A stretch of DNA of 64,000 nt from Oxalicibacterium solurbis. GTDB lineage: Bacteria; Pseudomonadota; Gammaproteobacteria; Burkholderiales; Burkholderiaceae_D. The notes below the pieces were generated by a model. That model saw nothing but the letters and a program-made list of their open reading frames with translations. It did not search any database and was not told the origin of the DNA. This document shows, one piece after another, positions 1 to 64,000 of the stretch. Positions within the stretch are counted from its first letter, which is position 1. The number at the start of each line of letters is the position of its first letter. A program made the translations under genes and the position numbers. The stretch spans positions 372,001-436,000 of the forward strand of contig NZ_BMDP01000001.1 in assembly GCF_014635845.1 (NCBI RefSeq), given 5' to 3'.

Positions 1-25
1 CGGCTTTCCGGCAGCCGGCTACAGT

Positions 26-403
26 TTAGGCCGAAAAGACGCGGTAGGAAGCAAACCCGGCCATGCAGAAGAGCACGGAGCCGAACAGATGCAACGAGAC
101 GTGAGCCAAGGCCCATAGATAATCGCCACGCTGCAGCAGCAGGAAGGATTCAGCGGAAAAGGTGGAAAACGTGGTCAGGCCGCCAAGAAACCCGGTGACG
201 GCAAACAGCCGCCATTCCGCCGACAGCCCGGGATGGGCGGCAAAGAAACCGACAGCCAGGCCGATCAGGTAACCGCCGGCCAGGTTGGCGATCAGCGTGC
301 CGAAGAAGACCTTGGAATGCAGCGTATTGAGCCACAGCGTCAGCCCCCAGCGCAGCCATGCACCGAACGCGGCGCCGACGCCGACCGCGGCCCAGGCCAT
401 CAT
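26..403 (-). CDS. crcB: Fluoride-specific ion channel CrcB/FluC
   Basis: A 125-residue protein with four hydrophobic segments, the usual size for the CrcB/FluC family, which exports fluoride across the inner membrane as a dual-topology dimer. The family signatures are visible: GAAFGAWLRW near residue 10, NLAGGYLIG near residue 40 and GFLGGLTTFSTFSAES near residue 70, the last holding the Phe and Ser/Thr residues that line the fluoride path. The start overlaps the moaE stop by 4 bases (ATGA), so it is probably translationally coupled to the molybdopterin genes. No fluoride riboswitch was noticed upstream. The family is clear; fluoride export is inferred from it. Confidence 0.93.
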   Translation of the reverse strand: MMAWAAVGVGAAFGAWLRWGLTLWLNTLHSKVFFGTLIANLAGGYLIGLAVGFFAAHPGLSAEWRLFAVTGFLGGLTTFSTFSAESFLLLQRGDYLWALAHVSLHLFGSVLFCMAGFASYRVFSA

Positions 404-930
404 CTCCCGCTTCCTTCGCCGGCCTTATTGCCAGTTTTATTGTCAGACACGTGCCATTTCTCCAGCGCCTCGTCGTCGATGACACGCGCATCGACCCAGC
501 GCGCGCCCTGTGGCGTCTGCTCCTTCTTCCAGAACGGCGCTTCGGTCTTCAGGTAGTCGATGATGAATTCGCAGGCGTCGAAGGCTTCGCCGCGATGCGC
601 GGACGTGACGGCCACCAGAACGATCTGGTCTCTCGGCAGCAGCGGGCCGACACGATGGATGACCAGCGCGTCGTCGATGTTCCAGCGCGATTTTGCCTGC
701 TCGACGATGGCCTGCAGCGCCTTCTCGGTCATGCCCGGATAGTGCTCCAGCTCCATCTCGGCCACGCTGGAACCGTCGTTCATGTCGCGGACCGTACCGA
801 TAAACGTGACGACCGCACCGATGCGCGGGCTGTGCGCGCGCATGGCCGCCACTTCGCTGCTGACATCGAAATCCTCGGTTTGAACACGTACCGTCATGTT
901 GCCTGCCTGCATCAAATCTCGTGTATTCAT
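400..930 (-). CDS. moaE: Molybdopterin synthase catalytic subunit MoaE
   Basis: The large subunit of molybdopterin synthase, which turns cyclic pyranopterin monophosphate into molybdopterin using sulfur carried on the MoaD C-terminus. VTFIGTVRDMN (residues 41-51) and the lysine-rich active-site stretch YLKTEAPFWKKE (126-137, with K128 and K135/K136) are typical. The ATG at 930 overlaps the moaD stop by one base (TGATG). An internal ATG at 897 (MTVRVQTEDF) would give a length closer to most homologues, so the true start could be either. It lies in a moeA-moaD-moaE-crcB run. Confidence 0.93.
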   Translation of the reverse strand: MNTRDLMQAGNMTVRVQTEDFDVSSEVAAMRAHSPRIGAVVTFIGTVRDMNDGSSVAEMELEHYPGMTEKALQAIVEQAKSRWNIDDALVIHRVGPLLPRDQIVLVAVTSAHRGEAFDACEFIIDYLKTEAPFWKKEQTPQGARWVDARVIDDEALEKWHVSDNKTGNKAGEGSGR

Positions 931-1187
931 CAACCGCCGGTAACCGGCGGAAAGAACGCCACTTCGCCGCCATCGCGGATCGGCGTTGCGGCATCGGTCA
1001 TCTGCTGATCATAAGCCATGCGCAGCGCACGGCCGTCTGCCAGCACTTCGGCCCATTTCCCGCCGCGCTCGCGCAGGAAGGCGCGTACATCACCCACGGT
1101 CGCCACGCCGGCCGGCAATGCCACGGTTTCCTGCGACACACCCAGCGCTTCGCGCACGCTGGCAAAAAAACGGAGTTCGATATTCAT
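930..1187 (-). CDS. moaD: Molybdopterin synthase sulfur carrier MoaD
   Basis: An 85-residue beta-grasp, ubiquitin-like protein ending in Gly-Gly (residues 84-85). That C-terminus is adenylated and thiocarboxylated to donate sulfur to MoaE. The start MNIELRFFASVREALG is typical of the family. It lies 10 bases downstream of moeA and overlaps moaE by one base, which fits a single transcript and a stoichiometric MoaD-MoaE complex. The short length and terminal GG make the assignment secure. Confidence 0.94.
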   Translation of the reverse strand: MNIELRFFASVREALGVSQETVALPAGVATVGDVRAFLRERGGKWAEVLADGRALRMAYDQQMTDAATPIRDGGEVAFFPPVTGG

Positions 1188-1197
1188 TGCTTTCGCC

Positions 1198-2451
1198 TCA
1201 ATACATCAAATCGCCGAACGGCAGGAAGCGCACCAGATCGCCCGGCGCAATCGGATTGTTCGGCGGATTGTCGATCAGACCATCGCCCCAGACGGTGGAG
1301 GTCAGCACGCCGGAACTCTGGTTGGGGAACAGATCCAGCCCGCCTTGCGCATTGATACGCGCGCGCAGGAATTCGTTGCGGCGGTCGCCCTTGGGCAACG
1401 CAAAATCGGCGCGCAGCGTCACTGCCTTCGGCGCCACGTTCTGCACGCCCTGCAGGCGCAGGATGAACGGCCGCACGAACAGCAGGAAGGTCACGAAACT
1501 CGACACCGGATTGCCCGGCAGCCCGAGGAAGAAGGCCCGGCCGGATTGTTCCCCGGATTGCGACGAACGGTTGACCTCCCCGAACGCCAGCGGCTTGCCT
1601 GGCTTGACGGCGATCTGCCACATGTTGACGCGGCCTTCCGCTTCCAGCGCCGGCTTGATGTGATCTTCCTCGCCGACCGAAACGCCGCCGGAAGTGATGA
1701 TCAGGTCATGCTCTTCGGCCGCACGGCGCAGCGTCTCGCGCGTGGCAGCCAGCGTATCCGGCACGATGCCGAAATCGGTGATGTCGCAATGCAGGTTCTG
1801 CAACAGGCCGCGCAGCGTGAACTTGTTCGAGTTGTAGATCGCACCCGGCTTCAATTCGTCGCCCGGCATCGCCAGTTCGTCGCCGGTGAAGAACACGGCC
1901 ACGCGCAGCTTGCGTACGACCGGCAGCTTCGCCAGCCCGACCGAGGCGGCCAGCCCCAGCTCCTGCGCACGCAATCGCGTGCCCGCTTCCAGGATCGTGC
2001 TGCCGGCGCGAATGTCTTCGCCGGCACGGCGTATCCATTCGCCGGATGCCGGCGCATGATTGATCGTGACGATATCGCGTTCGCCATCCTTGTCCGCTAC
2101 ACAGACTTCCTGCATGACGACCGCATCCGCACCTTGCGGCACCATCGCGCCGGTAAAGATGCGGGCGGCCGTACCGGCCTTCAACGGCTGGCCGACATGG
2201 CCGGCAGGAATACGTTGCGCGACTTCCAGCACCGCGCTGCCGCTGACGCAATCGGCGGCGCGCACCGCGTAACCGTCCATAGAAGTATTGTCCATCGGCG
2301 GCACATCGAGTTGCGACTGCTGGGCAAGTGCAAGCACGCGGCCGTTGGCTTCCAGCGTCGGCAACGTCTCGGTCTCCGTAACGGCGATGGCACCTGCGAG
2401 AAGAAAGTCGAGCGCCTCGGCCACGCTCAACATCGGCTTGGGTTGGTTCAT
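1198..2451 (-). CDS. moeA: Molybdopterin molybdenumtransferase MoeA
   Basis: A 417-residue cytoplasmic enzyme that inserts molybdate into adenylylated molybdopterin to finish the cofactor. Visible family motifs are NTSMDGYAVRAAD near residue 55, TGAMVPQGADAV near 105, SGGVSVGEEDH near 250 and GLPGNPVSSFVTF near 310. Length matches the E. coli protein (about 411). It is the first gene of the moeA-moaD-moaE-crcB run and starts with ATG. No ModE-like site was recognised in the roughly 110 bases upstream. Confidence 0.94.
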   Translation of the reverse strand: MNQPKPMLSVAEALDFLLAGAIAVTETETLPTLEANGRVLALAQQSQLDVPPMDNTSMDGYAVRAADCVSGSAVLEVAQRIPAGHVGQPLKAGTAARIFTGAMVPQGADAVVMQEVCVADKDGERDIVTINHAPASGEWIRRAGEDIRAGSTILEAGTRLRAQELGLAASVGLAKLPVVRKLRVAVFFTGDELAMPGDELKPGAIYNSNKFTLRGLLQNLHCDITDFGIVPDTLAATRETLRRAAEEHDLIITSGGVSVGEEDHIKPALEAEGRVNMWQIAVKPGKPLAFGEVNRSSQSGEQSGRAFFLGLPGNPVSSFVTFLLFVRPFILRLQGVQNVAPKAVTLRADFALPKGDRRNEFLRARINAQGGLDLFPNQSSGVLTSTVWGDGLIDNPPNNPIAPGDLVRFLPFGDLMY

Positions 2452-2559
2452 GTCGGATCAGGCTGGTCTTGATGGGCAGATTGTAGCCGGAAGCGCCGGC
2501 CGCCGCAGTATGACAGCAACGGCCGCGGCTACGCCTTCATGCAGGCGGCTTGAGACGAT

Positions 2560-4020
2560 TTATAGTCCGGTGCGCGCCGAAATATAAGCCTTCATCTTTT
2601 CGACGTCAGCCGGCATCACGTCGAATCGCTGCGGCAGGCTTTCGATATTTTCGAATCCGGCCGGACGTTCGGCATCGCGGCCCAGTGCTTCGCGAATGGT
2701 TTCATTGAATTTCGCCGGCAACGCGGTTTCCAGCACGATCATCGTCGTACCCGGCGTCAGATTTTCGCGTGCGACCTTCACACCGTCGGCGGTGTGCGTG
2801 TCGATCATCAGGCCGTGTTTTTCCTGCAGATCGCGAATCGTCGCGATGCGATCGTCATGCGTGGATTTGCCGGACACGAAGCCGAATTCCACAACGCGCT
2901 TGAACTCGTCACCATCGCTGCCCGGCTTGCCGGACAGGTCGAAACCGCCGTGCGTTTCCACCTTGCGGAACAGCGCCCGCACACGGTCGCCATCGCGGCC
3001 CAGCAGGTCGTAGACGAAACGCTCGAAGTTGGACGCCTTGCTGATGTCCATGCTCGGGCTGCTGGTGTGATAGGTCTCGGCAGACTTGCGCGTCCGGTAG
3101 ACACCGGTACGGAAGAATTCGTCGAGCACGTCGTTTTCGTTAGTCGCGACCACCAGCTTGTCGATCGGCAGGCCCATCATGCGCGCGATGTGGCCGGCGC
3201 AGACGTTGCCGAAATTGCCGGACGGGACGGTGAACGATACCTTCTGGTCGTTGCTGGTCGTCGCGGTCAGGTAGCCGCGGAAGTAGTAGATGACCTGCGC
3301 CACCACGCGCGCCCAGTTGATCGAATTGACGGTGCCGATCTTCTGCTTTTCCTTGAACGCCAGATCGTTGGAGACGGCTTTCACCATGTCCTGGCAATCG
3401 TCGAACACGCCTTCGACGGCGATGTTGAAGATGTTCGGGTCCTGCAGGCTGAACATCTGCGCAGTCTGGAACGCGCTCATCTTCTTGTGCGGCGACAGCA
3501 TGAAGACGCGGATGCCCTTCTTGCCGCGCATTGCGTATTCGGCTGCGCTGCCGGTATCACCCGACGTCGCACCGAAGATGTTCAGTTCCGCATGCTGCTT
3601 CGCCAGCGCGTATTCGAACAGATTGCCGAGCAGCTGCATCGCCATGTCCTTGAAGGCAAGCGTCGGACCGTTCGACAGCGCCTGCAGCATGATCTTCGCA
3701 CCACTGTTTTCCTCGACCAGGCGCAGCGGCGTGATGCGCGACGCATCTTCGCCGTGGCGCGCGTTGCGGTAAATGTCGGCGGTGTAAGTCTTGTGCGCCA
3801 GCGCGTGCAGATCGGCGTCAGGAATATCCGTCGCGAATTTCTTCAGCACTTCGTAGGCGAGGTCCGCGTAGGAAAGCGTGCGCCAGGCATCCAGTTCGGC
3901 GCCCGTCACTTGCGGATAGTCGGCCGGCAGATAGAGTCCGCCGTCCGGGGCGAGACCACCGAGCAGAATCTGGGAAAAAGACTGGGCAGCGGCTTCACCG
4001 CGGGTGGAAATGTATTGCAT
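2560..4020 (-). CDS. thrC: Threonine synthase
   Basis: A 486-residue PLP enzyme that converts O-phosphohomoserine to threonine, the last step of the pathway. The start ATG at 4020 (MQYISTRGEA) is chosen because it matches the conserved N-terminus of the long proteobacterial class; the frame stays open about 50 codons upstream but that part looks non-coding. GPTLAFKDMAMQ carries the PLP lysine (K124), and ATSGDTGSAAEYA and SGNFGNVCAGH bind PLP phosphate and substrate. It follows hom on the same strand, separated by a terminator-like hairpin, so it may be attenuated or have its own promoter. Confidence 0.95.
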   Translation of the reverse strand: MQYISTRGEAAAQSFSQILLGGLAPDGGLYLPADYPQVTGAELDAWRTLSYADLAYEVLKKFATDIPDADLHALAHKTYTADIYRNARHGEDASRITPLRLVEENSGAKIMLQALSNGPTLAFKDMAMQLLGNLFEYALAKQHAELNIFGATSGDTGSAAEYAMRGKKGIRVFMLSPHKKMSAFQTAQMFSLQDPNIFNIAVEGVFDDCQDMVKAVSNDLAFKEKQKIGTVNSINWARVVAQVIYYFRGYLTATTSNDQKVSFTVPSGNFGNVCAGHIARMMGLPIDKLVVATNENDVLDEFFRTGVYRTRKSAETYHTSSPSMDISKASNFERFVYDLLGRDGDRVRALFRKVETHGGFDLSGKPGSDGDEFKRVVEFGFVSGKSTHDDRIATIRDLQEKHGLMIDTHTADGVKVARENLTPGTTMIVLETALPAKFNETIREALGRDAERPAGFENIESLPQRFDVMPADVEKMKAYISARTGL

Positions 4021-4183
4021 GTCGGAAGATGTGTTGGAGAGCGAAAGCAAGCCGACATTATAACTGCTGGCGTCGCTTCTCTCCGGCTTCTCTTGGGCGG
4101 AAACGATGACAACGCCGGGCCACCATGTCATTGCGGCAATATCTCCCTGCTCCTTTCTACCTCTTCCTGTTGCCGGCAAAGAA

Positions 4184-4207
4184 AAAGGCGCCGCAGCGCC
4201 TTTTTCC
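4184..4207 (-). terminator. Intrinsic terminator-like hairpin between hom and thrC
   Basis: On the minus strand GGCGC, a four-base loop and GCGCC are followed by five T; the mirrored A tract makes the structure symmetrical. It begins 16 bases after the hom stop and precedes thrC by about 165 bases. It could end hom transcription or let part of the polymerase read through into thrC. Confidence 0.6.
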
Positions 4208-4222
4208 CTTGTTTCCTTTGAG

Positions 4223-5533
4223 TCAGCTCAGATGTTCGAGCCGCAGCTTCGTCACCTTGCCAAGCACCGTCGGCAATTGCTCGATCTTGCCGATTGCCAC
4301 CTCGACGTTCTTCTCCTGCGTCTGATGCGTCAGGATGATGATGTCGGTCTGCGTTTCACCCAACGACGGTTCCTTCTGCAGCATCGCATCGATCGAGATC
4401 GACGATTCGGCCAGGATGCTCGTCACATCGGCCAGCACACCGAGCTTGTCCGCCACATGCATGCGCAGGTAGTAACTGGACGTGACTTCCGAGATCGGCA
4501 GAATCGGCGTATCGGTCATCGCATTCGGCTGGAAGGCCAGATACGGCACGCGGTGTTCCGGCGCGGCCTCGGCCAGGCGCGCGATGTCGACCAGATCGGC
4601 GATCACGGCCGAGGCAGTCGGCTCGGAACCGGCGCCCTTGCCGTAGTACAGCGTGGCGCCGACGGCATCGCCCTGCACCAGCACCGCATTCATCGGGCCC
4701 TCGACGTTGGCGATCAGGCGCTTGGATGGAATCAGCGTCGGATGCACGCGCAATTCGATGCCCTTGGGCGTGCGCTTGGCGATGCCCAGCAGCTTGATGC
4801 GGTAGCCGAGCTGCTCCGCGTAGCGGATATCGACCGCTTCCAGCTTCGTGATGCCTTCGATGTGCGCCTTGTCGAACTGCACCGGAATGCCGAATGCGAT
4901 GGCCGACATCAGCGTCGCCTTGTGCGCGGCATCGACGCCTTCGATATCGAAGGTCGGGTCGGCTTCTGCGTAACCGAGACGTTGCGCTTCTTTCAGCACC
5001 GTGTCGAAATCGAGACCCTTGTCGCGCATCTCGGACAGGATGAAGTTGGTGGTGCCGTTGATGATGCCGGCAATCCATTCGATACGGTTCGCCGTCAAGC
5101 CTTCGCGCAGCGCCTTGATGATCGGAATACCGCCGGCCACCGCCGCTTCGTACGCGACCATTACGCTTTTTTCCTGCGCCGCCTTGAAAATCTCGTCGCC
5201 GTGCGCAGCCAGCAATGCCTTGTTCGCCGTCACGATGTGCTTGCCGTTGGCGATCGCTTTCAGCACCAGATCCTTCGCCACGCCATAGCCGCCGATCAGT
5301 TCGATGACGACGTCAACATCCGGATTGGCAACCACCAGGTTGCCGTCGCTGACCACCTCGCATGTGCCGCCGGTGACTTCCTTCGCGCGCGCGACATCCA
5401 GGTCGGCCACCATCACGATCTCGATACTGCGGCCGGCACGACGCGCAATCTCTTCCTGATTGCGTTTCAGGACGTTGAATGTGCCCGCACCGACGGTGCC
5501 GATTCCTAGCAAGCCTACTTTGATGGATTTCAT
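4223..5533 (-). CDS. hom: Homoserine dehydrogenase
   Basis: A 436-residue monofunctional homoserine dehydrogenase reducing aspartate semialdehyde to homoserine with NAD(P)H. The start at 5533 (MKSIKVGLLGIGTVG) puts the Rossmann glycine motif GIGTVG at the very N-terminus as in the family. ELIGGYGVAKDL, TANKALLAAHG and GIINGTTNFILSEM mark the dinucleotide and catalytic parts. A C-terminal ACT domain (from about residue 350) ends the protein and is the usual site of threonine feedback inhibition. It lies between alaA upstream and thrC downstream, a common betaproteobacterial arrangement. Confidence 0.95.
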   Translation of the reverse strand: MKSIKVGLLGIGTVGAGTFNVLKRNQEEIARRAGRSIEIVMVADLDVARAKEVTGGTCEVVSDGNLVVANPDVDVVIELIGGYGVAKDLVLKAIANGKHIVTANKALLAAHGDEIFKAAQEKSVMVAYEAAVAGGIPIIKALREGLTANRIEWIAGIINGTTNFILSEMRDKGLDFDTVLKEAQRLGYAEADPTFDIEGVDAAHKATLMSAIAFGIPVQFDKAHIEGITKLEAVDIRYAEQLGYRIKLLGIAKRTPKGIELRVHPTLIPSKRLIANVEGPMNAVLVQGDAVGATLYYGKGAGSEPTASAVIADLVDIARLAEAAPEHRVPYLAFQPNAMTDTPILPISEVTSSYYLRMHVADKLGVLADVTSILAESSISIDAMLQKEPSLGETQTDIIILTHQTQEKNVEVAIGKIEQLPTVLGKVTKLRLEHLS

Positions 5534-5626
5534 TGAATGTCTGCGTAATTTGATGCTGTTGATAATGCTGCTTGATGCTTTCGATGACAGCACGGGATGA
5601 TGCCGGCGCTACGCCGGCATCCGCCG

Positions 5627-6925
5627 TCAACCGGCCCTTTTGCGATAGCCGTCGAGGAAATGTGCAATGCGGCCGATCGCCACTTCCAGATCGTCGGAAT
5701 TGGGCAGGAATACTACCCTGAAATGGTCAGTGGTCGGGCAGTTGAAACCGGTGCCCTGCACGATCAGCACGCTCTCCTCGGCCAGCAATTGATAGGCAAA
5801 TTCCTGGTCGTCGGCGATCGGGTACATGGCTGGATCGAGGCGCGGGAACATGTAGAGCGCTGATTTCGGCTTGACGCAGGTGACGCCGGGAATCTCGGTC
5901 AACAGCTTGTGCGCCAGATCGCGCTGCTTCAGCAGGCGTCCGCCGGGACCGACAAGGTCGTTGATGCTCTGGTAGCCGCCCAAGGCGGTCTGGATCGCAT
6001 ATTGCCCTGGCGCATTCGCACACAGGCGCATCGAAGCCAGCATGTTCAAGCCTTCGATGTAATCCTTCGCATGGCGTTTCTCGCCGGAGACGATCATCCA
6101 GCCGGCGCGATAGCCGCAGGAACGATAGTTCTTCGACAGGCCGTTGAATGTGATGAACAACACGTCGTCGGCCAGCGATGCGATCGACACATGTTTTTCG
6201 CCGTCGTACAGCACCTTGTCGTAGATTTCATCGGCGAACACGATCAACTGGTGCTGGCGCGCAAGCTCGACGATCTGCTCCAGCAGTTCGACCGGATACA
6301 GCGCGCCGGTCGGATTGTTCGGATTGATGACGACGATGGCCTTCGTGTTCGCGTTGATCTTGCGCTTGATGTCGTCGATATCCGGCAGCCAGCCGGCCTG
6401 CTCGTCGCAGACGTAATGCACGGGCATTCCGCCGGACAAGCTGACAGCTGCCGTCCACAGCGGATAGTCGGGCGATGGCACCAGCACTTCATCGTAACTG
6501 TTGAGCAGCGCATTCATGCTCATGACGATCAGTTCGGAAGCGCCATTACCCAGGTAGATGTCGTCGATGGTCACGCCCTCGATCTTCTTTTCCTGCGAAT
6601 AGTGCATGATCGCCTTGCGCGGCGCGAACAGGCCTTTCGAATCCGTGTAGCCGGACGCGTTAGACATATTGCGGATCATGTCCTGCACGATCTCGTCGGG
6701 CGCATCGAAACCGAAGGTTGCCAGGTTGCCGATATTCAGCTTGATGATCTTGTGACCGTCTTCCTCCATCTGCCGTGCCTTTTCCAGCACGGGGCCGCGA
6801 ATGTCGTAGCAGACGTCGGCCAGTTTTTTCGATTTTTGAATCGGTCGCACAGCAATTGTTCCTTGTGGTTTCTGCGGAAGCGGCGGGCGCTCCGATGGAA
6901 GGACGTGCGGCGGGGGAGATCGCAT
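5627..6925 (-). CDS. alaA: Glutamate-pyruvate aminotransferase AlaA
   Basis: A class I/II PLP aminotransferase closely resembling E. coli AlaA, which makes alanine from pyruvate and glutamate. KKLADVCYDIRGPVLEKA, LNIGNLATFGFDAPDE, NPNNPTGALYP and the PLP-lysine region FNGLSKNYRSCGYRAGWM align with it throughout. The ATG at 6925 gives 432 residues with a proline-rich leader; a GTG at 6850 just before RPIQKSKKLADVC matches the E. coli start more closely and may be the true start. It lies upstream of hom on the same strand, about 90 bases away. Confidence 0.9.
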   Translation of the reverse strand: MRSPPPHVLPSERPPLPQKPQGTIAVRPIQKSKKLADVCYDIRGPVLEKARQMEEDGHKIIKLNIGNLATFGFDAPDEIVQDMIRNMSNASGYTDSKGLFAPRKAIMHYSQEKKIEGVTIDDIYLGNGASELIVMSMNALLNSYDEVLVPSPDYPLWTAAVSLSGGMPVHYVCDEQAGWLPDIDDIKRKINANTKAIVVINPNNPTGALYPVELLEQIVELARQHQLIVFADEIYDKVLYDGEKHVSIASLADDVLFITFNGLSKNYRSCGYRAGWMIVSGEKRHAKDYIEGLNMLASMRLCANAPGQYAIQTALGGYQSINDLVGPGGRLLKQRDLAHKLLTEIPGVTCVKPKSALYMFPRLDPAMYPIADDQEFAYQLLAEESVLIVQGTGFNCPTTDHFRVVFLPNSDDLEVAIGRIAHFLDGYRKRAG

Positions 6926-7124
6926 GCAGTCATAGAACGACTGCCGGATGTTGCGCCGCGAAAGAGAGCCATTTTGCCGAAAGGAAGCGATTTTATCAAT
7001 CGATACCGCCAGTTCGCAGCCGCATATGGTCGTTCCTGCAAGGCATTGCCTGCGCTCATGCGACGGCAGCCGAACCGTTACAATAGGCAATCTCGACTTT
7101 CCCTGCCGGATTCCGGCCATTGTC

Positions 7125-7499
7125 ATGAAGCTCCACAACACGCCTACCCAGCAATACCAGACCGTGACCGCCTACGACGAGAGCGGTGTCGAAATCAACA
7201 TGAGCCGTTTCAGCCACAGCCTGACGGTGATGCCGGAAACGCCGCCGGCTGCATGGCCCGTTTCTTCATTCGAGGCCTTGCAGGTCGAACACTTCGAACA
7301 GATCGGCGCCGCTTCGCCGGACGTCGTCATCCTCGGCACCGGTGCGCAGCAACGCTTTGCCCATCCGCGTCTGACGACTCCGCTGACATCCCGCCGCATC
7401 GGTGTCGAATGCATGGACAACCAGGCTGCCTGCCGCACCTACAACATCCTGATGGGTGAAGGCCGCAAGGTCGCTCTTGCATTGATCTTCGAGAACTGA
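7125..7499 (+). CDS. Mth938-like domain protein (DUF498 family)
   Basis: A 124-residue protein of the small Mth938/DUF498 family, related to NDUFAF3, a mitochondrial complex I assembly factor. VVILGTGAQQRF (around residue 70) and GVECMDNQAACRTYNILMGEGRKVALAL near the C-terminus (motif pieces shown) are the conserved blocks. The ATG at 7125 is chosen because the family begins shortly before the SRFSHSLTV block. It is divergent from alaA and followed by bcp. The biochemical role of bacterial members is not established. Confidence 0.8.
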   Translation: MKLHNTPTQQYQTVTAYDESGVEINMSRFSHSLTVMPETPPAAWPVSSFEALQVEHFEQIGAASPDVVILGTGAQQRFAHPRLTTPLTSRRIGVECMDNQAACRTYNILMGEGRKVALALIFEN

Positions 7500-7698
7500 A
7501 AGATCCGCACCGCCGTGCCGCACCGAACCAATGACAGTATCGCCGGTCCATTTCGCTGATGTCGAATTGACATGACAATGGATGCGCAACAATCATTGAT
7601 GAAGATTTCATCAATTTCCGATGGAATATCTTGAAGAATGGAAAGTTGCCCTCATGTCCATTGCTGATCGATCATCCTTCACGAAAGAAAGCGAACAC

Positions 7699-8193
7699 AT
7701 GGATCAACAAAGCGCCCCGGCGGAACGCCCTTCGGCCCTCGACATGATGGTGCCCGAGTTCTCCGCACCGATGACAGGTGGCCGCGATTTCCAACTGTCT
7801 GATTACAAAGGCAAAAAGATCGTCCTGTATTTCTATCCCAAGGACAATACGCCCGGCTGCACGACGGAAGGCATGCAGTTCCGCGATCTGTACGAACAGT
7901 TTCGCGCTGCCGATGCAGAGATCATTGGTGTGAGCCGCGACAGCCTGCGTTCGCACGATGGCTTCAAAAGCAAGCTCGGCCTGCCGTTCGAACTGATTTC
8001 AGATCCTGACGAAACGGTTTGCATCATGTTCGATGTCATGAAGATGAAAAACATGTATGGCAAGAAAGTGCGCGGTGTCGAACGCTCCACTTTTATCATT
8101 GACGGATCCGGCAAATTGGTGAAAGAATGGCGTGGAGTCAAAGTGCCTGGACACATCGACGAAGTGCTGGATTTCGTGAAGGCCCTTGCCTAG
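7699..8193 (+). CDS. bcp: Thiol peroxidase Bcp (PrxQ type)
   Basis: A 164-residue peroxiredoxin that reduces hydrogen peroxide and organic hydroperoxides with thioredoxin as likely donor. The peroxidatic cysteine is C54 in the motif YPKDNTPGCTTEGMQF. The resolving cysteine found five residues later in E. coli Bcp is absent here (a methionine stands there), which points to a 1-Cys type mechanism. The start at 7699 follows a purine-rich stretch and gives the usual length; the frame is open 26 codons further upstream. A terminator follows at 8237-8281. Confidence 0.92.
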   Translation: MDQQSAPAERPSALDMMVPEFSAPMTGGRDFQLSDYKGKKIVLYFYPKDNTPGCTTEGMQFRDLYEQFRAADAEIIGVSRDSLRSHDGFKSKLGLPFELISDPDETVCIMFDVMKMKNMYGKKVRGVERSTFIIDGSGKLVKEWRGVKVPGHIDEVLDFVKALA

Positions 8194-8236
8194 GGTGACA
8201 GAACCCATTGAATTCAAAAGAATATTTTTCTGAAAG

Positions 8237-8281
8237 AGCCGTTTGCGGATTAGGCCTTGCGCCTTCCCAAACGGCTTTTTT
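8237..8281 (+). terminator. Intrinsic terminator of bcp
   Basis: Stem AGCCGTTTG paired with CAAACGGCT, closed by a 22-base loop and followed by a run of T. It lies 44 bases after the bcp stop and separates it from phoH. Confidence 0.75.
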
Positions 8282-8413
8282 GCTTTTCGATCCGCAACGC
8301 ACGCTGTTGCTGCGTGCGGCCGCCGTTTTCTACCTTCCCTCAACTCTCTTCCATCGTTCTTTGGCTGTAGTCGTCTGTACGCTGTTTCCCATACTTTCCA
8401 GATCGAGGTCCTG

Positions 8414-10069
8414 ATGCCCCTACCAAAAATTCCGACCAAGCCGGCTGCATTGCTGTCTCCACAAGACTATCCAAAGGCTGACAAGGAAAAGATCGTCAAA
8501 CCGCTGACCCTGATCGAACCCGTTGCACGCAAGACCGATACGCCTCCTGCTTCACCACGTGCCAAGATCGACAAGATTCCTGTCGAAAAACCACGCGCCG
8601 TTTCTTCGCAAGCGGCAGCTCCCGCATCGAAGACGAATCGCCGTCCGATCGCCAAGGTCGGCGGCATGACGAAATTGTTCGTGCTCGATACCAATGTGTT
8701 GATGCACGATCCGACTTCGTTGTTCCGTTTCGAGGAGCACGACGTCTATCTGCCGATGGTCACGCTGGAAGAACTGGACAACCACAAGAAGGGCATGTCC
8801 GAAGTGGCACGTAGCGCACGCCAGGTCTCGCGCTCGCTGGACGCACTGGTCAGCGGTATTGAAGAAAACGAAATCGACGAAGGCATTCCGCTCTCCAAGC
8901 TCGGCAACAAGGATGCGCGCGGACGCCTGTTCTTCCAGACCAAATTGCAGAATGTCTCGCTTCCCGACGGCCTGCCGATCGGCAAGGCCGACAACCAGAT
9001 CCTCGGCGTGGTCCGCGCACTGGAAGACCAGTACCCCGGCCGCGCCATCGTGCTGGTCTCCAAGGACATCAACATGCGCATCAAGGCGCGCGCGATGGGC
9101 CTGCCGGCGGAGGAATACTTCAACGACCACGTCCTCGAAGATACCGACCTGCTCTATTCCGGCATCCTGCAGCTGCCGGACGATTTCTGGACCAAGCACG
9201 GCAAGGGCATGGAATCGTGGCAGGAAAACAAGCACGGTACCGGCTATACCTTCTACCGTCTGACCGGCCCGCTGGTGCCGCAGATGCTGGTCAACCAGTT
9301 CGTCTTCATGGAGCCGCAGAACGGCGAAGCGTCCTTCTACGGACAGGTGCGCCAGATCAACGGCAAGACCGCCGTGATCCAGACGCTGCGCGACTACACG
9401 CACACCAAGAACAGCGTGTGGGGCGTGACGGCGCGCAACCGTGAACAGAACTTCGCGCTGAACCTGTTGATGGATCCGGAATGCGATTTCGTCACGCTGC
9501 TCGGCCAGGCCGGCACCGGCAAGACGCTACTGGCACTCGCATCGGGTCTGGCGCAGGTGCTGGAAACCAAGCTCTACAGCGAAATCATCGTCACCCGCGT
9601 GACGGTACCGGTCGGCGAAGACATCGGCTTCCTGCCGGGTACCGAGGAAGAAAAGATGTCGCCGTGGATGGGCGCCTTCGACGACAACCTCGAAGTGCTG
9701 AACAAGGCCGACACCGATGCCGGCGAATGGGGACGTGCCGCGACGCAGGATCTGATCCGTTCGCGCATCAAGATCAAATCGCTGAACTTCATGCGCGGCC
9801 GCACCTTCGTCAACAAGTACCTGATCATCGACGAGGCGCAGAACCTGACGCCGAAGCAGATGAAGACGCTGGTCACGCGTGCCGGCCCCGGTACCAAGAT
9901 CGTCTGCCTCGGCAACATCGCGCAGATCGATACGCCGTACCTGACCGAAGGCTCCAGCGGCCTGACCTACGTGGTCGACCGCTTCAAGGGCTGGACGCAC
10001 AGCGGCCACGTGACGCTGGCGCGCGGCGAACGCTCGCGCCTGGCGGATCACGCAAGCGACGTGCTGTAA
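8414..10069 (+). CDS. PIN-domain PhoH-family ATPase (PhoH2/YlaK type)
   Basis: A 551-residue protein joining an N-terminal PIN ribonuclease domain to a C-terminal PhoH ATPase, the arrangement described as PhoH2, reported in mycobacteria to act as an RNA helicase/RNase. The PIN domain starts near residue 86 (KLFVLDTNVLMHDP) with further acidic residues in TLEELDNHKKG. The ATPase has a Walker A motif (GQAGTGKT, about 364-371) and a Walker B motif (IIDEAQNLTPKQ, about 470). Residues 1-80 are a Lys/Pro/Ala-rich, probably disordered tail. ATG 8414 is chosen over the longer open frame because the upstream part overlaps the bcp terminator. Confidence 0.9.
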   Translation: MPLPKIPTKPAALLSPQDYPKADKEKIVKPLTLIEPVARKTDTPPASPRAKIDKIPVEKPRAVSSQAAAPASKTNRRPIAKVGGMTKLFVLDTNVLMHDPTSLFRFEEHDVYLPMVTLEELDNHKKGMSEVARSARQVSRSLDALVSGIEENEIDEGIPLSKLGNKDARGRLFFQTKLQNVSLPDGLPIGKADNQILGVVRALEDQYPGRAIVLVSKDINMRIKARAMGLPAEEYFNDHVLEDTDLLYSGILQLPDDFWTKHGKGMESWQENKHGTGYTFYRLTGPLVPQMLVNQFVFMEPQNGEASFYGQVRQINGKTAVIQTLRDYTHTKNSVWGVTARNREQNFALNLLMDPECDFVTLLGQAGTGKTLLALASGLAQVLETKLYSEIIVTRVTVPVGEDIGFLPGTEEEKMSPWMGAFDDNLEVLNKADTDAGEWGRAATQDLIRSRIKIKSLNFMRGRTFVNKYLIIDEAQNLTPKQMKTLVTRAGPGTKIVCLGNIAQIDTPYLTEGSSGLTYVVDRFKGWTHSGHVTLARGERSRLADHASDVL

Positions 10070-10087
10070 TCGCAGTACGCCACAAAC

Positions 10088-10121
10088 AAAAAAGCCTGCC
10101 ATTTCACTGGCAGGCTTTTTT
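10088..10121. terminator. Bidirectional intrinsic terminator between phoH and pit genes
   Basis: Stem GCCTGCCA/TGGCAGGC with a six-base loop, flanked by six A on the left and six T on the right, so it can end transcription from both sides. It lies between two convergent genes. Confidence 0.88.
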
Positions 10122-10134
10122 ATTGCGGGGTGGA

Positions 10135-11142
10135 TCAAAGAATCATCGTGCCGAACCACCAGGCGATTGCCGCAGCAAAAGCCGAAGCGGGAATCGTGAA
10201 AATCCATGCCCAGACGATATTGCCTGCCACGCCCCAGCGCACAGCCGACATCTTGCGCGATGCCCCGACACCGACGATGGCGCCCGTGATCGTATGCGTA
10301 GTCGAAACCGGCACACCCAGCGCCGTCGCCAGGAACAGCGTAAAGGCACCGCCGGTTTCCGCGCAAAAGCCGCCAACCGGTTTCAGCTTGGTAATTTTCT
10401 GTCCCATCGTCTTGACGATGCGCCAGCCGCCGAACAGCGTGCCGAGACTGATGGCGCTATAGCAACTGATCACCACCCACATCGGCAATGGATCTGCGGG
10501 AGCCGATACGCCGGCAGCAATCAGCAGCATCCAGATGATGCCCATCGTCTTCTGCGCATCGTTGCCGCCATGACCCAGGCTGTACATGGCCGCAGAGATT
10601 AACTGCAGGCGGCGAAAAAGGCGATCGACCGTACGCTGCGACGATCGCACGAACAGCCACGACACGATCACCATCATCAATGCTCCGAAAATGAAGCCGA
10701 GCAGCGGCGACAGCACGATGAACAGGATGATCTTGATCAGGCCGGACGCGACCAGCGCATCGGTGCCCGCCTTGGCGACGGCCGCACCGACCAGACCGCC
10801 GATCAGCGCATGCGAGGAAGAGGACGGCAATCCGAAATACCAGGTGACGACGTTCCACATGATGGCGCCGACCAGTGCGCCGAATACCACGTAATGATCG
10901 ATGACGTGCGGATCGATGGTGCCCTTGCCGATCATCGATGCCACCTTCAGATGAAAAACGCCGATCGCGATGAAATTGAAGGCTGCCGCCATCGCTACGG
11001 CCGTCTGTGGCTTCAGCACGCCGGTCGACACGACGGTTGCAATGGCATTCGCCGCATCATGAAATCCGTTCATGAAATCGAACACCAGTGCCAGCACGAT
11101 CAGGAATGCGAGCACGGTAAGGCTCATGTGAAGAGTTTGCAT
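10135..11142 (-). CDS. Low-affinity inorganic phosphate transporter (Pit family)
   Basis: A 335-residue integral membrane protein of the PiT family, which moves phosphate (often as a metal-phosphate complex) using the proton gradient. The duplicated family signatures are present: DFMNGFHDAANAIATVV near residue 25 and LGHGGNDAQKTMGIIW near residue 195. About ten hydrophobic segments are visible. It is preceded on the same strand by a DUF47 gene, the usual Pit accessory partner, 73 bases upstream, so the two are probably one operon. Confidence 0.92.
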   Translation of the reverse strand: MQTLHMSLTVLAFLIVLALVFDFMNGFHDAANAIATVVSTGVLKPQTAVAMAAAFNFIAIGVFHLKVASMIGKGTIDPHVIDHYVVFGALVGAIMWNVVTWYFGLPSSSSHALIGGLVGAAVAKAGTDALVASGLIKIILFIVLSPLLGFIFGALMMVIVSWLFVRSSQRTVDRLFRRLQLISAAMYSLGHGGNDAQKTMGIIWMLLIAAGVSAPADPLPMWVVISCYSAISLGTLFGGWRIVKTMGQKITKLKPVGGFCAETGGAFTLFLATALGVPVSTTHTITGAIVGVGASRKMSAVRWGVAGNIVWAWIFTIPASAFAAAIAWWFGTMIL

Positions 11143-11215
11143 GGGTATCTAGTCTTGGTTCAATGCATCTGATCAGGCCGTACGACCCGACCGAAGGAAA
11201 CGCCTGTGCGTCGTG

Positions 11216-11842
11216 TCATGCGTTTTCGACGATGATGCCTTCGATGATGTTGGAAACGTCTTCGCAGCGGTCCGTCACCGTTTCCAGCAGTTCATAGATC
11301 GCCTTCAGCTTGATGAGATTGCGCACGTCCGGTTCCTCGCGGAACAGCTTGGACATGGCGGCACGCATCACGTGATCGGCATCGGACTCCAGGCGATCGA
11401 TTTCCTGGCAGATGCCGAGGATTTCGCGCGAATTATCCATGTTGTCGAGCAGCTTGACGGCTGCCGCCACCTTCTCGATACAGGCCTGGCACAGTTCGGC
11501 CAGACGCTTGGCTTCCGGCGTGATGGCCTTGATGTCGTACAGGGAAATGGTCTGTGCCGCATCCTCGAGCAGATCGAGGATATCGTCCATGCGCGAGATC
11601 AACTGGTGGATATCGTCACGATCCAGCGGTGTGATGAAGGTCTTGTGCAGTGCATCCAGCGTTGCGTGCGTCACCTTGTCGGCCTGTTTTTCGATGCTCT
11701 CGATCGCATGCACGCGGATTTCGAGATCGTCGAAATTGGTCATCAGCGCAACCATTTCCTTCGCACCCTTGACGCAGTATTCGGCATGCTCGTTGAAGAG
11801 ATCGAAGAATTTGCCGTCTTTCGGCAGGAGTCGTCCAAACAT
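11216..11842 (-). CDS. DUF47 family Pit accessory protein (PhoU-like)
   Basis: A 208-residue, all-helical, acidic protein of the DUF47/TIGR00153 family, related in fold to PhoU. Such proteins are encoded next to Pit transporters and are thought to regulate or assist them. FGRLLPKDGKFFDLFNEHA at the start and the repeated heptad-like pattern with EKQADKVTH and DRLESDADHVMR fit the family. Neighbourhood (pit directly downstream) supports the role; the exact mechanism is not known. Confidence 0.88.
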   Translation of the reverse strand: MFGRLLPKDGKFFDLFNEHAEYCVKGAKEMVALMTNFDDLEIRVHAIESIEKQADKVTHATLDALHKTFITPLDRDDIHQLISRMDDILDLLEDAAQTISLYDIKAITPEAKRLAELCQACIEKVAAAVKLLDNMDNSREILGICQEIDRLESDADHVMRAAMSKLFREEPDVRNLIKLKAIYELLETVTDRCEDVSNIIEGIIVENA

Positions 11843-11936
11843 GATTATTCTCTTTGAAAATTAGAATAGGGAAACCGGATAGGAAACCGCCCTGACCTGG
11901 CGGTGAATCGAGAAAGTCATGGCGCAGCGGATCATG

Positions 11937-13322
11937 TCAGTCGCCCTGATATACCGAAGCCGAACCGGTATAGTTATCGAATTTCGTGTACTGGCCGAGA
12001 AAGGTCAGGCGCACCGCGCCAATCGGACCGTTACGCTGTTTGCCGATGATGATTTCGGCCGTGCCCTTGTCGGGCGAATCGGGGTTGTAGACCTCATCGC
12101 GGTAGATGAACAGGATCACGTCGGCATCCTGTTCGATAGCACCGGATTCGCGCAGATCGGACATCACAGGACGTTTGTTCGGACGTTGCTCCAGCGAACG
12201 GTTCAGCTGCGACAACGCAATCACCGGGCAATTCAACTCTTTCGCCAGGCCCTTCAGGTTACGCGAGATCTCGGAAATTTCGGTCGCGCGGTTTTCGCCT
12301 GCCGAGTTTGCCGCCATCAACTGCAGGTAATCGATGATGATCAGGCCGAGCTTGCCGCATTGACGCGAAAGGCGGCGCGCACGCGCACGCAACTCCATCG
12401 AGTTCAGTGCCGGCGTTTCATCGATGAACAATTGCGCATCGTTCATCTTCTGGATCGCGTGCGTCAGGCGCGGCCAGTCTTCATCGACCAGACGGCCGGT
12501 ACGCAGGCGATGCTGATCGAGACGACCGACCGAACCCAGCATACGCATCGCCAGCTGCGTGCCGCCCATTTCCATCGAGAACACGGCAACCGGCAGGCCG
12601 CTCTCGATCGCGACGTTCTCGCCGATGTTGACCGAAAATGCCGTCTTACCCATCGACGGACGGCCGGCGACGATGACCAGGTCGCCCGGCTGCAGGCCGG
12701 ACGTCATGCGGTCGAGATCGGCAAAGCCGGTCGGTACGCCGGTGATGTCGCTGGTGCTGTCGCGGTTGTACAGTTCGTCGATGCGTTCGACGACCTGCGT
12801 CAACAGCGGCTGGATTTCCTGGAAACCTTGCGCGCCGCGCGCGCCCTCTTCCGCGATCGAGAAAATCTTGGATTCGGCCTCGTCCAGCATCTGCTTGACT
12901 TCCTTGCCCTGCGGATTGAAGGCAGCACCGGAAATTTCGTCGGAAACGGTGATCAGCTTGCGCAGCACTGCGCGGTCGCGCACGATCTCGGCATAGCGCC
13001 GGATATTGGCCGCCGACGGCGTGTTCTGTGCCAGCGCGTTCAGGTAGGCAACACCACCGACCTCCTCGGCCTTGCCGCTATTGGTCAGCGCTTCAAAGAC
13101 GGTGATGACATCAGCCGGACGCGAACCGTTGATCAGCTTGGCGATGTGCTGGAAGATGATGCGGTGATCGTAGCGGTAGAAGTCTTCCTGACTGACGAAG
13201 TCCGCGATACGGTCCCATGCCGCGTTGTCCAGCAGCAGGCCGCCCAGAACAGATTGTTCCGATTCGATGGAGTGCGGCGGAACACGAAGGGAGTCGAGCT
13301 GCGGATCGGCTGGCGTATTCAT
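11937..13322 (-). CDS. dnaB: Replicative DNA helicase DnaB
   Basis: A 461-residue hexameric helicase of the replication fork, close in length to E. coli DnaB (471). The start at 13322 (MNTPADPQLDSLRVPP) is chosen; an ATG two codons upstream is possible. The N-terminal domain (HSIESEQSVLGGLLLDN) is followed by the RecA-like core with Walker A GRPSMGKTAF, Walker B region LIIIDYLQLM and the DnaB signature SQLNRSLEQRPNKRP. It lies downstream of rpsF-priB-rpsR-rplI, a common order, but a strong terminator separates it from rplI. Confidence 0.96.
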   Translation of the reverse strand: MNTPADPQLDSLRVPPHSIESEQSVLGGLLLDNAAWDRIADFVSQEDFYRYDHRIIFQHIAKLINGSRPADVITVFEALTNSGKAEEVGGVAYLNALAQNTPSAANIRRYAEIVRDRAVLRKLITVSDEISGAAFNPQGKEVKQMLDEAESKIFSIAEEGARGAQGFQEIQPLLTQVVERIDELYNRDSTSDITGVPTGFADLDRMTSGLQPGDLVIVAGRPSMGKTAFSVNIGENVAIESGLPVAVFSMEMGGTQLAMRMLGSVGRLDQHRLRTGRLVDEDWPRLTHAIQKMNDAQLFIDETPALNSMELRARARRLSRQCGKLGLIIIDYLQLMAANSAGENRATEISEISRNLKGLAKELNCPVIALSQLNRSLEQRPNKRPVMSDLRESGAIEQDADVILFIYRDEVYNPDSPDKGTAEIIIGKQRNGPIGAVRLTFLGQYTKFDNYTGSASVYQGD

Positions 13323-13372
13323 GGCGCGCATTATACCTGCTGGTGAACGATGCTTAGAGGAAGCGGACAAGA

Positions 13373-13398
13373 AAAAAGCCGGGAAAACCCGGCTTTTT
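13373..13398 (-). terminator. Intrinsic terminator of the rpsF-rplI operon
   Basis: AAAAAAGCCGGG, a four-base loop and CCCGGCTTTTT form a 7 bp GC-rich stem with A and T tracts on the two sides. It lies 25 bases beyond the rplI stop and upstream of dnaB. Confidence 0.85.
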
Positions 13399-13422
13399 GT
13401 TGCATCGAATGCAGTACTGCTT

Positions 13423-13875
13423 TTAGGCCTGCTCGCCGACCACGGAAATCGTGATATCGACGACAACGTCGGTGTGCAGAGCCACCGAAACCGGGTGCTC
13501 GCCGGTCATCTTCAGCGGGCCTTGCGGCATGCGGATCTGTGCCTTTTCGACAGCGAAACCTTGTTTACCCAGCGCTTCGGCGATGTCGTGGTTGGTGACG
13601 GAACCGAACAGGCGGCCATCGACGCCAGCTTTCTGACCAATCTGAATTGCTTGGCCAGACAGTTTTTCGCCTTGACCTTGCGCAGCAGCCAGTTTTTCCG
13701 CAGCGACTTTTTCCAGCTCGGCGCGCTTGACTTCGAATTCAGCCAGCGCAGCAGCCGTTGCACGACGTGCCTTGCGTTGCGGGATCAGGAAGTTACGTGC
13801 GTAGCCGTCTTTCACTTTGACGACTTCGCCGAGGTTGCCGAGATTAACGACTTTTTCCAACAGAATGACTTGCAT
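13423..13875 (-). CDS. rplI: 50S ribosomal protein L9
   Basis: A 150-residue L9 with the conserved N-terminal RNA-binding domain ([19 protein letters not shown], then [12 protein letters not shown]), a long central helix rich in Ala, Glu and Lys, and the C-terminal domain. L9 binds 23S rRNA and helps maintain reading frame. It is the last gene of the rpsF-priB-rpsR-rplI operon, with a terminator right behind it. Length equals that of E. coli L9 (149). Confidence 0.97.
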
Positions 13876-13901
13876 GTTTTTTCTCCTGATTCAGTCGTTG
13901 A

Positions 13902-14186
13902 TTAGGCGTTGTGCAGATCGGTGTACGGCAGCAGCGCGAGGAAACGTGCGCGCTTGATCGCCGTATCCACTTGGCGCTGGTAGATCGCCTTGGTACCGGT
14001 CAGGCGTGCCGGCATGATCTTGCCGTTTTCCTGGACGAAATCCTTCAACGTGTCGATGTCTTTGTAATCGACCTGCTCGACGCCTGCAGCGGTGAAGCGG
14101 CAGAACTTCTTGCGTTTGAACAGCGGGTTCTGCTGTTTGCGTTTTTCTTTCAGTTTGTTCTTGTCGAATTTTTTACCGAATGCCAT
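13902..14186 (-). CDS. rpsR: 30S ribosomal protein S18
   Basis: A 94-residue basic protein with the family signature [16 protein letters not shown] and [22 protein letters not shown] (shown in part). It has a longer Lys-rich N-terminus than E. coli S18 (75 residues), as is usual in betaproteobacteria. S18 forms a heterodimer with S6 on the small-subunit platform, and rpsF is in the same operon. Confidence 0.97.
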
Positions 14187-14201
14187 TTTTGGCTCCTGTA
14201 T

Positions 14202-14495
14202 CTAAATGTGTTTTTCGAAATCTGTGAGATGGAAAACAAGGCTTTTGCCGTTGCGTCCCTTGCGTGCCAGAAAACCTGTGAATCTGAATGTCCCGCCCAG
14301 TTCGGCCTGATTGAACCTGCCCGAAATCTCGCCCGCGGCAATCGCGGCAATCTCGAACTCGACCAATCTGGGGATTCCTGCTTCGACCTGCTGCGAACTG
14401 TGCAGCAATCTTGCTTCCACTATCGGTACGCCTGCCGGCGTGTAGCGCAGAATTTCGCGCTCGGCGATGGTAGCAACGAACTGAAGCTGGTTCAC
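14202..14495 (-). CDS. priB: Primosomal replication protein PriB
   Basis: A 97-residue single OB-fold protein of the PriB family, which works with PriA to restart stalled replication forks. MNQLQFVATIAEREILRYTP at the N-terminus and GTFRFTGFLARKGRNGKSL near the C-terminus fit the family. Its place between rpsF and rpsR is the classic location and removes doubt about a stray SSB. Spacing to rpsR is 15 bases. Confidence 0.93.
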   Translation of the reverse strand: MNQLQFVATIAEREILRYTPAGVPIVEARLLHSSQQVEAGIPRLVEFEIAAIAAGEISGRFNQAELGGTFRFTGFLARKGRNGKSLVFHLTDFEKHI

Positions 14496-14541
14496 GAAAC
14501 TGGTTCAAAGACCTGATTCACACTCCTGTACGTCAATGGAC

Positions 14542-14910
14542 TCAGGCAGCAGGCGCCTCGTTGCGATGGCTCTTGGCAGCATCTTCCTTCTGCACGGCCT
14601 TCATCATCGGCGATGGCGCGGTTTCGGCCTTCTTCATTTTCACGGTCAGATGACGCAGAACGGCATCGTTGAATTTGAAGCCGGTTTCGATTTCAGCCAG
14701 CGTTTCGCTGTCACATTCGATGTTCAGGCAGACGTAGTGTGCTTTCGCCAGTTTCTGGATCATGTAGGCCATTTGACGACGGCCCCAGTCTTCCACGCGG
14801 TGGATAACGCCGCCGCGTGCGGTGACGATACCTTTGTAGCGCTCGATCATCGCAGGCACTTGCTCGCTTTGATCGGGATGCACGATGAATACGATTTCAT
14901 AATGACGCAT
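14542..14910 (-). CDS. rpsF: 30S ribosomal protein S6
   Basis: A 122-residue S6 with [19 protein letters not shown] at the N-terminus, the conserved [16 protein letters not shown] block and a C-terminal tail ending in [10 protein letters not shown]. It is the first gene of the operon and binds S18 on the 30S platform. In other bacteria an S6:S18 binding element in the leader autoregulates the operon; the leader here was not resolved. Confidence 0.97.
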
Positions 14911-15118
14911 GTAAGCTCCTTATGGACTTGATTAAACGCCCACCCCGGCGTCAGACGAGTGTGGGAAGAGGAAAAGCCCGAAACTATACCGCGGATTCGT
15001 CGAAAATTCAATCCATTCAAGCATTTAGGGCCACGCCGGCTGCCGCTTTGACCACATCCGGCAAGATGCGATGACGCATGGCGCTTGCATTGATGCAAAT
15101 ACTGTATAAAATCCCATA

Positions 15119-15134
15119 CTGTCTGCATTCACAG
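15119..15134 (+). promoter_or_regulatory. LexA box upstream of lexA
   Basis: CTGT, eight bases and ACAG: a full match to the LexA operator pattern CTGT-N8-ACAG. It ends 11 bases before the lexA start codon, as expected for autoregulation. A second ACTGT half-site lies at 15101-15105 but lacks its partner. Confidence 0.8.
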
Positions 15135-15145
15135 CACAGGCCACC

Positions 15146-15799
15146 ATGATCAAGCTTACCGCCCGCCAGGAACAAATCCTCAATCTGATCCGCGATGCGA
15201 TCGAAAACACCGGCTTCCCGCCCACGCGTGCGGAAATTGCCGCCGAACTGGGTTTCCGTTCTGTCAACGCAGCAGAGGAACACCTGCAGGCGCTGGCCCG
15301 CAAGGGCGCAATCGAAATCTCGCCTGGCACGTCACGCGGCATCCGCTTGCGTGACAGCGGATCGAACGAACGCGAGGCGTCGACACAGATGGCATTGCCG
15401 CACCCTGCATTGATGCAACTGAGCCTGCCCCTGGTCGGCCGCGTTGCCGCCGGCTCCCCTATCCTGGCGCAGGAACATGTTGAACAGACTTACAACGTCG
15501 ATCCGTCGATGTTCCCGGTCAAGCCAGACTACCTGCTGAAAGTGCGCGGCATGTCGATGCGCGATGTCGGCATTCTGGATGGCGACTTGCTGGCAGTGAA
15601 AAAGACCGATCAGGCACGCAACGGCCAGATCGTGGTGGCACGCATCGGCGACGACGTGACGGTCAAGCGTTACCGCAAGACCGGCTCGGCCATCGAACTG
15701 CTGCCGGAAAACCCCGACTTCAAGGTCATTCGCGTGAGTGGCGGCGAGGATTTTGCGCTGGAAGGTCTGGCGGTCGGTCTGGTGCGTTCCTGGCACTGA
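15146..15799 (+). CDS. lexA: SOS repressor LexA
   Basis: A 217-residue repressor of the SOS regulon with an N-terminal winged-helix domain ([10 protein letters not shown] to about residue 70) and a C-terminal self-cleaving peptidase domain. The cleavage site is A102-G103 in GRVAAGSP. The catalytic Ser is S137 in RGMSMRD and the general-base Lys is K174 in DDVTVKRY. A consensus LexA box directly upstream indicates autorepression. The linker is slightly longer than in E. coli LexA (202 residues). Confidence 0.97.
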
Positions 15800-15859
15800 G
15801 CCGGGCTACCAATAGTTTGCTAAAGCCTTGCTTCTTCGAAGCTGGTTACCACGCCAGCC

Positions 15860-16621
15860 TCAATCCAGCCGGCGTCGCCTTTCGATGATCTGGCGCGCAA
15901 TGCCGCGCAGGATGTTGACTTCTTCGGTTTCCAGCTGCGTGCGCGCAAACAGGCGCTTCAGGCGCGGCATCAGCTTCTTCGGGTTCTGCGGATCGAGGAA
16001 ATCGATCTGGACCAGGGCCTGCTCCAGATGCGCAAACATGCCCTCGACCTGCTCCGCACTGGCCGGCTCGCCCTGAAAACCGATGCCGGCCTCCGTCAGA
16101 TTTTCTCCCGATGCAGCCATGCGGCATTCGTATGCCAGCAACTGCACCGCCTGCGCCAGATTCAGCGAAGCGTATTCAGGATTGGCGGGAATGTTGATCA
16201 GCGCATTGCACTTCTCGACGATTTCGTTCGGCAGGCCGTAGCGCTCGTTGCCGAACACCAGCGCCACCGGCGCATCGATGGCCGACATCGTTGCCGATGC
16301 CGTACGGGGCGACAGGATGGGCGGCGAATATTCGCGCAGGCGCGCCGACAGCGCCGCGGCAAAATACACACCCTGCAAGGCTTCATCGATCGATGAAACG
16401 ACGCGCGCGCCTTTCAGCACGTCCAGCGCACCGCTGGCAAACGCGATCGCCTCCTCGTTCTGTGCAAACGCCGCGTCGCGCGGATTGACCAGCACCATCT
16501 CGGCAAATCCCATCGTCTTCATCGCGCGCGCGGCAGCACCGATATTGCCCGGATGGCTGGTTTCCACCAGCACGAAGCGCAGGCGTTTGAAAAGAGGCGT
16601 GTCGGTTTGCGGCTGGTTCAT
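15860..16621 (-). CDS. trmJ: tRNA (Cm32/Um32) methyltransferase TrmJ
   Basis: A 253-residue SPOUT-class 2'-O-ribose methyltransferase (TrmH group 1), expected to methylate position 32 of several tRNAs. RFVLVETSHPGNIGAAARAM at the N-terminus, LVFGNERYGLPNE and NIPANPEYASLNLAQAVQ are the three SPOUT motifs that form the knotted SAM site. It is divergent from suhB with a 154-base gap; suhB beside trmJ is a frequent pairing. Convergent with lexA. Confidence 0.92.
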   Translation of the reverse strand: MNQPQTDTPLFKRLRFVLVETSHPGNIGAAARAMKTMGFAEMVLVNPRDAAFAQNEEAIAFASGALDVLKGARVVSSIDEALQGVYFAAALSARLREYSPPILSPRTASATMSAIDAPVALVFGNERYGLPNEIVEKCNALINIPANPEYASLNLAQAVQLLAYECRMAASGENLTEAGIGFQGEPASAEQVEGMFAHLEQALVQIDFLDPQNPKKLMPRLKRLFARTQLETEEVNILRGIARQIIERRRRLD

Positions 16622-16775
16622 TTAAAATAGCGGCATTGCGCGGCAATCCGGCCGGAAGCGACGGTTTCATGCGATTTCTCGCCACTCGCCCAGCTCCATT
16701 TGCCGCATCGCTCATTAATTCGAATCGGGTAGCGCGTTCGCACAGGCGAAGCGCCGCCATTTTAACGGAATCCCT

Positions 16776-17567
16776 ATGCACCCCATGCTTAATACGGCGG
16801 TCAAGGCCGCGCGTCGCGGCGCCGCCGTCATCAACCGCGCTTCGTTCGACCTGGATCGCGTCAAGGTCACCGACAAGGGGCACAACGACTTCGTCACCGA
16901 AGTCGACCGCGCCGCCGAACAGGCGATCGTCGAGATTCTGTTGAGTGCCTATCCCGATCATGCCGTACTCGCCGAGGAATCCGGCGCATCGGCCAACCTG
17001 CACGACGAATCCGAAAACGTCTGGATCATCGATCCGCTCGACGGCACCACCAACTTCATCCACGGCTTTCCGCAGTACTGCGTCTCGATCGCGCTGCAAC
17101 AGAAAGGCCAGATCACACAGGCCGTCGTCTACGATCCGACGCGCAACGACCTCTTCACCGCCAGCAAGGGTGGCGGCGCTTTCCTGAACGAGAAACGCAT
17201 CCGCGTCTCCAAGCGCGACAAGCTGTCCGAAGCATTGCTCGGCACCGGCTTCCCGTTCCGCGACATGCGTCGTCTCGACGAATACATCGAAATGTTCAAG
17301 GCCATCATCAAGAATTCGGCCGGCCTGCGCCGTCCCGGCTCGGCCGCACTGGATCTGGCTTACGTGGCAGCCGGTCGCTTCGACGGCTTTTTCGAAAAGG
17401 GTCTGAAGCCGTGGGACATCGCCGCAGGCTCGCTGCTAGTCACCGAGGCGGGCGGCATCATGGGCGACTTCACCGGCGAATCCGACTATCTGTACAAGGG
17501 CGACATCATCGCCGGCTCGCCGAAGATCTTCGCGCAGATGGTCGCCCTGCTCGCTCCGTACAAATAA
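16776..17567 (+). CDS. suhB: Inositol-1-monophosphatase family protein SuhB
   Basis: A 263-residue Mg-dependent phosphatase of the SuhB family. Metal-binding motifs are visible: EESG near residue 67, [15 protein letters not shown] near 85 and [16 protein letters not shown] near 212. In E. coli SuhB also takes part in rRNA antitermination; whether this applies here is inference. Length equals that of the E. coli protein (267). Confidence 0.94.
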
Positions 17568-17734
17568 ACACGGCAAATTGCGGCGCTGCGAGAACAGCGC
17601 TGCTATACTGCAGCCACGCGGCATCGCACCAGTCTCCTGCCGCCGTCCATAACGACACTCCCAACACCGAATCCGTTTGCCTGCGACTGGCGCTCCACGG
17701 CGACAGGCCGATCACTTTTTTCATCGAGTTTCAT

Positions 17735-19093
17735 ATGTCATTTTCCGACCTCGGCCTGGCCGAAGGCATTGTTCGTGCCGTGACCGAACAGGGTTACAAC
17801 GCTCCCACTCCCATCCAGACGCAGGCGATTCCGGCCGTGCTGACCGGCGGCGATCTGCTGGCCGGCGCCCAGACCGGTACCGGCAAGACGGCCGGCTTCA
17901 CGCTGCCCGTACTGCATCGTCTCGCAAGCAGCGGCACGCCGCACAAGACACGCACGTCGCCACGCGCCATCCGCGCACTGGTGCTGACGCCGACACGCGA
18001 ACTTGCCGCGCAGGTCGAGGAAAGCGTACGCGCCTACGGCAAGTACACCAATCTGTCGTCGGCCGTCATCTTCGGCGGCGTCGGCATCAATCCGCAGATC
18101 AAGCTGCTGCAGCAAGGCGTCGATATTCTCGTTGCCACGCCGGGCCGCCTGCTCGATCACATGCAGCAAGGCACGGTCAATCTGGACAACATTGAAATCC
18201 TGGTGCTGGACGAAGCCGACCGCATGCTCGACATGGGTTTCATTCGCGACATCCGCAAGGTGCTGGCCGCGCTGCCGCCCAAGCGACAAAACCTGCTGTT
18301 TTCCGCCACCTTTTCCGACGAAATCAAGGCGCTGGCGAACGGCCTGCTGAACAATCCGGCGACGATCGAAGTCGCCCGGCTGAATTCCACCGTCGAGATC
18401 ATCGAACAGAAGATTCACCCGGTCGATCGCGACCGCAAGCATCCGCTGCTCGCGCACCTGATCAAGAGCCGCAGCTGGTCGCAGGTACTGGTCTTCACGC
18501 GCACCAAGCACGGTGCCAACCGCCTGGTCGAGCAGCTCGGCAAGGACGGCATTTCCGGCATGGCGATCCACGGCAACAAAAGCCAGACCGCACGCACCAA
18601 GGCACTGGCCGAATTCAAGGACGGCAAGCTGCAGGTGCTGGTCGCCACCGACATCGCCGCGCGCGGCATCGACATCGACCAGTTGCCGCACGTCGTCAAC
18701 TACGATCTGCCGAACGTGCCGGAAGACTATGTGCACCGCATCGGCCGCACCGGCCGTGCCGGCGCAACCGGCGAAGCCGTTTCGCTGGTCTGCGTCGACG
18801 AACACGTGATGCTGAAGGACATCGAAAAACTGATCAAGCGCAAGCTGCCGGCAGAAATCATCGTCGGCTTCGAGCCCGATCCGAATGCCAAGCCGCAGCC
18901 GATCCAGCTGCGCAGCCAGGGCCACGGCGGCCGCCAGCCTCAACAACCCGGTCGCCAGGGCGGCGGCTCGCGCCAATCGCAAGCAGCAGCCAAGCCGGCC
19001 AACGGCACGCCACGTCCTGGCAACCGCTCGGGGACTTCTTCCTCCAATCGCAACGGCAACCAGCCGCAGCGCAGCGCAGGCCGCGGCCGCTAG
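17735..19093 (+). CDS. rhlE: DEAD-box RNA helicase, RhlE group
   Basis: A 452-residue DEAD-box helicase with Q motif ([13 protein letters not shown]), Walker [12 protein letters not shown], motif Ib TPGRL, the DEAD box [16 protein letters not shown] motif, and motif [12 protein letters not shown]. The C-terminal 75 residues are Gln/Gly/Arg/Pro-rich and basic, an RNA-binding tail typical of the RhlE group. Start at 17735 ([10 protein letters not shown]) is set by family alignment; the longer open frame upstream overlaps suhB. Roles in ribosome assembly or RNA decay are inferred from the family. Confidence 0.92.
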
Positions 19094-19110
19094 AGCGCAA
19101 TCATCCCAAC

Positions 19111-19133
19111 GCTTGCGGCAAAATGCCGCAAGC
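19111..19133 (+). terminator. Hairpin downstream of rhlE
   Basis: A perfect 9 bp stem (GCTTGCGGC / GCCGCAAGC) with a five-base loop lies 17 bases after the rhlE stop. It lacks a T tract, so it may be a weak terminator or an mRNA 3'-end stabiliser. Confidence 0.4.
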
Positions 19134-19256
19134 ACCGGCCTGCGATGCCGGTCTACAAAGATGGTGGCGTCGCATACAATGACGTCTTTATCCTTACGCA
19201 TCGCCCGGTGTTCCCCCTCCGGCGACTCGCGTGCTGTTGACGAATCAGAACCGACC

Positions 19257-21923
19257 ATGTCATTGCCGGCAAACGAAAACAGATCTTCTCCGTCGCACGA
19301 AAAACACACGCCGATGATGCAGCAGTATCTGCGCATCAAGAGCGATCATCCGACCACGCTGGTGTTCTACCGGATGGGCGATTTCTACGAACTGTTTTTC
19401 GACGATGCCGAAAAAGCGTCGCGCCTGCTCGGCATCACGCTGACGCAACGCGGTTCGTCCAACGGCAATCCGATCAAGATGGCCGGCGTGCCCTTCCACG
19501 CGGTCGAACAATATCTGGCGAAACTGGTCAAGCTCGGCGAATCGATTGCCATCTGCGAACAGATCGGCGATCCGGCTACCAGCAAAGGACCTGTCGAACG
19601 CAAGGTCGTGCGCGTCATCACGCCAGGCACATTGACCGATTCCGATCTGCTGCCGGAAAAAGCCGAACGTCCGCTCCTGGCACTGAACAGCAGCACACAA
19701 CGCAAAAACGTGACGATCGGTCTTGCCTGGCTGTCGATGGCAAGCGGCGCGCTGAAACTCATGGAATTCACTGTCGAGGCACAACAGGTCGAAACGCGTC
19801 TCAAACAGGAACTGGAACGCATCGCACCGGCCGAAATCCTGCTGCCGGGCGGCATCGATCAGGCATTCGAAGAATATGCACAGGCCCGCAACACGCTGGT
19901 GCCGGACTGGCACTTCGACAGCGAACACGGCGGCAAGGCATTGCTCGAACAATTGCAGGTCGCCACGCTGAGCGGCTTCGGCGCCGACCGGCTCGATCCG
20001 GCAATCGGCGCCGCCGGTGCTCTGCTGCGCTACGCGCAATCGACGCAGAGCCAGGGACTGCAGCATGTACGCACGCTGACAGTCGAATCCGAGAACGAAT
20101 TCATCGGCCTCGATGCCGCCACGAGACGCAATCTGGAACTGACCGAGTCGTTGCGCAACCAGGACAACGCGCCCACGCTGTTCTCGCTGCTCGACCATTG
20201 CCGCACCGCGATGGGCTCACGCCTGCTGCGCCACTGGCTGCATCACGCACCGCGCGACCAGCGCATCGCCGTCGGCCGCCATACCGCCATCAATGCGCTG
20301 ATGCGTGCCGATGCCACCGGCGGCATCTCGTCGACGCTGGCGTCGGTGCCGGACATCGAACGCATCACGACGCGCATCGCACTGATGAGCGCCCGCCCGC
20401 GCGATCTCGCCGGTATGCGCAATGGTTTGCAGCAGCTGCCGTCGCTGCGCACCTACGTCTCGATGTGCAACAAGGATGCCGATGCGCCGCTGCTGAAATC
20501 GATTCACGACGCGCTGGCGACGCCGGGCGAATGCCTGGATCTGCTGGAGCGCGCAATCGCGATGGAGCCGGCCGCAATGGTGCGCGATGGCGGTGTCATA
20601 GCACGCGGCTACGATGCGGAACTGGACGAACTGCGCGGACTGTCCGAAAACGCCGGCCAGTTCCTGATCGACCTGGAAACACGCGAGCGCGAACGCACCG
20701 GCATCGCCAACCTGCGCGTCGAATACAACAAAGTGCACGGCTTCTACATCGAAGTCACGCACGGCCAGACCGACAAGGTGCCGGACGACTATCGCCGCCG
20801 CCAGACGCTGAAGAATGCCGAGCGCTACATCACGCCGGAACTGAAGGCGTTCGAGGACAAGGCGCTATCGGCGCAGGAACGTGCGCTAACGCGCGAGAAA
20901 TTCCTGTACGACCAGTTGCTGCAACAACTTCTGTTGCACATTCCGGTACTGCAAAGCATTGCGCATGCGCTGGCGCAACTGGACACGCTGGTGTCGCTCG
21001 CCGACCATGCCTTGCGCAACAACTGGTGCGCGCCGCAGTTGGTAGCCGAACCGGCCATCGCAATCGCGCAAGGCCGTCATCCGGTCGTCGAGAATCACAT
21101 CGAGCGTTTCATCGCCAACGATTGCGTGCTGAACGACGAACGCCGCCTGCTGCTGATCACCGGCCCCAACATGGGCGGTAAATCAACCTATATGCGGCAA
21201 GTCGCGCTGATCACGCTGCTGGCCTATGTCGGCAGCTTCGTGCCAGCCGCCAGCGCCGTCATCGGCCCGATCGATCGCATCTTCACGCGTATCGGCGCGG
21301 CCGACGATCTGGCTGGCGGCCGCTCCACCTTCATGGTCGAGATGACGGAATCCGCCGCCATCCTGAACGGTGCGACGGAGCATTCGCTGGTGCTGATGGA
21401 CGAAGTCGGCCGCGGCACGTCGACTTTCGATGGCCTCGCGCTGGCCTGGGCGATCGCACGCCACCTGATCGAAACCACGCGCAGCTTCACGCTGTTCGCC
21501 ACCCACTATTTCGAACTGACGCAACTACCGGAAGCGCACCAGACCGCCGCGAACGTCCATCTGTCCGCCGTCGAGCACAAGGATCGCATCGTTTTCCTGC
21601 ATGCAGTACAGACCGGTCCGGCATCGCAGAGCTACGGTCTGCAGGTAGCGCAGCTGGCCGGCGTGCCTCAAGTAGTGATCCGCGCTGCGCGCCGGCATCT
21701 GGCCTCGCTGGAAGCACATTCGGTTCAGCAAACGCCGCAATTCGACCTGTTCACAGAACGCGATAACGCGACAAGCGAACCGGAAATCGTCGTGCCACAA
21801 CTCTCGATAATGGACGAAGCCCTCGAAGACATCGACCCCGATGCGCTGTCGCCGCGCGAGGCGCTCGATGCTCTGTACCGGCTGAAGGAACTGAGCAAAC
21901 AATCGGGCAGATCGGGCCGTTAA
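19257..21923 (+). CDS. mutS: DNA mismatch repair protein MutS
   Basis: An 888-residue MutS, the mismatch sensor of methyl-directed repair. The N-terminal mismatch-contact motif F43-Y44-E45 sits in [10 protein letters not shown]. The ATPase domain has Walker [14 protein letters not shown], Walker [16 protein letters not shown] and the TATHYFELT-like signature [13 protein letters not shown]-terminal region after residue 800 contains the tetramer/MutL-binding tail. ATG 19257 ([10 protein letters not shown]) is used; the open frame further upstream is low-complexity and overlaps rhlE. Length fits the MutS1 class. Confidence 0.96.
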
Positions 21924-21965
21924 AACACCATCGAGGCGCATTCAAGCGAAGCAGACAAGTCCGGC

Positions 21966-22877
21966 ATGAAATCTTCCATCCTTCGTTCGCTGCTCTGTCT
22001 TGCGCTGCTATGTCCACTGCTGGCGCTTGCAAGCGAAACTTTCAGCTTCGGCGTCATCGCCCGGCCCGCGCATGGGGCCACGACAACCGAGCTGTTGCAC
22101 AAAGCGATCGACGAAACCGATAGCGACAACCTCGCCTTCGTTGTTGCCAACGGCATCAAGGCCGATGACGAGTCGTGTTCCGATGCCGTGTACAACGACA
22201 GGCATGCGCTATACGAAAGTGCGAAAAATGGTCTGATCGTCTCGCTTACTTCCGGCGACTGGGCAGATTGCGCAAATGCGATGAAACATTCGATTGCCAT
22301 CGAACGCCTTCGTCGTTTACGCGAGCTGTTCTTCGTCGGCGAATTTTCGTTCGGGCAAAGCCAGATTCCGTTGATCCGGCAATCCACGATTCCGACGTTC
22401 CGCATGTATGCGGAAAACATGCACTGGCGCATCGGCAACGTGCTGTTTGCGACAATCAACCTGCCATCCAACAATAACAATTTCCAGAACGCCGCCGGCC
22501 GCAACAGCGAATACGAAGATCGTCAAGTCGCCAACAACGACTGGCTCAAGCGACTCTTCATCACCGCCAAGGCCAGCGGACTGAACGGCATCGTGCTCTT
22601 TTGCGACGGCAATCCGATGGCAGCGCATACGGAACATGATTCGGGCATTTTCTTCGGCGGCAAACGCGCCGGCTATGCCGAGATCCGCCATCACATTCTG
22701 AAATCGGCCACGGCCTTCCATGGCCGCATCCTGATCGTGCATGCCGAACGGAACGCGAAACCCGCGAAAGACATTCTCTGGCACGACAACATCGGCACGC
22801 TGTACGCTGCCGCACCATGGACCAAGGTTGCGGTAAATCCTGCGCTACCGCAGCTGTTCGCCGCCATTAGCCGATGA
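21966..22877 (+). CDS. Secreted protein of unknown function
   Basis: A 303-residue protein with a clear Sec signal peptide (MKSSILRSLLCLALLCPLLALAS, cleavage expected after ALA-S around residue 22). The mature part has VVANGIKADDESCSD near residue 60, SLTSGDWADCAN near 95, LFFVGEFSFGQ near 120 and LFCDGNPM near 215. This beta-strand-then-Asp/Asn/Gly pattern recalls calcineurin-like metallophosphoesterases, but the canonical DxH and GNHD motifs are missing, so no catalytic claim is made. It begins 42 bases after mutS and may be co-transcribed; a terminator follows at 22940-22967. Confidence 0.75.
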   Translation: MKSSILRSLLCLALLCPLLALASETFSFGVIARPAHGATTTELLHKAIDETDSDNLAFVVANGIKADDESCSDAVYNDRHALYESAKNGLIVSLTSGDWADCANAMKHSIAIERLRRLRELFFVGEFSFGQSQIPLIRQSTIPTFRMYAENMHWRIGNVLFATINLPSNNNNFQNAAGRNSEYEDRQVANNDWLKRLFITAKASGLNGIVLFCDGNPMAAHTEHDSGIFFGGKRAGYAEIRHHILKSATAFHGRILIVHAERNAKPAKDILWHDNIGTLYAAAPWTKVAVNPALPQLFAAISR

Positions 22878-22939
22878 CGGCATCCGGCACAGGACGCAAT
22901 GCTGCTTCGGCACCTTGACGCATACTTTCTGCGCAAAAC

Positions 22940-22967
22940 AAAAAAGGATGCCGAAGCATCCTTTTTT
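22940..22967. terminator. Bidirectional terminator between secreted orphan and slyD
   Basis: AAAAAAGGATGC, a short loop and GCATCCTTTTTT form a 6 bp stem with A and T tracts on both sides. It serves two convergent genes. Confidence 0.85.
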
Positions 22968-22982
22968 ATGGGCGAAACGATC

Positions 22983-23525
22983 TCAATGAATCGGATGGCT
23001 GCGGAACTGGTCGCCCGCCGTATCGTCATCGTCGTCACCATGATGATGGCCGTGTGGACCATGCACGTGGCCATGTGCAATTTCCTCTTCCGTCGCTTCG
23101 CGCACGCCCGTCACCTTCAGCGTGAAACGCAGCGCCATGCCGGCCAGTGGATGATTACCATCGAGCACCACCTTGTCGTCCGCGATATCCGTCACGGTGA
23201 AGATCACCGGCATCTCGTCGTCGTCCGGCGTTTCCGGCGAACCTTCGAACTGCATGCCGACTTCCAGCGGCGTCGGCAGGCGATTGCGCGGTTCGATCTT
23301 CACCAGCTCCGGATCGTAGTCGCCGAAGGCATCATGCGGTTCGACCTGAATCGTGTCTTCAAAGCCCACTGCCTTGCCTTCCAGCGCTTCCTCGATCTTC
23401 GGCAGCGTGTTGTCGTATCCGCCATGCAGATACGTCATCGGCTCACGGCTTTCCTCGATCAATTCACCCTGGGCGTCCGACAGTTTGTATTCCACGGTCA
23501 CGACCGTGTTCTTGGCTATCTGCAT
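22983..23525 (-). CDS. slyD: FKBP-type peptidyl-prolyl isomerase SlyD
   Basis: A 180-residue SlyD: an FKBP domain (residues 1-70 and 130-150) with an inserted chaperone flap (about 70-130) and a His/Asp-rich metal-binding tail (HGHVHGPHGHHHGDDDDD). In E. coli SlyD is a folding helper and nickel metallochaperone. The start at 23525 (MQIAKNTVVTVEYKLSD) matches the family; an upstream in-frame ATG is less likely. The tail is shorter than in E. coli but keeps the His clusters. Confidence 0.93.
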   Translation of the reverse strand: MQIAKNTVVTVEYKLSDAQGELIEESREPMTYLHGGYDNTLPKIEEALEGKAVGFEDTIQVEPHDAFGDYDPELVKIEPRNRLPTPLEVGMQFEGSPETPDDDEMPVIFTVTDIADDKVVLDGNHPLAGMALRFTLKVTGVREATEEEIAHGHVHGPHGHHHGDDDDDTAGDQFRSHPIH

Positions 23526-23629
23526 GATGGTCCTTTCATTGAATGCGGGCATTATACTCCGAGCCATTTTCGTGCCCTTTCGCGTCCTTTCACATTCTGT
23601 AGAACAAGTGCCTGCCCTATAATGGCGCG

Positions 23630-24757
23630 ATGAAAAAACTGCCCCTGCTGGGCGGCTTGACCGCCGCCGAATTCCTGCGCGATTACTGGCACAAGAAGCC
23701 CTTGCTGATCCGCCAGGCCATTCCCGATTTCAAGCCCTTGCTGTCGCGCGATCAACTGTTCGATCTGGCCGCGCAGGACGATGTGGAATCGCGACTGATC
23801 ACACGCGAAAAACGCCGCTGGAAAATGGACAGCGGCCCGTTCGGCGAGGTTCCTCCGCTGACACAAAAAAACTGGACGCTGCTGGTGCAAGGCGTCAACC
23901 TGCACGACGATGGAGTCGACGCCTTGATGCGCCAGTTCAGCTTCGTTCCCGACACGCGCCTGGACGACCTGATGATCAGCTATGCCACGCAAACCGGCGG
24001 TGTCGGCGCGCACTTCGATTCCTACGATGTGTTCTTGCTGCAGGCACAAGGCCACAGACGCTGGCGCATCGGCGCGCAAACCGATCTGACACTGCAGCAA
24101 GGCGTGCCGCTGAAAATCCTCAAGCATTTCGAACCGGAAGAGGAATTCGTACTCGCGCCCGGCGACATGCTCTACCTGCCGCCCCAGTATGCGCATGAGG
24201 GAACGGCGATGGACGAATGCATGACCTATTCGATCGGCTTTCGCGCCCCTTCCTATCAGGAACTGGGGCAAGCCTTTCTGGAATCGCTGATCGACAACAT
24301 CGACCTTCCTGGCCGCTATGCCGATCCCGACCTGAAACCGGCCAGGCATAGTGCCGAAATCAGCAAAGGCATGCTGTCACGCATTACCGCCGAACTGAAC
24401 AAGATCCGTTTTACGCAGGATGAGATTGCGCTCTTCATCGGAGAGTATCTGTCCGATCCCAAGGCGCACGTCTATTTCGATGCACCCGATGTTCAACTGA
24501 CAAAGGCGCGTTTTGCCCAGCTTGCTAAAAAAACAGGGGTCCGGTTGTCCCGCAAGACGCAAATGTTGCATCGCAACAATTACATTTTCCTCAATGGAAC
24601 GTCCTTTGAAACAGCCGGTTTCGACAAGGAAATTCTTGCTGCTCTGGCCAATGAGAGGATGCTCGACGGACAGGCGCTCAAGTCGGCATCCGAAGAATTG
24701 CTGGAAGGCTTGCATACCTGGTACAAGGACGGCTGGTTGCATTTGAAATCAACGTGA
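23630..24757 (+). CDS. roxA: Ribosomal protein uL16 arginine hydroxylase (RoxA/YcfD type cupin)
   Basis: A 375-residue JmjC/cupin_4 oxygenase depending on Fe(II) and 2-oxoglutarate, resembling YcfD/RoxA, which hydroxylates an arginine of ribosomal protein L16. The iron ligands are H128 and D130 in AHFDSYDVFLL and H189 in YLPPQYAHEGTA. The N-terminal block FLRDYWHKKPLLIRQAIP is conserved in the family. A helical C-terminal half (from about 230) matches the dimer and winged-helix domains. It is divergent from slyD. Confidence 0.9.
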   Translation: MKKLPLLGGLTAAEFLRDYWHKKPLLIRQAIPDFKPLLSRDQLFDLAAQDDVESRLITREKRRWKMDSGPFGEVPPLTQKNWTLLVQGVNLHDDGVDALMRQFSFVPDTRLDDLMISYATQTGGVGAHFDSYDVFLLQAQGHRRWRIGAQTDLTLQQGVPLKILKHFEPEEEFVLAPGDMLYLPPQYAHEGTAMDECMTYSIGFRAPSYQELGQAFLESLIDNIDLPGRYADPDLKPARHSAEISKGMLSRITAELNKIRFTQDEIALFIGEYLSDPKAHVYFDAPDVQLTKARFAQLAKKTGVRLSRKTQMLHRNNYIFLNGTSFETAGFDKEILAALANERMLDGQALKSASEELLEGLHTWYKDGWLHLKST

Positions 24758-24875
24758 TCCGGCCGCTCTCTTTTCTTGTGCGTACGCGGAACGATGGCGC
24801 AAAATCAGCGGTCGAATAGTCCTCCTGACCCTTTTTGTATCATTCGTACATCGACCTTAACAAAGTGTAAAACCG

Positions 24876-24906
24876 TTGTGTCATAGGCAAAAAGAAGCGC
24901 TATAAT
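24876..24906 (+). promoter_or_regulatory. Probable sigma-70 promoter of the small Ala/Pro lipoprotein gene
   Basis: A perfect TATAAT at 24901-24906 with a TTGTGT-like -35 at 24876-24881 (19 bp spacing) or GTGTCA at 24878-24883 (17 bp). The start codon is about 135 bases downstream, so the mRNA has a long leader. Confidence 0.55.
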
Positions 24907-25042
24907 TTGTGGCTAGGACGCTTGCGTTGCGTCGCACCGCAACAATGGTCGAAACAACAAACAGGCACCTACGCGCGATAATGACCGGTAATTATTGATC
25001 GCCATATCACAATCAACCACATCGTTATTTGAAAGATAAATC

Positions 25043-25273
25043 ATGACCAAATCCCTGCTGATCGCATCCCTGTTGGCTATCGCCCTGACCGCTTGCAGCA
25101 AAAAAGAAGAAGCACCGGCAGCACCGGCAGCTACTGAAGCTCCTGCAGCCGCTCCGGCCGCTGAAGCTCCGGCAGCTGCACCAGCAGCAGAAGCACCTGC
25201 AGCTCCGGCCGCTACCGAAGCTGCTCCGGCAGCTGAAGCACCTGCAGCTCCTGCAGAAGCTCCTGCAAAATAA
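25043..25273 (+). CDS. Small Ala/Pro-rich lipoprotein
   Basis: A 76-residue protein with a lipoprotein signal peptide; the lipobox is LTAC with the lipidated cysteine at C18. After SKKEE the mature chain is built almost only of Ala, Pro and Glu in a repeating APAAEAPAA pattern. This is probably an extended, flexible surface or periplasmic tether. It has its own promoter and a strong terminator right behind the stop, so it is a single-gene unit. No enzymatic role is suggested; the function is unknown. Confidence 0.8.
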   Translation: MTKSLLIASLLAIALTACSKKEEAPAAPAATEAPAAAPAAEAPAAAPAAEAPAAPAATEAAPAAEAPAAPAEAPAK

Positions 25274-25289
25274 TTCAGCCTGTCTGAAT

Positions 25290-25319
25290 AAAAAAGCCGA
25301 CCAGCAGGTCGGCTTTTTT
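25290..25319. terminator. Bidirectional intrinsic terminator
   Basis: AGCCGACC/GGTCGGCT 8 bp stem with a four-base loop, A tract on the left and T tract on the right, 17 bases after the small lipoprotein gene and before the convergent hydrolase gene. Confidence 0.88.
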
Positions 25320-25358
25320 ATTGCTTCGGTTTTCCACGCACGGCAAAAAACCACTCCG

Positions 25359-26129
25359 TCAGCAATCCATCCAGTCGAATCCTTGCTCCTGGCAAGCCGT
25401 CGTCAGTGCAACGGCATCCTGCACAATCGGCATCAATGCCGCCAACGCCAGTTCCGGCGTATTGTTCTTCAAACTCAGATGCGCTCCCACCACGCGCGTC
25501 AGTTGCGCACGATCCACTTCGGCAAGAATTTCGGCTGCAGCCTCGTTCGACAAATGACCATAATCGCCGCCGATGCGACGCTTCAGCGATTCGGGGTAAC
25601 GCGAATCCTTCAGCATCTGTCGATCGTGATTGCATTCCAGCATCAATGCATTGCAGCCGCCCAACGCCGCCATCATGTGATCAGTCGCATGGCCGGCATC
25701 GGTCAATACGCCAAGCTTGCGGTTGCCGTCATGCGCAATGTATTGCACCGGCTCACGCGCATCATGCGGCACCGTATAGGGCAACAATTCCACATCGCCG
25801 ATGGCAAAACGTTCCGTATCTCGACAGAAATGTAGCGACACGCCATCGCAATGGCTTTGTACTGCCTGATAAGTGCCGAAAGTCAGCCAGACCGGGATGC
25901 GATAACGACGCGCCAGCTTGAACACGCCGCCGATATGGTCCTGATGTTCATGTGTGACGATAATGCCGGAAATGTCATCCGGCATCAGCTGCAGCCGCGC
26001 AAGGCGGCGCTCGGTCTCGCGCATGGCAAAGCCGCAATCCAGCATGACAATGGTGCGTGTCGTGCCGGATTGAGTGGAAATGAGGAGGGAGTTGCCTTCA
26101 CTGCCGCTGCCGAGGCTGGCGAATTTCAT
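25359..26129 (-). CDS. MBL-fold metallohydrolase (YycJ/WalJ-like)
   Basis: A 256-residue metallo-beta-lactamase-fold protein with FASLGSGSEGNSLLI at the N-terminus and the metal motif THEHQDHIGG (HxHxDH) near residue 60, and further ligands in DAGHATDH and GAHLSLKNNTPE. It resembles the YycJ/WalJ group, for which 5'-exonuclease activity has been reported. It is the last gene of the dapA-bamC run on this strand, separated from bamC by 36 bases. Substrate not known from sequence. Confidence 0.85.
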   Translation of the reverse strand: MKFASLGSGSEGNSLLISTQSGTTRTIVMLDCGFAMRETERRLARLQLMPDDISGIIVTHEHQDHIGGVFKLARRYRIPVWLTFGTYQAVQSHCDGVSLHFCRDTERFAIGDVELLPYTVPHDAREPVQYIAHDGNRKLGVLTDAGHATDHMMAALGGCNALMLECNHDRQMLKDSRYPESLKRRIGGDYGHLSNEAAAEILAEVDRAQLTRVVGAHLSLKNNTPELALAALMPIVQDAVALTTACQEQGFDWMDC

Positions 26130-26165
26130 GCGCGCACCTCGGCAGCAACAGACATCGTTGCGATG

Positions 26166-27317
26166 TTATTTGAGCTGGTCGTTCAACAAGGTCAGAATGC
26201 GTTCGCCAGTCTTTGAAGCTTCCGCCTTGCCATTGTTGTCCAGCACGGTGATCTGGCTGGCATCACCGGAGCCCTTGACGGCAATACGGTAACGCACGGC
26301 CTTCTTGTCCTTGTCATCCTTGGAACCGAACGAGAACAGATTGCCGAAGAAGCCTTTCTTCTGCGTGGTCTGGGCATCCTCGTTCTGGTCTACGTAACGA
26401 ACGTAATACAAGCCCTGCGAGCGATCACGATCCTCGACGGTGAAGCCGACGCGATCCAGCGCCAGGCCAACACGACGCCACGCACGGTCAAACCCTTCAT
26501 CCACCTGCACGTAGCTGCCCTGCACGCTCTTCAGCAGTCGCGAGCGCGGTGCCTGCTGGACGGCACCACCGGCCACCGCTTCACGCGCTCGCGTTTCCTC
26601 GACGCCGAGATAGGTCATCATGCGCGACAGGAATTCCGCTTCCAGGCCCGGATCGGCGGCACGCGGCGTCCACACCGTTGTCTCCTTGTCGGAGCCGGTC
26701 AATTCCTCTTCGGCACCACGATGGCTGATATAGATTTCCGTCACACCATCGGCGCGGCGTTCCAGACGCGTACGGAACTTGTCACGCTCACCGGTCGAAT
26801 ACAGCGAATCGAAGATCTGGCCGATGGTCTTGCGCAGGAAGTCCTGAGGAATTTTGGCGCGGTTTTCCGCCCAGTCGGTTTCCATGATGCCGGTCTGCGG
26901 CGAATCGACATCGATCAGGAAGCCGTTCTCCTGCCAGAAATCCTTGATGCGCGGCCACAGCGCTTCCGGAGCCTGGCCGACGACCAGCCAGCGCTGCGAA
27001 CCGTCGCGCTCGATGTGGATGTCCGCTATCTTGTTCGGCGCCACGGTTTCGACCTTGCGTTCATCGTGCGCTTCCGCCTGCTTGGTGTACTGGGAAGCCG
27101 TCGCCGTGCCGCGCGCCGCATCCGGCAGTGCATAGCGATTGTCGTGCTGCAATTGCGTCAAATCCGGCGGGACTTCGAGCGTCGGAGTCTTCTTGGCCTC
27201 GCTCTTGTAATCGATGTGCCCTGGTTCGAGTGCCGAATTGATGGAACTGCATCCGGCCAGACCGGCAAGCATGAACAGCGAAATCAATCCGCGGTGTGCG
27301 AAACTGCGTGGAGCCAT
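26166..27317 (-). CDS. bamC: Outer membrane assembly lipoprotein BamC
   Basis: A 383-residue lipoprotein with a signal peptide and lipobox LAGC (lipidated C23). The N-terminal extended segment HIDYKSEAKKTPTLEVPPDL is the conserved BamD-binding stretch of BamC/NlpB, followed by two helix-grip domains. BamC is an accessory part of the BAM complex that folds outer-membrane beta-barrels. It lies 61 bases downstream of dapA; the dapA-bamC (nlpB) pair is conserved from E. coli. Confidence 0.9.
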   Translation of the reverse strand: MAPRSFAHRGLISLFMLAGLAGCSSINSALEPGHIDYKSEAKKTPTLEVPPDLTQLQHDNRYALPDAARGTATASQYTKQAEAHDERKVETVAPNKIADIHIERDGSQRWLVVGQAPEALWPRIKDFWQENGFLIDVDSPQTGIMETDWAENRAKIPQDFLRKTIGQIFDSLYSTGERDKFRTRLERRADGVTEIYISHRGAEEELTGSDKETTVWTPRAADPGLEAEFLSRMMTYLGVEETRAREAVAGGAVQQAPRSRLLKSVQGSYVQVDEGFDRAWRRVGLALDRVGFTVEDRDRSQGLYYVRYVDQNEDAQTTQKKGFFGNLFSFGSKDDKDKKAVRYRIAVKGSGDASQITVLDNNGKAEASKTGERILTLLNDQLK

Positions 27318-27378
27318 TGACGAAATCTTCCGAGATAAAAGGTGAAATGCAACCGGCGCTCAAGGCGCCGGTCAACGC

Positions 27379-28257
27379 TTATTGTAATACACCCGATTCG
27401 CGCATCGCCGCCCGCACGACATCGTGATATTCCTTGGCCAGCGGCACAATCGGCAGACGCATACCGGAAGGAATCAGGCCGATTTCCGCCATCGCCCATT
27501 TCAGCGGCACCGGATTCGGTTCGATGAACAGTTTGCTGTGCAACGGGAACACCTTGTTGTTGATGGCGATCGCTTCGGCGACACGGCCGTTGATCGCGGC
27601 ATCGCACAATTCATGCATCGCGCGCGGCGCAATGTTGGCCGTCACCGAAATATTACCCTTGGCACCGCAGAACATCAGCGCCATCGCGGTTGGATCATCG
27701 CCCGAATAGACGGCAAAATTCTTCGGCGCCAGACGCATCAAGTCAGTGCCTCGTGCAATGTTGCCAGTCGCATCCTTGACGCCGATCACGCCTGGCACCT
27801 GTGCCAGACGCAGGATGGTATCGTTGGACATGTCGGCTACCGTACGGCCCGGCACGTTGTACAGGATCGCCGGCAGATCGACCGCCTCGACGATCTTCTT
27901 GAAATGCTGGTACATGCCTTCCTGCGTCGGGCGGTTGTAGTACGGCACGACCTGCAGCGAGGCGTCGGCACCGACCTTCTTCGCATATTCGGTCAGTTCG
28001 ATCGCTTCGGAAGTGGAGTTGCCGCCGGTGCCGGCGATGACAGGGATGCGCTTTGCCGTATGTTCGACCGCGATGCGGATCAGTTCGCTATGTTCCTCGA
28101 CCGAGACGGTCGGCGATTCGCCGGTAGTGCCGACAATGACGATGCCGTCCGTGCCTTCGGCGATATGCCAGTCGATCAGCTTGCGAAGACCCGGCAAATC
28201 GAGTGAACCGTCTTCGTGCATGGGAGTAACGATTGCGACAATGCTGCCCTGAATCAT
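27379..28257 (-). CDS. dapA: 4-hydroxy-tetrahydrodipicolinate synthase DapA
   Basis: A 292-residue TIM-barrel enzyme condensing pyruvate and aspartate semialdehyde, the first committed step to lysine and diaminopimelate. The Schiff-base lysine is K161 in [11 protein letters not shown], and the catalytic tyrosine is Y133 in [19 protein letters not shown] is the conserved pyruvate-binding loop. Length and motifs equal E. coli DapA. It is followed by bamC. Confidence 0.96.
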
Positions 28258-28339
28258 GATAAATGTGAGCGAAAAAAAGAGAATATTTGATTGTAGCGGA
28301 TCGCCGCCGGAATAGCGCGGCAGTGGCCCAATATAAGCG

Positions 28340-28930
28340 TCAAATCAGTGCAAAATCCTGCGCCTTTGCCGCCGAACCCGGTTTGACAGCACAGATTCGC
28401 TGCAGCATCGCCGGCCGCGGCTCGGCCACATAGCCGTCCTCGTAGGCGACGACACGCAGGCCATACTGGCGCGTCACGTCCAGCAGTTCACCGTTCGCCA
28501 GCAGGAAATCCGGATTCGACGGCTTGCCGAATTGTCCATTTCCTTGGGCAAAAGTTTCGTAGATCAGCACGCCGCCGTCCTGCAGGCTGGCTATCATCGA
28601 CTGCCACAACGGACGATGCAGATAATTTGTCACGACGATGCCGGCAAAACGGTTCGCCGCAAACGGCCACGATTGTGCGAGATCACCGGTTTCCAGATCG
28701 ACTTCCAGCGTGCGAATGCCGTCGCCGGCGGTCAGCGCCAGCATCTCGACCTTGCGATCGACCGCCAGCACCGAATGACCGGATGCCGCCAGCAGCCGGC
28801 TGTGCCGGCCACCACCGCAAGCCAGGTCCAGCGTTTCGCCTTCGGGAATCAGTGAAACAAAACGCGCCACCCACGGCGAAGGTTTACCGGTCGCCTCGTG
28901 CAAATCAGGTTTCTTGCCTGGATCGCTCAT
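28340..28930 (-). CDS. Class I SAM-dependent methyltransferase
   Basis: A 196-residue Rossmann-type methyltransferase with motif [16 protein letters not shown] near residue 36 and the acidic motif [12 protein letters not shown]. Substrate cannot be told; the sequence resembles TehB/UbiE-like small methyltransferases. The start overlaps the trpS stop by one base (TGATG), which indicates coupling to trpS in an operon that continues towards dapA. Confidence 0.82.
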
Positions 28931-30132
28931 CAGCGGTAAGTCAAGCCCATTGCATCGCGCACTTCACGCATCGTTTCCTGCGCCAGCGCACGCGCCTTGT
29001 CGCGGCCATCGGCAACGATGGCACGCACCAGCAACGGATCGTCGACGTATTTCTGTGCACGCTCGCGCATCGGCTCCTGCTCCTTCAGCACACTGTCGAT
29101 GACCGGCTGCTTGCATTCGATGCAGCCGATGCCGGCCGACTTGCAGCCCTTCACCACCCATTCCCTGGTCGCCTCATCCGAATAGACGAGATGGAATTGC
29201 CAGACCGGACATTTTTCCGGATCGCCCGGATCGGTGCGGCGCACACGCGCCGGATCGGTCGGCATCGTGCGGATTTTCTTCGTCAGCGTTTCCTTGTCTT
29301 CGCGCAGCGTGATCGAGTTGCCATAGCTCTTCGACATTTTCTGGCCGTCCAGCCCGGGCATGCGCGATGCTTCCGTCAACAGCACTTGCGGCTCGGTCAG
29401 AATCTGGCGGCGTGCGCCGCTGACGTTGCCGAGCAGGCGTTCGCGATCGATGGCGCTGATGCTTTGCGCACCGTCGAGCAAGGCTTTCACCTGCTCCAGC
29501 GCCGTGGCGTCGCCCTGCTCCTGATAGGCGGCGCGCAATTCGCCATACTGTTTCGCCTGTTGCTTGCTCAGCTTTTTCAGCGCGTCGGCGACCTTCTGCT
29601 CGAAACCTTTTTCCTTGCCGTAGATGGAATTGAAGCGGCGGGCGATCTCACGCATCATCTCGATGTGCGGAATCTGGTCGGCGCCGACCGGCACCTGCGT
29701 CGCACGATAGATCAGCACGTCGGCCGCCTGCAGCAGCGGATAACCGAGAAAACCGTATGTCGCCAGATCGCGGTCGGCCAGTTTTTCCTGCTGGTCCTTG
29801 TAGGTCGGCACACGCTCCAGCCAGCCCAGCGGCGTCACCATCGACAGCAGCAGATGCAGTTCGGCATGCTCGGGCACCTGCGACTGGATGAACAGGCTGG
29901 CCTTGGACGGATCGATGCCGGCCGCCAGCCAGTCGATCAACATTTCCCAGGTACTGGTTTCGATGATGCTCGGATCGTCGTAGTGCGTGGTCAGCGCGTG
30001 CCAGTCGGCCACGAAGAACAGGCACGGCTCCTCGGATTGCAGTCTGACCCAGTTCTTCAGCGCACCGTGATAGTGGCCGAGATGCATGGCGCCCGTCGGG
30101 CGCATGCCGGAAACAACGCGATCAGTAGACAT
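28930..30132 (-). CDS. trpS: Tryptophanyl-tRNA synthetase
   Basis: A 400-residue class Ic synthetase charging tRNA-Trp. The HIGH-like motif is in PTGAMHLGHYHGAL (residues 12-25) and the KMSKS motif in GQKMSKSYGNS. VGADQIPHIEMMREIA is the conserved tryptophan/adenylate-binding region. It is longer than the E. coli enzyme (334) because of an extended middle region, as in several betaproteobacterial forms. It lies 3 bases downstream of the M50 protease gene. Confidence 0.95.
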   Translation of the reverse strand: MSTDRVVSGMRPTGAMHLGHYHGALKNWVRLQSEEPCLFFVADWHALTTHYDDPSIIETSTWEMLIDWLAAGIDPSKASLFIQSQVPEHAELHLLLSMVTPLGWLERVPTYKDQQEKLADRDLATYGFLGYPLLQAADVLIYRATQVPVGADQIPHIEMMREIARRFNSIYGKEKGFEQKVADALKKLSKQQAKQYGELRAAYQEQGDATALEQVKALLDGAQSISAIDRERLLGNVSGARRQILTEPQVLLTEASRMPGLDGQKMSKSYGNSITLREDKETLTKKIRTMPTDPARVRRTDPGDPEKCPVWQFHLVYSDEATREWVVKGCKSAGIGCIECKQPVIDSVLKEQEPMRERAQKYVDDPLLVRAIVADGRDKARALAQETMREVRDAMGLTYR

Positions 30133-30135
30133 AAG

Positions 30136-30792
30136 TCAGTGAAGTAGAAAAGTCAGCGGAGAAACAAGCAGTTGCAGCACGATGCCGGCCAACGCCATCA
30201 CCGGCGTCATCCAGTAGTGCAGCACGTGCAGAAAGACCAGCGCCAGCACGATGAAGAAACCGTAGGGTTCGAGCTGCGCGAATTTGTACGCATAGCGATG
30301 CGGCAGCAGGCTGGTCATGATGCGGCCGCCGTCCAGCGGCGGAATCGGAAACAGATTGAAGGCGAAGATCACCAGATTGGTCAGCACGCCGGCTTGCGCC
30401 ATGCGCATGAGGAATTCCTCGTTCATGCCGAATGCACGCAACATGATGGCCAGCACCAGCCAACCGAACGCCATCGCCATATTGGCCATCGGGCCTGCCA
30501 GCGCAACGAACGCCATCTGCTTCTTCGGATTGCGCAGATTGCCGAAATTGACCGGCACCGGCTTCGCGTAACCGAACAGAAAGGGACTGCCCGCGAAATA
30601 CAACGCAATCGGAATCAGCAGCGTGCCGATCGGATCGATGTGCTTGATCGGATTCATGCTCATGCGCCCTTGCGCATAAGCAGTGGTGTCGCCGAAGTAC
30701 TTGGCAGCGTAGGCGTGCGCCGCTTCATGCAAGGTGATCGCAAAAACGATCGGCAATGCATAGACGGAAAAGGTTTGGATCAAGTCGTTCAT
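30136..30792 (-). CDS. Site-2 protease family (M50) membrane metalloprotease
   Basis: A 218-residue integral membrane protein with the zinc motif HEAAH (H22-E23-x-x-H26) in the first hydrophobic segment and the third ligand region NLFPIPPLDGGRIM near residue 150. About five to six membrane segments are visible and there is no PDZ domain, so it is the short S2P-like type rather than RseP. Its substrate is unknown. It is packed closely with trpS. Confidence 0.88.
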   Translation of the reverse strand: MNDLIQTFSVYALPIVFAITLHEAAHAYAAKYFGDTTAYAQGRMSMNPIKHIDPIGTLLIPIALYFAGSPFLFGYAKPVPVNFGNLRNPKKQMAFVALAGPMANMAMAFGWLVLAIMLRAFGMNEEFLMRMAQAGVLTNLVIFAFNLFPIPPLDGGRIMTSLLPHRYAYKFAQLEPYGFFIVLALVFLHVLHYWMTPVMALAGIVLQLLVSPLTFLLH

Positions 30793-30863
30793 CAGCGGAA
30801 TTCTATCAGAGGGAGACTACCTGCCCCGCACCACGGCGGACGAGAAAGTGCGAATGAAATCGC

Positions 30864-31487
30864 TCAAAGACCGAACAGCGACGCGTCGCCCCGCCCCTGG
30901 CGACGCAGAACCGGTTCCGCATCAGTCAGGTCGATGACGGTGGTCGGCTGCAAACTGCAGGCGCCGCCGTCGACGACCAGATCGATCTGCTTGGTGAGAC
31001 GATCGCGCACATCTTCCGGGTCGGTCAGCGGTTCATCGTCGTCCGGCAGGATCAGCGTCGTACCCAGCAACGGCTGCGCCAGCTCTTCCAGCAATGCATG
31101 CGCGATACGGTTTTCCGGCACGCGCAGGCCGATCGTCTTGCGTGACGGATGGCTGAGACGGCGCGGCACTTCCTTCGTCGCCTCGAGGATGAAGGTATAC
31201 GGCCCAGGCGTGGCGGCCTTCAGCATCCGGTATTGCTGGTTGTCCACCTTCGCATACTGGGCGATTTCGCTGAGGTCGCGGCACAGCAGCGTCAGATGGT
31301 GTTTTTCATCGACATTGCGGATGCGGCGCAGGCGCGTGACGGCATCCTTGTCGTCCAGATGGCAAACCAGTGCGTAACAGGAATCGGTCGGCAACGCGAC
31401 GATGCCGCCACCACGCACGATCTGCGCCGCCTGTGCGATCAGACGCGGTTGCGGGTTGTCCGGATGAATCTGAAAAAACTGGCTCAT
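30864..31487 (-). CDS. Sua5/YciO/YrdC-domain protein (YciO group)
   Basis: A 207-residue protein of the YrdC-like family. The YrdC/Sua5 members make threonylcarbamoyl-AMP for tRNA t6A37; the YciO subgroup, which this matches better by length and by the start MSQFFQIHPDNPQPRLI, has an uncertain main role. IVRGGGIVALPTDSCYALVC and YTFILEATKEVPRRL are the nucleotide-binding blocks. It lies between htpX and the M50 protease gene on the same strand. Confidence 0.87.
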   Translation of the reverse strand: MSQFFQIHPDNPQPRLIAQAAQIVRGGGIVALPTDSCYALVCHLDDKDAVTRLRRIRNVDEKHHLTLLCRDLSEIAQYAKVDNQQYRMLKAATPGPYTFILEATKEVPRRLSHPSRKTIGLRVPENRIAHALLEELAQPLLGTTLILPDDDEPLTDPEDVRDRLTKQIDLVVDGGACSLQPTTVIDLTDAEPVLRRQGRGDASLFGL

Positions 31488-31573
31488 GGCAATACGGCAA
31501 AAATATACGAGAGAAAAAGAAGGCGGCGGCGACCTGACGATCGCCGCCGCCCAATTACTTGTTCAAACAATAA

Positions 31574-32449
31574 TCAACGTGCGTTACGCAATGCCTCGAT
31601 ACGATCCTGGATCGGCGGATGGCTGGAAAACAGCGCCATGAAACCCGGACGATCGGTGATGCCGAACGATGCCAGATTCTCCGGCAACGGCGCCGGTGTG
31701 ACACCACCCAGACGTGCCAGCGCATTCATCATCGGCTGCGGCGAACCCATCAGCTTGGCCGCGCCTGCATCGGCACGAAATTCGCGATGGCGCGAGAACC
31801 AGGCGACGATGACGGAAGCCGCGATACCGAACACAATCTGGCAGACCAGCACCGTCACCATGTAGCCGATGCCGTGGCCACTATTATTGTTGTCGCGTGA
31901 AATCGCACGATCGACGAAATAACCGACCACGCGCGACAAGAACACGACGAAAGTATTCACCACACCCTGCACCAACGTCATCGTCACCATATCGCCGTTG
32001 GCAACGTGCGCGACCTCGTGCGCCAGCACGGCCTCGACTTCTTCGCGATTCATGCTCTGCAGCAGGCCGGTAGATACGGCGACCAGCGCGGAATTCTTGA
32101 ACGCGCCAGTGGCAAACGCGTTCGGCTCGCCTTCGTAGACAGCCACTTCCGGCATGGCGATGCCGGCGCGATCAGCCAGCTTGCGCACCGTGTCGACCAG
32201 CCACAATTCCGTGCTGCTCGACGGTGCATCGATCACGCGCGCACCGGTCGACCACTTGGCCATCGGCTTGCTGATCAACAGTGAAATGATGGAACCGGTG
32301 AAACCGACCACCAGCGAGAACACCAGCAGCATCGGCAGGTTCAGGCCGGACTGCGTCATATAGCGGTCGACGCCAAGCAGCGACAACACGATAGACATCA
32401 CCGCGATGACTGCAATGTTCGTCGCGACGAACAGGAAAATCCGTTTCAT
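31574..32449 (-). CDS. htpX: Membrane-bound zinc protease HtpX
   Basis: A 291-residue M48 protease of inner-membrane quality control. The zinc motif is HEVAH (H144-E145-x-x-H148), with the third ligand in [14 protein letters not shown]. Two N-terminal membrane segments (about 5-25 and 38-60) and a second pair after residue 155 match the family. Length equals that of E. coli HtpX (293). In E. coli the gene answers to Cpx stress; no such site was identified here. Confidence 0.95.
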
Positions 32450-32558
32450 TCAAAAGCCTCCAGTAAGGGGGTCAAGGGCGATAGATAAATAGCGTTTATG
32501 CACAAAATTTCAAGAGCGCAAGATACCGGAATCCCGCGCCGTGTCAACGCTCGGGAAA

Positions 32559-33395
32559 TCAAATGCCCCAGTCATGCCAGACTGGCTGCACGCCGGACGG
32601 CAGCGCCGGCAAGGCACCGATGTCGACACGCGATTCGCCGGGGCCGTGGAAATCGGAACCGCGCGAGGCGAGAAAACCGTAAGCTTTCGCGACCTTCGCA
32701 TATTCGTCGTATTGATCCGGCGTATGGCTGCCGGTCGTCACTTCGATCGCGGTACCGCCCAGATCCTTGAACTCACTGAACAACGCACCGAATGCCGTAT
32801 CGCTGAACTTGTAGCGTCCCGGATGTGCGATCACCGCGATACCGCCAGCCGCACGTATCCATTCGACAGAATTCTGCAGCGTTGCCCAGCGATGTTCCAC
32901 ATAGCCGGGCTTGCCATCGCCCAGATATTGGGAAAACGCCTGCTGCAGATCGGTGCAGACGCCCGATTCGAGCAGGTAGCGGGCAAAGTGCGTGCGTGAA
33001 ATCAGATCGGGATTGCCGACGAATTTCAACGCGCCTTCGAATGCGCCCGGAATACCGACCGCTTCCAGTCGCGCCGCCATCTCGCGTGCACGGTATTCGC
33101 GCCCGCCGCGAATTGAGGCCAGGCCTTCGAGCAATGTCGGATTGGTTTCATCGATCTGCAGTCCAACGATATGCACCGTCTGTCCTGACCAGGTGATCGA
33201 AATCTCCACGCCGGGCACATAAGGCAGTTTCAGCGCCTGTGCCGCCGCACGCGCTTCCGCGATACCGCCTACTTCATCGTGGTCTGTCATCGCCCACACA
33301 TCGACGCCGTTGGTTTTGGCGCGCTCGGCAAGCGCGGTCGGCGTCAGTGTGCCGTCGGAAACATTGGAATGACTGTGAAGATCGAAATTGCGCAT
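32559..33395 (-). CDS. PHP-domain 5'-3' exoribonuclease (RNase AM/YciV-TrpH type)
   Basis: A 278-residue PHP-family phosphoesterase. Metal ligands are visible in DLHSHSNVSDGTL (residues 5-17), AMTDHDEVGG, VIAHPGRYKF and SRGSDFHGPGE. It matches E. coli YciV (RNase AM), which removes short 5' extensions from rRNA and degrades 3',5'-bisphosphonucleotides. ATG 33395 is chosen because the family starts just before the first HxH motif. It is separate from htpX by about 110 bases. Confidence 0.87.
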   Translation of the reverse strand: MRNFDLHSHSNVSDGTLTPTALAERAKTNGVDVWAMTDHDEVGGIAEARAAAQALKLPYVPGVEISITWSGQTVHIVGLQIDETNPTLLEGLASIRGGREYRAREMAARLEAVGIPGAFEGALKFVGNPDLISRTHFARYLLESGVCTDLQQAFSQYLGDGKPGYVEHRWATLQNSVEWIRAAGGIAVIAHPGRYKFSDTAFGALFSEFKDLGGTAIEVTTGSHTPDQYDEYAKVAKAYGFLASRGSDFHGPGESRVDIGALPALPSGVQPVWHDWGI

Positions 33396-33610
33396 ATCGG
33401 TTTGCCTGCTGCTGCGTGATGTTTGCGGTTGTCTGCCGCACATGAATCTGTCTGTGTCTTTATGGATTCGATTGTACGCGGGGCGGAATGTTCATGCCGT
33501 ACAGAAAATAAATTCGCCTACGCCGGTACCGAAACAATGCGGATGCAACCGCCCCCGCTATCGATGAAAGCAAAATGGCAAGATTCAGACCAGAAACCTC
33601 AAGCCAAAAC

Positions 33611-34483
33611 TCAAGCCAGAAACGCGTCGATGGCACGCGCCAGAATTTCCGGCTGATCATGCTGGACCATGTGCCCCGCGTCCGGCACTTTCAATATGGC
33701 GGCATTCGCCAGTTGTGCAATGCGTCGGTCCAGTTCGGTGCGTATCTGGTCCGGCGTGCCGAAACGCGGCAGCAATTCACTGCACTCCGCTTCCACCCAC
33801 AGCACCGGTGCCGTGATCGCGCGCCAGCAGGCCAGCACTTCCTCGATCCGATACAGCACCGGGTTCGTCAGCTTGTGCCGTGCATCGGCGCGCAGAACCC
33901 AGTTACCGCGCTCGTCCGGCGATGCCCAGTGCTCAGCCAGAAACATCGCACGCTCCTTCGTCAACCGCGGATTGTTTTTCTGCAAACGTGCGGCGACCGC
34001 TTCCTGCGATCGATATGGCCGCAGCAGCGGCACGCTGCACAATTCATCCAGCCAGGTCGCATAGCGCTGCGGCGCCTCTTCTGGAGTCATGGCCGGCCGG
34101 CCGAAGCCTTCCAGCAATATCAGTTTGGTAATGCGCCGCGGGCGTACGCCGGCGTAGATGCCGGCGACATTCGCACCCAGGCTGTGGCCGAGCAGATTGA
34201 CGGCTTGCGCCGGCGCATAGCGATCCAGAATCGCTTCCAGGTCGGCCAGATAATCGGGATGCCAGTAACCGGATTCGGCATAATCGGTCAGACCGAAACC
34301 GCGCCAGTCCGGTGCAATCACATGCCAGTCGCGCTGCAAGGCATCGACCAGAAACTGGAACGACGCCGATACATCCATCCAGCCATGCAGCATGAACAAT
34401 GCCGGCGCATCGTCATTGCCCCAATGCCTGATGTGATACTGCAAATTGCGAACCGGGATAAATTCTGAACGGGAAGGCTTCAT
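33611..34483 (-). CDS. Alpha/beta-hydrolase
   Basis: A 290-residue alpha/beta-fold hydrolase. The nucleophile serine is in LLGHSLGANVAGIYAG, the oxyanion region in FMLHGWMDVSASF and the catalytic histidine in PDAGHMVQHDQP near the C-terminus. The start at 34483 (MKPSRSEFIPVRN) is preferred over an upstream alternative. No signal peptide. The substrate is not apparent; short esters or epoxides are possible by family only. Confidence 0.83.
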   Translation of the reverse strand: MKPSRSEFIPVRNLQYHIRHWGNDDAPALFMLHGWMDVSASFQFLVDALQRDWHVIAPDWRGFGLTDYAESGYWHPDYLADLEAILDRYAPAQAVNLLGHSLGANVAGIYAGVRPRRITKLILLEGFGRPAMTPEEAPQRYATWLDELCSVPLLRPYRSQEAVAARLQKNNPRLTKERAMFLAEHWASPDERGNWVLRADARHKLTNPVLYRIEEVLACWRAITAPVLWVEAECSELLPRFGTPDQIRTELDRRIAQLANAAILKVPDAGHMVQHDQPEILARAIDAFLA

Positions 34484-34584
34484 GCGATGGGAAGTGAACA
34501 CTGCCGCGCAGTACATGGCGAAAACAGCAAGATTGCCATTTTACCTGTCATGCATGCATTCCCTGTGACGAGTGGATGTTGCGC

Positions 34585-34626
34585 AAAAAAGAACGCGCAT
34601 CGACGGCTTTCCTATCGATGCGCGTT
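34585..34626 (-). terminator. Intrinsic terminator of the small lipoprotein gene
   Basis: A perfect 12 bp stem (AACGCGCATCGA / TCGATGCGCGTT, 34592-34603 with 34615-34626) followed on the minus strand by TC and six T. It lies 14 bases after the small lipoprotein stop. Confidence 0.85.
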
Positions 34627-34639
34627 GCAGGCAGAAGAT

Positions 34640-34834
34640 TTATTTCTGGGCGTCTTCGGCAGATTTCTGGATGTTGTTTCCGACCTCTTCCATTTTCTTC
34701 CCTGCGTTCTCGGTCGCTTGATCGATTTTTTCGCCAGCGGTTTCGGCTGGCCCCTTCTTTTCGCAGGCAGCCAGACCGGCTACCAGAAAAGTGACGGCAA
34801 ATAGCGAAACAAACATTTTTTTCATGGATTGCAT
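34640..34834 (-). CDS. Small entericidin-like lipoprotein
   Basis: A 64-residue protein with a lipoprotein signal peptide (MKKMFVSLFAVTFLVAGLAAC as pieces; lipidated C24 in GLAACEKK) and a charged helical mature part with TAGEKIDQATENAGKK and EVGNNIQKSAEDAQK. This resembles the small entericidin/CsbD-like stress lipoproteins, but the similarity is in pattern only. A start three codons downstream (34825) is also possible. It is a single-gene unit closed by a strong terminator. Confidence 0.75.
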   Translation of the reverse strand: MQSMKKMFVSLFAVTFLVAGLAACEKKGPAETAGEKIDQATENAGKKMEEVGNNIQKSAEDAQK

Positions 34835-34986
34835 GATGAGGCCCCTTTTCAAGTTATACGAACTGATGCAGACGGTGACATGCAAACTTGCATCAGTTCA
34901 GCTTCTGACTGTGAAATTTTTGACAAGTTCTTGCAGCCGGGTAACAGGATGTAACCGCAGGATGTAACCGGCGCAATAACTAGGGT

Positions 34987-35850
34987 TCATTGATCGCGAT
35001 CGGCTGCCGCTAACGCCCCGGCAGACAATGCATGCAACTCTGCATCGCTGAATCCGGCGTCACGTCGTGCCGGCAGATTGAACGGGCCACGCAGAACCGG
35101 CGCCTTGTATTGCTGCGCCAGCTGAGGATATAGGGCCACCGGATCGAGATCGCGCTGCGCGCACAGCATGTTGTACCAGCGGTTGCCGATGGCGACGTGG
35201 CCGATCTCGTCGCGCAGGATGATGTCGAGGATGGCTGCCGCCGCATGGTCGCCAGCCTGCGCCAGCTTGGCGCGCATCGGCGGCGACGCATCCAGCCCGC
35301 GCGCTTCCAGCGTACGCGGCACCAGTGCCATGCGTGCCAGCACATCTTCAGAAGTTTTTTCGGCCATTTCCCACAGGCTGTTGTGCGCGGGGAAATCGCC
35401 GTAGCGCCAGCCCAGCTTTTGCAGATGATCGGACAGCAGGGAAAAATGCAGCGCTTCCTCGCCCGCCACCTTCAGCCAGTCGGCATAGTAGTCGTCCGGC
35501 ATGCCGGCGAAACGCCAGATCGCATCGAGTGCCAGATTGATCGCATTGAATTCGATATGCGCGAGCGCATGAATGGTCGCTGCCCGGCCCTCTTCCGTGT
35601 GCATCGAGCGTTGTTTCACGAACTTCGGCGAGATCAATTCGGGCTTTTCAGGACGACCCGGAATCGGCAGTGACGGCTGCAGCATCGCCTGAGAATCCAG
35701 TGCCAGCCGACCTTGCTGCCAGGTTGCGGCAAGCGCAATCGTATTGCGCGCCTTGCTCGCAGGATCGACTTCTTCCGTCAGACGCAACGCGGCCAGACGC
35801 AACTCGGCGGCGCTTTCATTGGATGCAAAAGAAGAAACCGAAGAACGCAT
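34987..35850 (-). CDS. DUF455 ferritin-like domain protein
   Basis: A 287-residue helical protein of the DUF455 family, which has a ferritin-like four-helix bundle. Glu/His ligand patterns for a di-iron centre are visible in HALAHIEFNAINLALD (near residue 100), VAGEEALHFSLLSDHL (near 128) and LRDEIGHVAIGNRW (near 215). MiaE-type hydroxylases share this fold, but the reaction of this family is unknown. It is divergent from the carbonic anhydrase gene. Confidence 0.85.
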   Translation of the reverse strand: MRSSVSSFASNESAAELRLAALRLTEEVDPASKARNTIALAATWQQGRLALDSQAMLQPSLPIPGRPEKPELISPKFVKQRSMHTEEGRAATIHALAHIEFNAINLALDAIWRFAGMPDDYYADWLKVAGEEALHFSLLSDHLQKLGWRYGDFPAHNSLWEMAEKTSEDVLARMALVPRTLEARGLDASPPMRAKLAQAGDHAAAAILDIILRDEIGHVAIGNRWYNMLCAQRDLDPVALYPQLAQQYKAPVLRGPFNLPARRDAGFSDAELHALSAGALAAADRDQ

Positions 35851-36028
35851 CTGGGAGAGTGGGTGCAGGTGACGTAAAATAACGCCTTTGTCTTGCTGTA
35901 AGCGCCGTTGTTTCGGCCAGTGCGCGGGCCAGTGCGGAAACCTCTTTCCGTTTCATGAATCGCCCCCATCTTTCCGGATGGAAGACTGGCATGACCGGCA
36001 CACGGCAACCGCTCATTGTACTGAAATC

Positions 36029-36553
36029 ATGCCCATCTACCAATTAGGCGAGCACGCTCCCGAAATCGCCTCGTCCGCCTATCTGACCGAATCCGCCACC
36101 GTCGTCGGCCGCGTGAAGATCGGCGAAGATTCCAGCCTGTGGTTCCAGGTAACCGTTCGCGGCGATAACGAAGACATCACGATCGGACGCAACTGCAATC
36201 TGCAGGAAGGTGCTGTGCTGCACGCCGATCCCGGCTTTCCGTTGACGATGGCCGACCACGTCAGCATCGGTCATCAGGCGATGATCCACGGCTGCACGAT
36301 CGGCGAAGGCTCACTGATCGGCATCCAGGCCATCGTGCTGAACGGCGCGAAGATCGGCAGGAACTGCCTGGTCGGCGCCGGCGCGCTGGTTACCGAAGGC
36401 AAGGAATTTCCGGACAACTCGCTGATCGTCGGTGCGCCTGCACGCGTCGTGCGCACGCTGACCGACGACGACATCGCCAGACTGCGCCGCATCGCGGACG
36501 GCTATTCCGAACGCGCGCGCCAGTTCCGACAATCATTGAAAAGAATAGGTTGA
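36029..36553 (+). CDS. Gamma-carbonic anhydrase family protein
   Basis: A 174-residue left-handed beta-helix protein with hexapeptide repeats (SSLWFQVTVRGD, CNLQEGAVLHADPG, VSIGHQAMIHGCTIG). The zinc histidines lie in LHADPG and GHQAMIHG. Homologues such as YrdA/CaiE are called gamma-carbonic anhydrases but many have no proven activity. ATG 36029 gives the family length. It precedes hslO by two bases and is probably co-transcribed with it. Confidence 0.9.
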   Translation: MPIYQLGEHAPEIASSAYLTESATVVGRVKIGEDSSLWFQVTVRGDNEDITIGRNCNLQEGAVLHADPGFPLTMADHVSIGHQAMIHGCTIGEGSLIGIQAIVLNGAKIGRNCLVGAGALVTEGKEFPDNSLIVGAPARVVRTLTDDDIARLRRIADGYSERARQFRQSLKRIG

Positions 36554-36555
36554 AC

Positions 36556-37476
36556 ATGACCGATACCTTGCAGAAGTTCCTGTTCGAAAACGCCTCGGTA
36601 CGCGGCGAACTGGTGGACGTCTCCGAAACATGGCGCCACGTACTGGCGCGCCGCGACTATCCGAAGGCCGTCAAGATGGTGCTGGGCGACATGCTTGCCG
36701 CCGCCGCACTGCTGTCGGCCAACCTGAAATTCAACGGTGTCATCGTCATGCAGATTCATGGTGATGGCCCGCTGCGCCTGCTGGTGGTCGAATGCGATTC
36801 CGAGCTGAACATGCGCGCCACCGCCAAGCTGGCGGAGAACGCCGTGATTCCCGACGCCGCCACATTGGAGCAACTGGTCAACGCAAATGGCGAAGGCCGC
36901 TTCGTCATCACGCTGGATCCGAAAGAAAAACTGCCCGGCCAGCAGGCGTACCAGGGCATCGTGCCGCTGGATGGCGAATCGGTGGCAGTCGTCATCGAAA
37001 ACTACATGTTGCGTTCGGAACAGCTCGATACCAAGCTGTGGCTCGCCGCCGATGACAACGTCGCACGCGGCCTGTTGCTGCAGAAGCTGCCGCGCGAAGG
37101 CGGCATCGGCGCACCGGGCGACGACCTCTCCACCTGGGAGCGGACGGTGATGCTGGCTTCCACGCTGCGCCGTGAGGAATTGCTGACTACCGACGTCGAA
37201 ACGTTGATGCGTCGCCTGTTCTGGGAGGAGACGATCCGCGTTTTCGATCCGCGCCATCCACAGTTTCTGTGTTCGTGCACGCGCGAGAAGGTCGGCACCA
37301 TGCTGAAAATGCTGGGACAGGAAGAAATCGATGCCGCCCTGCAGGATCTCGGCAAACTCGAAGTCGATTGCGACTTCTGTGGCCAGCATTACGAATTCGA
37401 TAGTGTCGACTGTGCGCAATTATTCGTAGGCGGCTCGCCCGAACCGCTGGCAGCCGCGAATCCGGTCAAGCATTGA
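36556..37476 (+). CDS. hslO: Redox-regulated chaperone Hsp33
   Basis: A 306-residue Hsp33, a holdase switched on by oxidation. The four zinc-binding cysteines are at the C-terminus as CxC (FLCSCTREK) and CxxC (VDCDFCGQHY). The ATG at 36556 is preferred over a TTG two codons upstream that would overlap the carbonic anhydrase stop. Length is slightly above E. coli Hsp33 (292). A terminator follows. Confidence 0.94.
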   Translation: MTDTLQKFLFENASVRGELVDVSETWRHVLARRDYPKAVKMVLGDMLAAAALLSANLKFNGVIVMQIHGDGPLRLLVVECDSELNMRATAKLAENAVIPDAATLEQLVNANGEGRFVITLDPKEKLPGQQAYQGIVPLDGESVAVVIENYMLRSEQLDTKLWLAADDNVARGLLLQKLPREGGIGAPGDDLSTWERTVMLASTLRREELLTTDVETLMRRLFWEETIRVFDPRHPQFLCSCTREKVGTMLKMLGQEEIDAALQDLGKLEVDCDFCGQHYEFDSVDCAQLFVGGSPEPLAAANPVKH

Positions 37477-37497
37477 GAAGCCGCCGGTGACTGCAAT

Positions 37498-37525
37498 AAA
37501 AAACGCGCCTGACGGCGCGTTTTTT
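37498..37525. terminator. Bidirectional terminator between hslO and ftsB
   Basis: AAAAAACGCGCC, loop TGAC, GGCGCGTTTTTT: a 6 bp GC stem flanked by A and T tracts, placed between two convergent genes. Confidence 0.88.
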
Positions 37526-37859
37526 ATTGCCCCTGAGCTTGCGCCGGCTTTTCCTCCGGCGGGCTGGCAACGAATGGCATCTTCTGGTTAGGATCGATGA
37601 CCTGAACGAACACCTCGTTTTCCTTGACCATGCCCAGTTCGTAGCGCGCCCGCTCTTCCACCGCGCCGGTTCCCTGCTTCAGATCCTGCACTTCGGAATT
37701 CAGCTTCGCATTGCGCGCCTTCAGTTCATCGTTCTTCTTCTGTGCAGCAACGACCTGCTGGTCTAAATCCCAGACACGCAACCAGCCCCCCTTACCCAGC
37801 CACAACGGGAACTGGATGAGAACGACCAGGGCTGCGAGACAGATGATGATGAGGCGCAT
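37524..37859 (-). CDS. ftsB: Cell division protein FtsB
   Basis: A 111-residue bitopic membrane protein with one N-terminal membrane segment (residues 2-20) followed by a coiled coil ([20 protein letters not shown]) and the conserved block [19 protein letters not shown]. FtsB joins FtsL and FtsQ in the divisome. The Pro/Gln-rich tail ends in QAQGQ. It lies 51 bases downstream of eno, the conserved proteobacterial position. Confidence 0.9.
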
Positions 37860-37910
37860 GGGACGCTGCCGATACAAAACCGGCCATGCATTGCATGGCC
37901 GGCATCACGA

Positions 37911-39203
<1,293 letters not shown>

Positions 39204-39283
39204 CTAGCAAATTCTTGTTCGTAACGTTCCGTTTGGTTCCGCTTCATGCACATGTGAATGCACGCACATGCGCGGACTTTTCC

Positions 39284-40972
<1,689 letters not shown>

Positions 40973-41051
40973 TCAAATTATACCGCAAGGCACACGCTTC
41001 TTGAACGCCGGGCGCGATTAAAAATAGCGTGTTCGCCTCTATCCTCCCGGA

Positions 41052-42482
41052 TTAACGGCCATACCAATATCGCGGCCGCTCCTTCCGATACTCGGCCACA
41101 TCCAGCGACGAACCGAAGCGCAACGTGACGGCACCCGATGTGTCGCTGCGCAGCCGCGTGATGCCAAATTCGCCATAACGATCGAACACCTCCTGCTTCG
41201 GATGGCGATAACGGTTGCGATAGCCGACCTGGAACAGCGCAATCTTCGGGTCGACGGCACGCAGGAAGGCCGGCGTCGACGACGTACCGCTGCCGTGATG
41301 CGGCGCAAGCAGCACATCCGCACGCAGACGATCGGCATCATCGGCCAGCAATTCAGCTTCCTGCGCTGCCTCGATATCGCCGGCGAGCAGAATGGCACGT
41401 CCGCCGGCCATGATTCTCAACGTGCAGCTGCGCGCATTCGGCTTGCCCGACGGATTGTCGTACACCTCCGCCGCAGGGTGCAACATCTCGAATTGCACGC
41501 CATCCCATTGCCACGCCGCTCCGGCTTCGCATCGTCGATGTTCACGCGCCGCAGCGACGATGGGGTGCTCCAACGACAGCGACGATGTCAGCCAGCCGGC
41601 CTTGACGTTTTCCAGAATGGACAGCGCACCGCCCGCGTGATCGGTATCACTGTGCGAAACCACGATACCGTCCAGCGATGCGATCCCGCGTGCGCGCAGA
41701 TACGGCACAACGACACGATTGCCGCCATCGCTCTCCGGAGAATAGGCCGGCCCCGTGTCGTACAGCAATCGATGGTTTTGCGTTTCGACCAGCAGCGCCA
41801 TGCCTTGCCCGACATCGAAGGCAGTCACCCACATCTCGCCGGCACGCGGATGCGTCGGCGCGTTCAGCAGCAACGGCAACCACGTCAGCAGACCCAGATA
41901 ACGCGCCGGCCAGCCGCGTGGTGCCAGCATCCACAGCGTGCCAAGCATGGCCAGCGCAAACATCCACCACGTCGGCAACGGCGCCGTCCACACCGCAAAC
42001 GACCAGCCGGACAACCACGTCAGACCGTATGCCAGCCATTCGACCAGAAAATGCGCCGCCAGCAGGCACCAATCCGACAAGGGTGCCGGCAGCACGCTGC
42101 CGACCAGCGCCAGCGGCGTTACGAAGAAGCTGACGAGTGGAATGGCAATCGCATTGGCGATCGGACTGACCAGCGACACCTGGCCGAACAACAGCATCGT
42201 CAACGGAATCAATCCGATCGTCACCGCATACTGCGTCAGCACCGCCGTATCCAGCGCTACGCGCCAGCCAGGACGCGACGAAACTCCCGCTGCCGATGCA
42301 CGGCCGACACTGGCATACAGAATCACCGCCACCGCCCCGAACGACAACCAGAAACCCGCGCCCAGCACTGCCCATGGGTCCAGCAGCACCACGGCAAACA
42401 ATGCCAGGCACAGCACGTGCGACACGCTGGCAATGCGGCCGAACCACAACGCCAGCGCCACCACCGTCAGCATGATATCCAA
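41052..42482 (-). pseudogene. comEC: comEC, 5'-truncated by island insertion (C-terminal 470 codons remain)
   Basis: The C-terminal part of the DNA-uptake channel ComEC/Rec2: membrane segments of the competence domain (GRIASVSHVLCLALF, LLDPWAVLGAGFWLSFG) followed by the periplasmic metallo-beta-lactamase-like domain with VSHSDTDHAGGAL and LAPHHGSGTSS. A full protein has about 750-800 residues, so roughly the first 300 are missing. Homology stops at about the codons for MLTVVALALWFGR (near 42,475), where base composition drops to AT-rich and the recombinase element begins. No plausible start codon with upstream signals remains. Natural transformation is probably lost unless another copy exists. 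Confidence 0.88.
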
Positions 42483-42567
42483 CCAATTAACTGTTGCGTA
42501 TGGATGTAGACATTTAGTATGTTGGCTGACTCAAACCAAATATCGTTTCGAAGCCAGGAATTACTTG

Positions 42568-43698
42568 ATGCGCCTCTTCTTTACTGACCATGAGTTTCAT
42601 TACCAAGGGAGTTCGCACCCTCATATTCCCTTCCTCTGTAATGAGCAAATGGAATTAGTGGATGTCCCGAATGCATATTTAAGATATATCGCTATTGAAC
42701 GTGGCCGAACAAGGTCAGTTAAAACTTGGCGTACATATGGAATGTTGCTGTACGAATTCTTTGGATTTCTGGAGGCGAATAATTTGAAATGGGATGAAAT
42801 AGTCCCTGGTCATATCGCTGCCTGGCGAAATTCAATGTTAGCCAGAGGCTGCAAGCGCAGTTCAATTAATCAACGACTGCGAGGCACTTTTTCTTTTTAC
42901 AAATGGGCATTCAGAGAAAACCTCATTCAATCTTTGCCATTTTCTAATGAAGAAATTTCCGTAAAAAAATCACCAGGTTTTTTCGCACACCTCGAAGTTA
43001 ATCACGGTAGATATCTTGCGAATGAACTGACAATGCAAACTTACTCACCCATCCCTAAATTTCTACCGATTCAAAAAGCTATCCAGTTTTGTGATCAGCT
43101 AACCCCACGTCGACTTAGGCTTATGGGTTATCTAATGCTGTTAACCGGAATGCGTCGTGAAGAGACAGCTGAATTGAACTATGTCGCAGTACCTAACCCT
43201 GCTGGTCATGACCCCAAAAAACAATTACCCATGGAGATTGGTGGAAAGCTAAGTCCTACCAAGGGTGAAAAAGAGAGGGTTGTGATGATTCCTTACGATC
43301 TTGCCGTTGCATTAAATGATTACTTAATTTTTGTACGATCAAAATTAGCAAAGAAATTCAAACGGAAATATGGGTACGAATCGGAGAAATTTTTCCTATC
43401 AAGCACCGGAGAAGAAATTTCAAGCGACGGAATAACTAGCGCATTCAAGAAACTAAGTGATAGGTGTGGAATTAAATGTCACCCACATATGCTCCGTCAT
43501 ACATTCGGTACGTACGAGTTACTTCGAATGAGCCGAAATAGAGATCAAAGTTTAGCTTTGCTTTGGGTCAAAGATCGAATGGGACACAGTTCTATACAAA
43601 CCACAGAAAAATACATTCATGCGACAGATTTAATTGAACATGATGCAGTGGATGGATATCAATTCGATATTTGCGAGGCATTGCGGAATGGTACTTAG
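42568..43698 (+). CDS. Tyrosine recombinase, first of trio (TnpA-like)
   Basis: A 376-residue phage-integrase-family recombinase. The SAM-like N-terminal domain (about 50-150) is followed by the catalytic domain with first Arg in LTGMRREETAEL, the H-x-x-R box HMLRHTFGTY and the GH plus nucleophile Tyr in MGHSSIQTTEKYIHA. All catalytic residues appear present. ATG 42568 is used; the open frame continues upstream into the comEC junction but has no family similarity there. AT-rich codon use differs from the core genes. It overlaps the next gene by 11 bases. Confidence 0.9.
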   Translation: MRLFFTDHEFHYQGSSHPHIPFLCNEQMELVDVPNAYLRYIAIERGRTRSVKTWRTYGMLLYEFFGFLEANNLKWDEIVPGHIAAWRNSMLARGCKRSSINQRLRGTFSFYKWAFRENLIQSLPFSNEEISVKKSPGFFAHLEVNHGRYLANELTMQTYSPIPKFLPIQKAIQFCDQLTPRRLRLMGYLMLLTGMRREETAELNYVAVPNPAGHDPKKQLPMEIGGKLSPTKGEKERVVMIPYDLAVALNDYLIFVRSKLAKKFKRKYGYESEKFFLSSTGEEISSDGITSAFKKLSDRCGIKCHPHMLRHTFGTYELLRMSRNRDQSLALLWVKDRMGHSSIQTTEKYIHATDLIEHDAVDGYQFDICEALRNGT

Positions 43699-45349
43699 AC
43701 GAAAGAAAATTGATCGCTCAACCGATATCTTTACGGACGATGGGAAAATCGTCGATCTCCCGCCAGGATGGGAATTCATTATTGATTGCCAAAATCATGG
43801 CCCAATAAAATTTGACTTCAATTTGTATAGGGATCGCGGGCGTGAAGAAATTGCGGAACAATTACGAAACACAATTTGGAGTATGCGTCACAGCTTGCAA
43901 AATTACACGCTGAAATCCTATGAGAACGTTGGTATACGAAGATTCTGGAAATTCTTAGATTATCTAGCTGCCGAGGGAGAGTTCATCACCCAGTTGAAAC
44001 AAGTTGACAGAAAACTTATAAATCGATTTTTGACTTGGATGGATTTGCAAAATGCAACCAGTGGCGTCAACAGAGGTGAGGCATTTTCCACTCCCAGTAA
44101 GCTTGCGATTTTTATCGCTATAAAATCTATTTTCATATATTGTCAAAAACGAGATCCAGAATCAGTAAATCGGGATCTATCATTTCCTCGCAATCCTTAT
44201 CCCAATTCAGGGCGGCAAGTATCTCACCGCCAGCCATATTCACAAAGCGAACAAAAAATCATACTCAGCGCTTTAAACAAAGATCTAAAAACAATTCACG
44301 AAAGACAAGGAAAAGAACTGACAGGAAATCAAGTTCTTTGCGTGTATTTGCTCGTATTAGCTGCCGCAACCGGTCGCAACCTCACCTCTTTATTGGAACT
44401 TCAACGAGATAGTATTCAGGAGCATGCTCTTCCTGATCGTGAGTTTCTAGTTACATATAAACGCCGTGGCTATAAGTCTCATGCAACGTCAATACGAAAA
44501 GCTGATGAGAGAGAATCAGATTCAATTCTTACTTCGATACCATCCAATGTAGCGGATCATTTTAGATTTTTGTCGAAGTACACCGAGCCATTAATGAAAG
44601 CAGCAGACGAAAGAGATCGCAATTTTGTAATGCTTAAAGTCGTATCGCAAGGTTCAAAGATCGGCCATATTTCGAGAATGAAAAAAATTGATGCAAGTAA
44701 CGCTATCCGAAAATTTTCCATACGACATGATCTTAAAAACGATCGAGGAGAACGATTTCTGATCAGTATCTCGCGCCTTCGCCCGACAATGGCAACCGAA
44801 CTTTATCAGCGCACTGGCGATATAAGAAAGGTTCAAAAAGCACTTGGACACGCACATGTTCAAACTACAGCCCGTCATTATGCAAGCAAACCTTTTGGCT
44901 CCGAACGTAACCATGCATTTGCACTGGATGGCATGGTCAGTAGTTTCATTAAGTTTGAATTAGAAGGAAAAGTTTTTTTAGCCGCTGATGGCAAGATTCC
45001 ATTGGCCAACATCACTAATTTGCTTGGCTCTGGATACAACACCGGAATTGCGAGATGCAGCAATCCATTTCGAGAAAACGAGTCAGTTTGCAATAAATAC
45101 CTGGCCTGTTTTAAATGTCCAAATATGTGCGTTTTTGAAGATGATTTGTGGCGACTTTATAGTTTTTACTACCGCCTACTTTCTGAACGTTCCAAGATTC
45201 ATCCCACTCACTGGCTTAAGACATATGGTCCAATTATTCGCCGCATTGATACGGCCATAGCATCACAATTTCCTCCAGAAAAAATTGAGGCTGCTCGCGA
45301 AAAAGCTCGAGAAACACCGCATCCAACCTGGAAGGATTCCATAGCATGA
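43688..45349 (+). CDS. Tyrosine recombinase, second of trio (TnpB-like)
   Basis: A 553-residue recombinase with a long N-terminal arm-binding region and a catalytic domain carrying Arg in AAATGRNLTSLLEL, a modified second box ISRLRPTMAT (Ser instead of His before LR) and ALGHAHVQTTARHYAS with the nucleophile Tyr. After the catalytic core is a Cys-rich tail (CSNPFRENESVC, YLACFKCPNMC) that could bind zinc. The start at 43688 (MVLRRKKIDRST) overlaps the stop of the first gene by 11 bases. The long length and tail match TnpB of Tn554-like units. Confidence 0.87.
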   Translation: MVLRRKKIDRSTDIFTDDGKIVDLPPGWEFIIDCQNHGPIKFDFNLYRDRGREEIAEQLRNTIWSMRHSLQNYTLKSYENVGIRRFWKFLDYLAAEGEFITQLKQVDRKLINRFLTWMDLQNATSGVNRGEAFSTPSKLAIFIAIKSIFIYCQKRDPESVNRDLSFPRNPYPNSGRQVSHRQPYSQSEQKIILSALNKDLKTIHERQGKELTGNQVLCVYLLVLAAATGRNLTSLLELQRDSIQEHALPDREFLVTYKRRGYKSHATSIRKADERESDSILTSIPSNVADHFRFLSKYTEPLMKAADERDRNFVMLKVVSQGSKIGHISRMKKIDASNAIRKFSIRHDLKNDRGERFLISISRLRPTMATELYQRTGDIRKVQKALGHAHVQTTARHYASKPFGSERNHAFALDGMVSSFIKFELEGKVFLAADGKIPLANITNLLGSGYNTGIARCSNPFRENESVCNKYLACFKCPNMCVFEDDLWRLYSFYYRLLSERSKIHPTHWLKTYGPIIRRIDTAIASQFPPEKIEAAREKARETPHPTWKDSIA

Positions 45350-46713
45350 TTAAAAATCAATTAGATCTTCGTCCTGCAAAAGAATTTTCGATGGAAGAGA
45401 AATTAAACATGCCTGTATCTCTTGCCACTCAACCGGATGGAAAAACGATAGTAGTTAGTCGTTTCAAAGATGAGGTATGGGACTTCTATCCTTATATCCC
45501 GCAAGAAAATCGAGCACGCGGCTCCAAGCATCTGGATTGGCGCATTAACCTTCATGATGGAAGCAAGCTAACTGACGAGCAGCATAAGAATCTTCTTCAT
45601 AGCTCGAAAGAGTTTATATGGTCTTTATTCTCCGAACCTGTTGAAGGGCGCTCCAGGGCTCATATGAACACCCTCATCGGAAAGAAGGAAAGCCTGATTC
45701 CGCTACTGAGATGGATGGTAAAGAATGGAATAGATCAATTCGCTGACTTGGCGGGACGCTCGAATGAGGTCTTACAAGTCATGAGATTGAAAATAGATGG
45801 GCATGAACTAGCAGCCGACTCTACTGTTGCTAAGCGTTTGATTATGTATGAATCTCTTTTTCATCAACGAGACAAAATACATGACGCATTACAGGAAAAT
45901 CCATGGAAACATGAAACTGCAGTTTCTCTGGCAGGGTTAAGTCTCAAAGGTGATAAACGAAAGCCGCGAACTAACTTCATCCCGGATGAAATTGTTCCTC
46001 AAATCGCTAACGCTGCGATTGAATATGTACAAGTGAAATCAAGAAAAATTTTGGCTGGCTTCAATAGCACGAAATTAGCTGGCGAAAAAGTAAGCTCAGT
46101 TAAGGCATCCAGCGATAGAACACCCACAAATAAAACACTAAAAGTAGCCGAATCAAAAGCCAGAACTATTGCAGCTCGCAATGCAGGATTTAAAACATCC
46201 AATGCTCTAAAAACTGAGGTAATTAGGCTAAGAACAGCTTGTTACATCGTAATTTGTATGTTTTCCGGGATTCGAGATTCGGAAATGATGTCGCTTGGTG
46301 CAAATTGCATTGTCAAAAAAAGAAGCCGAGACAATACTTTTGACGTGATCTACATGCATGGCACCATTTATAAAACAGGCAAGCGTCCTAAAGCTTGGCA
46401 AGTTCCACCTATTGTAGTTGAAGCAGTGGATGTATTAAAAACCCTCAGCGCGGGAATGCGTTCAACATTGGCGCTAGAAGAAGTGAAAATTAATGAGAAG
46501 TTAGGTAGCCAGTTTGAAAAAAATAAAGCGGCATTACTAAAACGACTAGACGTAGTACAACGACAAAAAGATAAATTATTTTTAGCACGTTCATATCGCG
46601 TTGGCGCTCCCATTTCCGTACTGACGGGAGCATCAATGTTCAAGGATCTACGAAATTTCTGTGTTTCTCAAGGAATCCGAAATAAAGATGGCTTACCTTA
46701 TCCTTTACATAGC
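45346..46713 (+). pseudogene. Tyrosine recombinase, third of trio, 5' part (456 codons)
   Basis: The 5' part of a third large recombinase, starting with an ATGA overlap to the second gene. It contains the first catalytic Arg in CMFSGIRDSEMMSL and stops artificially (TGA at 46714-46716) where the transposon enters, right after the codons for YPLHS. The missing part, with the H-x-x-R box and nucleophile Tyr, continues at 59941-60540. Rejoined over the duplicated CATAGC the gene encodes about 653 residues. A truncated product may still be made but cannot be catalytic. Confidence 0.9.
46708..46713. repeat. Left target-site duplication CATAGC
   Basis: Identical to 59941-59946. Joining the two sides over one copy restores the frame of the third recombinase (P-L-H-S-H-Q-F-R). 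Confidence 0.88.
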
Positions 46714-46784
46714 TGAGTATTCGCATGAAGTTAGCCATGCATACGCAAGCCAAAGTAACCACTAATGCGCATCACAAAGTAGCC
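46714..46784 (+). repeat. Left terminal repeat array of the 13.2 kb transposon
   Basis: The terminal 12 bp (46714-46725) match the right end perfectly in inverse. Three 10 bp repeats follow at 46727 (GAAGTTAGCC), 46751 (CAAAGTAACC) and 46775 (CAAAGTAGCC), exactly 24 bp apart: likely transposase-binding sites. From 46785 to 46944 no gene is apparent. Confidence 0.88.
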
Positions 46785-46944
46785 GCCTGTTTGCATTGCT
46801 TCTGCACCAAATCGCAGAATTAATGGCCTGTCCTGCTAGGGAAGCTGCATCATGTTTTATGGCGCAGAGGAAAATAGATGTGGAATCTTTCAGAGCTCAA
46901 CAGCTCCGACGACGGGCGTTCACTACGAATTGGATTTTCGGCTA

Positions 46945-47592
46945 TTACCAAGTACCCGAGAGCGCAACAGGGCGCAGTTGGATTGGAATGATTTTCCCTG
47001 TCTCAGTCATCATCGTAAAAGAGTTTTTTATTGATTTAGGTGGGCGAGTAAACCATTGCATACATATCTGTGCAAGATCATCCATAGCCTGAGTACGTAT
47101 ACTGTTTTGTAGAAAGTATGCGGTCAATTCTAGATTTGGCAAAAGATAAAAGACGCCTGCATTCTCAAGGTGGTGATGTGAGGCAGACATGTCTGATTTT
47201 TGTTTCTGAAACATCTTATGGGGCATCTTGGTTTTCATGCCGAGCTTTGCGAAATACCATTCGTATAGGGGAGCAGTAAAATCAATTACATGACTTTCAG
47301 TCTCAACCCAGCAATGAAAAGCTTTCGTTGAACTCTGGAGTTCGCCATCCTCATTTAATTCGGCAAAGCTTAGAACGGGCTCTGATGAAGATCCGATGCG
47401 AATAATGCCCGCTCCCATTCTAGGAGCGGCTTCAATACCGAAACATTTTTCGATTAGTAATGCTCCTATAGTGTTATAAAAAAGACAGGAGGCTACTTCT
47501 CGGGCATCGACGCTTTGGTGTACGGAATGAATTACTCTAAAAATGCGTTGATACTCAGGCAGCGTGATAATCATTTTTTTCTTGTTTTTCAT
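46945..47592 (-). CDS. Hypothetical protein, DUF2026/transglutaminase-like
   Basis: A 215-residue protein resembling the DUF2026 family. A Cys in REVASCLFYNTIGALLIEKC, a His in AFHCWVETESHVIDFTAPLY and the Asp of VIDFTAP form the C...H...D order of papain/transglutaminase-fold hydrolases. Catalysis is therefore possible but unproven. It is the first cargo gene, transcribed towards the left end and divergent from the HEPN gene. AT-rich codon use. An internal start at M7 is also possible. Confidence 0.7.
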   Translation of the reverse strand: MKNKKKMIITLPEYQRIFRVIHSVHQSVDAREVASCLFYNTIGALLIEKCFGIEAAPRMGAGIIRIGSSSEPVLSFAELNEDGELQSSTKAFHCWVETESHVIDFTAPLYEWYFAKLGMKTKMPHKMFQKQKSDMSASHHHLENAGVFYLLPNLELTAYFLQNSIRTQAMDDLAQICMQWFTRPPKSIKNSFTMMTETGKIIPIQLRPVALSGTW

Positions 47593-47726
47593 GATCTTCT
47601 TGTCCCCTATGTTAAAAAACCTGTAGGTCTGTTCAGTCTACGATCGTTGACCGTCACTTCCACTGCAGCTTGTGATTATTATTCATAAAGTCATATCGCT
47701 TTGGCCGCCATATAAAAGGAAAGTAT

Positions 47727-49277
47727 ATGCCCACAAGCGCGGAGCGCTTTAAACGAACATCAAGCCAGCTTAACGCTTTGCTAGATCAAGATCCTAGTGA
47801 GGCAGTTAGGCAAGCACGGGCTATTAATCTGAATCTTCCAGATGAGCTTGAAGGCATCAATTTGATGGGGTTATCTGCTGCTGTCTTAGTCGATGGAGGA
47901 GTATTGGCTAAAGATATGAGTGCCATCTTGGAGGGGCTTTCCTTGTATCGAGAACTCCATAAATATTTTCCAACTGATGATGTCACGTATAACCTTGCTA
48001 ATGCCCTTATCGCAAGCGTCGGACATCCCCCGCAACAAGACTGGTTGATTCATCAAGAACTGACTAGAGCGGATCGCGCTGAAGCAAGACGATGCTTATG
48101 GAAAGTCGCCAACAATGAATCTGCTGATAGATCTTTGCAGTCACAGGCATGGACCAATTTAGCTAATCAGTTTAGTGCTAGCTATCGACTGGGCGAGGCA
48201 CATGACGCTCGCTTAGTCGCACTGGAAATGGATCCAAGCAATGGTGTTGCGGCAATTGGCATAGCACGTGAATTGCTATGGCTATATAAACAAGGCAACT
48301 GTTCAGAAGTAACGCTTACAGAAGCTGCGATGATGGCAAAGGTAGCCACACAGCATTACGATCAGGTCGTCCAATATGCGGGGGTACAATTTGCTAAAGA
48401 GATTTCAGAATTTGCTGGAAGATTTGAAAATCCACCACCACGTGTAGCACACGAAGATGATTTTGTTTATTGGGTTGAGCGTGAAAGGTTGACTCTTGCT
48501 CCGAGTGTTGAGCTTGTTGATCCATCTCTCGGAAAAATGGATTGGCTCATGCTCCCTGGAATTCTAGAGAGACAGAAAAATTCAGGGGGAGCTCCGCCTC
48601 CGATATTTGCGATGTTTAACTCATTGAAGAGTGATTTCATTCTTGCACGAGATTTAGCGTGGTGTGCCACACAAGAAGGTGTATGGCCAACAACGGGGCG
48701 ATTTTCTGACACCCTTGATTATGCTAACTATGGCCCAGATTCATCTGCCCTTATATTGGCTCATCGCACATCCCTCGATCTTCTCGATAAGGTTGCTGTG
48801 ACGGCCAACCATTACTTCGAGTTTGGAGAAAATCCAAGAGACGTCACTTTTGGGAATTTATGGCGTGGAAAACCAGACGTTAACGGGATAAGGCCACTAT
48901 CCGAACCAATCAGAAAAACAATCTTGGGGGGAGTTACTGCACTGTATGGTCTTGTTGAGCTCGCAGAAGATTACGATAACTCTACGGGTATATTGCGTTC
49001 CCAAAAAAATCTAAGGAATGCGGGTACTCATCGGTTTGTTGTTCTTCATGACCTTGGTGATCCAGACAATAGTAGGAAAGCTCCTGAAATTGAGCGTCAC
49101 CGATTAGAGGAGTTTAGAAAGGAGATGTTAAAAGCGTTAAGAATTGCTAGGTCTGCAATTCAAATGCTTACTCTTTCAATTACTCAACATGAGAAAGGCC
49201 TAACAGAACGAATAGAAGGCGTTATTGGCTCAATGGTTGTCCCAGATCATGACTATATTAGAGGACGTGATCAGTAA
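47727..49277 (+). CDS. TPR-HEPN protein (LA2681-like)
   Basis: A 516-residue protein. The first 230 residues look like TPR-type helical repeats (QAWTNLANQFSASYRLGEAHDARLVALEMDPSN in parts). The C-terminal part carries the HEPN ribonuclease motif R-x4-H as RNAGTH (R430 to H435), in a context that resembles the LA2681-like HEPN family. HEPN proteins of this kind are often toxins or abortive-infection effectors cutting RNA. It is followed after 23 bases by a DEDD exonuclease gene. Function in defence or toxin-antitoxin is inference. Confidence 0.75.
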   Translation: MPTSAERFKRTSSQLNALLDQDPSEAVRQARAINLNLPDELEGINLMGLSAAVLVDGGVLAKDMSAILEGLSLYRELHKYFPTDDVTYNLANALIASVGHPPQQDWLIHQELTRADRAEARRCLWKVANNESADRSLQSQAWTNLANQFSASYRLGEAHDARLVALEMDPSNGVAAIGIARELLWLYKQGNCSEVTLTEAAMMAKVATQHYDQVVQYAGVQFAKEISEFAGRFENPPPRVAHEDDFVYWVERERLTLAPSVELVDPSLGKMDWLMLPGILERQKNSGGAPPPIFAMFNSLKSDFILARDLAWCATQEGVWPTTGRFSDTLDYANYGPDSSALILAHRTSLDLLDKVAVTANHYFEFGENPRDVTFGNLWRGKPDVNGIRPLSEPIRKTILGGVTALYGLVELAEDYDNSTGILRSQKNLRNAGTHRFVVLHDLGDPDNSRKAPEIERHRLEEFRKEMLKALRIARSAIQMLTLSITQHEKGLTERIEGVIGSMVVPDHDYIRGRDQ

Positions 49278-49300
49278 CTAACCGCATCTCGCTAGAGCTT

Positions 49301-49765
49301 ATGAATGTATTTATCGACACAGAATTCACAGATTTTCTCGACCCTCAGCTTATTAGCTTAGGTATGGCATCCGAGTATGGTGAGGATTTCTATGCCGAAG
49401 TGCCGTACTCTGATCATGCATGCTCTGCATTTGTTCGTGAAGCAGTTGTACCGCTGTTGCGCAAGATTCCACATTCTTACTACTCGCGTCCTAATGTTCA
49501 TTTAGAGATCATCAAATGGCTAGAGATCGTCCGTAGAGACAAAGAGGATGTGTATATCTGCGTGGATTACCAGACTGATTGGGATTTGTTTTGTGACGTA
49601 CTAGATTACCGCGTACCGCCATGGTGTCACTACAAACTAGTGAGTAACGAAATTGTCGAGCTGATGCTTTACGATTTCTTCAAAGCGTCTCAATTACCTG
49701 AGCATCATGCACTTTATGATGCTCAAGCGAACCGGCACGCGTACCGTGCGCCATTCTCGAAATAA
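49301..49765 (+). CDS. DEDDh 3'-5' exoribonuclease-like protein (Rv2179c type)
   Basis: A 154-residue RNase H-fold exonuclease. Exo I is IDTEFTDF (D6, E8), Exo II lies in DYQTDWDLF (D93/D95) and Exo III in HHALYDAQANRHAY (H136, D140), the order of a DEDDh nuclease. The closest recognisable type is the Rv2179c-like 3'-5' exoribonuclease domain. It follows the HEPN gene in the same direction, so it could act on the same RNAs, or act as an antidote; neither is shown. Confidence 0.8.
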   Translation: MNVFIDTEFTDFLDPQLISLGMASEYGEDFYAEVPYSDHACSAFVREAVVPLLRKIPHSYYSRPNVHLEIIKWLEIVRRDKEDVYICVDYQTDWDLFCDVLDYRVPPWCHYKLVSNEIVELMLYDFFKASQLPEHHALYDAQANRHAYRAPFSK

Positions 49766-49786
49766 AACACGGTCATGAATTTGTCA

Positions 49787-49826
49787 TATAATTCAATTAT
49801 TATTGAAATGTGGAATTATTGAAATG
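49787..49826 (+). promoter_or_regulatory. arsR promoter and ArsR operator
   Basis: A TATAAT-like -10 at 49787-49792 runs into a perfect palindrome TTCAAT-TATT-ATTGAA (49792-49807), typical of ArsR sites. A 12 bp stretch ending in it (ATTATTGAAATG, 49799-49810) is repeated at 49815-49826. The site precedes the arsR start and would block transcription when ArsR is bound. Confidence 0.7.
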
Positions 49827-49838
49827 AAGGATAGTTTG

Positions 49839-50174
49839 ATGAAAGATTCGCAGGTCATTGCAGCGCTGTCTGCCCTAGCTCAGGAATCACGTCTTGGGAT
49901 TTTTCGTGTCCTGGTGCAATGCGGGCCGGAAGGCATGGCCGCTACCAAGATCGGCGATCACTTATCAATACCGCCTTCATCCATGTCGTTCCACCTCAAA
50001 GAACTGACGCATGCTGGACTCATCGTCTCCCGAAATGAAGGCAGATTTGTAATTTATTCGGCAAATTTTCAGACTATGAATGGCGTGATCGGATTCCTTA
50101 CAGAGAACTGCTGTGGAGGCAATGTATGCACGCCTGGTTCGGCTTGTACGGCTGAGTCAGCAAGTCAGTCTTGA
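49839..50174 (+). CDS. arsR: Arsenic-responsive repressor ArsR
   Basis: A 111-residue winged-helix repressor. The start at 49839 (MKDSQVIAALSALAQESRL) is set by an AAGGA ribosome-binding site at 49827-49831; an upstream ATG at 49824 lacks one. DNA-recognition helix IPPSSMSFHLKELTHAGLI is typical. The C-terminus has a cysteine group (ENCCGGNVC and GSACTAE) that probably binds As(III) instead of the CVC motif of the plasmid R773 protein, as in other ArsR lineages. It heads the ars operon and probably represses it. Confidence 0.92.
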   Translation: MKDSQVIAALSALAQESRLGIFRVLVQCGPEGMAATKIGDHLSIPPSSMSFHLKELTHAGLIVSRNEGRFVIYSANFQTMNGVIGFLTENCCGGNVCTPGSACTAESASQS

Positions 50175-50206
50175 GCTCCAAACTAATTTAAATCGAGGAT
50201 ACTTTT

Positions 50207-50719
50207 ATGAGCAATACAGACGCCGCAAAGACATACAACGTGCTGTTTCTCTGCACAGGCAACTCAGCCCGCAGCATCATGGCCGAAGCTTTTCTGACCT
50301 CGATCAGTAAAGGACGCTTCCGTGGCTTCAGTGCCGGAAGTCATCCAGGAGGCACAGTCAATCCGTTTGCGATCGAACAGATCGCAGACACCGGCTACCC
50401 GATTACGAACCTGCGCAGCAAAAGCTGGGATGAATTTGCGGCTGCTGGTGCGCCGCAGATGGATTTCATTATTACTGTCTGCGACAACGCTGCTGGCGAA
50501 GTCTGTCCGATCTGGCCTGGACATCCAGTCTCTGCTCACTGGGGCTTTGAAGATCCAGCGGCGGCTGTCGGTACCGATGAAGAAAAGCGTGCGGTGTTCT
50601 CCAAGGTTGCGAAGCAGATCGTTTCCCGTATCAATCTGCTTAACAATCTGCCGATTCACCAGCTCGAAAAAACAGCTATCAAGCACGAGATGGATGCTAT
50701 CGGCTCGAAACAGTCGTAA
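50207..50719 (+). CDS. arsC: Arsenate reductase, LMW-phosphatase (thioredoxin-type) class
   Basis: A 170-residue reductase of the low-molecular-weight phosphatase fold. The P-loop is LCTGNSARS with catalytic C16 and R22. C92 and C100 (TVCDNAAGEVC) are the pair that would pass the disulfide to thioredoxin. It turns arsenate into arsenite for export by ArsB. GAGGA lies before the start. It lies between arsR and arsB. The operon carries a second, unrelated arsenate reductase domain in the ArsC-ArsH fusion. Confidence 0.9.
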   Translation: MSNTDAAKTYNVLFLCTGNSARSIMAEAFLTSISKGRFRGFSAGSHPGGTVNPFAIEQIADTGYPITNLRSKSWDEFAAAGAPQMDFIITVCDNAAGEVCPIWPGHPVSAHWGFEDPAAAVGTDEEKRAVFSKVAKQIVSRINLLNNLPIHQLEKTAIKHEMDAIGSKQS

Positions 50720-50779
50720 TAAAACGGGGCGCACATCGCCCCATTTTTCTTCTACTTCTCAGTCACCAAGGACGTTTCC

Positions 50780-52066
50780 GTGCTTACCGCTTTACTGATT
50801 TTCTTCATCACGCTTACCCTCGTAATATGGCAACCCAAAGGGCTCGGCATTGGCTGGAGCGCAATGGGTGGTGCATTGGCAGCGCTGGCGTTTGGGGCAA
50901 TTCAACTTTCTGATATTCCAGTCGTATGGGATATCGTCTGGAACGCAACGGCCACTTTCATTGCCATCATCATCATTAGCCTTCTACTCGACAAAGCGGG
51001 ATTCTTTGAATGGGCAGCCTTGCACGTAGCCCGATGGGGCCGCGGCAATGGTCGCAAGCTGTTTGTATTGCTGGTCTTACTTGGTGCGGTTGTCGCGGCT
51101 TTGTTTGCGAACGATGGTGCAGCTCTGATATTGACGCCCATCGTCATTGCCATGCTAGTTGCCTTGAAATTCTCAGGACGTGCCACGCTGGCATTTGTGA
51201 TGGCAGCGGGTTTCATTGCTGATACGGCAAGCTTGCCCCTTGTTGTATCTAATTTAGTGAACATCGTTTCTGCAGATTATTTCGGCATTGGATTTGCACA
51301 GTATGCGGCGGTCATGGTGCCGGTGAATGTCGTCTCGGTCGGCTCGACTTTGCTTGTGCTGTTTTGGTATTTCAAACGCGATATTCCTGCCAGCTATGTT
51401 GTTAGCGATGTCAAAGAGCCTAACAGTGCCATTCAAGATCATTCGACATTCGCAGCCGGTTGGTGGGTGTTAGGTCTTTTACTAATTGGTTTTTTCTGGC
51501 TTGAGGATGCGATCGGTGTACCAATCAGCGTCGTTGCCGGAGTCGGCGCGCTGATTCTCTTGCTGGTAGCTGGGAAAGGACAGGTGATCTCGACACGCGC
51601 TGTCGTTCGGGATGCACCGTGGCAGATCGTTTTCTTCTCTTTAGGAATGTATCTGGTCGTTTATGGTTTGCGCAATGCAGGCCTGACGGACTATCTCTCG
51701 AATCTGCTGAATGAATTTGCGCACTACGGCGTATGGGGTGCGGCGCTGGGAACAGGCTTCGTGACTGCGATACTGTCTTCGATCATGAATAACATGCCGA
51801 CTGTACTCATCGGCGCGCTTTCAATTGATGCTAGCAATGCCGAAGGCGTTGTACGTGACGCAATGATCTATGCGAATGTCATTGGTAGTGACTTAGGGCC
51901 CAAGATTACGCCAATAGGGAGCTTGGCAACCTTGCTGTGGTTGCATGTGCTTTCAAATAAAGGCATCAAGATTACCTGGGGCTACTATTTCCGTGTCGGT
52001 GCAGTGCTGACGTTACCAGTACTTTTCATCACGCTCTGTGCCTTGGCCATAAGACTCAGTATCTAA
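50780..52066 (+). CDS. arsB: Arsenite efflux pump ArsB
   Basis: A 428-residue integral membrane protein with about 12 membrane segments, the length of ArsB (429). Motifs such as [39 protein letters not shown] and [20 protein letters not shown] are diagnostic. It pumps As(OH)3/antimonite out using the proton gradient; no ArsA ATPase gene is present. The start codon is GTG, preceded by AAGGA with a 7-base gap. Confidence 0.94.
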
Positions 52067-52108
52067 AGCTGCCCTTATCTAGAATTCCACATTAGAAACG
52101 TTAAAAAT

Positions 52109-53245
52109 ATGCACGTGAAGATATTTCACAACCCAGATTGCGGAACATCAAGAAATACGTTGGCACTCATCCGACATGTCGGTATCGAACCTGAGGTCAT
52201 TGAGTACTTGAATAGCCCCCCTGCGCGGGACGAACTACGCTCAATGATCAAGAAAGCGGGACTGTCTGTTCGAGATGCGTTGCGCCAAAAAGGTACGCCC
52301 TATGCAGAGCTGGGCCTAGATAACCTAGCGATCGACGACGACGCATTACTGGATGCAATGATGGCGCATCCGATTTTGATCAATCGTCCGTTCGTCATTA
52401 CGCCGATTGGCACACGGTTATGCCGACCGTCGGAGTTAGTGCTGGACATCTTGCCTCCATCCCCAGCCAAAGCGTTCATCAAGGAAGAGGGTGAACTTGT
52501 CATTAACGATCAAGGACAACGCGTTTCGCATTCGATTGATGGGCTCCCGAATATCTCGAAAGAGCTTTTTAGGCCACCACAGGAAGCCGATTTTTTGGTG
52601 CAACCGAGAGCAAGTCATCGGCCTCGGTTTCTGCTGTTGTACGGCTCAGTTCGCGAGCGTTCGTTTAGCCGCTTGGTGACGATGGAAGCAGCCAGGCTTC
52701 TCGAAGCGATGGGTGGGGAGGTCAGAATTTTTGATCCGAGAGGCTTGCCGCAACCGGATAGCGAAACCGATTCACACCCCAAGGTACAGGAGCTACGGGA
52801 CCTAGCACAGTGGGCCGAAGGCATGGTCTGGTGCTCTCCCGAACGCCACGGTGCCATGACCAGCATTCTCAAAGCGCAGATCGACTGGATTCCACTTTCA
52901 ATCGGAGCCGTGAGGCCAACTCAAGGAAAGACACTTGCCGTCATGCAGGTCTCTGGCGGATCTCAGTCCTTCAATGCCGTCAATCAAATGCGAATCTTGG
53001 GGCGCTGGATGCGCATGATCACGATCCCGAATCAATCTTCTGTGGCTAAAGCGTTTCTGGAGTTTGACGATGCTGGCCGGATGAAGCCATCCGCTTACTA
53101 CGATCGTATCGTTGATGTGATGGAAGAACTGTTCAAATTCACTTTAATGACGCGAGATGTTGCCGATTACCTAGTTGACCGTTACAGCGAGCGCAAAGAG
53201 AGTGCTGACGAACTAAGTAAGCGCGTTAATCAAGTATCGATATAA
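52109..53245 (+). CDS. ArsC-ArsH fusion protein
   Basis: A 378-residue fusion in one open frame. Residues 1-139 are a glutaredoxin-coupled ArsC with C11 in [11 protein letters not shown] and R59, R93 and R106, equivalent to E. coli C12, R60, R94 and R107 with a constant offset. Residues about 145-375 are Ars[15 protein letters not shown], then the FMN-binding loop [10 protein letters not shown] (179-188) and [20 protein letters not shown]. ArsH is an NADPH-FMN oxidoreductase reported to oxidise trivalent organoarsenicals. The two arsenic activities are usually separate genes. The start has only a weak ribosome-binding site, 42 bases after arsB. Confidence 0.9.
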
Positions 53246-53263
53246 GCCATCTCATACCAGATC

Positions 53264-53294
53264 GCCAGTTCACCCTCACTCAGGACGAACTGGC
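53264..53294 (+). terminator. Hairpin after the ArsC-ArsH gene
   Basis: A perfect 8 bp stem GCCAGTTC/GAACTGGC with a 15-base loop, 18 bases after the stop. There is no T tract, so termination is uncertain. Confidence 0.4.
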
Positions 53295-53314
53295 AGGCGA
53301 GTATGCTTGCGATA

Positions 53315-54070
53315 CTACTTTGAAGATCTCGTTTTCTTCGTGTTCACGCTTTTGTTCCTTCTGAGAGATTCTCCGCTTAGCTCAAGGAGATAAGAGCTGT
53401 GAGCAATCCGATCCATGATTGCATCCGCGACCGTTTTATTATCCAGCTCATCATGCCAATGACTTATGGGGAATTGGCTGGTAATGATCATTGACCTCTT
53501 ACCCAAACGTTTATCGACCAGCTCCAGCAAATCGTTCTGGGCTCTTTTCGATAAAGGTTCAATCCCCCAGTCATCTAGTATCAGCAAATCAATCTTATTG
53601 AGCTGCTCAAGTCGCAAACTGAAAGATCCTGACGCTCTTGCAGAAAGCAGTGATTCCATCAATATGGGAACGCGATAGAATTGGCTAGACAATCCCAGCC
53701 GGCATGCATAGTTGGCCAGCGCACACGCTAACCAAGTCTTACCCGTACCGGTTGGCCCTGTGATTACCAAATTGTGCTGCTTCCGCACCCAATCCAAAGT
53801 GGATAGCGAGAGCATCAATGCCTTGTCTAATCCACGTGGCGATCGATAATCGATATCTTCGATTGAAGTGCTCAGAGGGAGTTTTGCCTTTTTTAAGAGT
53901 ATCTGCAGGCGTTTGTTTTCCCGTACAGTCGTTTCATGATCCACCATGTTGCGGACACGCTGTTCAAATGGCATGTCATGCATTGTTGGATTTCCAATCT
54001 GGCGCTCAAACTCTGCCGCCATACCGAATAATTTAAGTGTATTGAGCTGCTCAATAGTATTGTTGATCAT
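53315..54070 (-). CDS. istB: IS21-family helper ATPase IstB
   Basis: A 251-residue AAA+ ATPase of the DnaC/IstB family: Walker A GPTGTGKTW (105-113), Walker B LLILDDWGIEPLS and the sensor-type SQFPISHWHDEL block. IstB works with the transposase IstA and controls target selection in IS21-like elements. It overlaps istA by 4 bases (ATGA). It is downstream of the ars operon and antiparallel to it. Confidence 0.93.
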   Translation of the reverse strand: MINNTIEQLNTLKLFGMAAEFERQIGNPTMHDMPFEQRVRNMVDHETTVRENKRLQILLKKAKLPLSTSIEDIDYRSPRGLDKALMLSLSTLDWVRKQHNLVITGPTGTGKTWLACALANYACRLGLSSQFYRVPILMESLLSARASGSFSLRLEQLNKIDLLILDDWGIEPLSKRAQNDLLELVDKRLGKRSMIITSQFPISHWHDELDNKTVADAIMDRIAHSSYLLELSGESLRRNKSVNTKKTRSSK

Positions 54071-55632
54071 GATTTCATTTCCTTATCTGTAATTTGTAGA
54101 AAATCGCTGTAATAGTTGGCACCTCTGATGTTTTGATGCGGCGTGTCTTTACTTTCTTCTGGAACGTCCTGTGCCAGTAGGCGATCGATATTCCTCGAAA
54201 GGATGTTTCGTAGTTCCTGTGTGCCGGTAATATTGTTTTTTACGGCATACGAACAAGCCTCTTCTAGGCGAGTTTTCCCATAGCTTTTAAAAAGATTTTT
54301 CATTGCTTGGGTAATCCGATATCCGAGCAAGTACCCTCGGATCTTGGCTAACTGAGCCTGCAGTAATACGGCCGTGTTCGGGCCAACGTCTGTTGCCCAT
54401 GCAAGTGCTTCGGATTCGGACCATTGCAAAAGGGCCAGGTGTGTGGGGTGCCTATGCTCATTCAGGGTGGTCGTCTGTTCGGCAGCGAAGCTGCGTACAT
54501 GCGTGACTAAACAGTTTCCTCTGTAAAGTAAATCCAATGAGTGTCCAGATAAGCAGTACTCGAACTCCATTCCCTTCAGATGATAGGGAACACTGTAAAA
54601 GTGCCGATCGACGCACACGTGATAGTCCTGTCCTGCACGGACCTTGCCCCACTCGGCAAACTCATACCGTTGAGTAGGCAATGGCATAAGTGTTGGCCGC
54701 TCCAATTCAAGCCATGTGCTAAACCGCGATCCAGGTAGATTTTGAAATGGCCGAATATTCAATTTTTCCAAGAGAATGCCGATTTCTCGGTTCATCTCTG
54801 CGAGTGAAAAGAATTTTCGGCTACGTAGGGAAAACAAGATCCAGCGCTGTGTCAACAACACAGCGGCCTCTGCTTTTGATTTGTCCTTAGGCTCTCGTGG
54901 ACGAGCAGGAAATGGATGTGTCCCGTAGTAACGGCACATCGCGCTGTAAGATTCGTTAATCGTTGGATCAAACCTGTCCGCTTTAATTACGGCCGCTTTC
55001 AGATTGTCCGGCACGATAATGCGTGGCACGCCGCCGAAAAACTCAAACATTCTTGTGTGGGACGCAATCCAGTCTTTAGATGTTTGGCTCCAAGTTGCTT
55101 CGCAAAACGTGTATTTTGATCCGCCTAATACACCGACGAATATCTGTACCTTCTTCAGTTCGCCGGTGTCTGGGTCGGTCACACACAAGGTCTTTCCAGA
55201 GTAGTCGACAAAGGCTACCTCTCCAAAGACCGCTGTTTGCCGCATCGATACCTGCAACGTCTTCTTAAAGAGGTTGTACAGACGGCAGTACTGTGAATAG
55301 CTGATGTGGTTATGAGGCGGGACCGTCTCTTGCCACTCCTGATGCAGGATGGCCAGCGTCGCCCCTTTTTTCTGCAACTCGGTATGGACTTTTGGGAAGT
55401 CGATGATTGGTTTTTTGTCGCTGGAATTTGGCAGTGCAGCATTCAGGAACAATGTGTTTTCCAACTTTTCATTGTCCATATGAGCTGGCAGTGGCCAAGG
55501 CAACTTTGATTTTTTGAATCTTTCCAGATAGTTAGTTACTGTTCTGCGATTGACTCTAAGCAGCTTTGCCGTAGCTCGATGGGATAACTCTTTTGTAAAA
55601 ATGCACTCAAGGACATCGCGAATTTTTCGCAT
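54067..55632 (-). CDS. istA: IS21-family transposase IstA
   Basis: A 521-residue DDE transposase. An N-terminal HTH (SHRATAKLLRVNRRTVTNYL) precedes the catalytic core with D in AFVDYSGKTLC, D in IIVPDNLKAAV and E in PKDKSKAEAAVLL. The start at 55632 is supported by an AGGAG ribosome-binding site; a longer start at 55665 lacks one. Both IstA and IstB look intact, so the pair may be active. Whether it moves only itself or also the 13.2 kb element is open. Confidence 0.92.
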   Translation of the reverse strand: MRKIRDVLECIFTKELSHRATAKLLRVNRRTVTNYLERFKKSKLPWPLPAHMDNEKLENTLFLNAALPNSSDKKPIIDFPKVHTELQKKGATLAILHQEWQETVPPHNHISYSQYCRLYNLFKKTLQVSMRQTAVFGEVAFVDYSGKTLCVTDPDTGELKKVQIFVGVLGGSKYTFCEATWSQTSKDWIASHTRMFEFFGGVPRIIVPDNLKAAVIKADRFDPTINESYSAMCRYYGTHPFPARPREPKDKSKAEAAVLLTQRWILFSLRSRKFFSLAEMNREIGILLEKLNIRPFQNLPGSRFSTWLELERPTLMPLPTQRYEFAEWGKVRAGQDYHVCVDRHFYSVPYHLKGMEFEYCLSGHSLDLLYRGNCLVTHVRSFAAEQTTTLNEHRHPTHLALLQWSESEALAWATDVGPNTAVLLQAQLAKIRGYLLGYRITQAMKNLFKSYGKTRLEEACSYAVKNNITGTQELRNILSRNIDRLLAQDVPEESKDTPHQNIRGANYYSDFLQITDKEMKS

Positions 55633-55798
55633 GTCGACTCTCCTGTTGACCATGGTTATATGCATCGCTGTCGGAAACAGCGATGTTCATGAGCACCACA
55701 CAGACGTGGCTAGGCACTTCGAAATTTCAAAGTGTTGACAGAGGATTTTGGAAGGGAGATACTGAGCGCGGATTATGCATTTCCAAACGCTGTACAAG

Positions 55799-55830
55799 AG
55801 GCCTGTGAGTTGACGCTCACAGGCCTTTGT
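55799..55830 (+). terminator. Plus-strand intrinsic terminator right of istAB
   Basis: An 11 bp perfect stem AGGCCTGTGAG/CTCACAGGCCT with a six-base loop and TTTGTTGTTT after it. No plus-strand gene precedes it except the ars operon on the far side of istAB. It may be the original ars terminator, pushed away when the IS inserted. Confidence 0.7.
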
Positions 55831-55860
55831 TGTTTCTACCTTCGCTTTAGGTAGATTAGG

Positions 55861-56169
55861 TCATGGTTTTTCTCCCTCAGTAACTGCCTTTGAAGAAGGT
55901 GGCATAACCATATTGCTGACGGCACGTTCTCGTTGCTCGGCCAGCCAGATAGCAACATCCTTCACCAGCGCAAATTTGCCCTTTCGATTCTCAATATCGA
56001 AAATTGGTATCGGTACTGTCTTGCGCACAATAGCTTGCCGGAATGCTTCTTTAGATGGGTAACACAAGACCTGACGCAAATCGTCGTTAGAGATCATCGG
56101 CCCATGGCGGTGCATTAACTCTCTTTCCAGCAACACGGCCAGTGGTTCATCAAACATTAGTTGGGTCAT
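55861..56169 (-). CDS. Small protein of unknown function
   Basis: A 102-residue protein starting at MTQLMFDEPLAV (ATG 56169). SNDDLRQVLCYPSKEAFRQA followed by KTVPIPIFDIENRKGKFAL and KDVAIWLAEQRERA looks like a small helix-turn-helix DNA-binding protein of the AlpA/excisionase-like type, which reads a site and ends with an 'airway' WLAEQR helix. It could regulate the transposon or be a plasmid-derived accessory factor; no specific function is claimed. Confidence 0.5.
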   Translation of the reverse strand: MTQLMFDEPLAVLLERELMHRHGPMISNDDLRQVLCYPSKEAFRQAIVRKTVPIPIFDIENRKGKFALVKDVAIWLAEQRERAVSNMVMPPSSKAVTEGEKP

Positions 56170-56362
56170 GGTGTTGACGGTCACTCTCAGTCACGCGGTT
56201 GCTAGGAAGATAGCAAGCTTAGCAATGAAGGTTTTAAGTGGAAACCTCTATGTTGACTCTTAATTTCACTCTTTTTGTTAACCGTGAGAGTTTGTAAGTC
56301 ATTGAATATATTGGTTATGCTCTTTATATTTCGTCCTTTCCTAATACTTTCTCGATTTGTAA

Positions 56363-57250
56363 ATGCCACTTCAGCGATCAAAAAGGCGTGATGATGCAGT
56401 AGACAAGATCCGCACCATTAATTGGTTTAGATGTATTGGGGACCATCTGGACATTTATATCCCCCGTGAAATCCAACGATTTTTGCAACCTGGGAAAACA
56501 GGAACTGGCGTTAATAGCATCCGTAACAATCGCTACCTCGAATATTCGGAAGGCAAACATGTACCAAGACCGGATCTTGTAGAGCATGCGGATCGATTGG
56601 TGGATGGCTCAAGCTGGGAGCTCAATCATGTTCTCTGGTCGGTATTACGTTGTTCCGGTCCCATACATGGAAAAGAACACAAATGGATTCGTGAACTGAG
56701 CGGTGATATTCCAACGATAGTAATTGAAGCAAATAATGTAATTCGCTTGCGAGGTGATCGACATTACCTTGGCTCGTTTGAGCGACGTGCAAGTCTGGAC
56801 AGTCTGACTGCTCTGACAATTCTGCTGCGTATGAATCATGAGCGCCAAGACTTTGAGCAGGTATGGGAGTGTGCGAAAAGTATCTTCCGTGTACTGCTAA
56901 TGATAGGCAATGACCTTAACGAACGCTGCATAGGAGCGTTGATGTTTGATCTATATGCAGAGCGTGTTTTCTGTCTAGCGAGGTACAACGGCAACCGAAT
57001 ATATGCTGAGAAATCTAACTATCCGGCCATGTCCCGCGTCTTGTATGAGTTAGCAGAACATCTGAGAGAAAAGAATTCTCACGTAAAAGATAGAAAATCA
57101 AAGAATCACTACTTAATTCAGATACTCAGTTCAGTGCAGATAGGAGAATTCTTTCAGCCATTGATTGGACCGGATCTAGATATCGGAGCGCCGACCAAAG
57201 CGTATTCTGAATGGCTCTCAGTAAGGAATTCCGAAACTGCTGAGTATTAG
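56363..57250 (+). CDS. Protein of unknown function in resistance transposon
   Basis: A 295-residue soluble protein starting with MPLQRSKRRDDAVDKIRTI. Basic N-terminus, then IGDHLDIYIPREIQRFL and KTGTGVNSIRNNRYLEYSEG, and a helical C-terminal half. No signal peptide, membrane segment or catalytic motif was recognised. It stands alone between istAB and the chr operon with 178 bases upstream. Base composition is like the other cargo genes. Confidence 0.6.
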   Translation: MPLQRSKRRDDAVDKIRTINWFRCIGDHLDIYIPREIQRFLQPGKTGTGVNSIRNNRYLEYSEGKHVPRPDLVEHADRLVDGSSWELNHVLWSVLRCSGPIHGKEHKWIRELSGDIPTIVIEANNVIRLRGDRHYLGSFERRASLDSLTALTILLRMNHERQDFEQVWECAKSIFRVLLMIGNDLNERCIGALMFDLYAERVFCLARYNGNRIYAEKSNYPAMSRVLYELAEHLREKNSHVKDRKSKNHYLIQILSSVQIGEFFQPLIGPDLDIGAPTKAYSEWLSVRNSETAEY

Positions 57251-57333
57251 CATAAAGTTTGATACCAACAGCATCACTACGTTGGTGCTGTATTTGTCAA
57301 TGTCAGCTGTCGGCCATAAGCGAGAAATGTATC

Positions 57334-57361
57334 GATGCGGCCCCTAAACGATGGCCGCATC
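57334..57361. terminator. Hairpin at the end of chrA
   Basis: A perfect 9 bp inverted repeat GATGCGGCC/GGCCGCATC with a 10-base loop, 5 bases after the chrA stop and 84 bases after the convergent orphan gene. T tract is poor on both sides, so termination is likely but not certain. Confidence 0.5.
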
Positions 57362-57365
57362 GCCA

Positions 57366-58742
57366 TCAAGGGAGTACTGTCTTCAATAAGAGTCCGACTA
57401 GCGCACTCACACCAATAACCTGAATCACATTACGTTTGTAGCGTACTAACGCGATAGCAGCGATGACAGCCATCATTGCCGCAATCCAGTCGAACGAACC
57501 TTTGAATCCTTGAGGCCACAGAACATGGTAGGCAAAGAACACCGCAAGATTGAGGATGACGCCGACTACAGCTGCAGTGATGCCCGTCAACGGTGCTGTG
57601 AACTTGAGATTGCCGTGAGTCGACTCGACTAAAGGGCCGCCCGCAAGAATGAAGATGAATGAGGGCAGGAAGGTAAACCAGGTCACCAGAACTGCTGCCG
57701 TCACACCTGCAACGAACTTCAAGTCGGCACCGAATACAGATTGCACATATGCACCGACAAATCCCACAAAGGCGACAACCATGATGAGCGGCCCGGGATT
57801 CGCCTCACCCAAAGCCAAACCATCAATCATCTGCGTCGGTGTCAGCCAGTTGTAATGACCAATCGCACCCTGATAGATGTAAGGAAGCACGGCATATGCA
57901 CCACCAAACGTCAGCAACGCTGCTTTGGTAAAGAACCATCCCATCTGCGTAAGCAGATGGGACCATCCAAACTGCAGCGTCAGGAATGCCATTGGTACGA
58001 CCCAAAGGACAGCGCCGACGGCAACGATTTTTAGCAGACCGGACCAGCGAAACCTCGCATGTTCCGGTGGTGGCGTATTGTCATCAATCAGCGCTGGGCC
58101 ATACGATTTCTTCGCAGCACCATGCCCACCACCCACGGTGAATTTTTCAGGGACATAACGGCCGCCTAGGTAGCCAATCACTGCAGCTGTCAGAACGATG
58201 ACAGGAAACGGCACATTCAGTGCAAAGATGGCGACAAAGGAAGCGCCTGCAATCGCCCACATCCAACTGTTCTTCAATGCTCTTGAGCCAATGCGATGCA
58301 CGGCATGTACCACCACCGCAGTAATCGCGGGCTTGATGCCGTAGAAGAGACCTGCAATCAGTGGCACATGTCCGTACGCGATATACAGCCAAGACAGCGT
58401 AATCAGAAACATAAGTCCCGGTAATACAAAGAGGACGCCAGCTGCAACGCCTCCCTTTGTTTTATGCATGAGCCAGCCCATATAGGTGGCCAGCTGCTGC
58501 GCTTCCGGCCCGGGTAGAAGCATGCAGTAATTCAACGCATGCAAGAAGCGCCTTTCGCTTATCCAGCGACGCTGCTCAACAAGTTCTCGATGCATCAACG
58601 ATATTTGCGCCGCTGGTCCGCCAAAACCAAGGAAGCCGAGTTTGAACCACAGTTTCAAAGCTTGAATAAAGGTCACCTGTGATGGTGCCTCTGACTCGCC
58701 ACCAATTTCATTCGAATCGATAGCATTCGTGCTGGTACTCAT
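57366..58742 (-). CDS. chrA: Chromate efflux transporter ChrA
   Basis: A 458-residue membrane protein of the long, two-domain CHR family. The N-terminal domain has the signature FGGPAAQISLMHRELVEQRRW and the C-terminal one FTKAALLTFGGAYAVLPYIYQ. These are the duplicated CHR motifs with GGP and TFGG. It exports chromate from the cytoplasm. The start overlaps the chrB stop (ATGA), so translation is coupled. Confidence 0.94.
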   Translation of the reverse strand: MSTSTNAIDSNEIGGESEAPSQVTFIQALKLWFKLGFLGFGGPAAQISLMHRELVEQRRWISERRFLHALNYCMLLPGPEAQQLATYMGWLMHKTKGGVAAGVLFVLPGLMFLITLSWLYIAYGHVPLIAGLFYGIKPAITAVVVHAVHRIGSRALKNSWMWAIAGASFVAIFALNVPFPVIVLTAAVIGYLGGRYVPEKFTVGGGHGAAKKSYGPALIDDNTPPPEHARFRWSGLLKIVAVGAVLWVVPMAFLTLQFGWSHLLTQMGWFFTKAALLTFGGAYAVLPYIYQGAIGHYNWLTPTQMIDGLALGEANPGPLIMVVAFVGFVGAYVQSVFGADLKFVAGVTAAVLVTWFTFLPSFIFILAGGPLVESTHGNLKFTAPLTGITAAVVGVILNLAVFFAYHVLWPQGFKGSFDWIAAMMAVIAAIALVRYKRNVIQVIGVSALVGLLLKTVLP

Positions 58743-59671
58743 CCTGAAATCTCCTGCTCAAACGTTGTGACGAGTGCATCGAAAATGCCGGATGCAATCA
58801 TGAGTAATTGGTCGTCGTCGTGGACGGTGGCGCGGATGCCGACGAGAACACGCTCAATACCAGCTGCTTCTGGTGGTTGAATGCCACCCGCATCGATGAA
58901 ATGAACAATACTTCCCAAGCGATTCAGCGTCGGAGACTCCAGCCCAAAGCTTGTGAGCAATGTTTCGAATGTCACTTTCGCACCGACATGCGAGAACGTC
59001 GCACCGTCGAAGTCGAAGCCCAGGGCATCAGGTGGACAATCAGACGGAGACTGAAGCCAAAGAATTTTGGCTTTAGGGTCGATATATCGACGGATTAACC
59101 AAGCGGATGCTAATCGGTCCATCCAAGGACGCGCACGCGTTGCCCAGACCCGCTTTTGGTAATCCTTGACCAATAACTTTGCGATGTCGCCTGATATGGC
59201 ATGCGGCTCGTCGGGAGACAGCGTACGAATGACGGCGTTCTCCAGTTCGAGCAAGGCTGCGCTTGTTTGCCGCTGCGCCTCATCCGCAAAGAAGTCAATC
59301 GTGCATAACTGTTCGAACGACTTGCGTAACTTGCGTGATTGTTTCAGCGTATCTGCGGCCGTATCGTCGGTTAGCCCAGCCCTCGCTTGTGAAATCGCAT
59401 CCGCAAGTTCTGCAAATTCCGCGGAACGGTCGAACATCCCAGCAAAAACGTCACGGTCAGCATGCGTGCTGAGCAGATAGGTTGTGCCACCGCTTTTCTC
59501 GATGTCTTCGGCTATATCAGCTAGCAAAACTTTGCCGCCATCGCCCTCGGGCATGAGGTAGACGCCATCCCTTAAGACAGCCGCGCCAGAGTTTTTAAGG
59601 GTGCGCCATGCCCGCATACGTGCGGTGGCGTTCTCCGTAGGGAGAGTGAGAATGAGTAGAATCCAGTTCAT
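58739..59671 (-). CDS. chrB: Chromate resistance regulator ChrB
   Basis: A 310-residue ChrB. The N-terminus MNWILLILTLPTENATARMR and the block RAWRTLKNSGAAVLRDGVYL are characteristic; the C-terminal domain has RARPWMDRLASAWLIRRYID and a Cys/Asp/His-containing second half. ChrB has been described as the chromate-sensing regulator of chr operons. It is the first gene of chrBA and is preceded by two tandem palindromes that look like its operators. Confidence 0.92.
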   Translation of the reverse strand: MNWILLILTLPTENATARMRAWRTLKNSGAAVLRDGVYLMPEGDGGKVLLADIAEDIEKSGGTTYLLSTHADRDVFAGMFDRSAEFAELADAISQARAGLTDDTAADTLKQSRKLRKSFEQLCTIDFFADEAQRQTSAALLELENAVIRTLSPDEPHAISGDIAKLLVKDYQKRVWATRARPWMDRLASAWLIRRYIDPKAKILWLQSPSDCPPDALGFDFDGATFSHVGAKVTFETLLTSFGLESPTLNRLGSIVHFIDAGGIQPPEAAGIERVLVGIRATVHDDDQLLMIASGIFDALVTTFEQEISG

Positions 59672-59674
59672 TAT

Positions 59675-59708
59675 GTAGAATTAGCTACCAATATGTAGTT
59701 AACTCTAC
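59675..59708 (-). promoter_or_regulatory. Tandem ChrB operators
   Basis: Two 14 bp palindromes GTAG-N6-CTAC lie at 59675-59688 and 59695-59708, 20 bp apart centre to centre (two helical turns). The near one starts 3 bases before the chrB ATG, so binding would cover the promoter and start. No Shine-Dalgarno is visible, and the mRNA may be leaderless. Confidence 0.7.
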
Positions 59709-59869
59709 CGTAAACATGGATGAGTGCAAGAACTATTTATTCAAACAACGATTGCCTGCTTTGGGCGATAGCTGACATTGAAAGCGCTCATCCACTCGGA
59801 CAATCATCAATGCAAATTCATGCTGCTGAATAATCAAAAATCAAGTGGTGCACTACCGACGCGGCAGAT

Positions 59870-59940
59870 GGCTACTTTGAAATGCGAATCGCTGGTTACT
59901 TTCTAACGCGGCTATGTGGTTACTTTCGTGCGAATACTCA
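59870..59940 (-). repeat. Right terminal repeat array of the 13.2 kb transposon
   Basis: The last 12 bp (59929-59940) match the left end in inverse. Three 10 bp repeats read inward on the minus strand at 59918, 59894 and 59870 (start of GGTTACTTTC, GGTTACTTTC, GGCTACTTTG), again exactly 24 bp apart. From 59709 to 59869 no gene is apparent. Confidence 0.88.
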
Positions 59941-59946
59941 CATAGC
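59941..59946. repeat. Right target-site duplication CATAGC
   Basis: The second copy of the 6 bp sequence at 46708-46713; the recombinase frame continues directly from it. Confidence 0.88.
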
Positions 59947-60540
59947 CATCAATTCCGACGCACATATGCAAGATCCATAGCAAAATCAGAGCTTGGGGAT
60001 CTTTTGACTCTGCGCGATCATTTCGGCCATTACAGCCTCGATATGACTACTTTTTATGCGGATGGGGGAACGGATGAATTCGAGGCCGACATTGAACTAT
60101 TTGAAATGGTTTTAGCTGAGAAACAGGTTCGACAGACGGAGGTTGTGAAAAACTACCTCACGTCCGATACACCGCTTGCAAATGGAGGTCATTGGCTAGA
60201 GGGTTGGCGATCAACGATTCGCACCGCAACAAATAAAGAAGAATTAATTAAGCAGTATGCGGACTCAATATCTTTAAGTGGAACCGGCCACTCTTGGTGT
60301 TTAGGCAGCGCGAAAGGAAATGGATGTGGAGGACTTTGTATATTCGAAGCGCAATTGTGCGTTGACTGCAAATATGGAATTATCGGCCAAGAACATCGTC
60401 CTGTATGGGAAGGAATTCGAGATCAACAGTATGAAGCGCTAGCTTTGGCTGATATTGGCGCAGTTGGTTCGGCGCGAGCTCATGAAATTATTATTCATGC
60501 TGAAAAAGTACTTAGTAGGTTGGACAAAAAATACTGCTAA
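59941..60540 (+). pseudogene. Tyrosine recombinase, third of trio, 3' part (199 codons)
   Basis: Continues the frame broken at 46713. It carries the H-x-x-R box in HSHQFRRTYARS, the GH motif with nucleophile Tyr in DHFGHYSLDMTTFYADG, and a Cys-rich tail (WCLGSAKGNGCGGLC, QLCVDCKYG), like the tail of the second recombinase. An apparent start at 59914 lies in the transposon end and is accidental. It is followed by the coiled-coil gene 3 bases later. Confidence 0.9.
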
Positions 60541-60543
60541 ATC

Positions 60544-61044
60544 ATGCGAAATAAAAAAATAATCCAACCCGCTCTTCAGGAGTTCAAACAAAAATCACGC
60601 GAAGTAACGCGCCTTAAGCTTGAAAACGCCCTTCAACGCCTCTCAACGGGCAATCCACTTATAGTAGAAAGTAAAAGAAAAATATCTGTATCTTTACTGG
60701 CGGAAGAAGCACAAGTCGATAGAGTCACGATATATCGATTTCATAAGACCATACTTACCGAACTTACCAGATTAAAGAATGAACAATCTGGCAAACTTTT
60801 GGAAAGCACAAATTCCAGCCTGAAAGAAAACTCTCTAAAAATAAAAGAGTACATGCAGCTTGCTGCAAATGCCCAAGAAGAAGTGATAGCTCTTGCACGA
60901 CAAAATTATTTACTGTCCACACAAATTAGTGCTTTACAAGAAACTTCATCTCGACAGGAAAAATTAATTTCCGATTTAAAAAAGCAGATAACTCAAGAAA
61001 GTGAAAAACTGTATTTAGTAAAATCCCAAAACAAGAAAAGTTAG
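60544..61044 (+). CDS. TnpC-like HTH/coiled-coil accessory protein of the trio element
   Basis: A 166-residue basic protein. Residues about 30-75 form a TetR-like HTH (VSLLAEEAQVDRVTIYRFHK), and residues 85-160 a long coiled coil. This architecture matches the small fourth gene (TnpC/DUF6262 type) next to the recombinases in Tn554-like elements, thought to influence insertion frequency or orientation. It starts 3 bases after the third recombinase stop. From 61045 to 61203 no gene is apparent. Confidence 0.8.
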   Translation: MRNKKIIQPALQEFKQKSREVTRLKLENALQRLSTGNPLIVESKRKISVSLLAEEAQVDRVTIYRFHKTILTELTRLKNEQSGKLLESTNSSLKENSLKIKEYMQLAANAQEEVIALARQNYLLSTQISALQETSSRQEKLISDLKKQITQESEKLYLVKSQNKKS

Positions 61045-61203
61045 CAGTTATCAGTAGAATTAATTGATTTATGACTTTTTGAGAATATTCACCCGTACCC
61101 TGACGAACTTGTATTCGCGTAAAAAACCAAATAATATGCGCTTATGTATTTTCTGAATAAGCCTCCCTTTCGAATATCGACCGCGGATCAATTCTGATTT
61201 CGC

Positions 61204-61306
61204 GGGGGTGTAGCTTATGTTGGTCAAGGCGCGGGCCTTATAAACCCGTCAAAGCGGCGTCCAGATAAGGCGTTGAACGCGGGTTCGATTCCCGCCACCC
61301 CTACCA
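61204..61306 (+). tRNA. Unusual tRNA-Ile-like gene, anticodon UAU, long variable arm
   Basis: A 103-nt cloverleaf with encoded CCA. Acceptor GGGGGTG (61204-61210) pairs with CACCCCT (61296-61302) with one G-U; discriminator A. The T arm GCGGG-TTCGATT-CCCGC is perfect. The anticodon stem CGGG/CCCG encloses the loop CTTATAA after a C-A mismatch, giving anticodon TAT (reads AUA). The variable region is about 30 nt with a TCAA/TTGA stem, so it is class II in shape, which is not normal for isoleucine tRNA. It lies in the AT-rich island. Confidence 0.72.
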
Positions 61307-61559
61307 TTCCTCTTCCTTACAACCTAGAGCACGTCAAAGGGTTCAATCAGTTTCGGTGTATAGGCCCCAGTTCCTTACTTGATGCCAAAGGTTATAAAGT
61401 TCGGTCAGACATTGACGTAAGGTTATAAAATCCGGGAGCGCTGCTTTCTTAGCCAAGTCAGCAAGCCGTGCATATCTACCAACAGATTTCCCATGTCGAA
61501 TACAAGATGCCGGGCGTCCGCTTTTGGCCGCTAGCGGACATTGATTGATGCGTATCAAC

Positions 61560-61602
61560 GGCAAGGTTGAAATGCAATTTGCTGGTAACTTTGGAGTACT
61601 CA
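61560..61602 (-). repeat. Decayed IS21-like transposon end
   Basis: The minus-strand sequence TGAGTACTCCAAAGTTACC... resembles the right end of the 13.2 kb transposon: TGAGTA terminus, a 10 bp repeat (61584-61593, GGTAACTTTG) and a weaker one exactly 24 bp inward (61560-61569, GGCAAGGTTG). The outermost spacing is 4 bp shorter, so it is an eroded relative. From 61307 to 61559 only a doubtful 73-codon minus frame exists. Confidence 0.5.
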
Positions 61603-61603
61603 G

Positions 61604-62482
61604 CTAAGTGTGAAGACTTTGTCCAAGATAATCTCTTACTTGAAACAAGTTGAGTGAAAATTTAGAGGCATCTTCTGGACGCACAACGATTATTAACTTG
61701 TTTGAAAATGCGCGTTCACTGCAAGCATCTGTAAAAGACTGAGCAATGCGTTCAATCATTTTTTTCCGAGGATATGCAACTCTGCCTCGACCAGTTCCTA
61801 TCAGCGGCATCACAATATCGCCGACTTCGGCTTTAGAGGCCAAGTTCACCCAAAGCTTTTCGAGCGCGTGATCGACCATCTTTAGATCGGATTGTGCGTT
61901 CCCATTTTCATCCATGTGCGACATAGCCACGAGGTAAAAATTCTTGCTATGCGAACTCACACGTGCCACTGTACCGATCGGGTACTCCTTCTTTTTTCCA
62001 GGGCGTTTTTCGTTAACAATAAAACTTTCCTTATTCAGCGAAAGGTCTATCTGTCGATCTATCTCCGTAGTCTGGCCATTGAAGTAATTTGTGGCTAACT
62101 GACCTTGCAAACTGCTTACAGCAATCAGCCCCGAGGCCATATCGGTATCGAAAGTTGAGCTCGTGCTAATAACTACCTCACCCGAGATTTTGAAAAGATC
62201 GCCGATAAGAACTTCGACTGAGAAATCCTTTTGCGGGATCTTATAGGTGACGCGCGACAGTGGTCTACGAGTAGACAAAACATAGACCAGCGCCAAAAAA
62301 ACTAAAATGATTAACCCATAGTAGCTATATCGATCTTTCTTATAGATGTTGAAAGCATCTGCCAAATCGACACAAAGGTAAAGGACGCCTACTACGCCCA
62401 AAAACTTGCCAATAGCCTCGGCAGAAAAAAGAGCGTAACGCCAATATGCTCGCGTTCCTATCGATTCGAAGAAGTACTTCAC
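61604..62482 (-). CDS. thsA: Membrane-anchored macro-domain protein, type II Thoeris effector ThsA
   Basis: A 292-residue protein with two N-terminal membrane segments (about 25-43 and 53-69) followed by a macro-like domain from about residue 85. The substrate loop PLIGTGRGRVAYPRK and SGEVVISTSSTFDTD are recognisable macro-type blocks. In type II Thoeris, a TIR protein makes histidine-ADP-ribose that activates a two-TM macro-domain effector, which then damages the membrane; this protein matches that effector. It starts with GTG and overlaps thsB by 4 bases (GTGA), so it is the second gene of the pair. Confidence 0.8.
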   Translation of the reverse strand: MKYFFESIGTRAYWRYALFSAEAIGKFLGVVGVLYLCVDLADAFNIYKKDRYSYYGLIILVFLALVYVLSTRRPLSRVTYKIPQKDFSVEVLIGDLFKISGEVVISTSSTFDTDMASGLIAVSSLQGQLATNYFNGQTTEIDRQIDLSLNKESFIVNEKRPGKKKEYPIGTVARVSSHSKNFYLVAMSHMDENGNAQSDLKMVDHALEKLWVNLASKAEVGDIVMPLIGTGRGRVAYPRKKMIERIAQSFTDACSERAFSNKLIIVVRPEDASKFSLNLFQVRDYLGQSLHT

Positions 62483-62979
62483 AAGCCCAGCCTCGTGTAA
62501 ATATGTTGGTTGTAAAAGTAGTCTCCACTCTTTCCTTCATTACGAAGACGCGAAAATTCCAACGGCCAGTTATCTAATGCAAATTCAATGATGTTGTGCT
62601 TAAAGGGCACATAAATCACGAGCTCGTTCTTGATCGTCGGCGGACATTTATCGTCAATTTTTCGACTTCCGTTTAGATTTACGCCAACAATGGGCAGCCC
62701 TAATTTCAACGCAACCTCAAGCTCCCACTTCACGAACTTCGTCAAGTAGCGGGTGTTCTCGCCAATCAAGACAATTAGCATTTTTGAGTTTGCGAAGCGC
62801 TCACGAAGTTGCCGTTTAATACTTTCCTCTTGGCTTGAATCCCGTGCCGTATTCAAATCATGGGCATTATGGAAGTTTAAAGAAAATCCGTCGTTGGCCT
62901 TCCATGCAGTCATCAAACGGTAGTAATGCATGTCGTTATCGCCATCGAACGCGATATATGTCTTATTGCGGTAACTCAT
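62479..62979 (-). CDS. thsB: TIR-domain protein, type II Thoeris sensor ThsB
   Basis: A 166-residue TIR-like protein: TYIAFDGDNDMHYYR at the N-terminus, SQEESIKRQLRERFANSKMLIVLIGENT and KFVKWELEVALKLGLPIVGV, in which E86 or E88 of WELE is the expected catalytic glutamate. This fits the ThsB family, which senses phage and makes an ADP-ribose-derived signal. It is the first gene of a two-gene operon with the macro-domain effector. The catalytic residue and signal identity are inferred from the family. Confidence 0.82.
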   Translation of the reverse strand: MSYRNKTYIAFDGDNDMHYYRLMTAWKANDGFSLNFHNAHDLNTARDSSQEESIKRQLRERFANSKMLIVLIGENTRYLTKFVKWELEVALKLGLPIVGVNLNGSRKIDDKCPPTIKNELVIYVPFKHNIIEFALDNWPLEFSRLRNEGKSGDYFYNQHIYTRLGL

Positions 62980-63108
62980 CGAAGCGCCCCCTATGACTAG
63001 TTATTTTTATAGCAATCAAAGTGTAACCCGCGCGACTACAAAAAGTCGACATCGTAGAATTCATACATAGATCGGTGCGCTGCTTGAAAAAAATTAAGCT
63101 GCTGCTAG

Positions 63109-63999
63109 TCACCAGCCGCGGAATAGCACCGAGCGCGCCGTGATACGTTCGCCCGTTGACAGCAGCTGTACCAGCCAATTATTTTTGGAGTTGACGAAGA
63201 CGTTGTTCAGCACGACGTCGAACTTCTTCTTGGATACAACCATAGTCTCGCTGTCCAAGTCAGCCAAAGTACCGGCGAGGTAATCCGGGAGTCTGACCAG
63301 TTCGTCAAAGCGGTGCTTACCGCTCTTCTCAGGAATCTCAAAGCCAAGGGTGGCCAGAGATATTCCAAGATTTTGAGCCTTCCGTTGCTCAGGTGTAGCG
63401 AACTCGATTGCCTGGGTCAGGTAGTACACATATGCCAGGTCGGACACTACGGCATCATGGCGCTCAAAGAGTGCATCTCGGTCAGAAATCCAACGGATTG
63501 CCTTGGCGCTCACAGCCTGATTTAGCATGTTGCAGAGGGTCGCCACCATTGCGGCGACTAGATGAATCTGCCTAGCTAACTTTGCATTCACGCCCTTATG
63601 GCCCAAATCTCGTTCGAAGTCCCTTAGCCGCTTGATGGCACTCTGATGATAATGAATGTCATGGACATCCTGATAGAGAGAAAGACGGTCATTCATGAAG
63701 GATATAGCTCCGGTAACCAGCGATCTCATACCTTCTACGCTCAAATAATCGCGTAGCAATGCTGCATCCCGCCTCATGACGAACGAAATACTAAACGTCA
63801 CAGGTATCTTGCAGGTCAAGTACTGGACTAGGCCCAGCGGAACCTTGCTTGTGTTCTTCAGATCCTTGGGTGCCGCACCAGCTATGTACTCGCAGATGTT
63901 TTCAGCCTTGTCGTGCGGGGCGATGATTACAAAGCTGAAGACGTCGTTACCCTTGTTGACGTCGCCAATGCAATAGTCCGAGACCACTGACCATGGCAT
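63109..63999 (-). CDS. Protein of unknown function at window edge
   Basis: A 296-residue frame starting MPWSVVSDYCIGDVNKG at the window edge. It is upstream of thsB and in the same direction, 130 bases apart. PHDKAENICEYIAGAAPK, helical segments in 120-200 and FDVVLNNVFVNSKNNWLV near the C-terminus are visible, but no known motif. Because the window ends at the first codon, the real protein may be longer. GC content is nearer the core than that of the Thoeris pair. It could be part of the defence region; this is not shown. Confidence 0.6.
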   Translation of the reverse strand: MPWSVVSDYCIGDVNKGNDVFSFVIIAPHDKAENICEYIAGAAPKDLKNTSKVPLGLVQYLTCKIPVTFSISFVMRRDAALLRDYLSVEGMRSLVTGAISFMNDRLSLYQDVHDIHYHQSAIKRLRDFERDLGHKGVNAKLARQIHLVAAMVATLCNMLNQAVSAKAIRWISDRDALFERHDAVVSDLAYVYYLTQAIEFATPEQRKAQNLGISLATLGFEIPEKSGKHRFDELVRLPDYLAGTLADLDSETMVVSKKKFDVVLNNVFVNSKNNWLVQLLSTGERITARSVLFRGW

Positions 64000-64000
64000 G

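Follow-up and report, generated by a model that had tools for sequence, protein, structure and literature searches.

A 13-kb element with IS21-type transposition genes and metal-resistance cargo in a recombinase gene of Oxalicibacterium solurbis

The window (the whole stretch of 64,000 nucleotides of O. solurbis DNA that was analysed) includes a recombinase gene interrupted by a segment of about 13 kb that carries arsenic and chromate resistance genes around an istA-istB pair. Members of the IS21 family are described as having two genes between their ends (PMC10122671, excerpt). This locus raises the question of whether the 13 kb entered the recombinase gene as a single unit, and which transposase would have moved it.

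The preliminary description took the segment for a complete transposon whose ends are exact and whose target is duplicated; direct reading of the ends and of the two CATAGC copies bore this out. The span of 46708-59946 given there takes in both CATAGC copies at its edges; the element proper occupies 46714-59940 and is 13,227 bp long. The perfect 12-bp inverted ends were found as reported, with TGAGTATTCGCA at 46714-46725 and its reverse complement at 59929-59940. Inverted similarity between the ends extends over 76 nt (71% identity), because each end consists of three repeats of approximately AAAGTARCCA...TTCGCA at 24-bp spacing. The pair is the only one in the 64-kb window that combines perfect 12-bp inverted repeats with a flanking 6-bp duplication, as compared with an average of 0.12 and at most 1 pair in 60 dinucleotide-preserving shuffles of the window, a control that takes no account of the 24-bp repeats or the broken gene. 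The features of the locus are listed in Table 1.

Table 1. Features of the element and of the recombinase operon that it interrupts (window coordinates).
Feature	Coordinates	Strand	Basis
ginA-like tyrosine recombinase	41938..43698	+	Pfam Phage_integrase; order as in PMC5385486 (excerpt); true start probably downstream of 41938
ginB-like tyrosine recombinase	43634..45349	+	Pfam Phage_integrase
ginC-like recombinase, left part, cut by element	45346..46716	+	no Pfam family; matches uncut relative
Target duplication CATAGC, left copy	46708..46713	.	sequence
Left end, TGAGTATTCGCA(TG) then three 24-bp-spaced repeats	46714..46799	+	sequence
DUF2026 protein	46945..47592	-	Pfam PF09641
Protein with LA2681-like HEPN domain	47727..49277	+	Pfam PF18733
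RNase H / RNase AS-like exonuclease	49301..49765	+	NCBIfam below cut-off; PHROG 2259; no Pfam family
ArsR-type regulator	49803..50174	+	Pfam HTH_20
Low-molecular-weight-phosphatase type arsenate reductase	50207..50719	+	Pfam LMWPc; reductase role inferred from setting
ArsB arsenite pump	50780..52066	+	Pfam ArsB, E 7e-159
Fused ArsC (glutaredoxin type) - ArsH-like	52109..53245	+	Pfam ArsC + FMN_red; second half matches annotated arsH
IstB, AAA+ helper, IS21 type (core)	53315..54070	-	NF038214 above cut-off; PF01695
IstA, DDE transposase, IS21 type (core)	54067..55665	-	NF033546 above cut-off; IS5376 IstA alignment
PrtN/excisionase-like small protein (core)	55861..56184	-	Pfam PF11112 below cut-off; PHROG 1300 excisionase, E 1.5e-4
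orfX, unnamed (core)	56363..57250	+	no convincing family; N-terminal domain possibly Xre/Cro-like HTH
ChrA chromate transporter	57366..58742	-	Pfam
ChrB	58739..59671	-	Pfam
Right end, TGAGTATTCGCA(CG) then three 24-bp-spaced repeats	59855..59940	-	sequence
Target duplication CATAGC, right copy	59941..59946	.	sequence
ginC-like recombinase, right part	59941..60540	+	matches uncut relative
ginD-like small protein	60544..61044	+	39% identical to small gene beside uncut relative

Judged by protein comparison, the element is inserted in the third of three recombinase genes. The left part of the recombinase closes with HS followed by the TGA of the element, which supplies the last codon, and the right part resumes at HSHQFRRT. 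When searched separately, the two halves that had been recognised in the window aligned end to end on one uncut relative from a genome of the same genus (G140, locus L056), which is a single stop-free frame of 653 codons. The alignment of the left part runs up to residue 455 (45%) and that of the right part starts from residue 454 (70%). The residue pair YA is single in the relative and HS is present twice in the window, as a 6-bp duplication would make. An uninterrupted relative lacking the join had been named as evidence against the insertion; the frame in G140 runs unbroken through the point where the element lies in the window. Of 196 genomes, the source genome included, only 9 had a match of any kind to the left part. 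At the nucleotide level, no empty site for the window element was detected: a search of 40 genomes with the left flank (2,408 bases) gave matches in two, the source genome itself and G140 (205 bases, 65%).

The interrupted gene belongs to a putative GInt-type island. GInts are defined by a run of three tyrosine recombinases (ginABC) followed by the small gene ginD, and GinC is often annotated as hypothetical (PMC5385486, excerpt). In order and size, the two traits compared, the three recombinases and the small gene of the window fit the ginABCD operon; Pfam identifies the first two as integrases and gives no family name to the third. The island sits inside comEC, the C-part of which is at 41052-42482 and the N-part of which was seen by eye in L115, ~27 kb away, and among its cargo are Thoeris and Gabija genes. 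GInts are further characterised by att repeats of 10-11 nt and an AT-rich 3' end; the junctions with comEC that were examined showed no clear direct repeat, the longest common word being 9 nt. Excision and integration of a GInt require all four gin genes (PMC5385486, excerpt). Since the transposon cut ginC, its landing has probably left the defence island stranded and immobile.

Thirteen ORFs, as chosen inside the element, make up its gene content. The arsenic genes and the chromate genes flank a conserved core (istB, istA, the PrtN-like gene and orfX) on opposite sides. The preliminary description spoke of a resistance transposon; its resistance genes are directed at arsenic and chromate, not at drugs. 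Two other elements have, in the same setting, genes that are 57-65% identical to the ArsR-type regulator. A PADLOC search with the DUF2026, HEPN and exonuclease genes gave no match. IstA scored 251 bits with NF033546 (cut-off 160) and IstB 247.9 bits with NF038214 (cut-off 200), and D154, D220 and E266 of IstA align with D124, D187 and E233, the catalytic residues of IS5376 IstA (PMC10122671, excerpt). The PrtN-like gene adjoins istA on the same strand, and orfX lies beside them in the opposite direction.

For orfX, no match was found in NCBIfam, PADLOC, PHROGs or PDB sequences. Assignment to a known family was rejected, as Pfam gave only scattered weak matches, the best of 0.0014 in one of nine orfX members. 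One of five structure models was fairly confident (74.2), the other four being at 39-49. A fold search with the whole model returned nothing with E <= 0.001 (best 0.44), and that with the N-terminal domain alone nothing significant (best 2.1); among the matches listed for this domain, 20 of 34 are HTH or DNA-binding by name, including one designed protein and human EDF-1. The predicted N-terminal helices, together with these non-significant repressor-like fold matches, suggest that orfX may encode a DNA-binding regulator. Both orfX and the PrtN-like gene, which occupy the istA side of the core, most likely regulate the element.

Both ends were mapped for ten elements of 3.6-26 kb, that of the window included (Table 2). 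Copies elsewhere with other boundaries had been named as further counter-evidence; the relatives show the same boundary type: nine of the ten end pairs are flanked by a 4-7 bp target duplication, the pair of Rms149 having been chosen by a score that rewards duplications and the other nine found via end sequences. As a control, a 4-8 bp match was present at 137 of 20,000 random site pairs. All four core genes, orfX, prtN, istA and istB, are present in eight of the ten elements, istA of the plas1 element being spread over two frames. Missing from the G247 element are orfX and prtN, and from the 3,616-bp element all four genes, the transposase included. A search of the source genome with the end pattern gave 11 matches (control 0), of which six are the ends of three elements, namely that of the window and the two on contig C5.

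Table 2. Elements with both ends mapped.
Element	Length (bp)	Target duplication	Cargo
O. solurbis, window	13,227	CATAGC	see Table 1
O. solurbis, contig C5	10,691	ATGTCC	FTR1-type permease, MerR regulator, cation-efflux protein with heavy-metal domain, signal peptidase II; taken by us to be a lead-resistance set of the pbr type
O. solurbis, contig C5 (G000:C5)	3,616	CTTTAG	arsR, arsC, glyoxalase-type gene; apparent start of a pump gene by eye, with no Pfam match
G140	7,744	ATAA (4 bp only)	sulfate permease, universal stress protein (read by eye)
P. aeruginosa pWTJH36	17,091	GTCTAAC	
P. shirazica plas1	26,046	ATTGATG	arsenic genes among others
Rms149 (record 10243-30753)	20,511	AGGCGC	type I secretion genes, very large calcium-binding protein
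G245	16,605	CTACAT	chrA, chrB, nickel-type transporter
G291	11,153	CAGAG	two-component system, DUF347 proteins, cytochrome b561, others
G247	9,395	none	ars genes

Several observations count against the single-unit reading outlined below: the G247 end pair has no duplication, that of G140 has one of only 4 bp, istA of the plas1 element is in two frames, and the 3,616-bp element has ends like the others and no istAB between them. Ends were not found within the stretches examined for Comamonas, Xanthomonas, pNY8709, G624 and G562; G101 gave one candidate end and no second, and the left end was not found in G114. In G1254, contig ends truncate two copies that are 99.9% alike, and the border that these copies share showed no end of this type. 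In the plasmid records examined, the annotation gives just an IS21 family transposase and its helper among unrelated genes.

Movement of such elements can be followed in plasmids. In pWTJH17, a sister plasmid of pWTJH36, the flanks of the pWTJH36 element overlap by seven bases, which is an empty site with a single GTCTAAC. The copy in pSE5369-NR is 100% and 99.97% alike with the pWTJH36 element over 8.2 and 7.4 kb, respectively, and has other flanks. An element of the pWTJH36 type is also carried by pSE5369-VIM, a plasmid of the same strain as pSE5369-NR. Neither pSE5369 plasmid alone has a matching flank duplication; CTCGAC pairs one NR end with the opposite VIM end, and GTTGGG pairs the other two. 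The plain reading of these flanks would be that the element inserted twice, with a 6-bp duplication at each site, and that the two copies then underwent an exchange.

The anatomy of the window element and the comparison of its relatives point to IstA and IstB as the proteins that moved the whole 13 kb. The element is very probably a single-unit IS21-type transposon, moved whole by its own IstA and IstB acting on the outer ends. IstA and IstB, encoded mid-element, would bring the two ends together by recognising their 24-bp-spaced repeats and would cut beside the terminal CA. The whole 13.2 kb would then be joined as a unit to a target whose strands are cut 6 bp apart, and filling in of this stagger would give the CATAGC duplication.

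An alternative is that the 13.2 kb is a fusion, in which an older element had its end just after orfX and a second event brought in the chromate genes together with the present right end. The elements of G140 and G114 end 104 and 84 bp past orfX, respectively, and positions 57241-57252 of the window hold a copy of the terminal 12 bp with one mismatch (17/19 to the left end), both of which fit such a history. However, this copy is followed by no 24-bp repeats and has the wrong direction for an old right end, and about six matches with up to two mismatches are expected by chance in the window. The Rms149 relative likewise has cargo between orfX and its end, and the present outer ends share one duplication under either reading. 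A fusion is considered unlikely.

It is also conceivable that istAB is a passenger insertion sequence within a larger element moved by another transposase in trans. Action in trans is made plausible by the like-ended element without istAB in the source genome, and plain IS21 copies do enter such elements, as exemplified by an IS1491-like copy inside the pSE5369-NR copy. On the other hand, a search of the window for inverted repeats and end sequences found no second end pair around istAB alone, and the outer ends themselves have the IS21 multi-repeat form. Moreover, istAB recurs with orfX and prtN across elements of differing cargo and sites, and none of the three listed ORFs beyond the core of the 7.7-kb G140 element is a transposase (read by eye). 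This explanation is very improbable. Chance repeats or an assembly artefact can hardly account for the element in view of the shuffle control, the uncut relative and like elements in nine other places, even though contigs of other genomes (G114, with its left end not found, and G1254) break inside such elements.

The element shares with IS21 an IstA of the family, an adjoining IstB, multi-repeat ends and a short target duplication (6 bp), and IS21, IS5376 and IS1491 likewise combine IstA and IstB with multi-repeat TG...CA ends and a short target duplication. IstA needs two complete repeats, and the joined end is the terminal CA (PMC10122671, excerpt); numerous IS21 members give 5-bp duplications, and targets are chosen without strong preference (PMC11208146, excerpt). 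The element differs from the family in having 13 genes and not two, among them two extra core genes and the metal-resistance cargo. It is also larger, 13 kb as compared with 2.6-2.7 kb for two simple IS21 copies measured and with 1.7-1.8 kb for IS21-type elements in Ralstonia (PMC7371123, excerpt). Thirteen genes between the ends make it a transposon with an IS21-type mover rather than a plain IS. No description of a multi-gene IS21 unit transposon was found in the literature searched, the coverage of which leaves out most subscription journals.

The insertion in Rms149, a plasmid reportedly described by Haines et al. in 2005, has the same four core genes, the same type of end repeats and a 6-bp duplication; its IstA is only 33% identical to that of the window element, and its cargo differs. 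Like the element of the window, Tn5053-type transposons have a DDE transposase, an AAA+ helper and large cargo, and Tn7-like elements are characterised by the TnsA endonuclease and the TnsD/TniQ target selector. Membership in the Tn7 group was rejected, as Pfam detected no TnsA or TniQ family in the 13 ORFs of the element; it detected no resolvase family there either. Tn7 and Mu also combine a Mu-type DDE transposase and an AAA+ helper with large cargo (PMC10122671, PMC11208146, excerpts) and have repeated binding sites at their ends (PMC10122671, excerpt). Tn6050 of Cupriavidus metallidurans resembles the G140 relative in its cargo of a sulfate permease and a universal stress protein; its core is tnpA-tnpR, like that of the mercury transposons Tn4378/Tn4380, and thus a different mover (PMC2864759, excerpt). 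Transporter ISs (tIS) carry, between their ends and next to an IS-type mover, genes that have no part in movement (PMC9330008, PMC3129680, excerpts). The excerpts of these two papers name no IS21 example, and in the group described here the cargo reaches 26 kb and a pair of accessory genes is conserved with istAB. The class that suits the element best is that of cargo transposons with an IS21-type mover; ISs with passenger genes are an idea already known (PMC9330008, PMC3129680, excerpts).

Of 294 genomes of the family, 75 had IstA-like matches. orfX is rare, with 9 of 399 genomes at the order level, 3 of 369 at the class level and 3 of 398 at the phylum level, counts that each include the source genome and, for class and phylum, both include G951; it was found in 11 of 72,556 plasmid records. 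A match to istA lies near orfX in G562, G624, Comamonas, Rms149, Xanthomonas, pNY8709 and G1254, and none was found in the stretch examined for G390, G434, G440, G504, G539, G553, G951, Acinetobacter and Advenella. orfX is present in 16 of 46 loci, all 16 of which also have prtN, and the other 30 have neither, a count biased by four negatives with less than 1 kb of upstream sequence and by several loci having been fetched via orfX. In an IstA tree of 39 rows (seven of the 46 loci, with fewer than 330 residues, were left out), orfX requires five changes, as compared with a mean of 12.1 in shuffled data, and none of 500 shuffles was as low. orfX as the mark of one IstA clade was rejected, given that near relatives (L003 and L010) are without it; its distribution is only clustered.

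IS21 has been studied as a two-gene model of AAA+-controlled transposition, of which Tn7 and Mu are larger relatives. Tentatively, the IS21-type lineage described here may be a further cargo carrier in the style of Mu and Tn7, in which orfX and the PrtN-like protein would control the transposase or choose the target. It would move metal-resistance, defence-like and secretion genes, up to ~26 kb, in beta- and gammaproteobacteria, and non-autonomous copies would ride along. Closer relatives may be recognised by ends near TGAGTATTCGCA with 24-bp repeats, beside orfX-prtN-istAB. By their size (7.7-26 kb), their exact ends and their two conserved additional genes, the IS21-type elements of this group would bridge the two-gene IS and its larger relatives, and they open the testable question of what a two-gene IS needs to become a cargo transposon.

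The source genome also holds a small element with ends of the same kind as the transposon. This 3,616-bp element lies on contig C5 (L037, 11737-15352), is flanked by a 6-bp duplication, CTTTAG, and includes no transposase genes. A full 10.7 kb element is located approximately 650 bp from it. The 3,616-bp element is likely to be a non-autonomous rider.

In one P. aeruginosa strain, a copy of the element is present on each of two plasmids, pSE5369-NR (L054/L109) and pSE5369-VIM (L112), and the 6-bp duplications of these copies match only between the two plasmids. Such cross-plasmid pairing is a sign of exchange via the element. Genome G1254 includes two stretches (L122-L124) that are 99.9% alike; each contains orfX, prtN and the beginning of istA, and both are interrupted by contig ends. 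No end of the transposon's type was found at their common border.

Within the 13.2 kb element, a copy of the terminal 12 bp with one mismatch is found at the 3' end of orfX (57241-57252), and positions 57297-57316 form an inverted match to 59762-59781 (20 nt, 90%). These may be remnants of an earlier end, or may have arisen by chance.

DUF2026, HEPN and exonuclease genes are grouped adjoining the left end (46945-49765), and PADLOC gave no match for them. Exonuclease or HAD (RNA-repair type) genes are also found in the G245 and C5 elements. The group is possibly an unrecognised defence or RNA-repair cargo. A further gene (52109-53245) encodes a single 378-aa protein in which an ArsC part is fused to an ArsH-like part, whereas in G247 these are encoded by two adjacent genes.

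The recombinase island that hosts the transposon is consistent with a GInt, roughly 27 kb long, sited within comEC.

Location of the recombinase island and its cargo in the window and in L115, the stretch with the comEC N-part
Feature	Window	L115	Remark
Recombinase island, comEC site	41052-42482 and 41938-61044	1833-6736	
Thoeris genes	61604-62979		Cargo of GInt-like island
Gabija genes		1833-5437	Cargo of GInt-like island

The GInt-like island is a defence island that was probably immobilised by the transposon.
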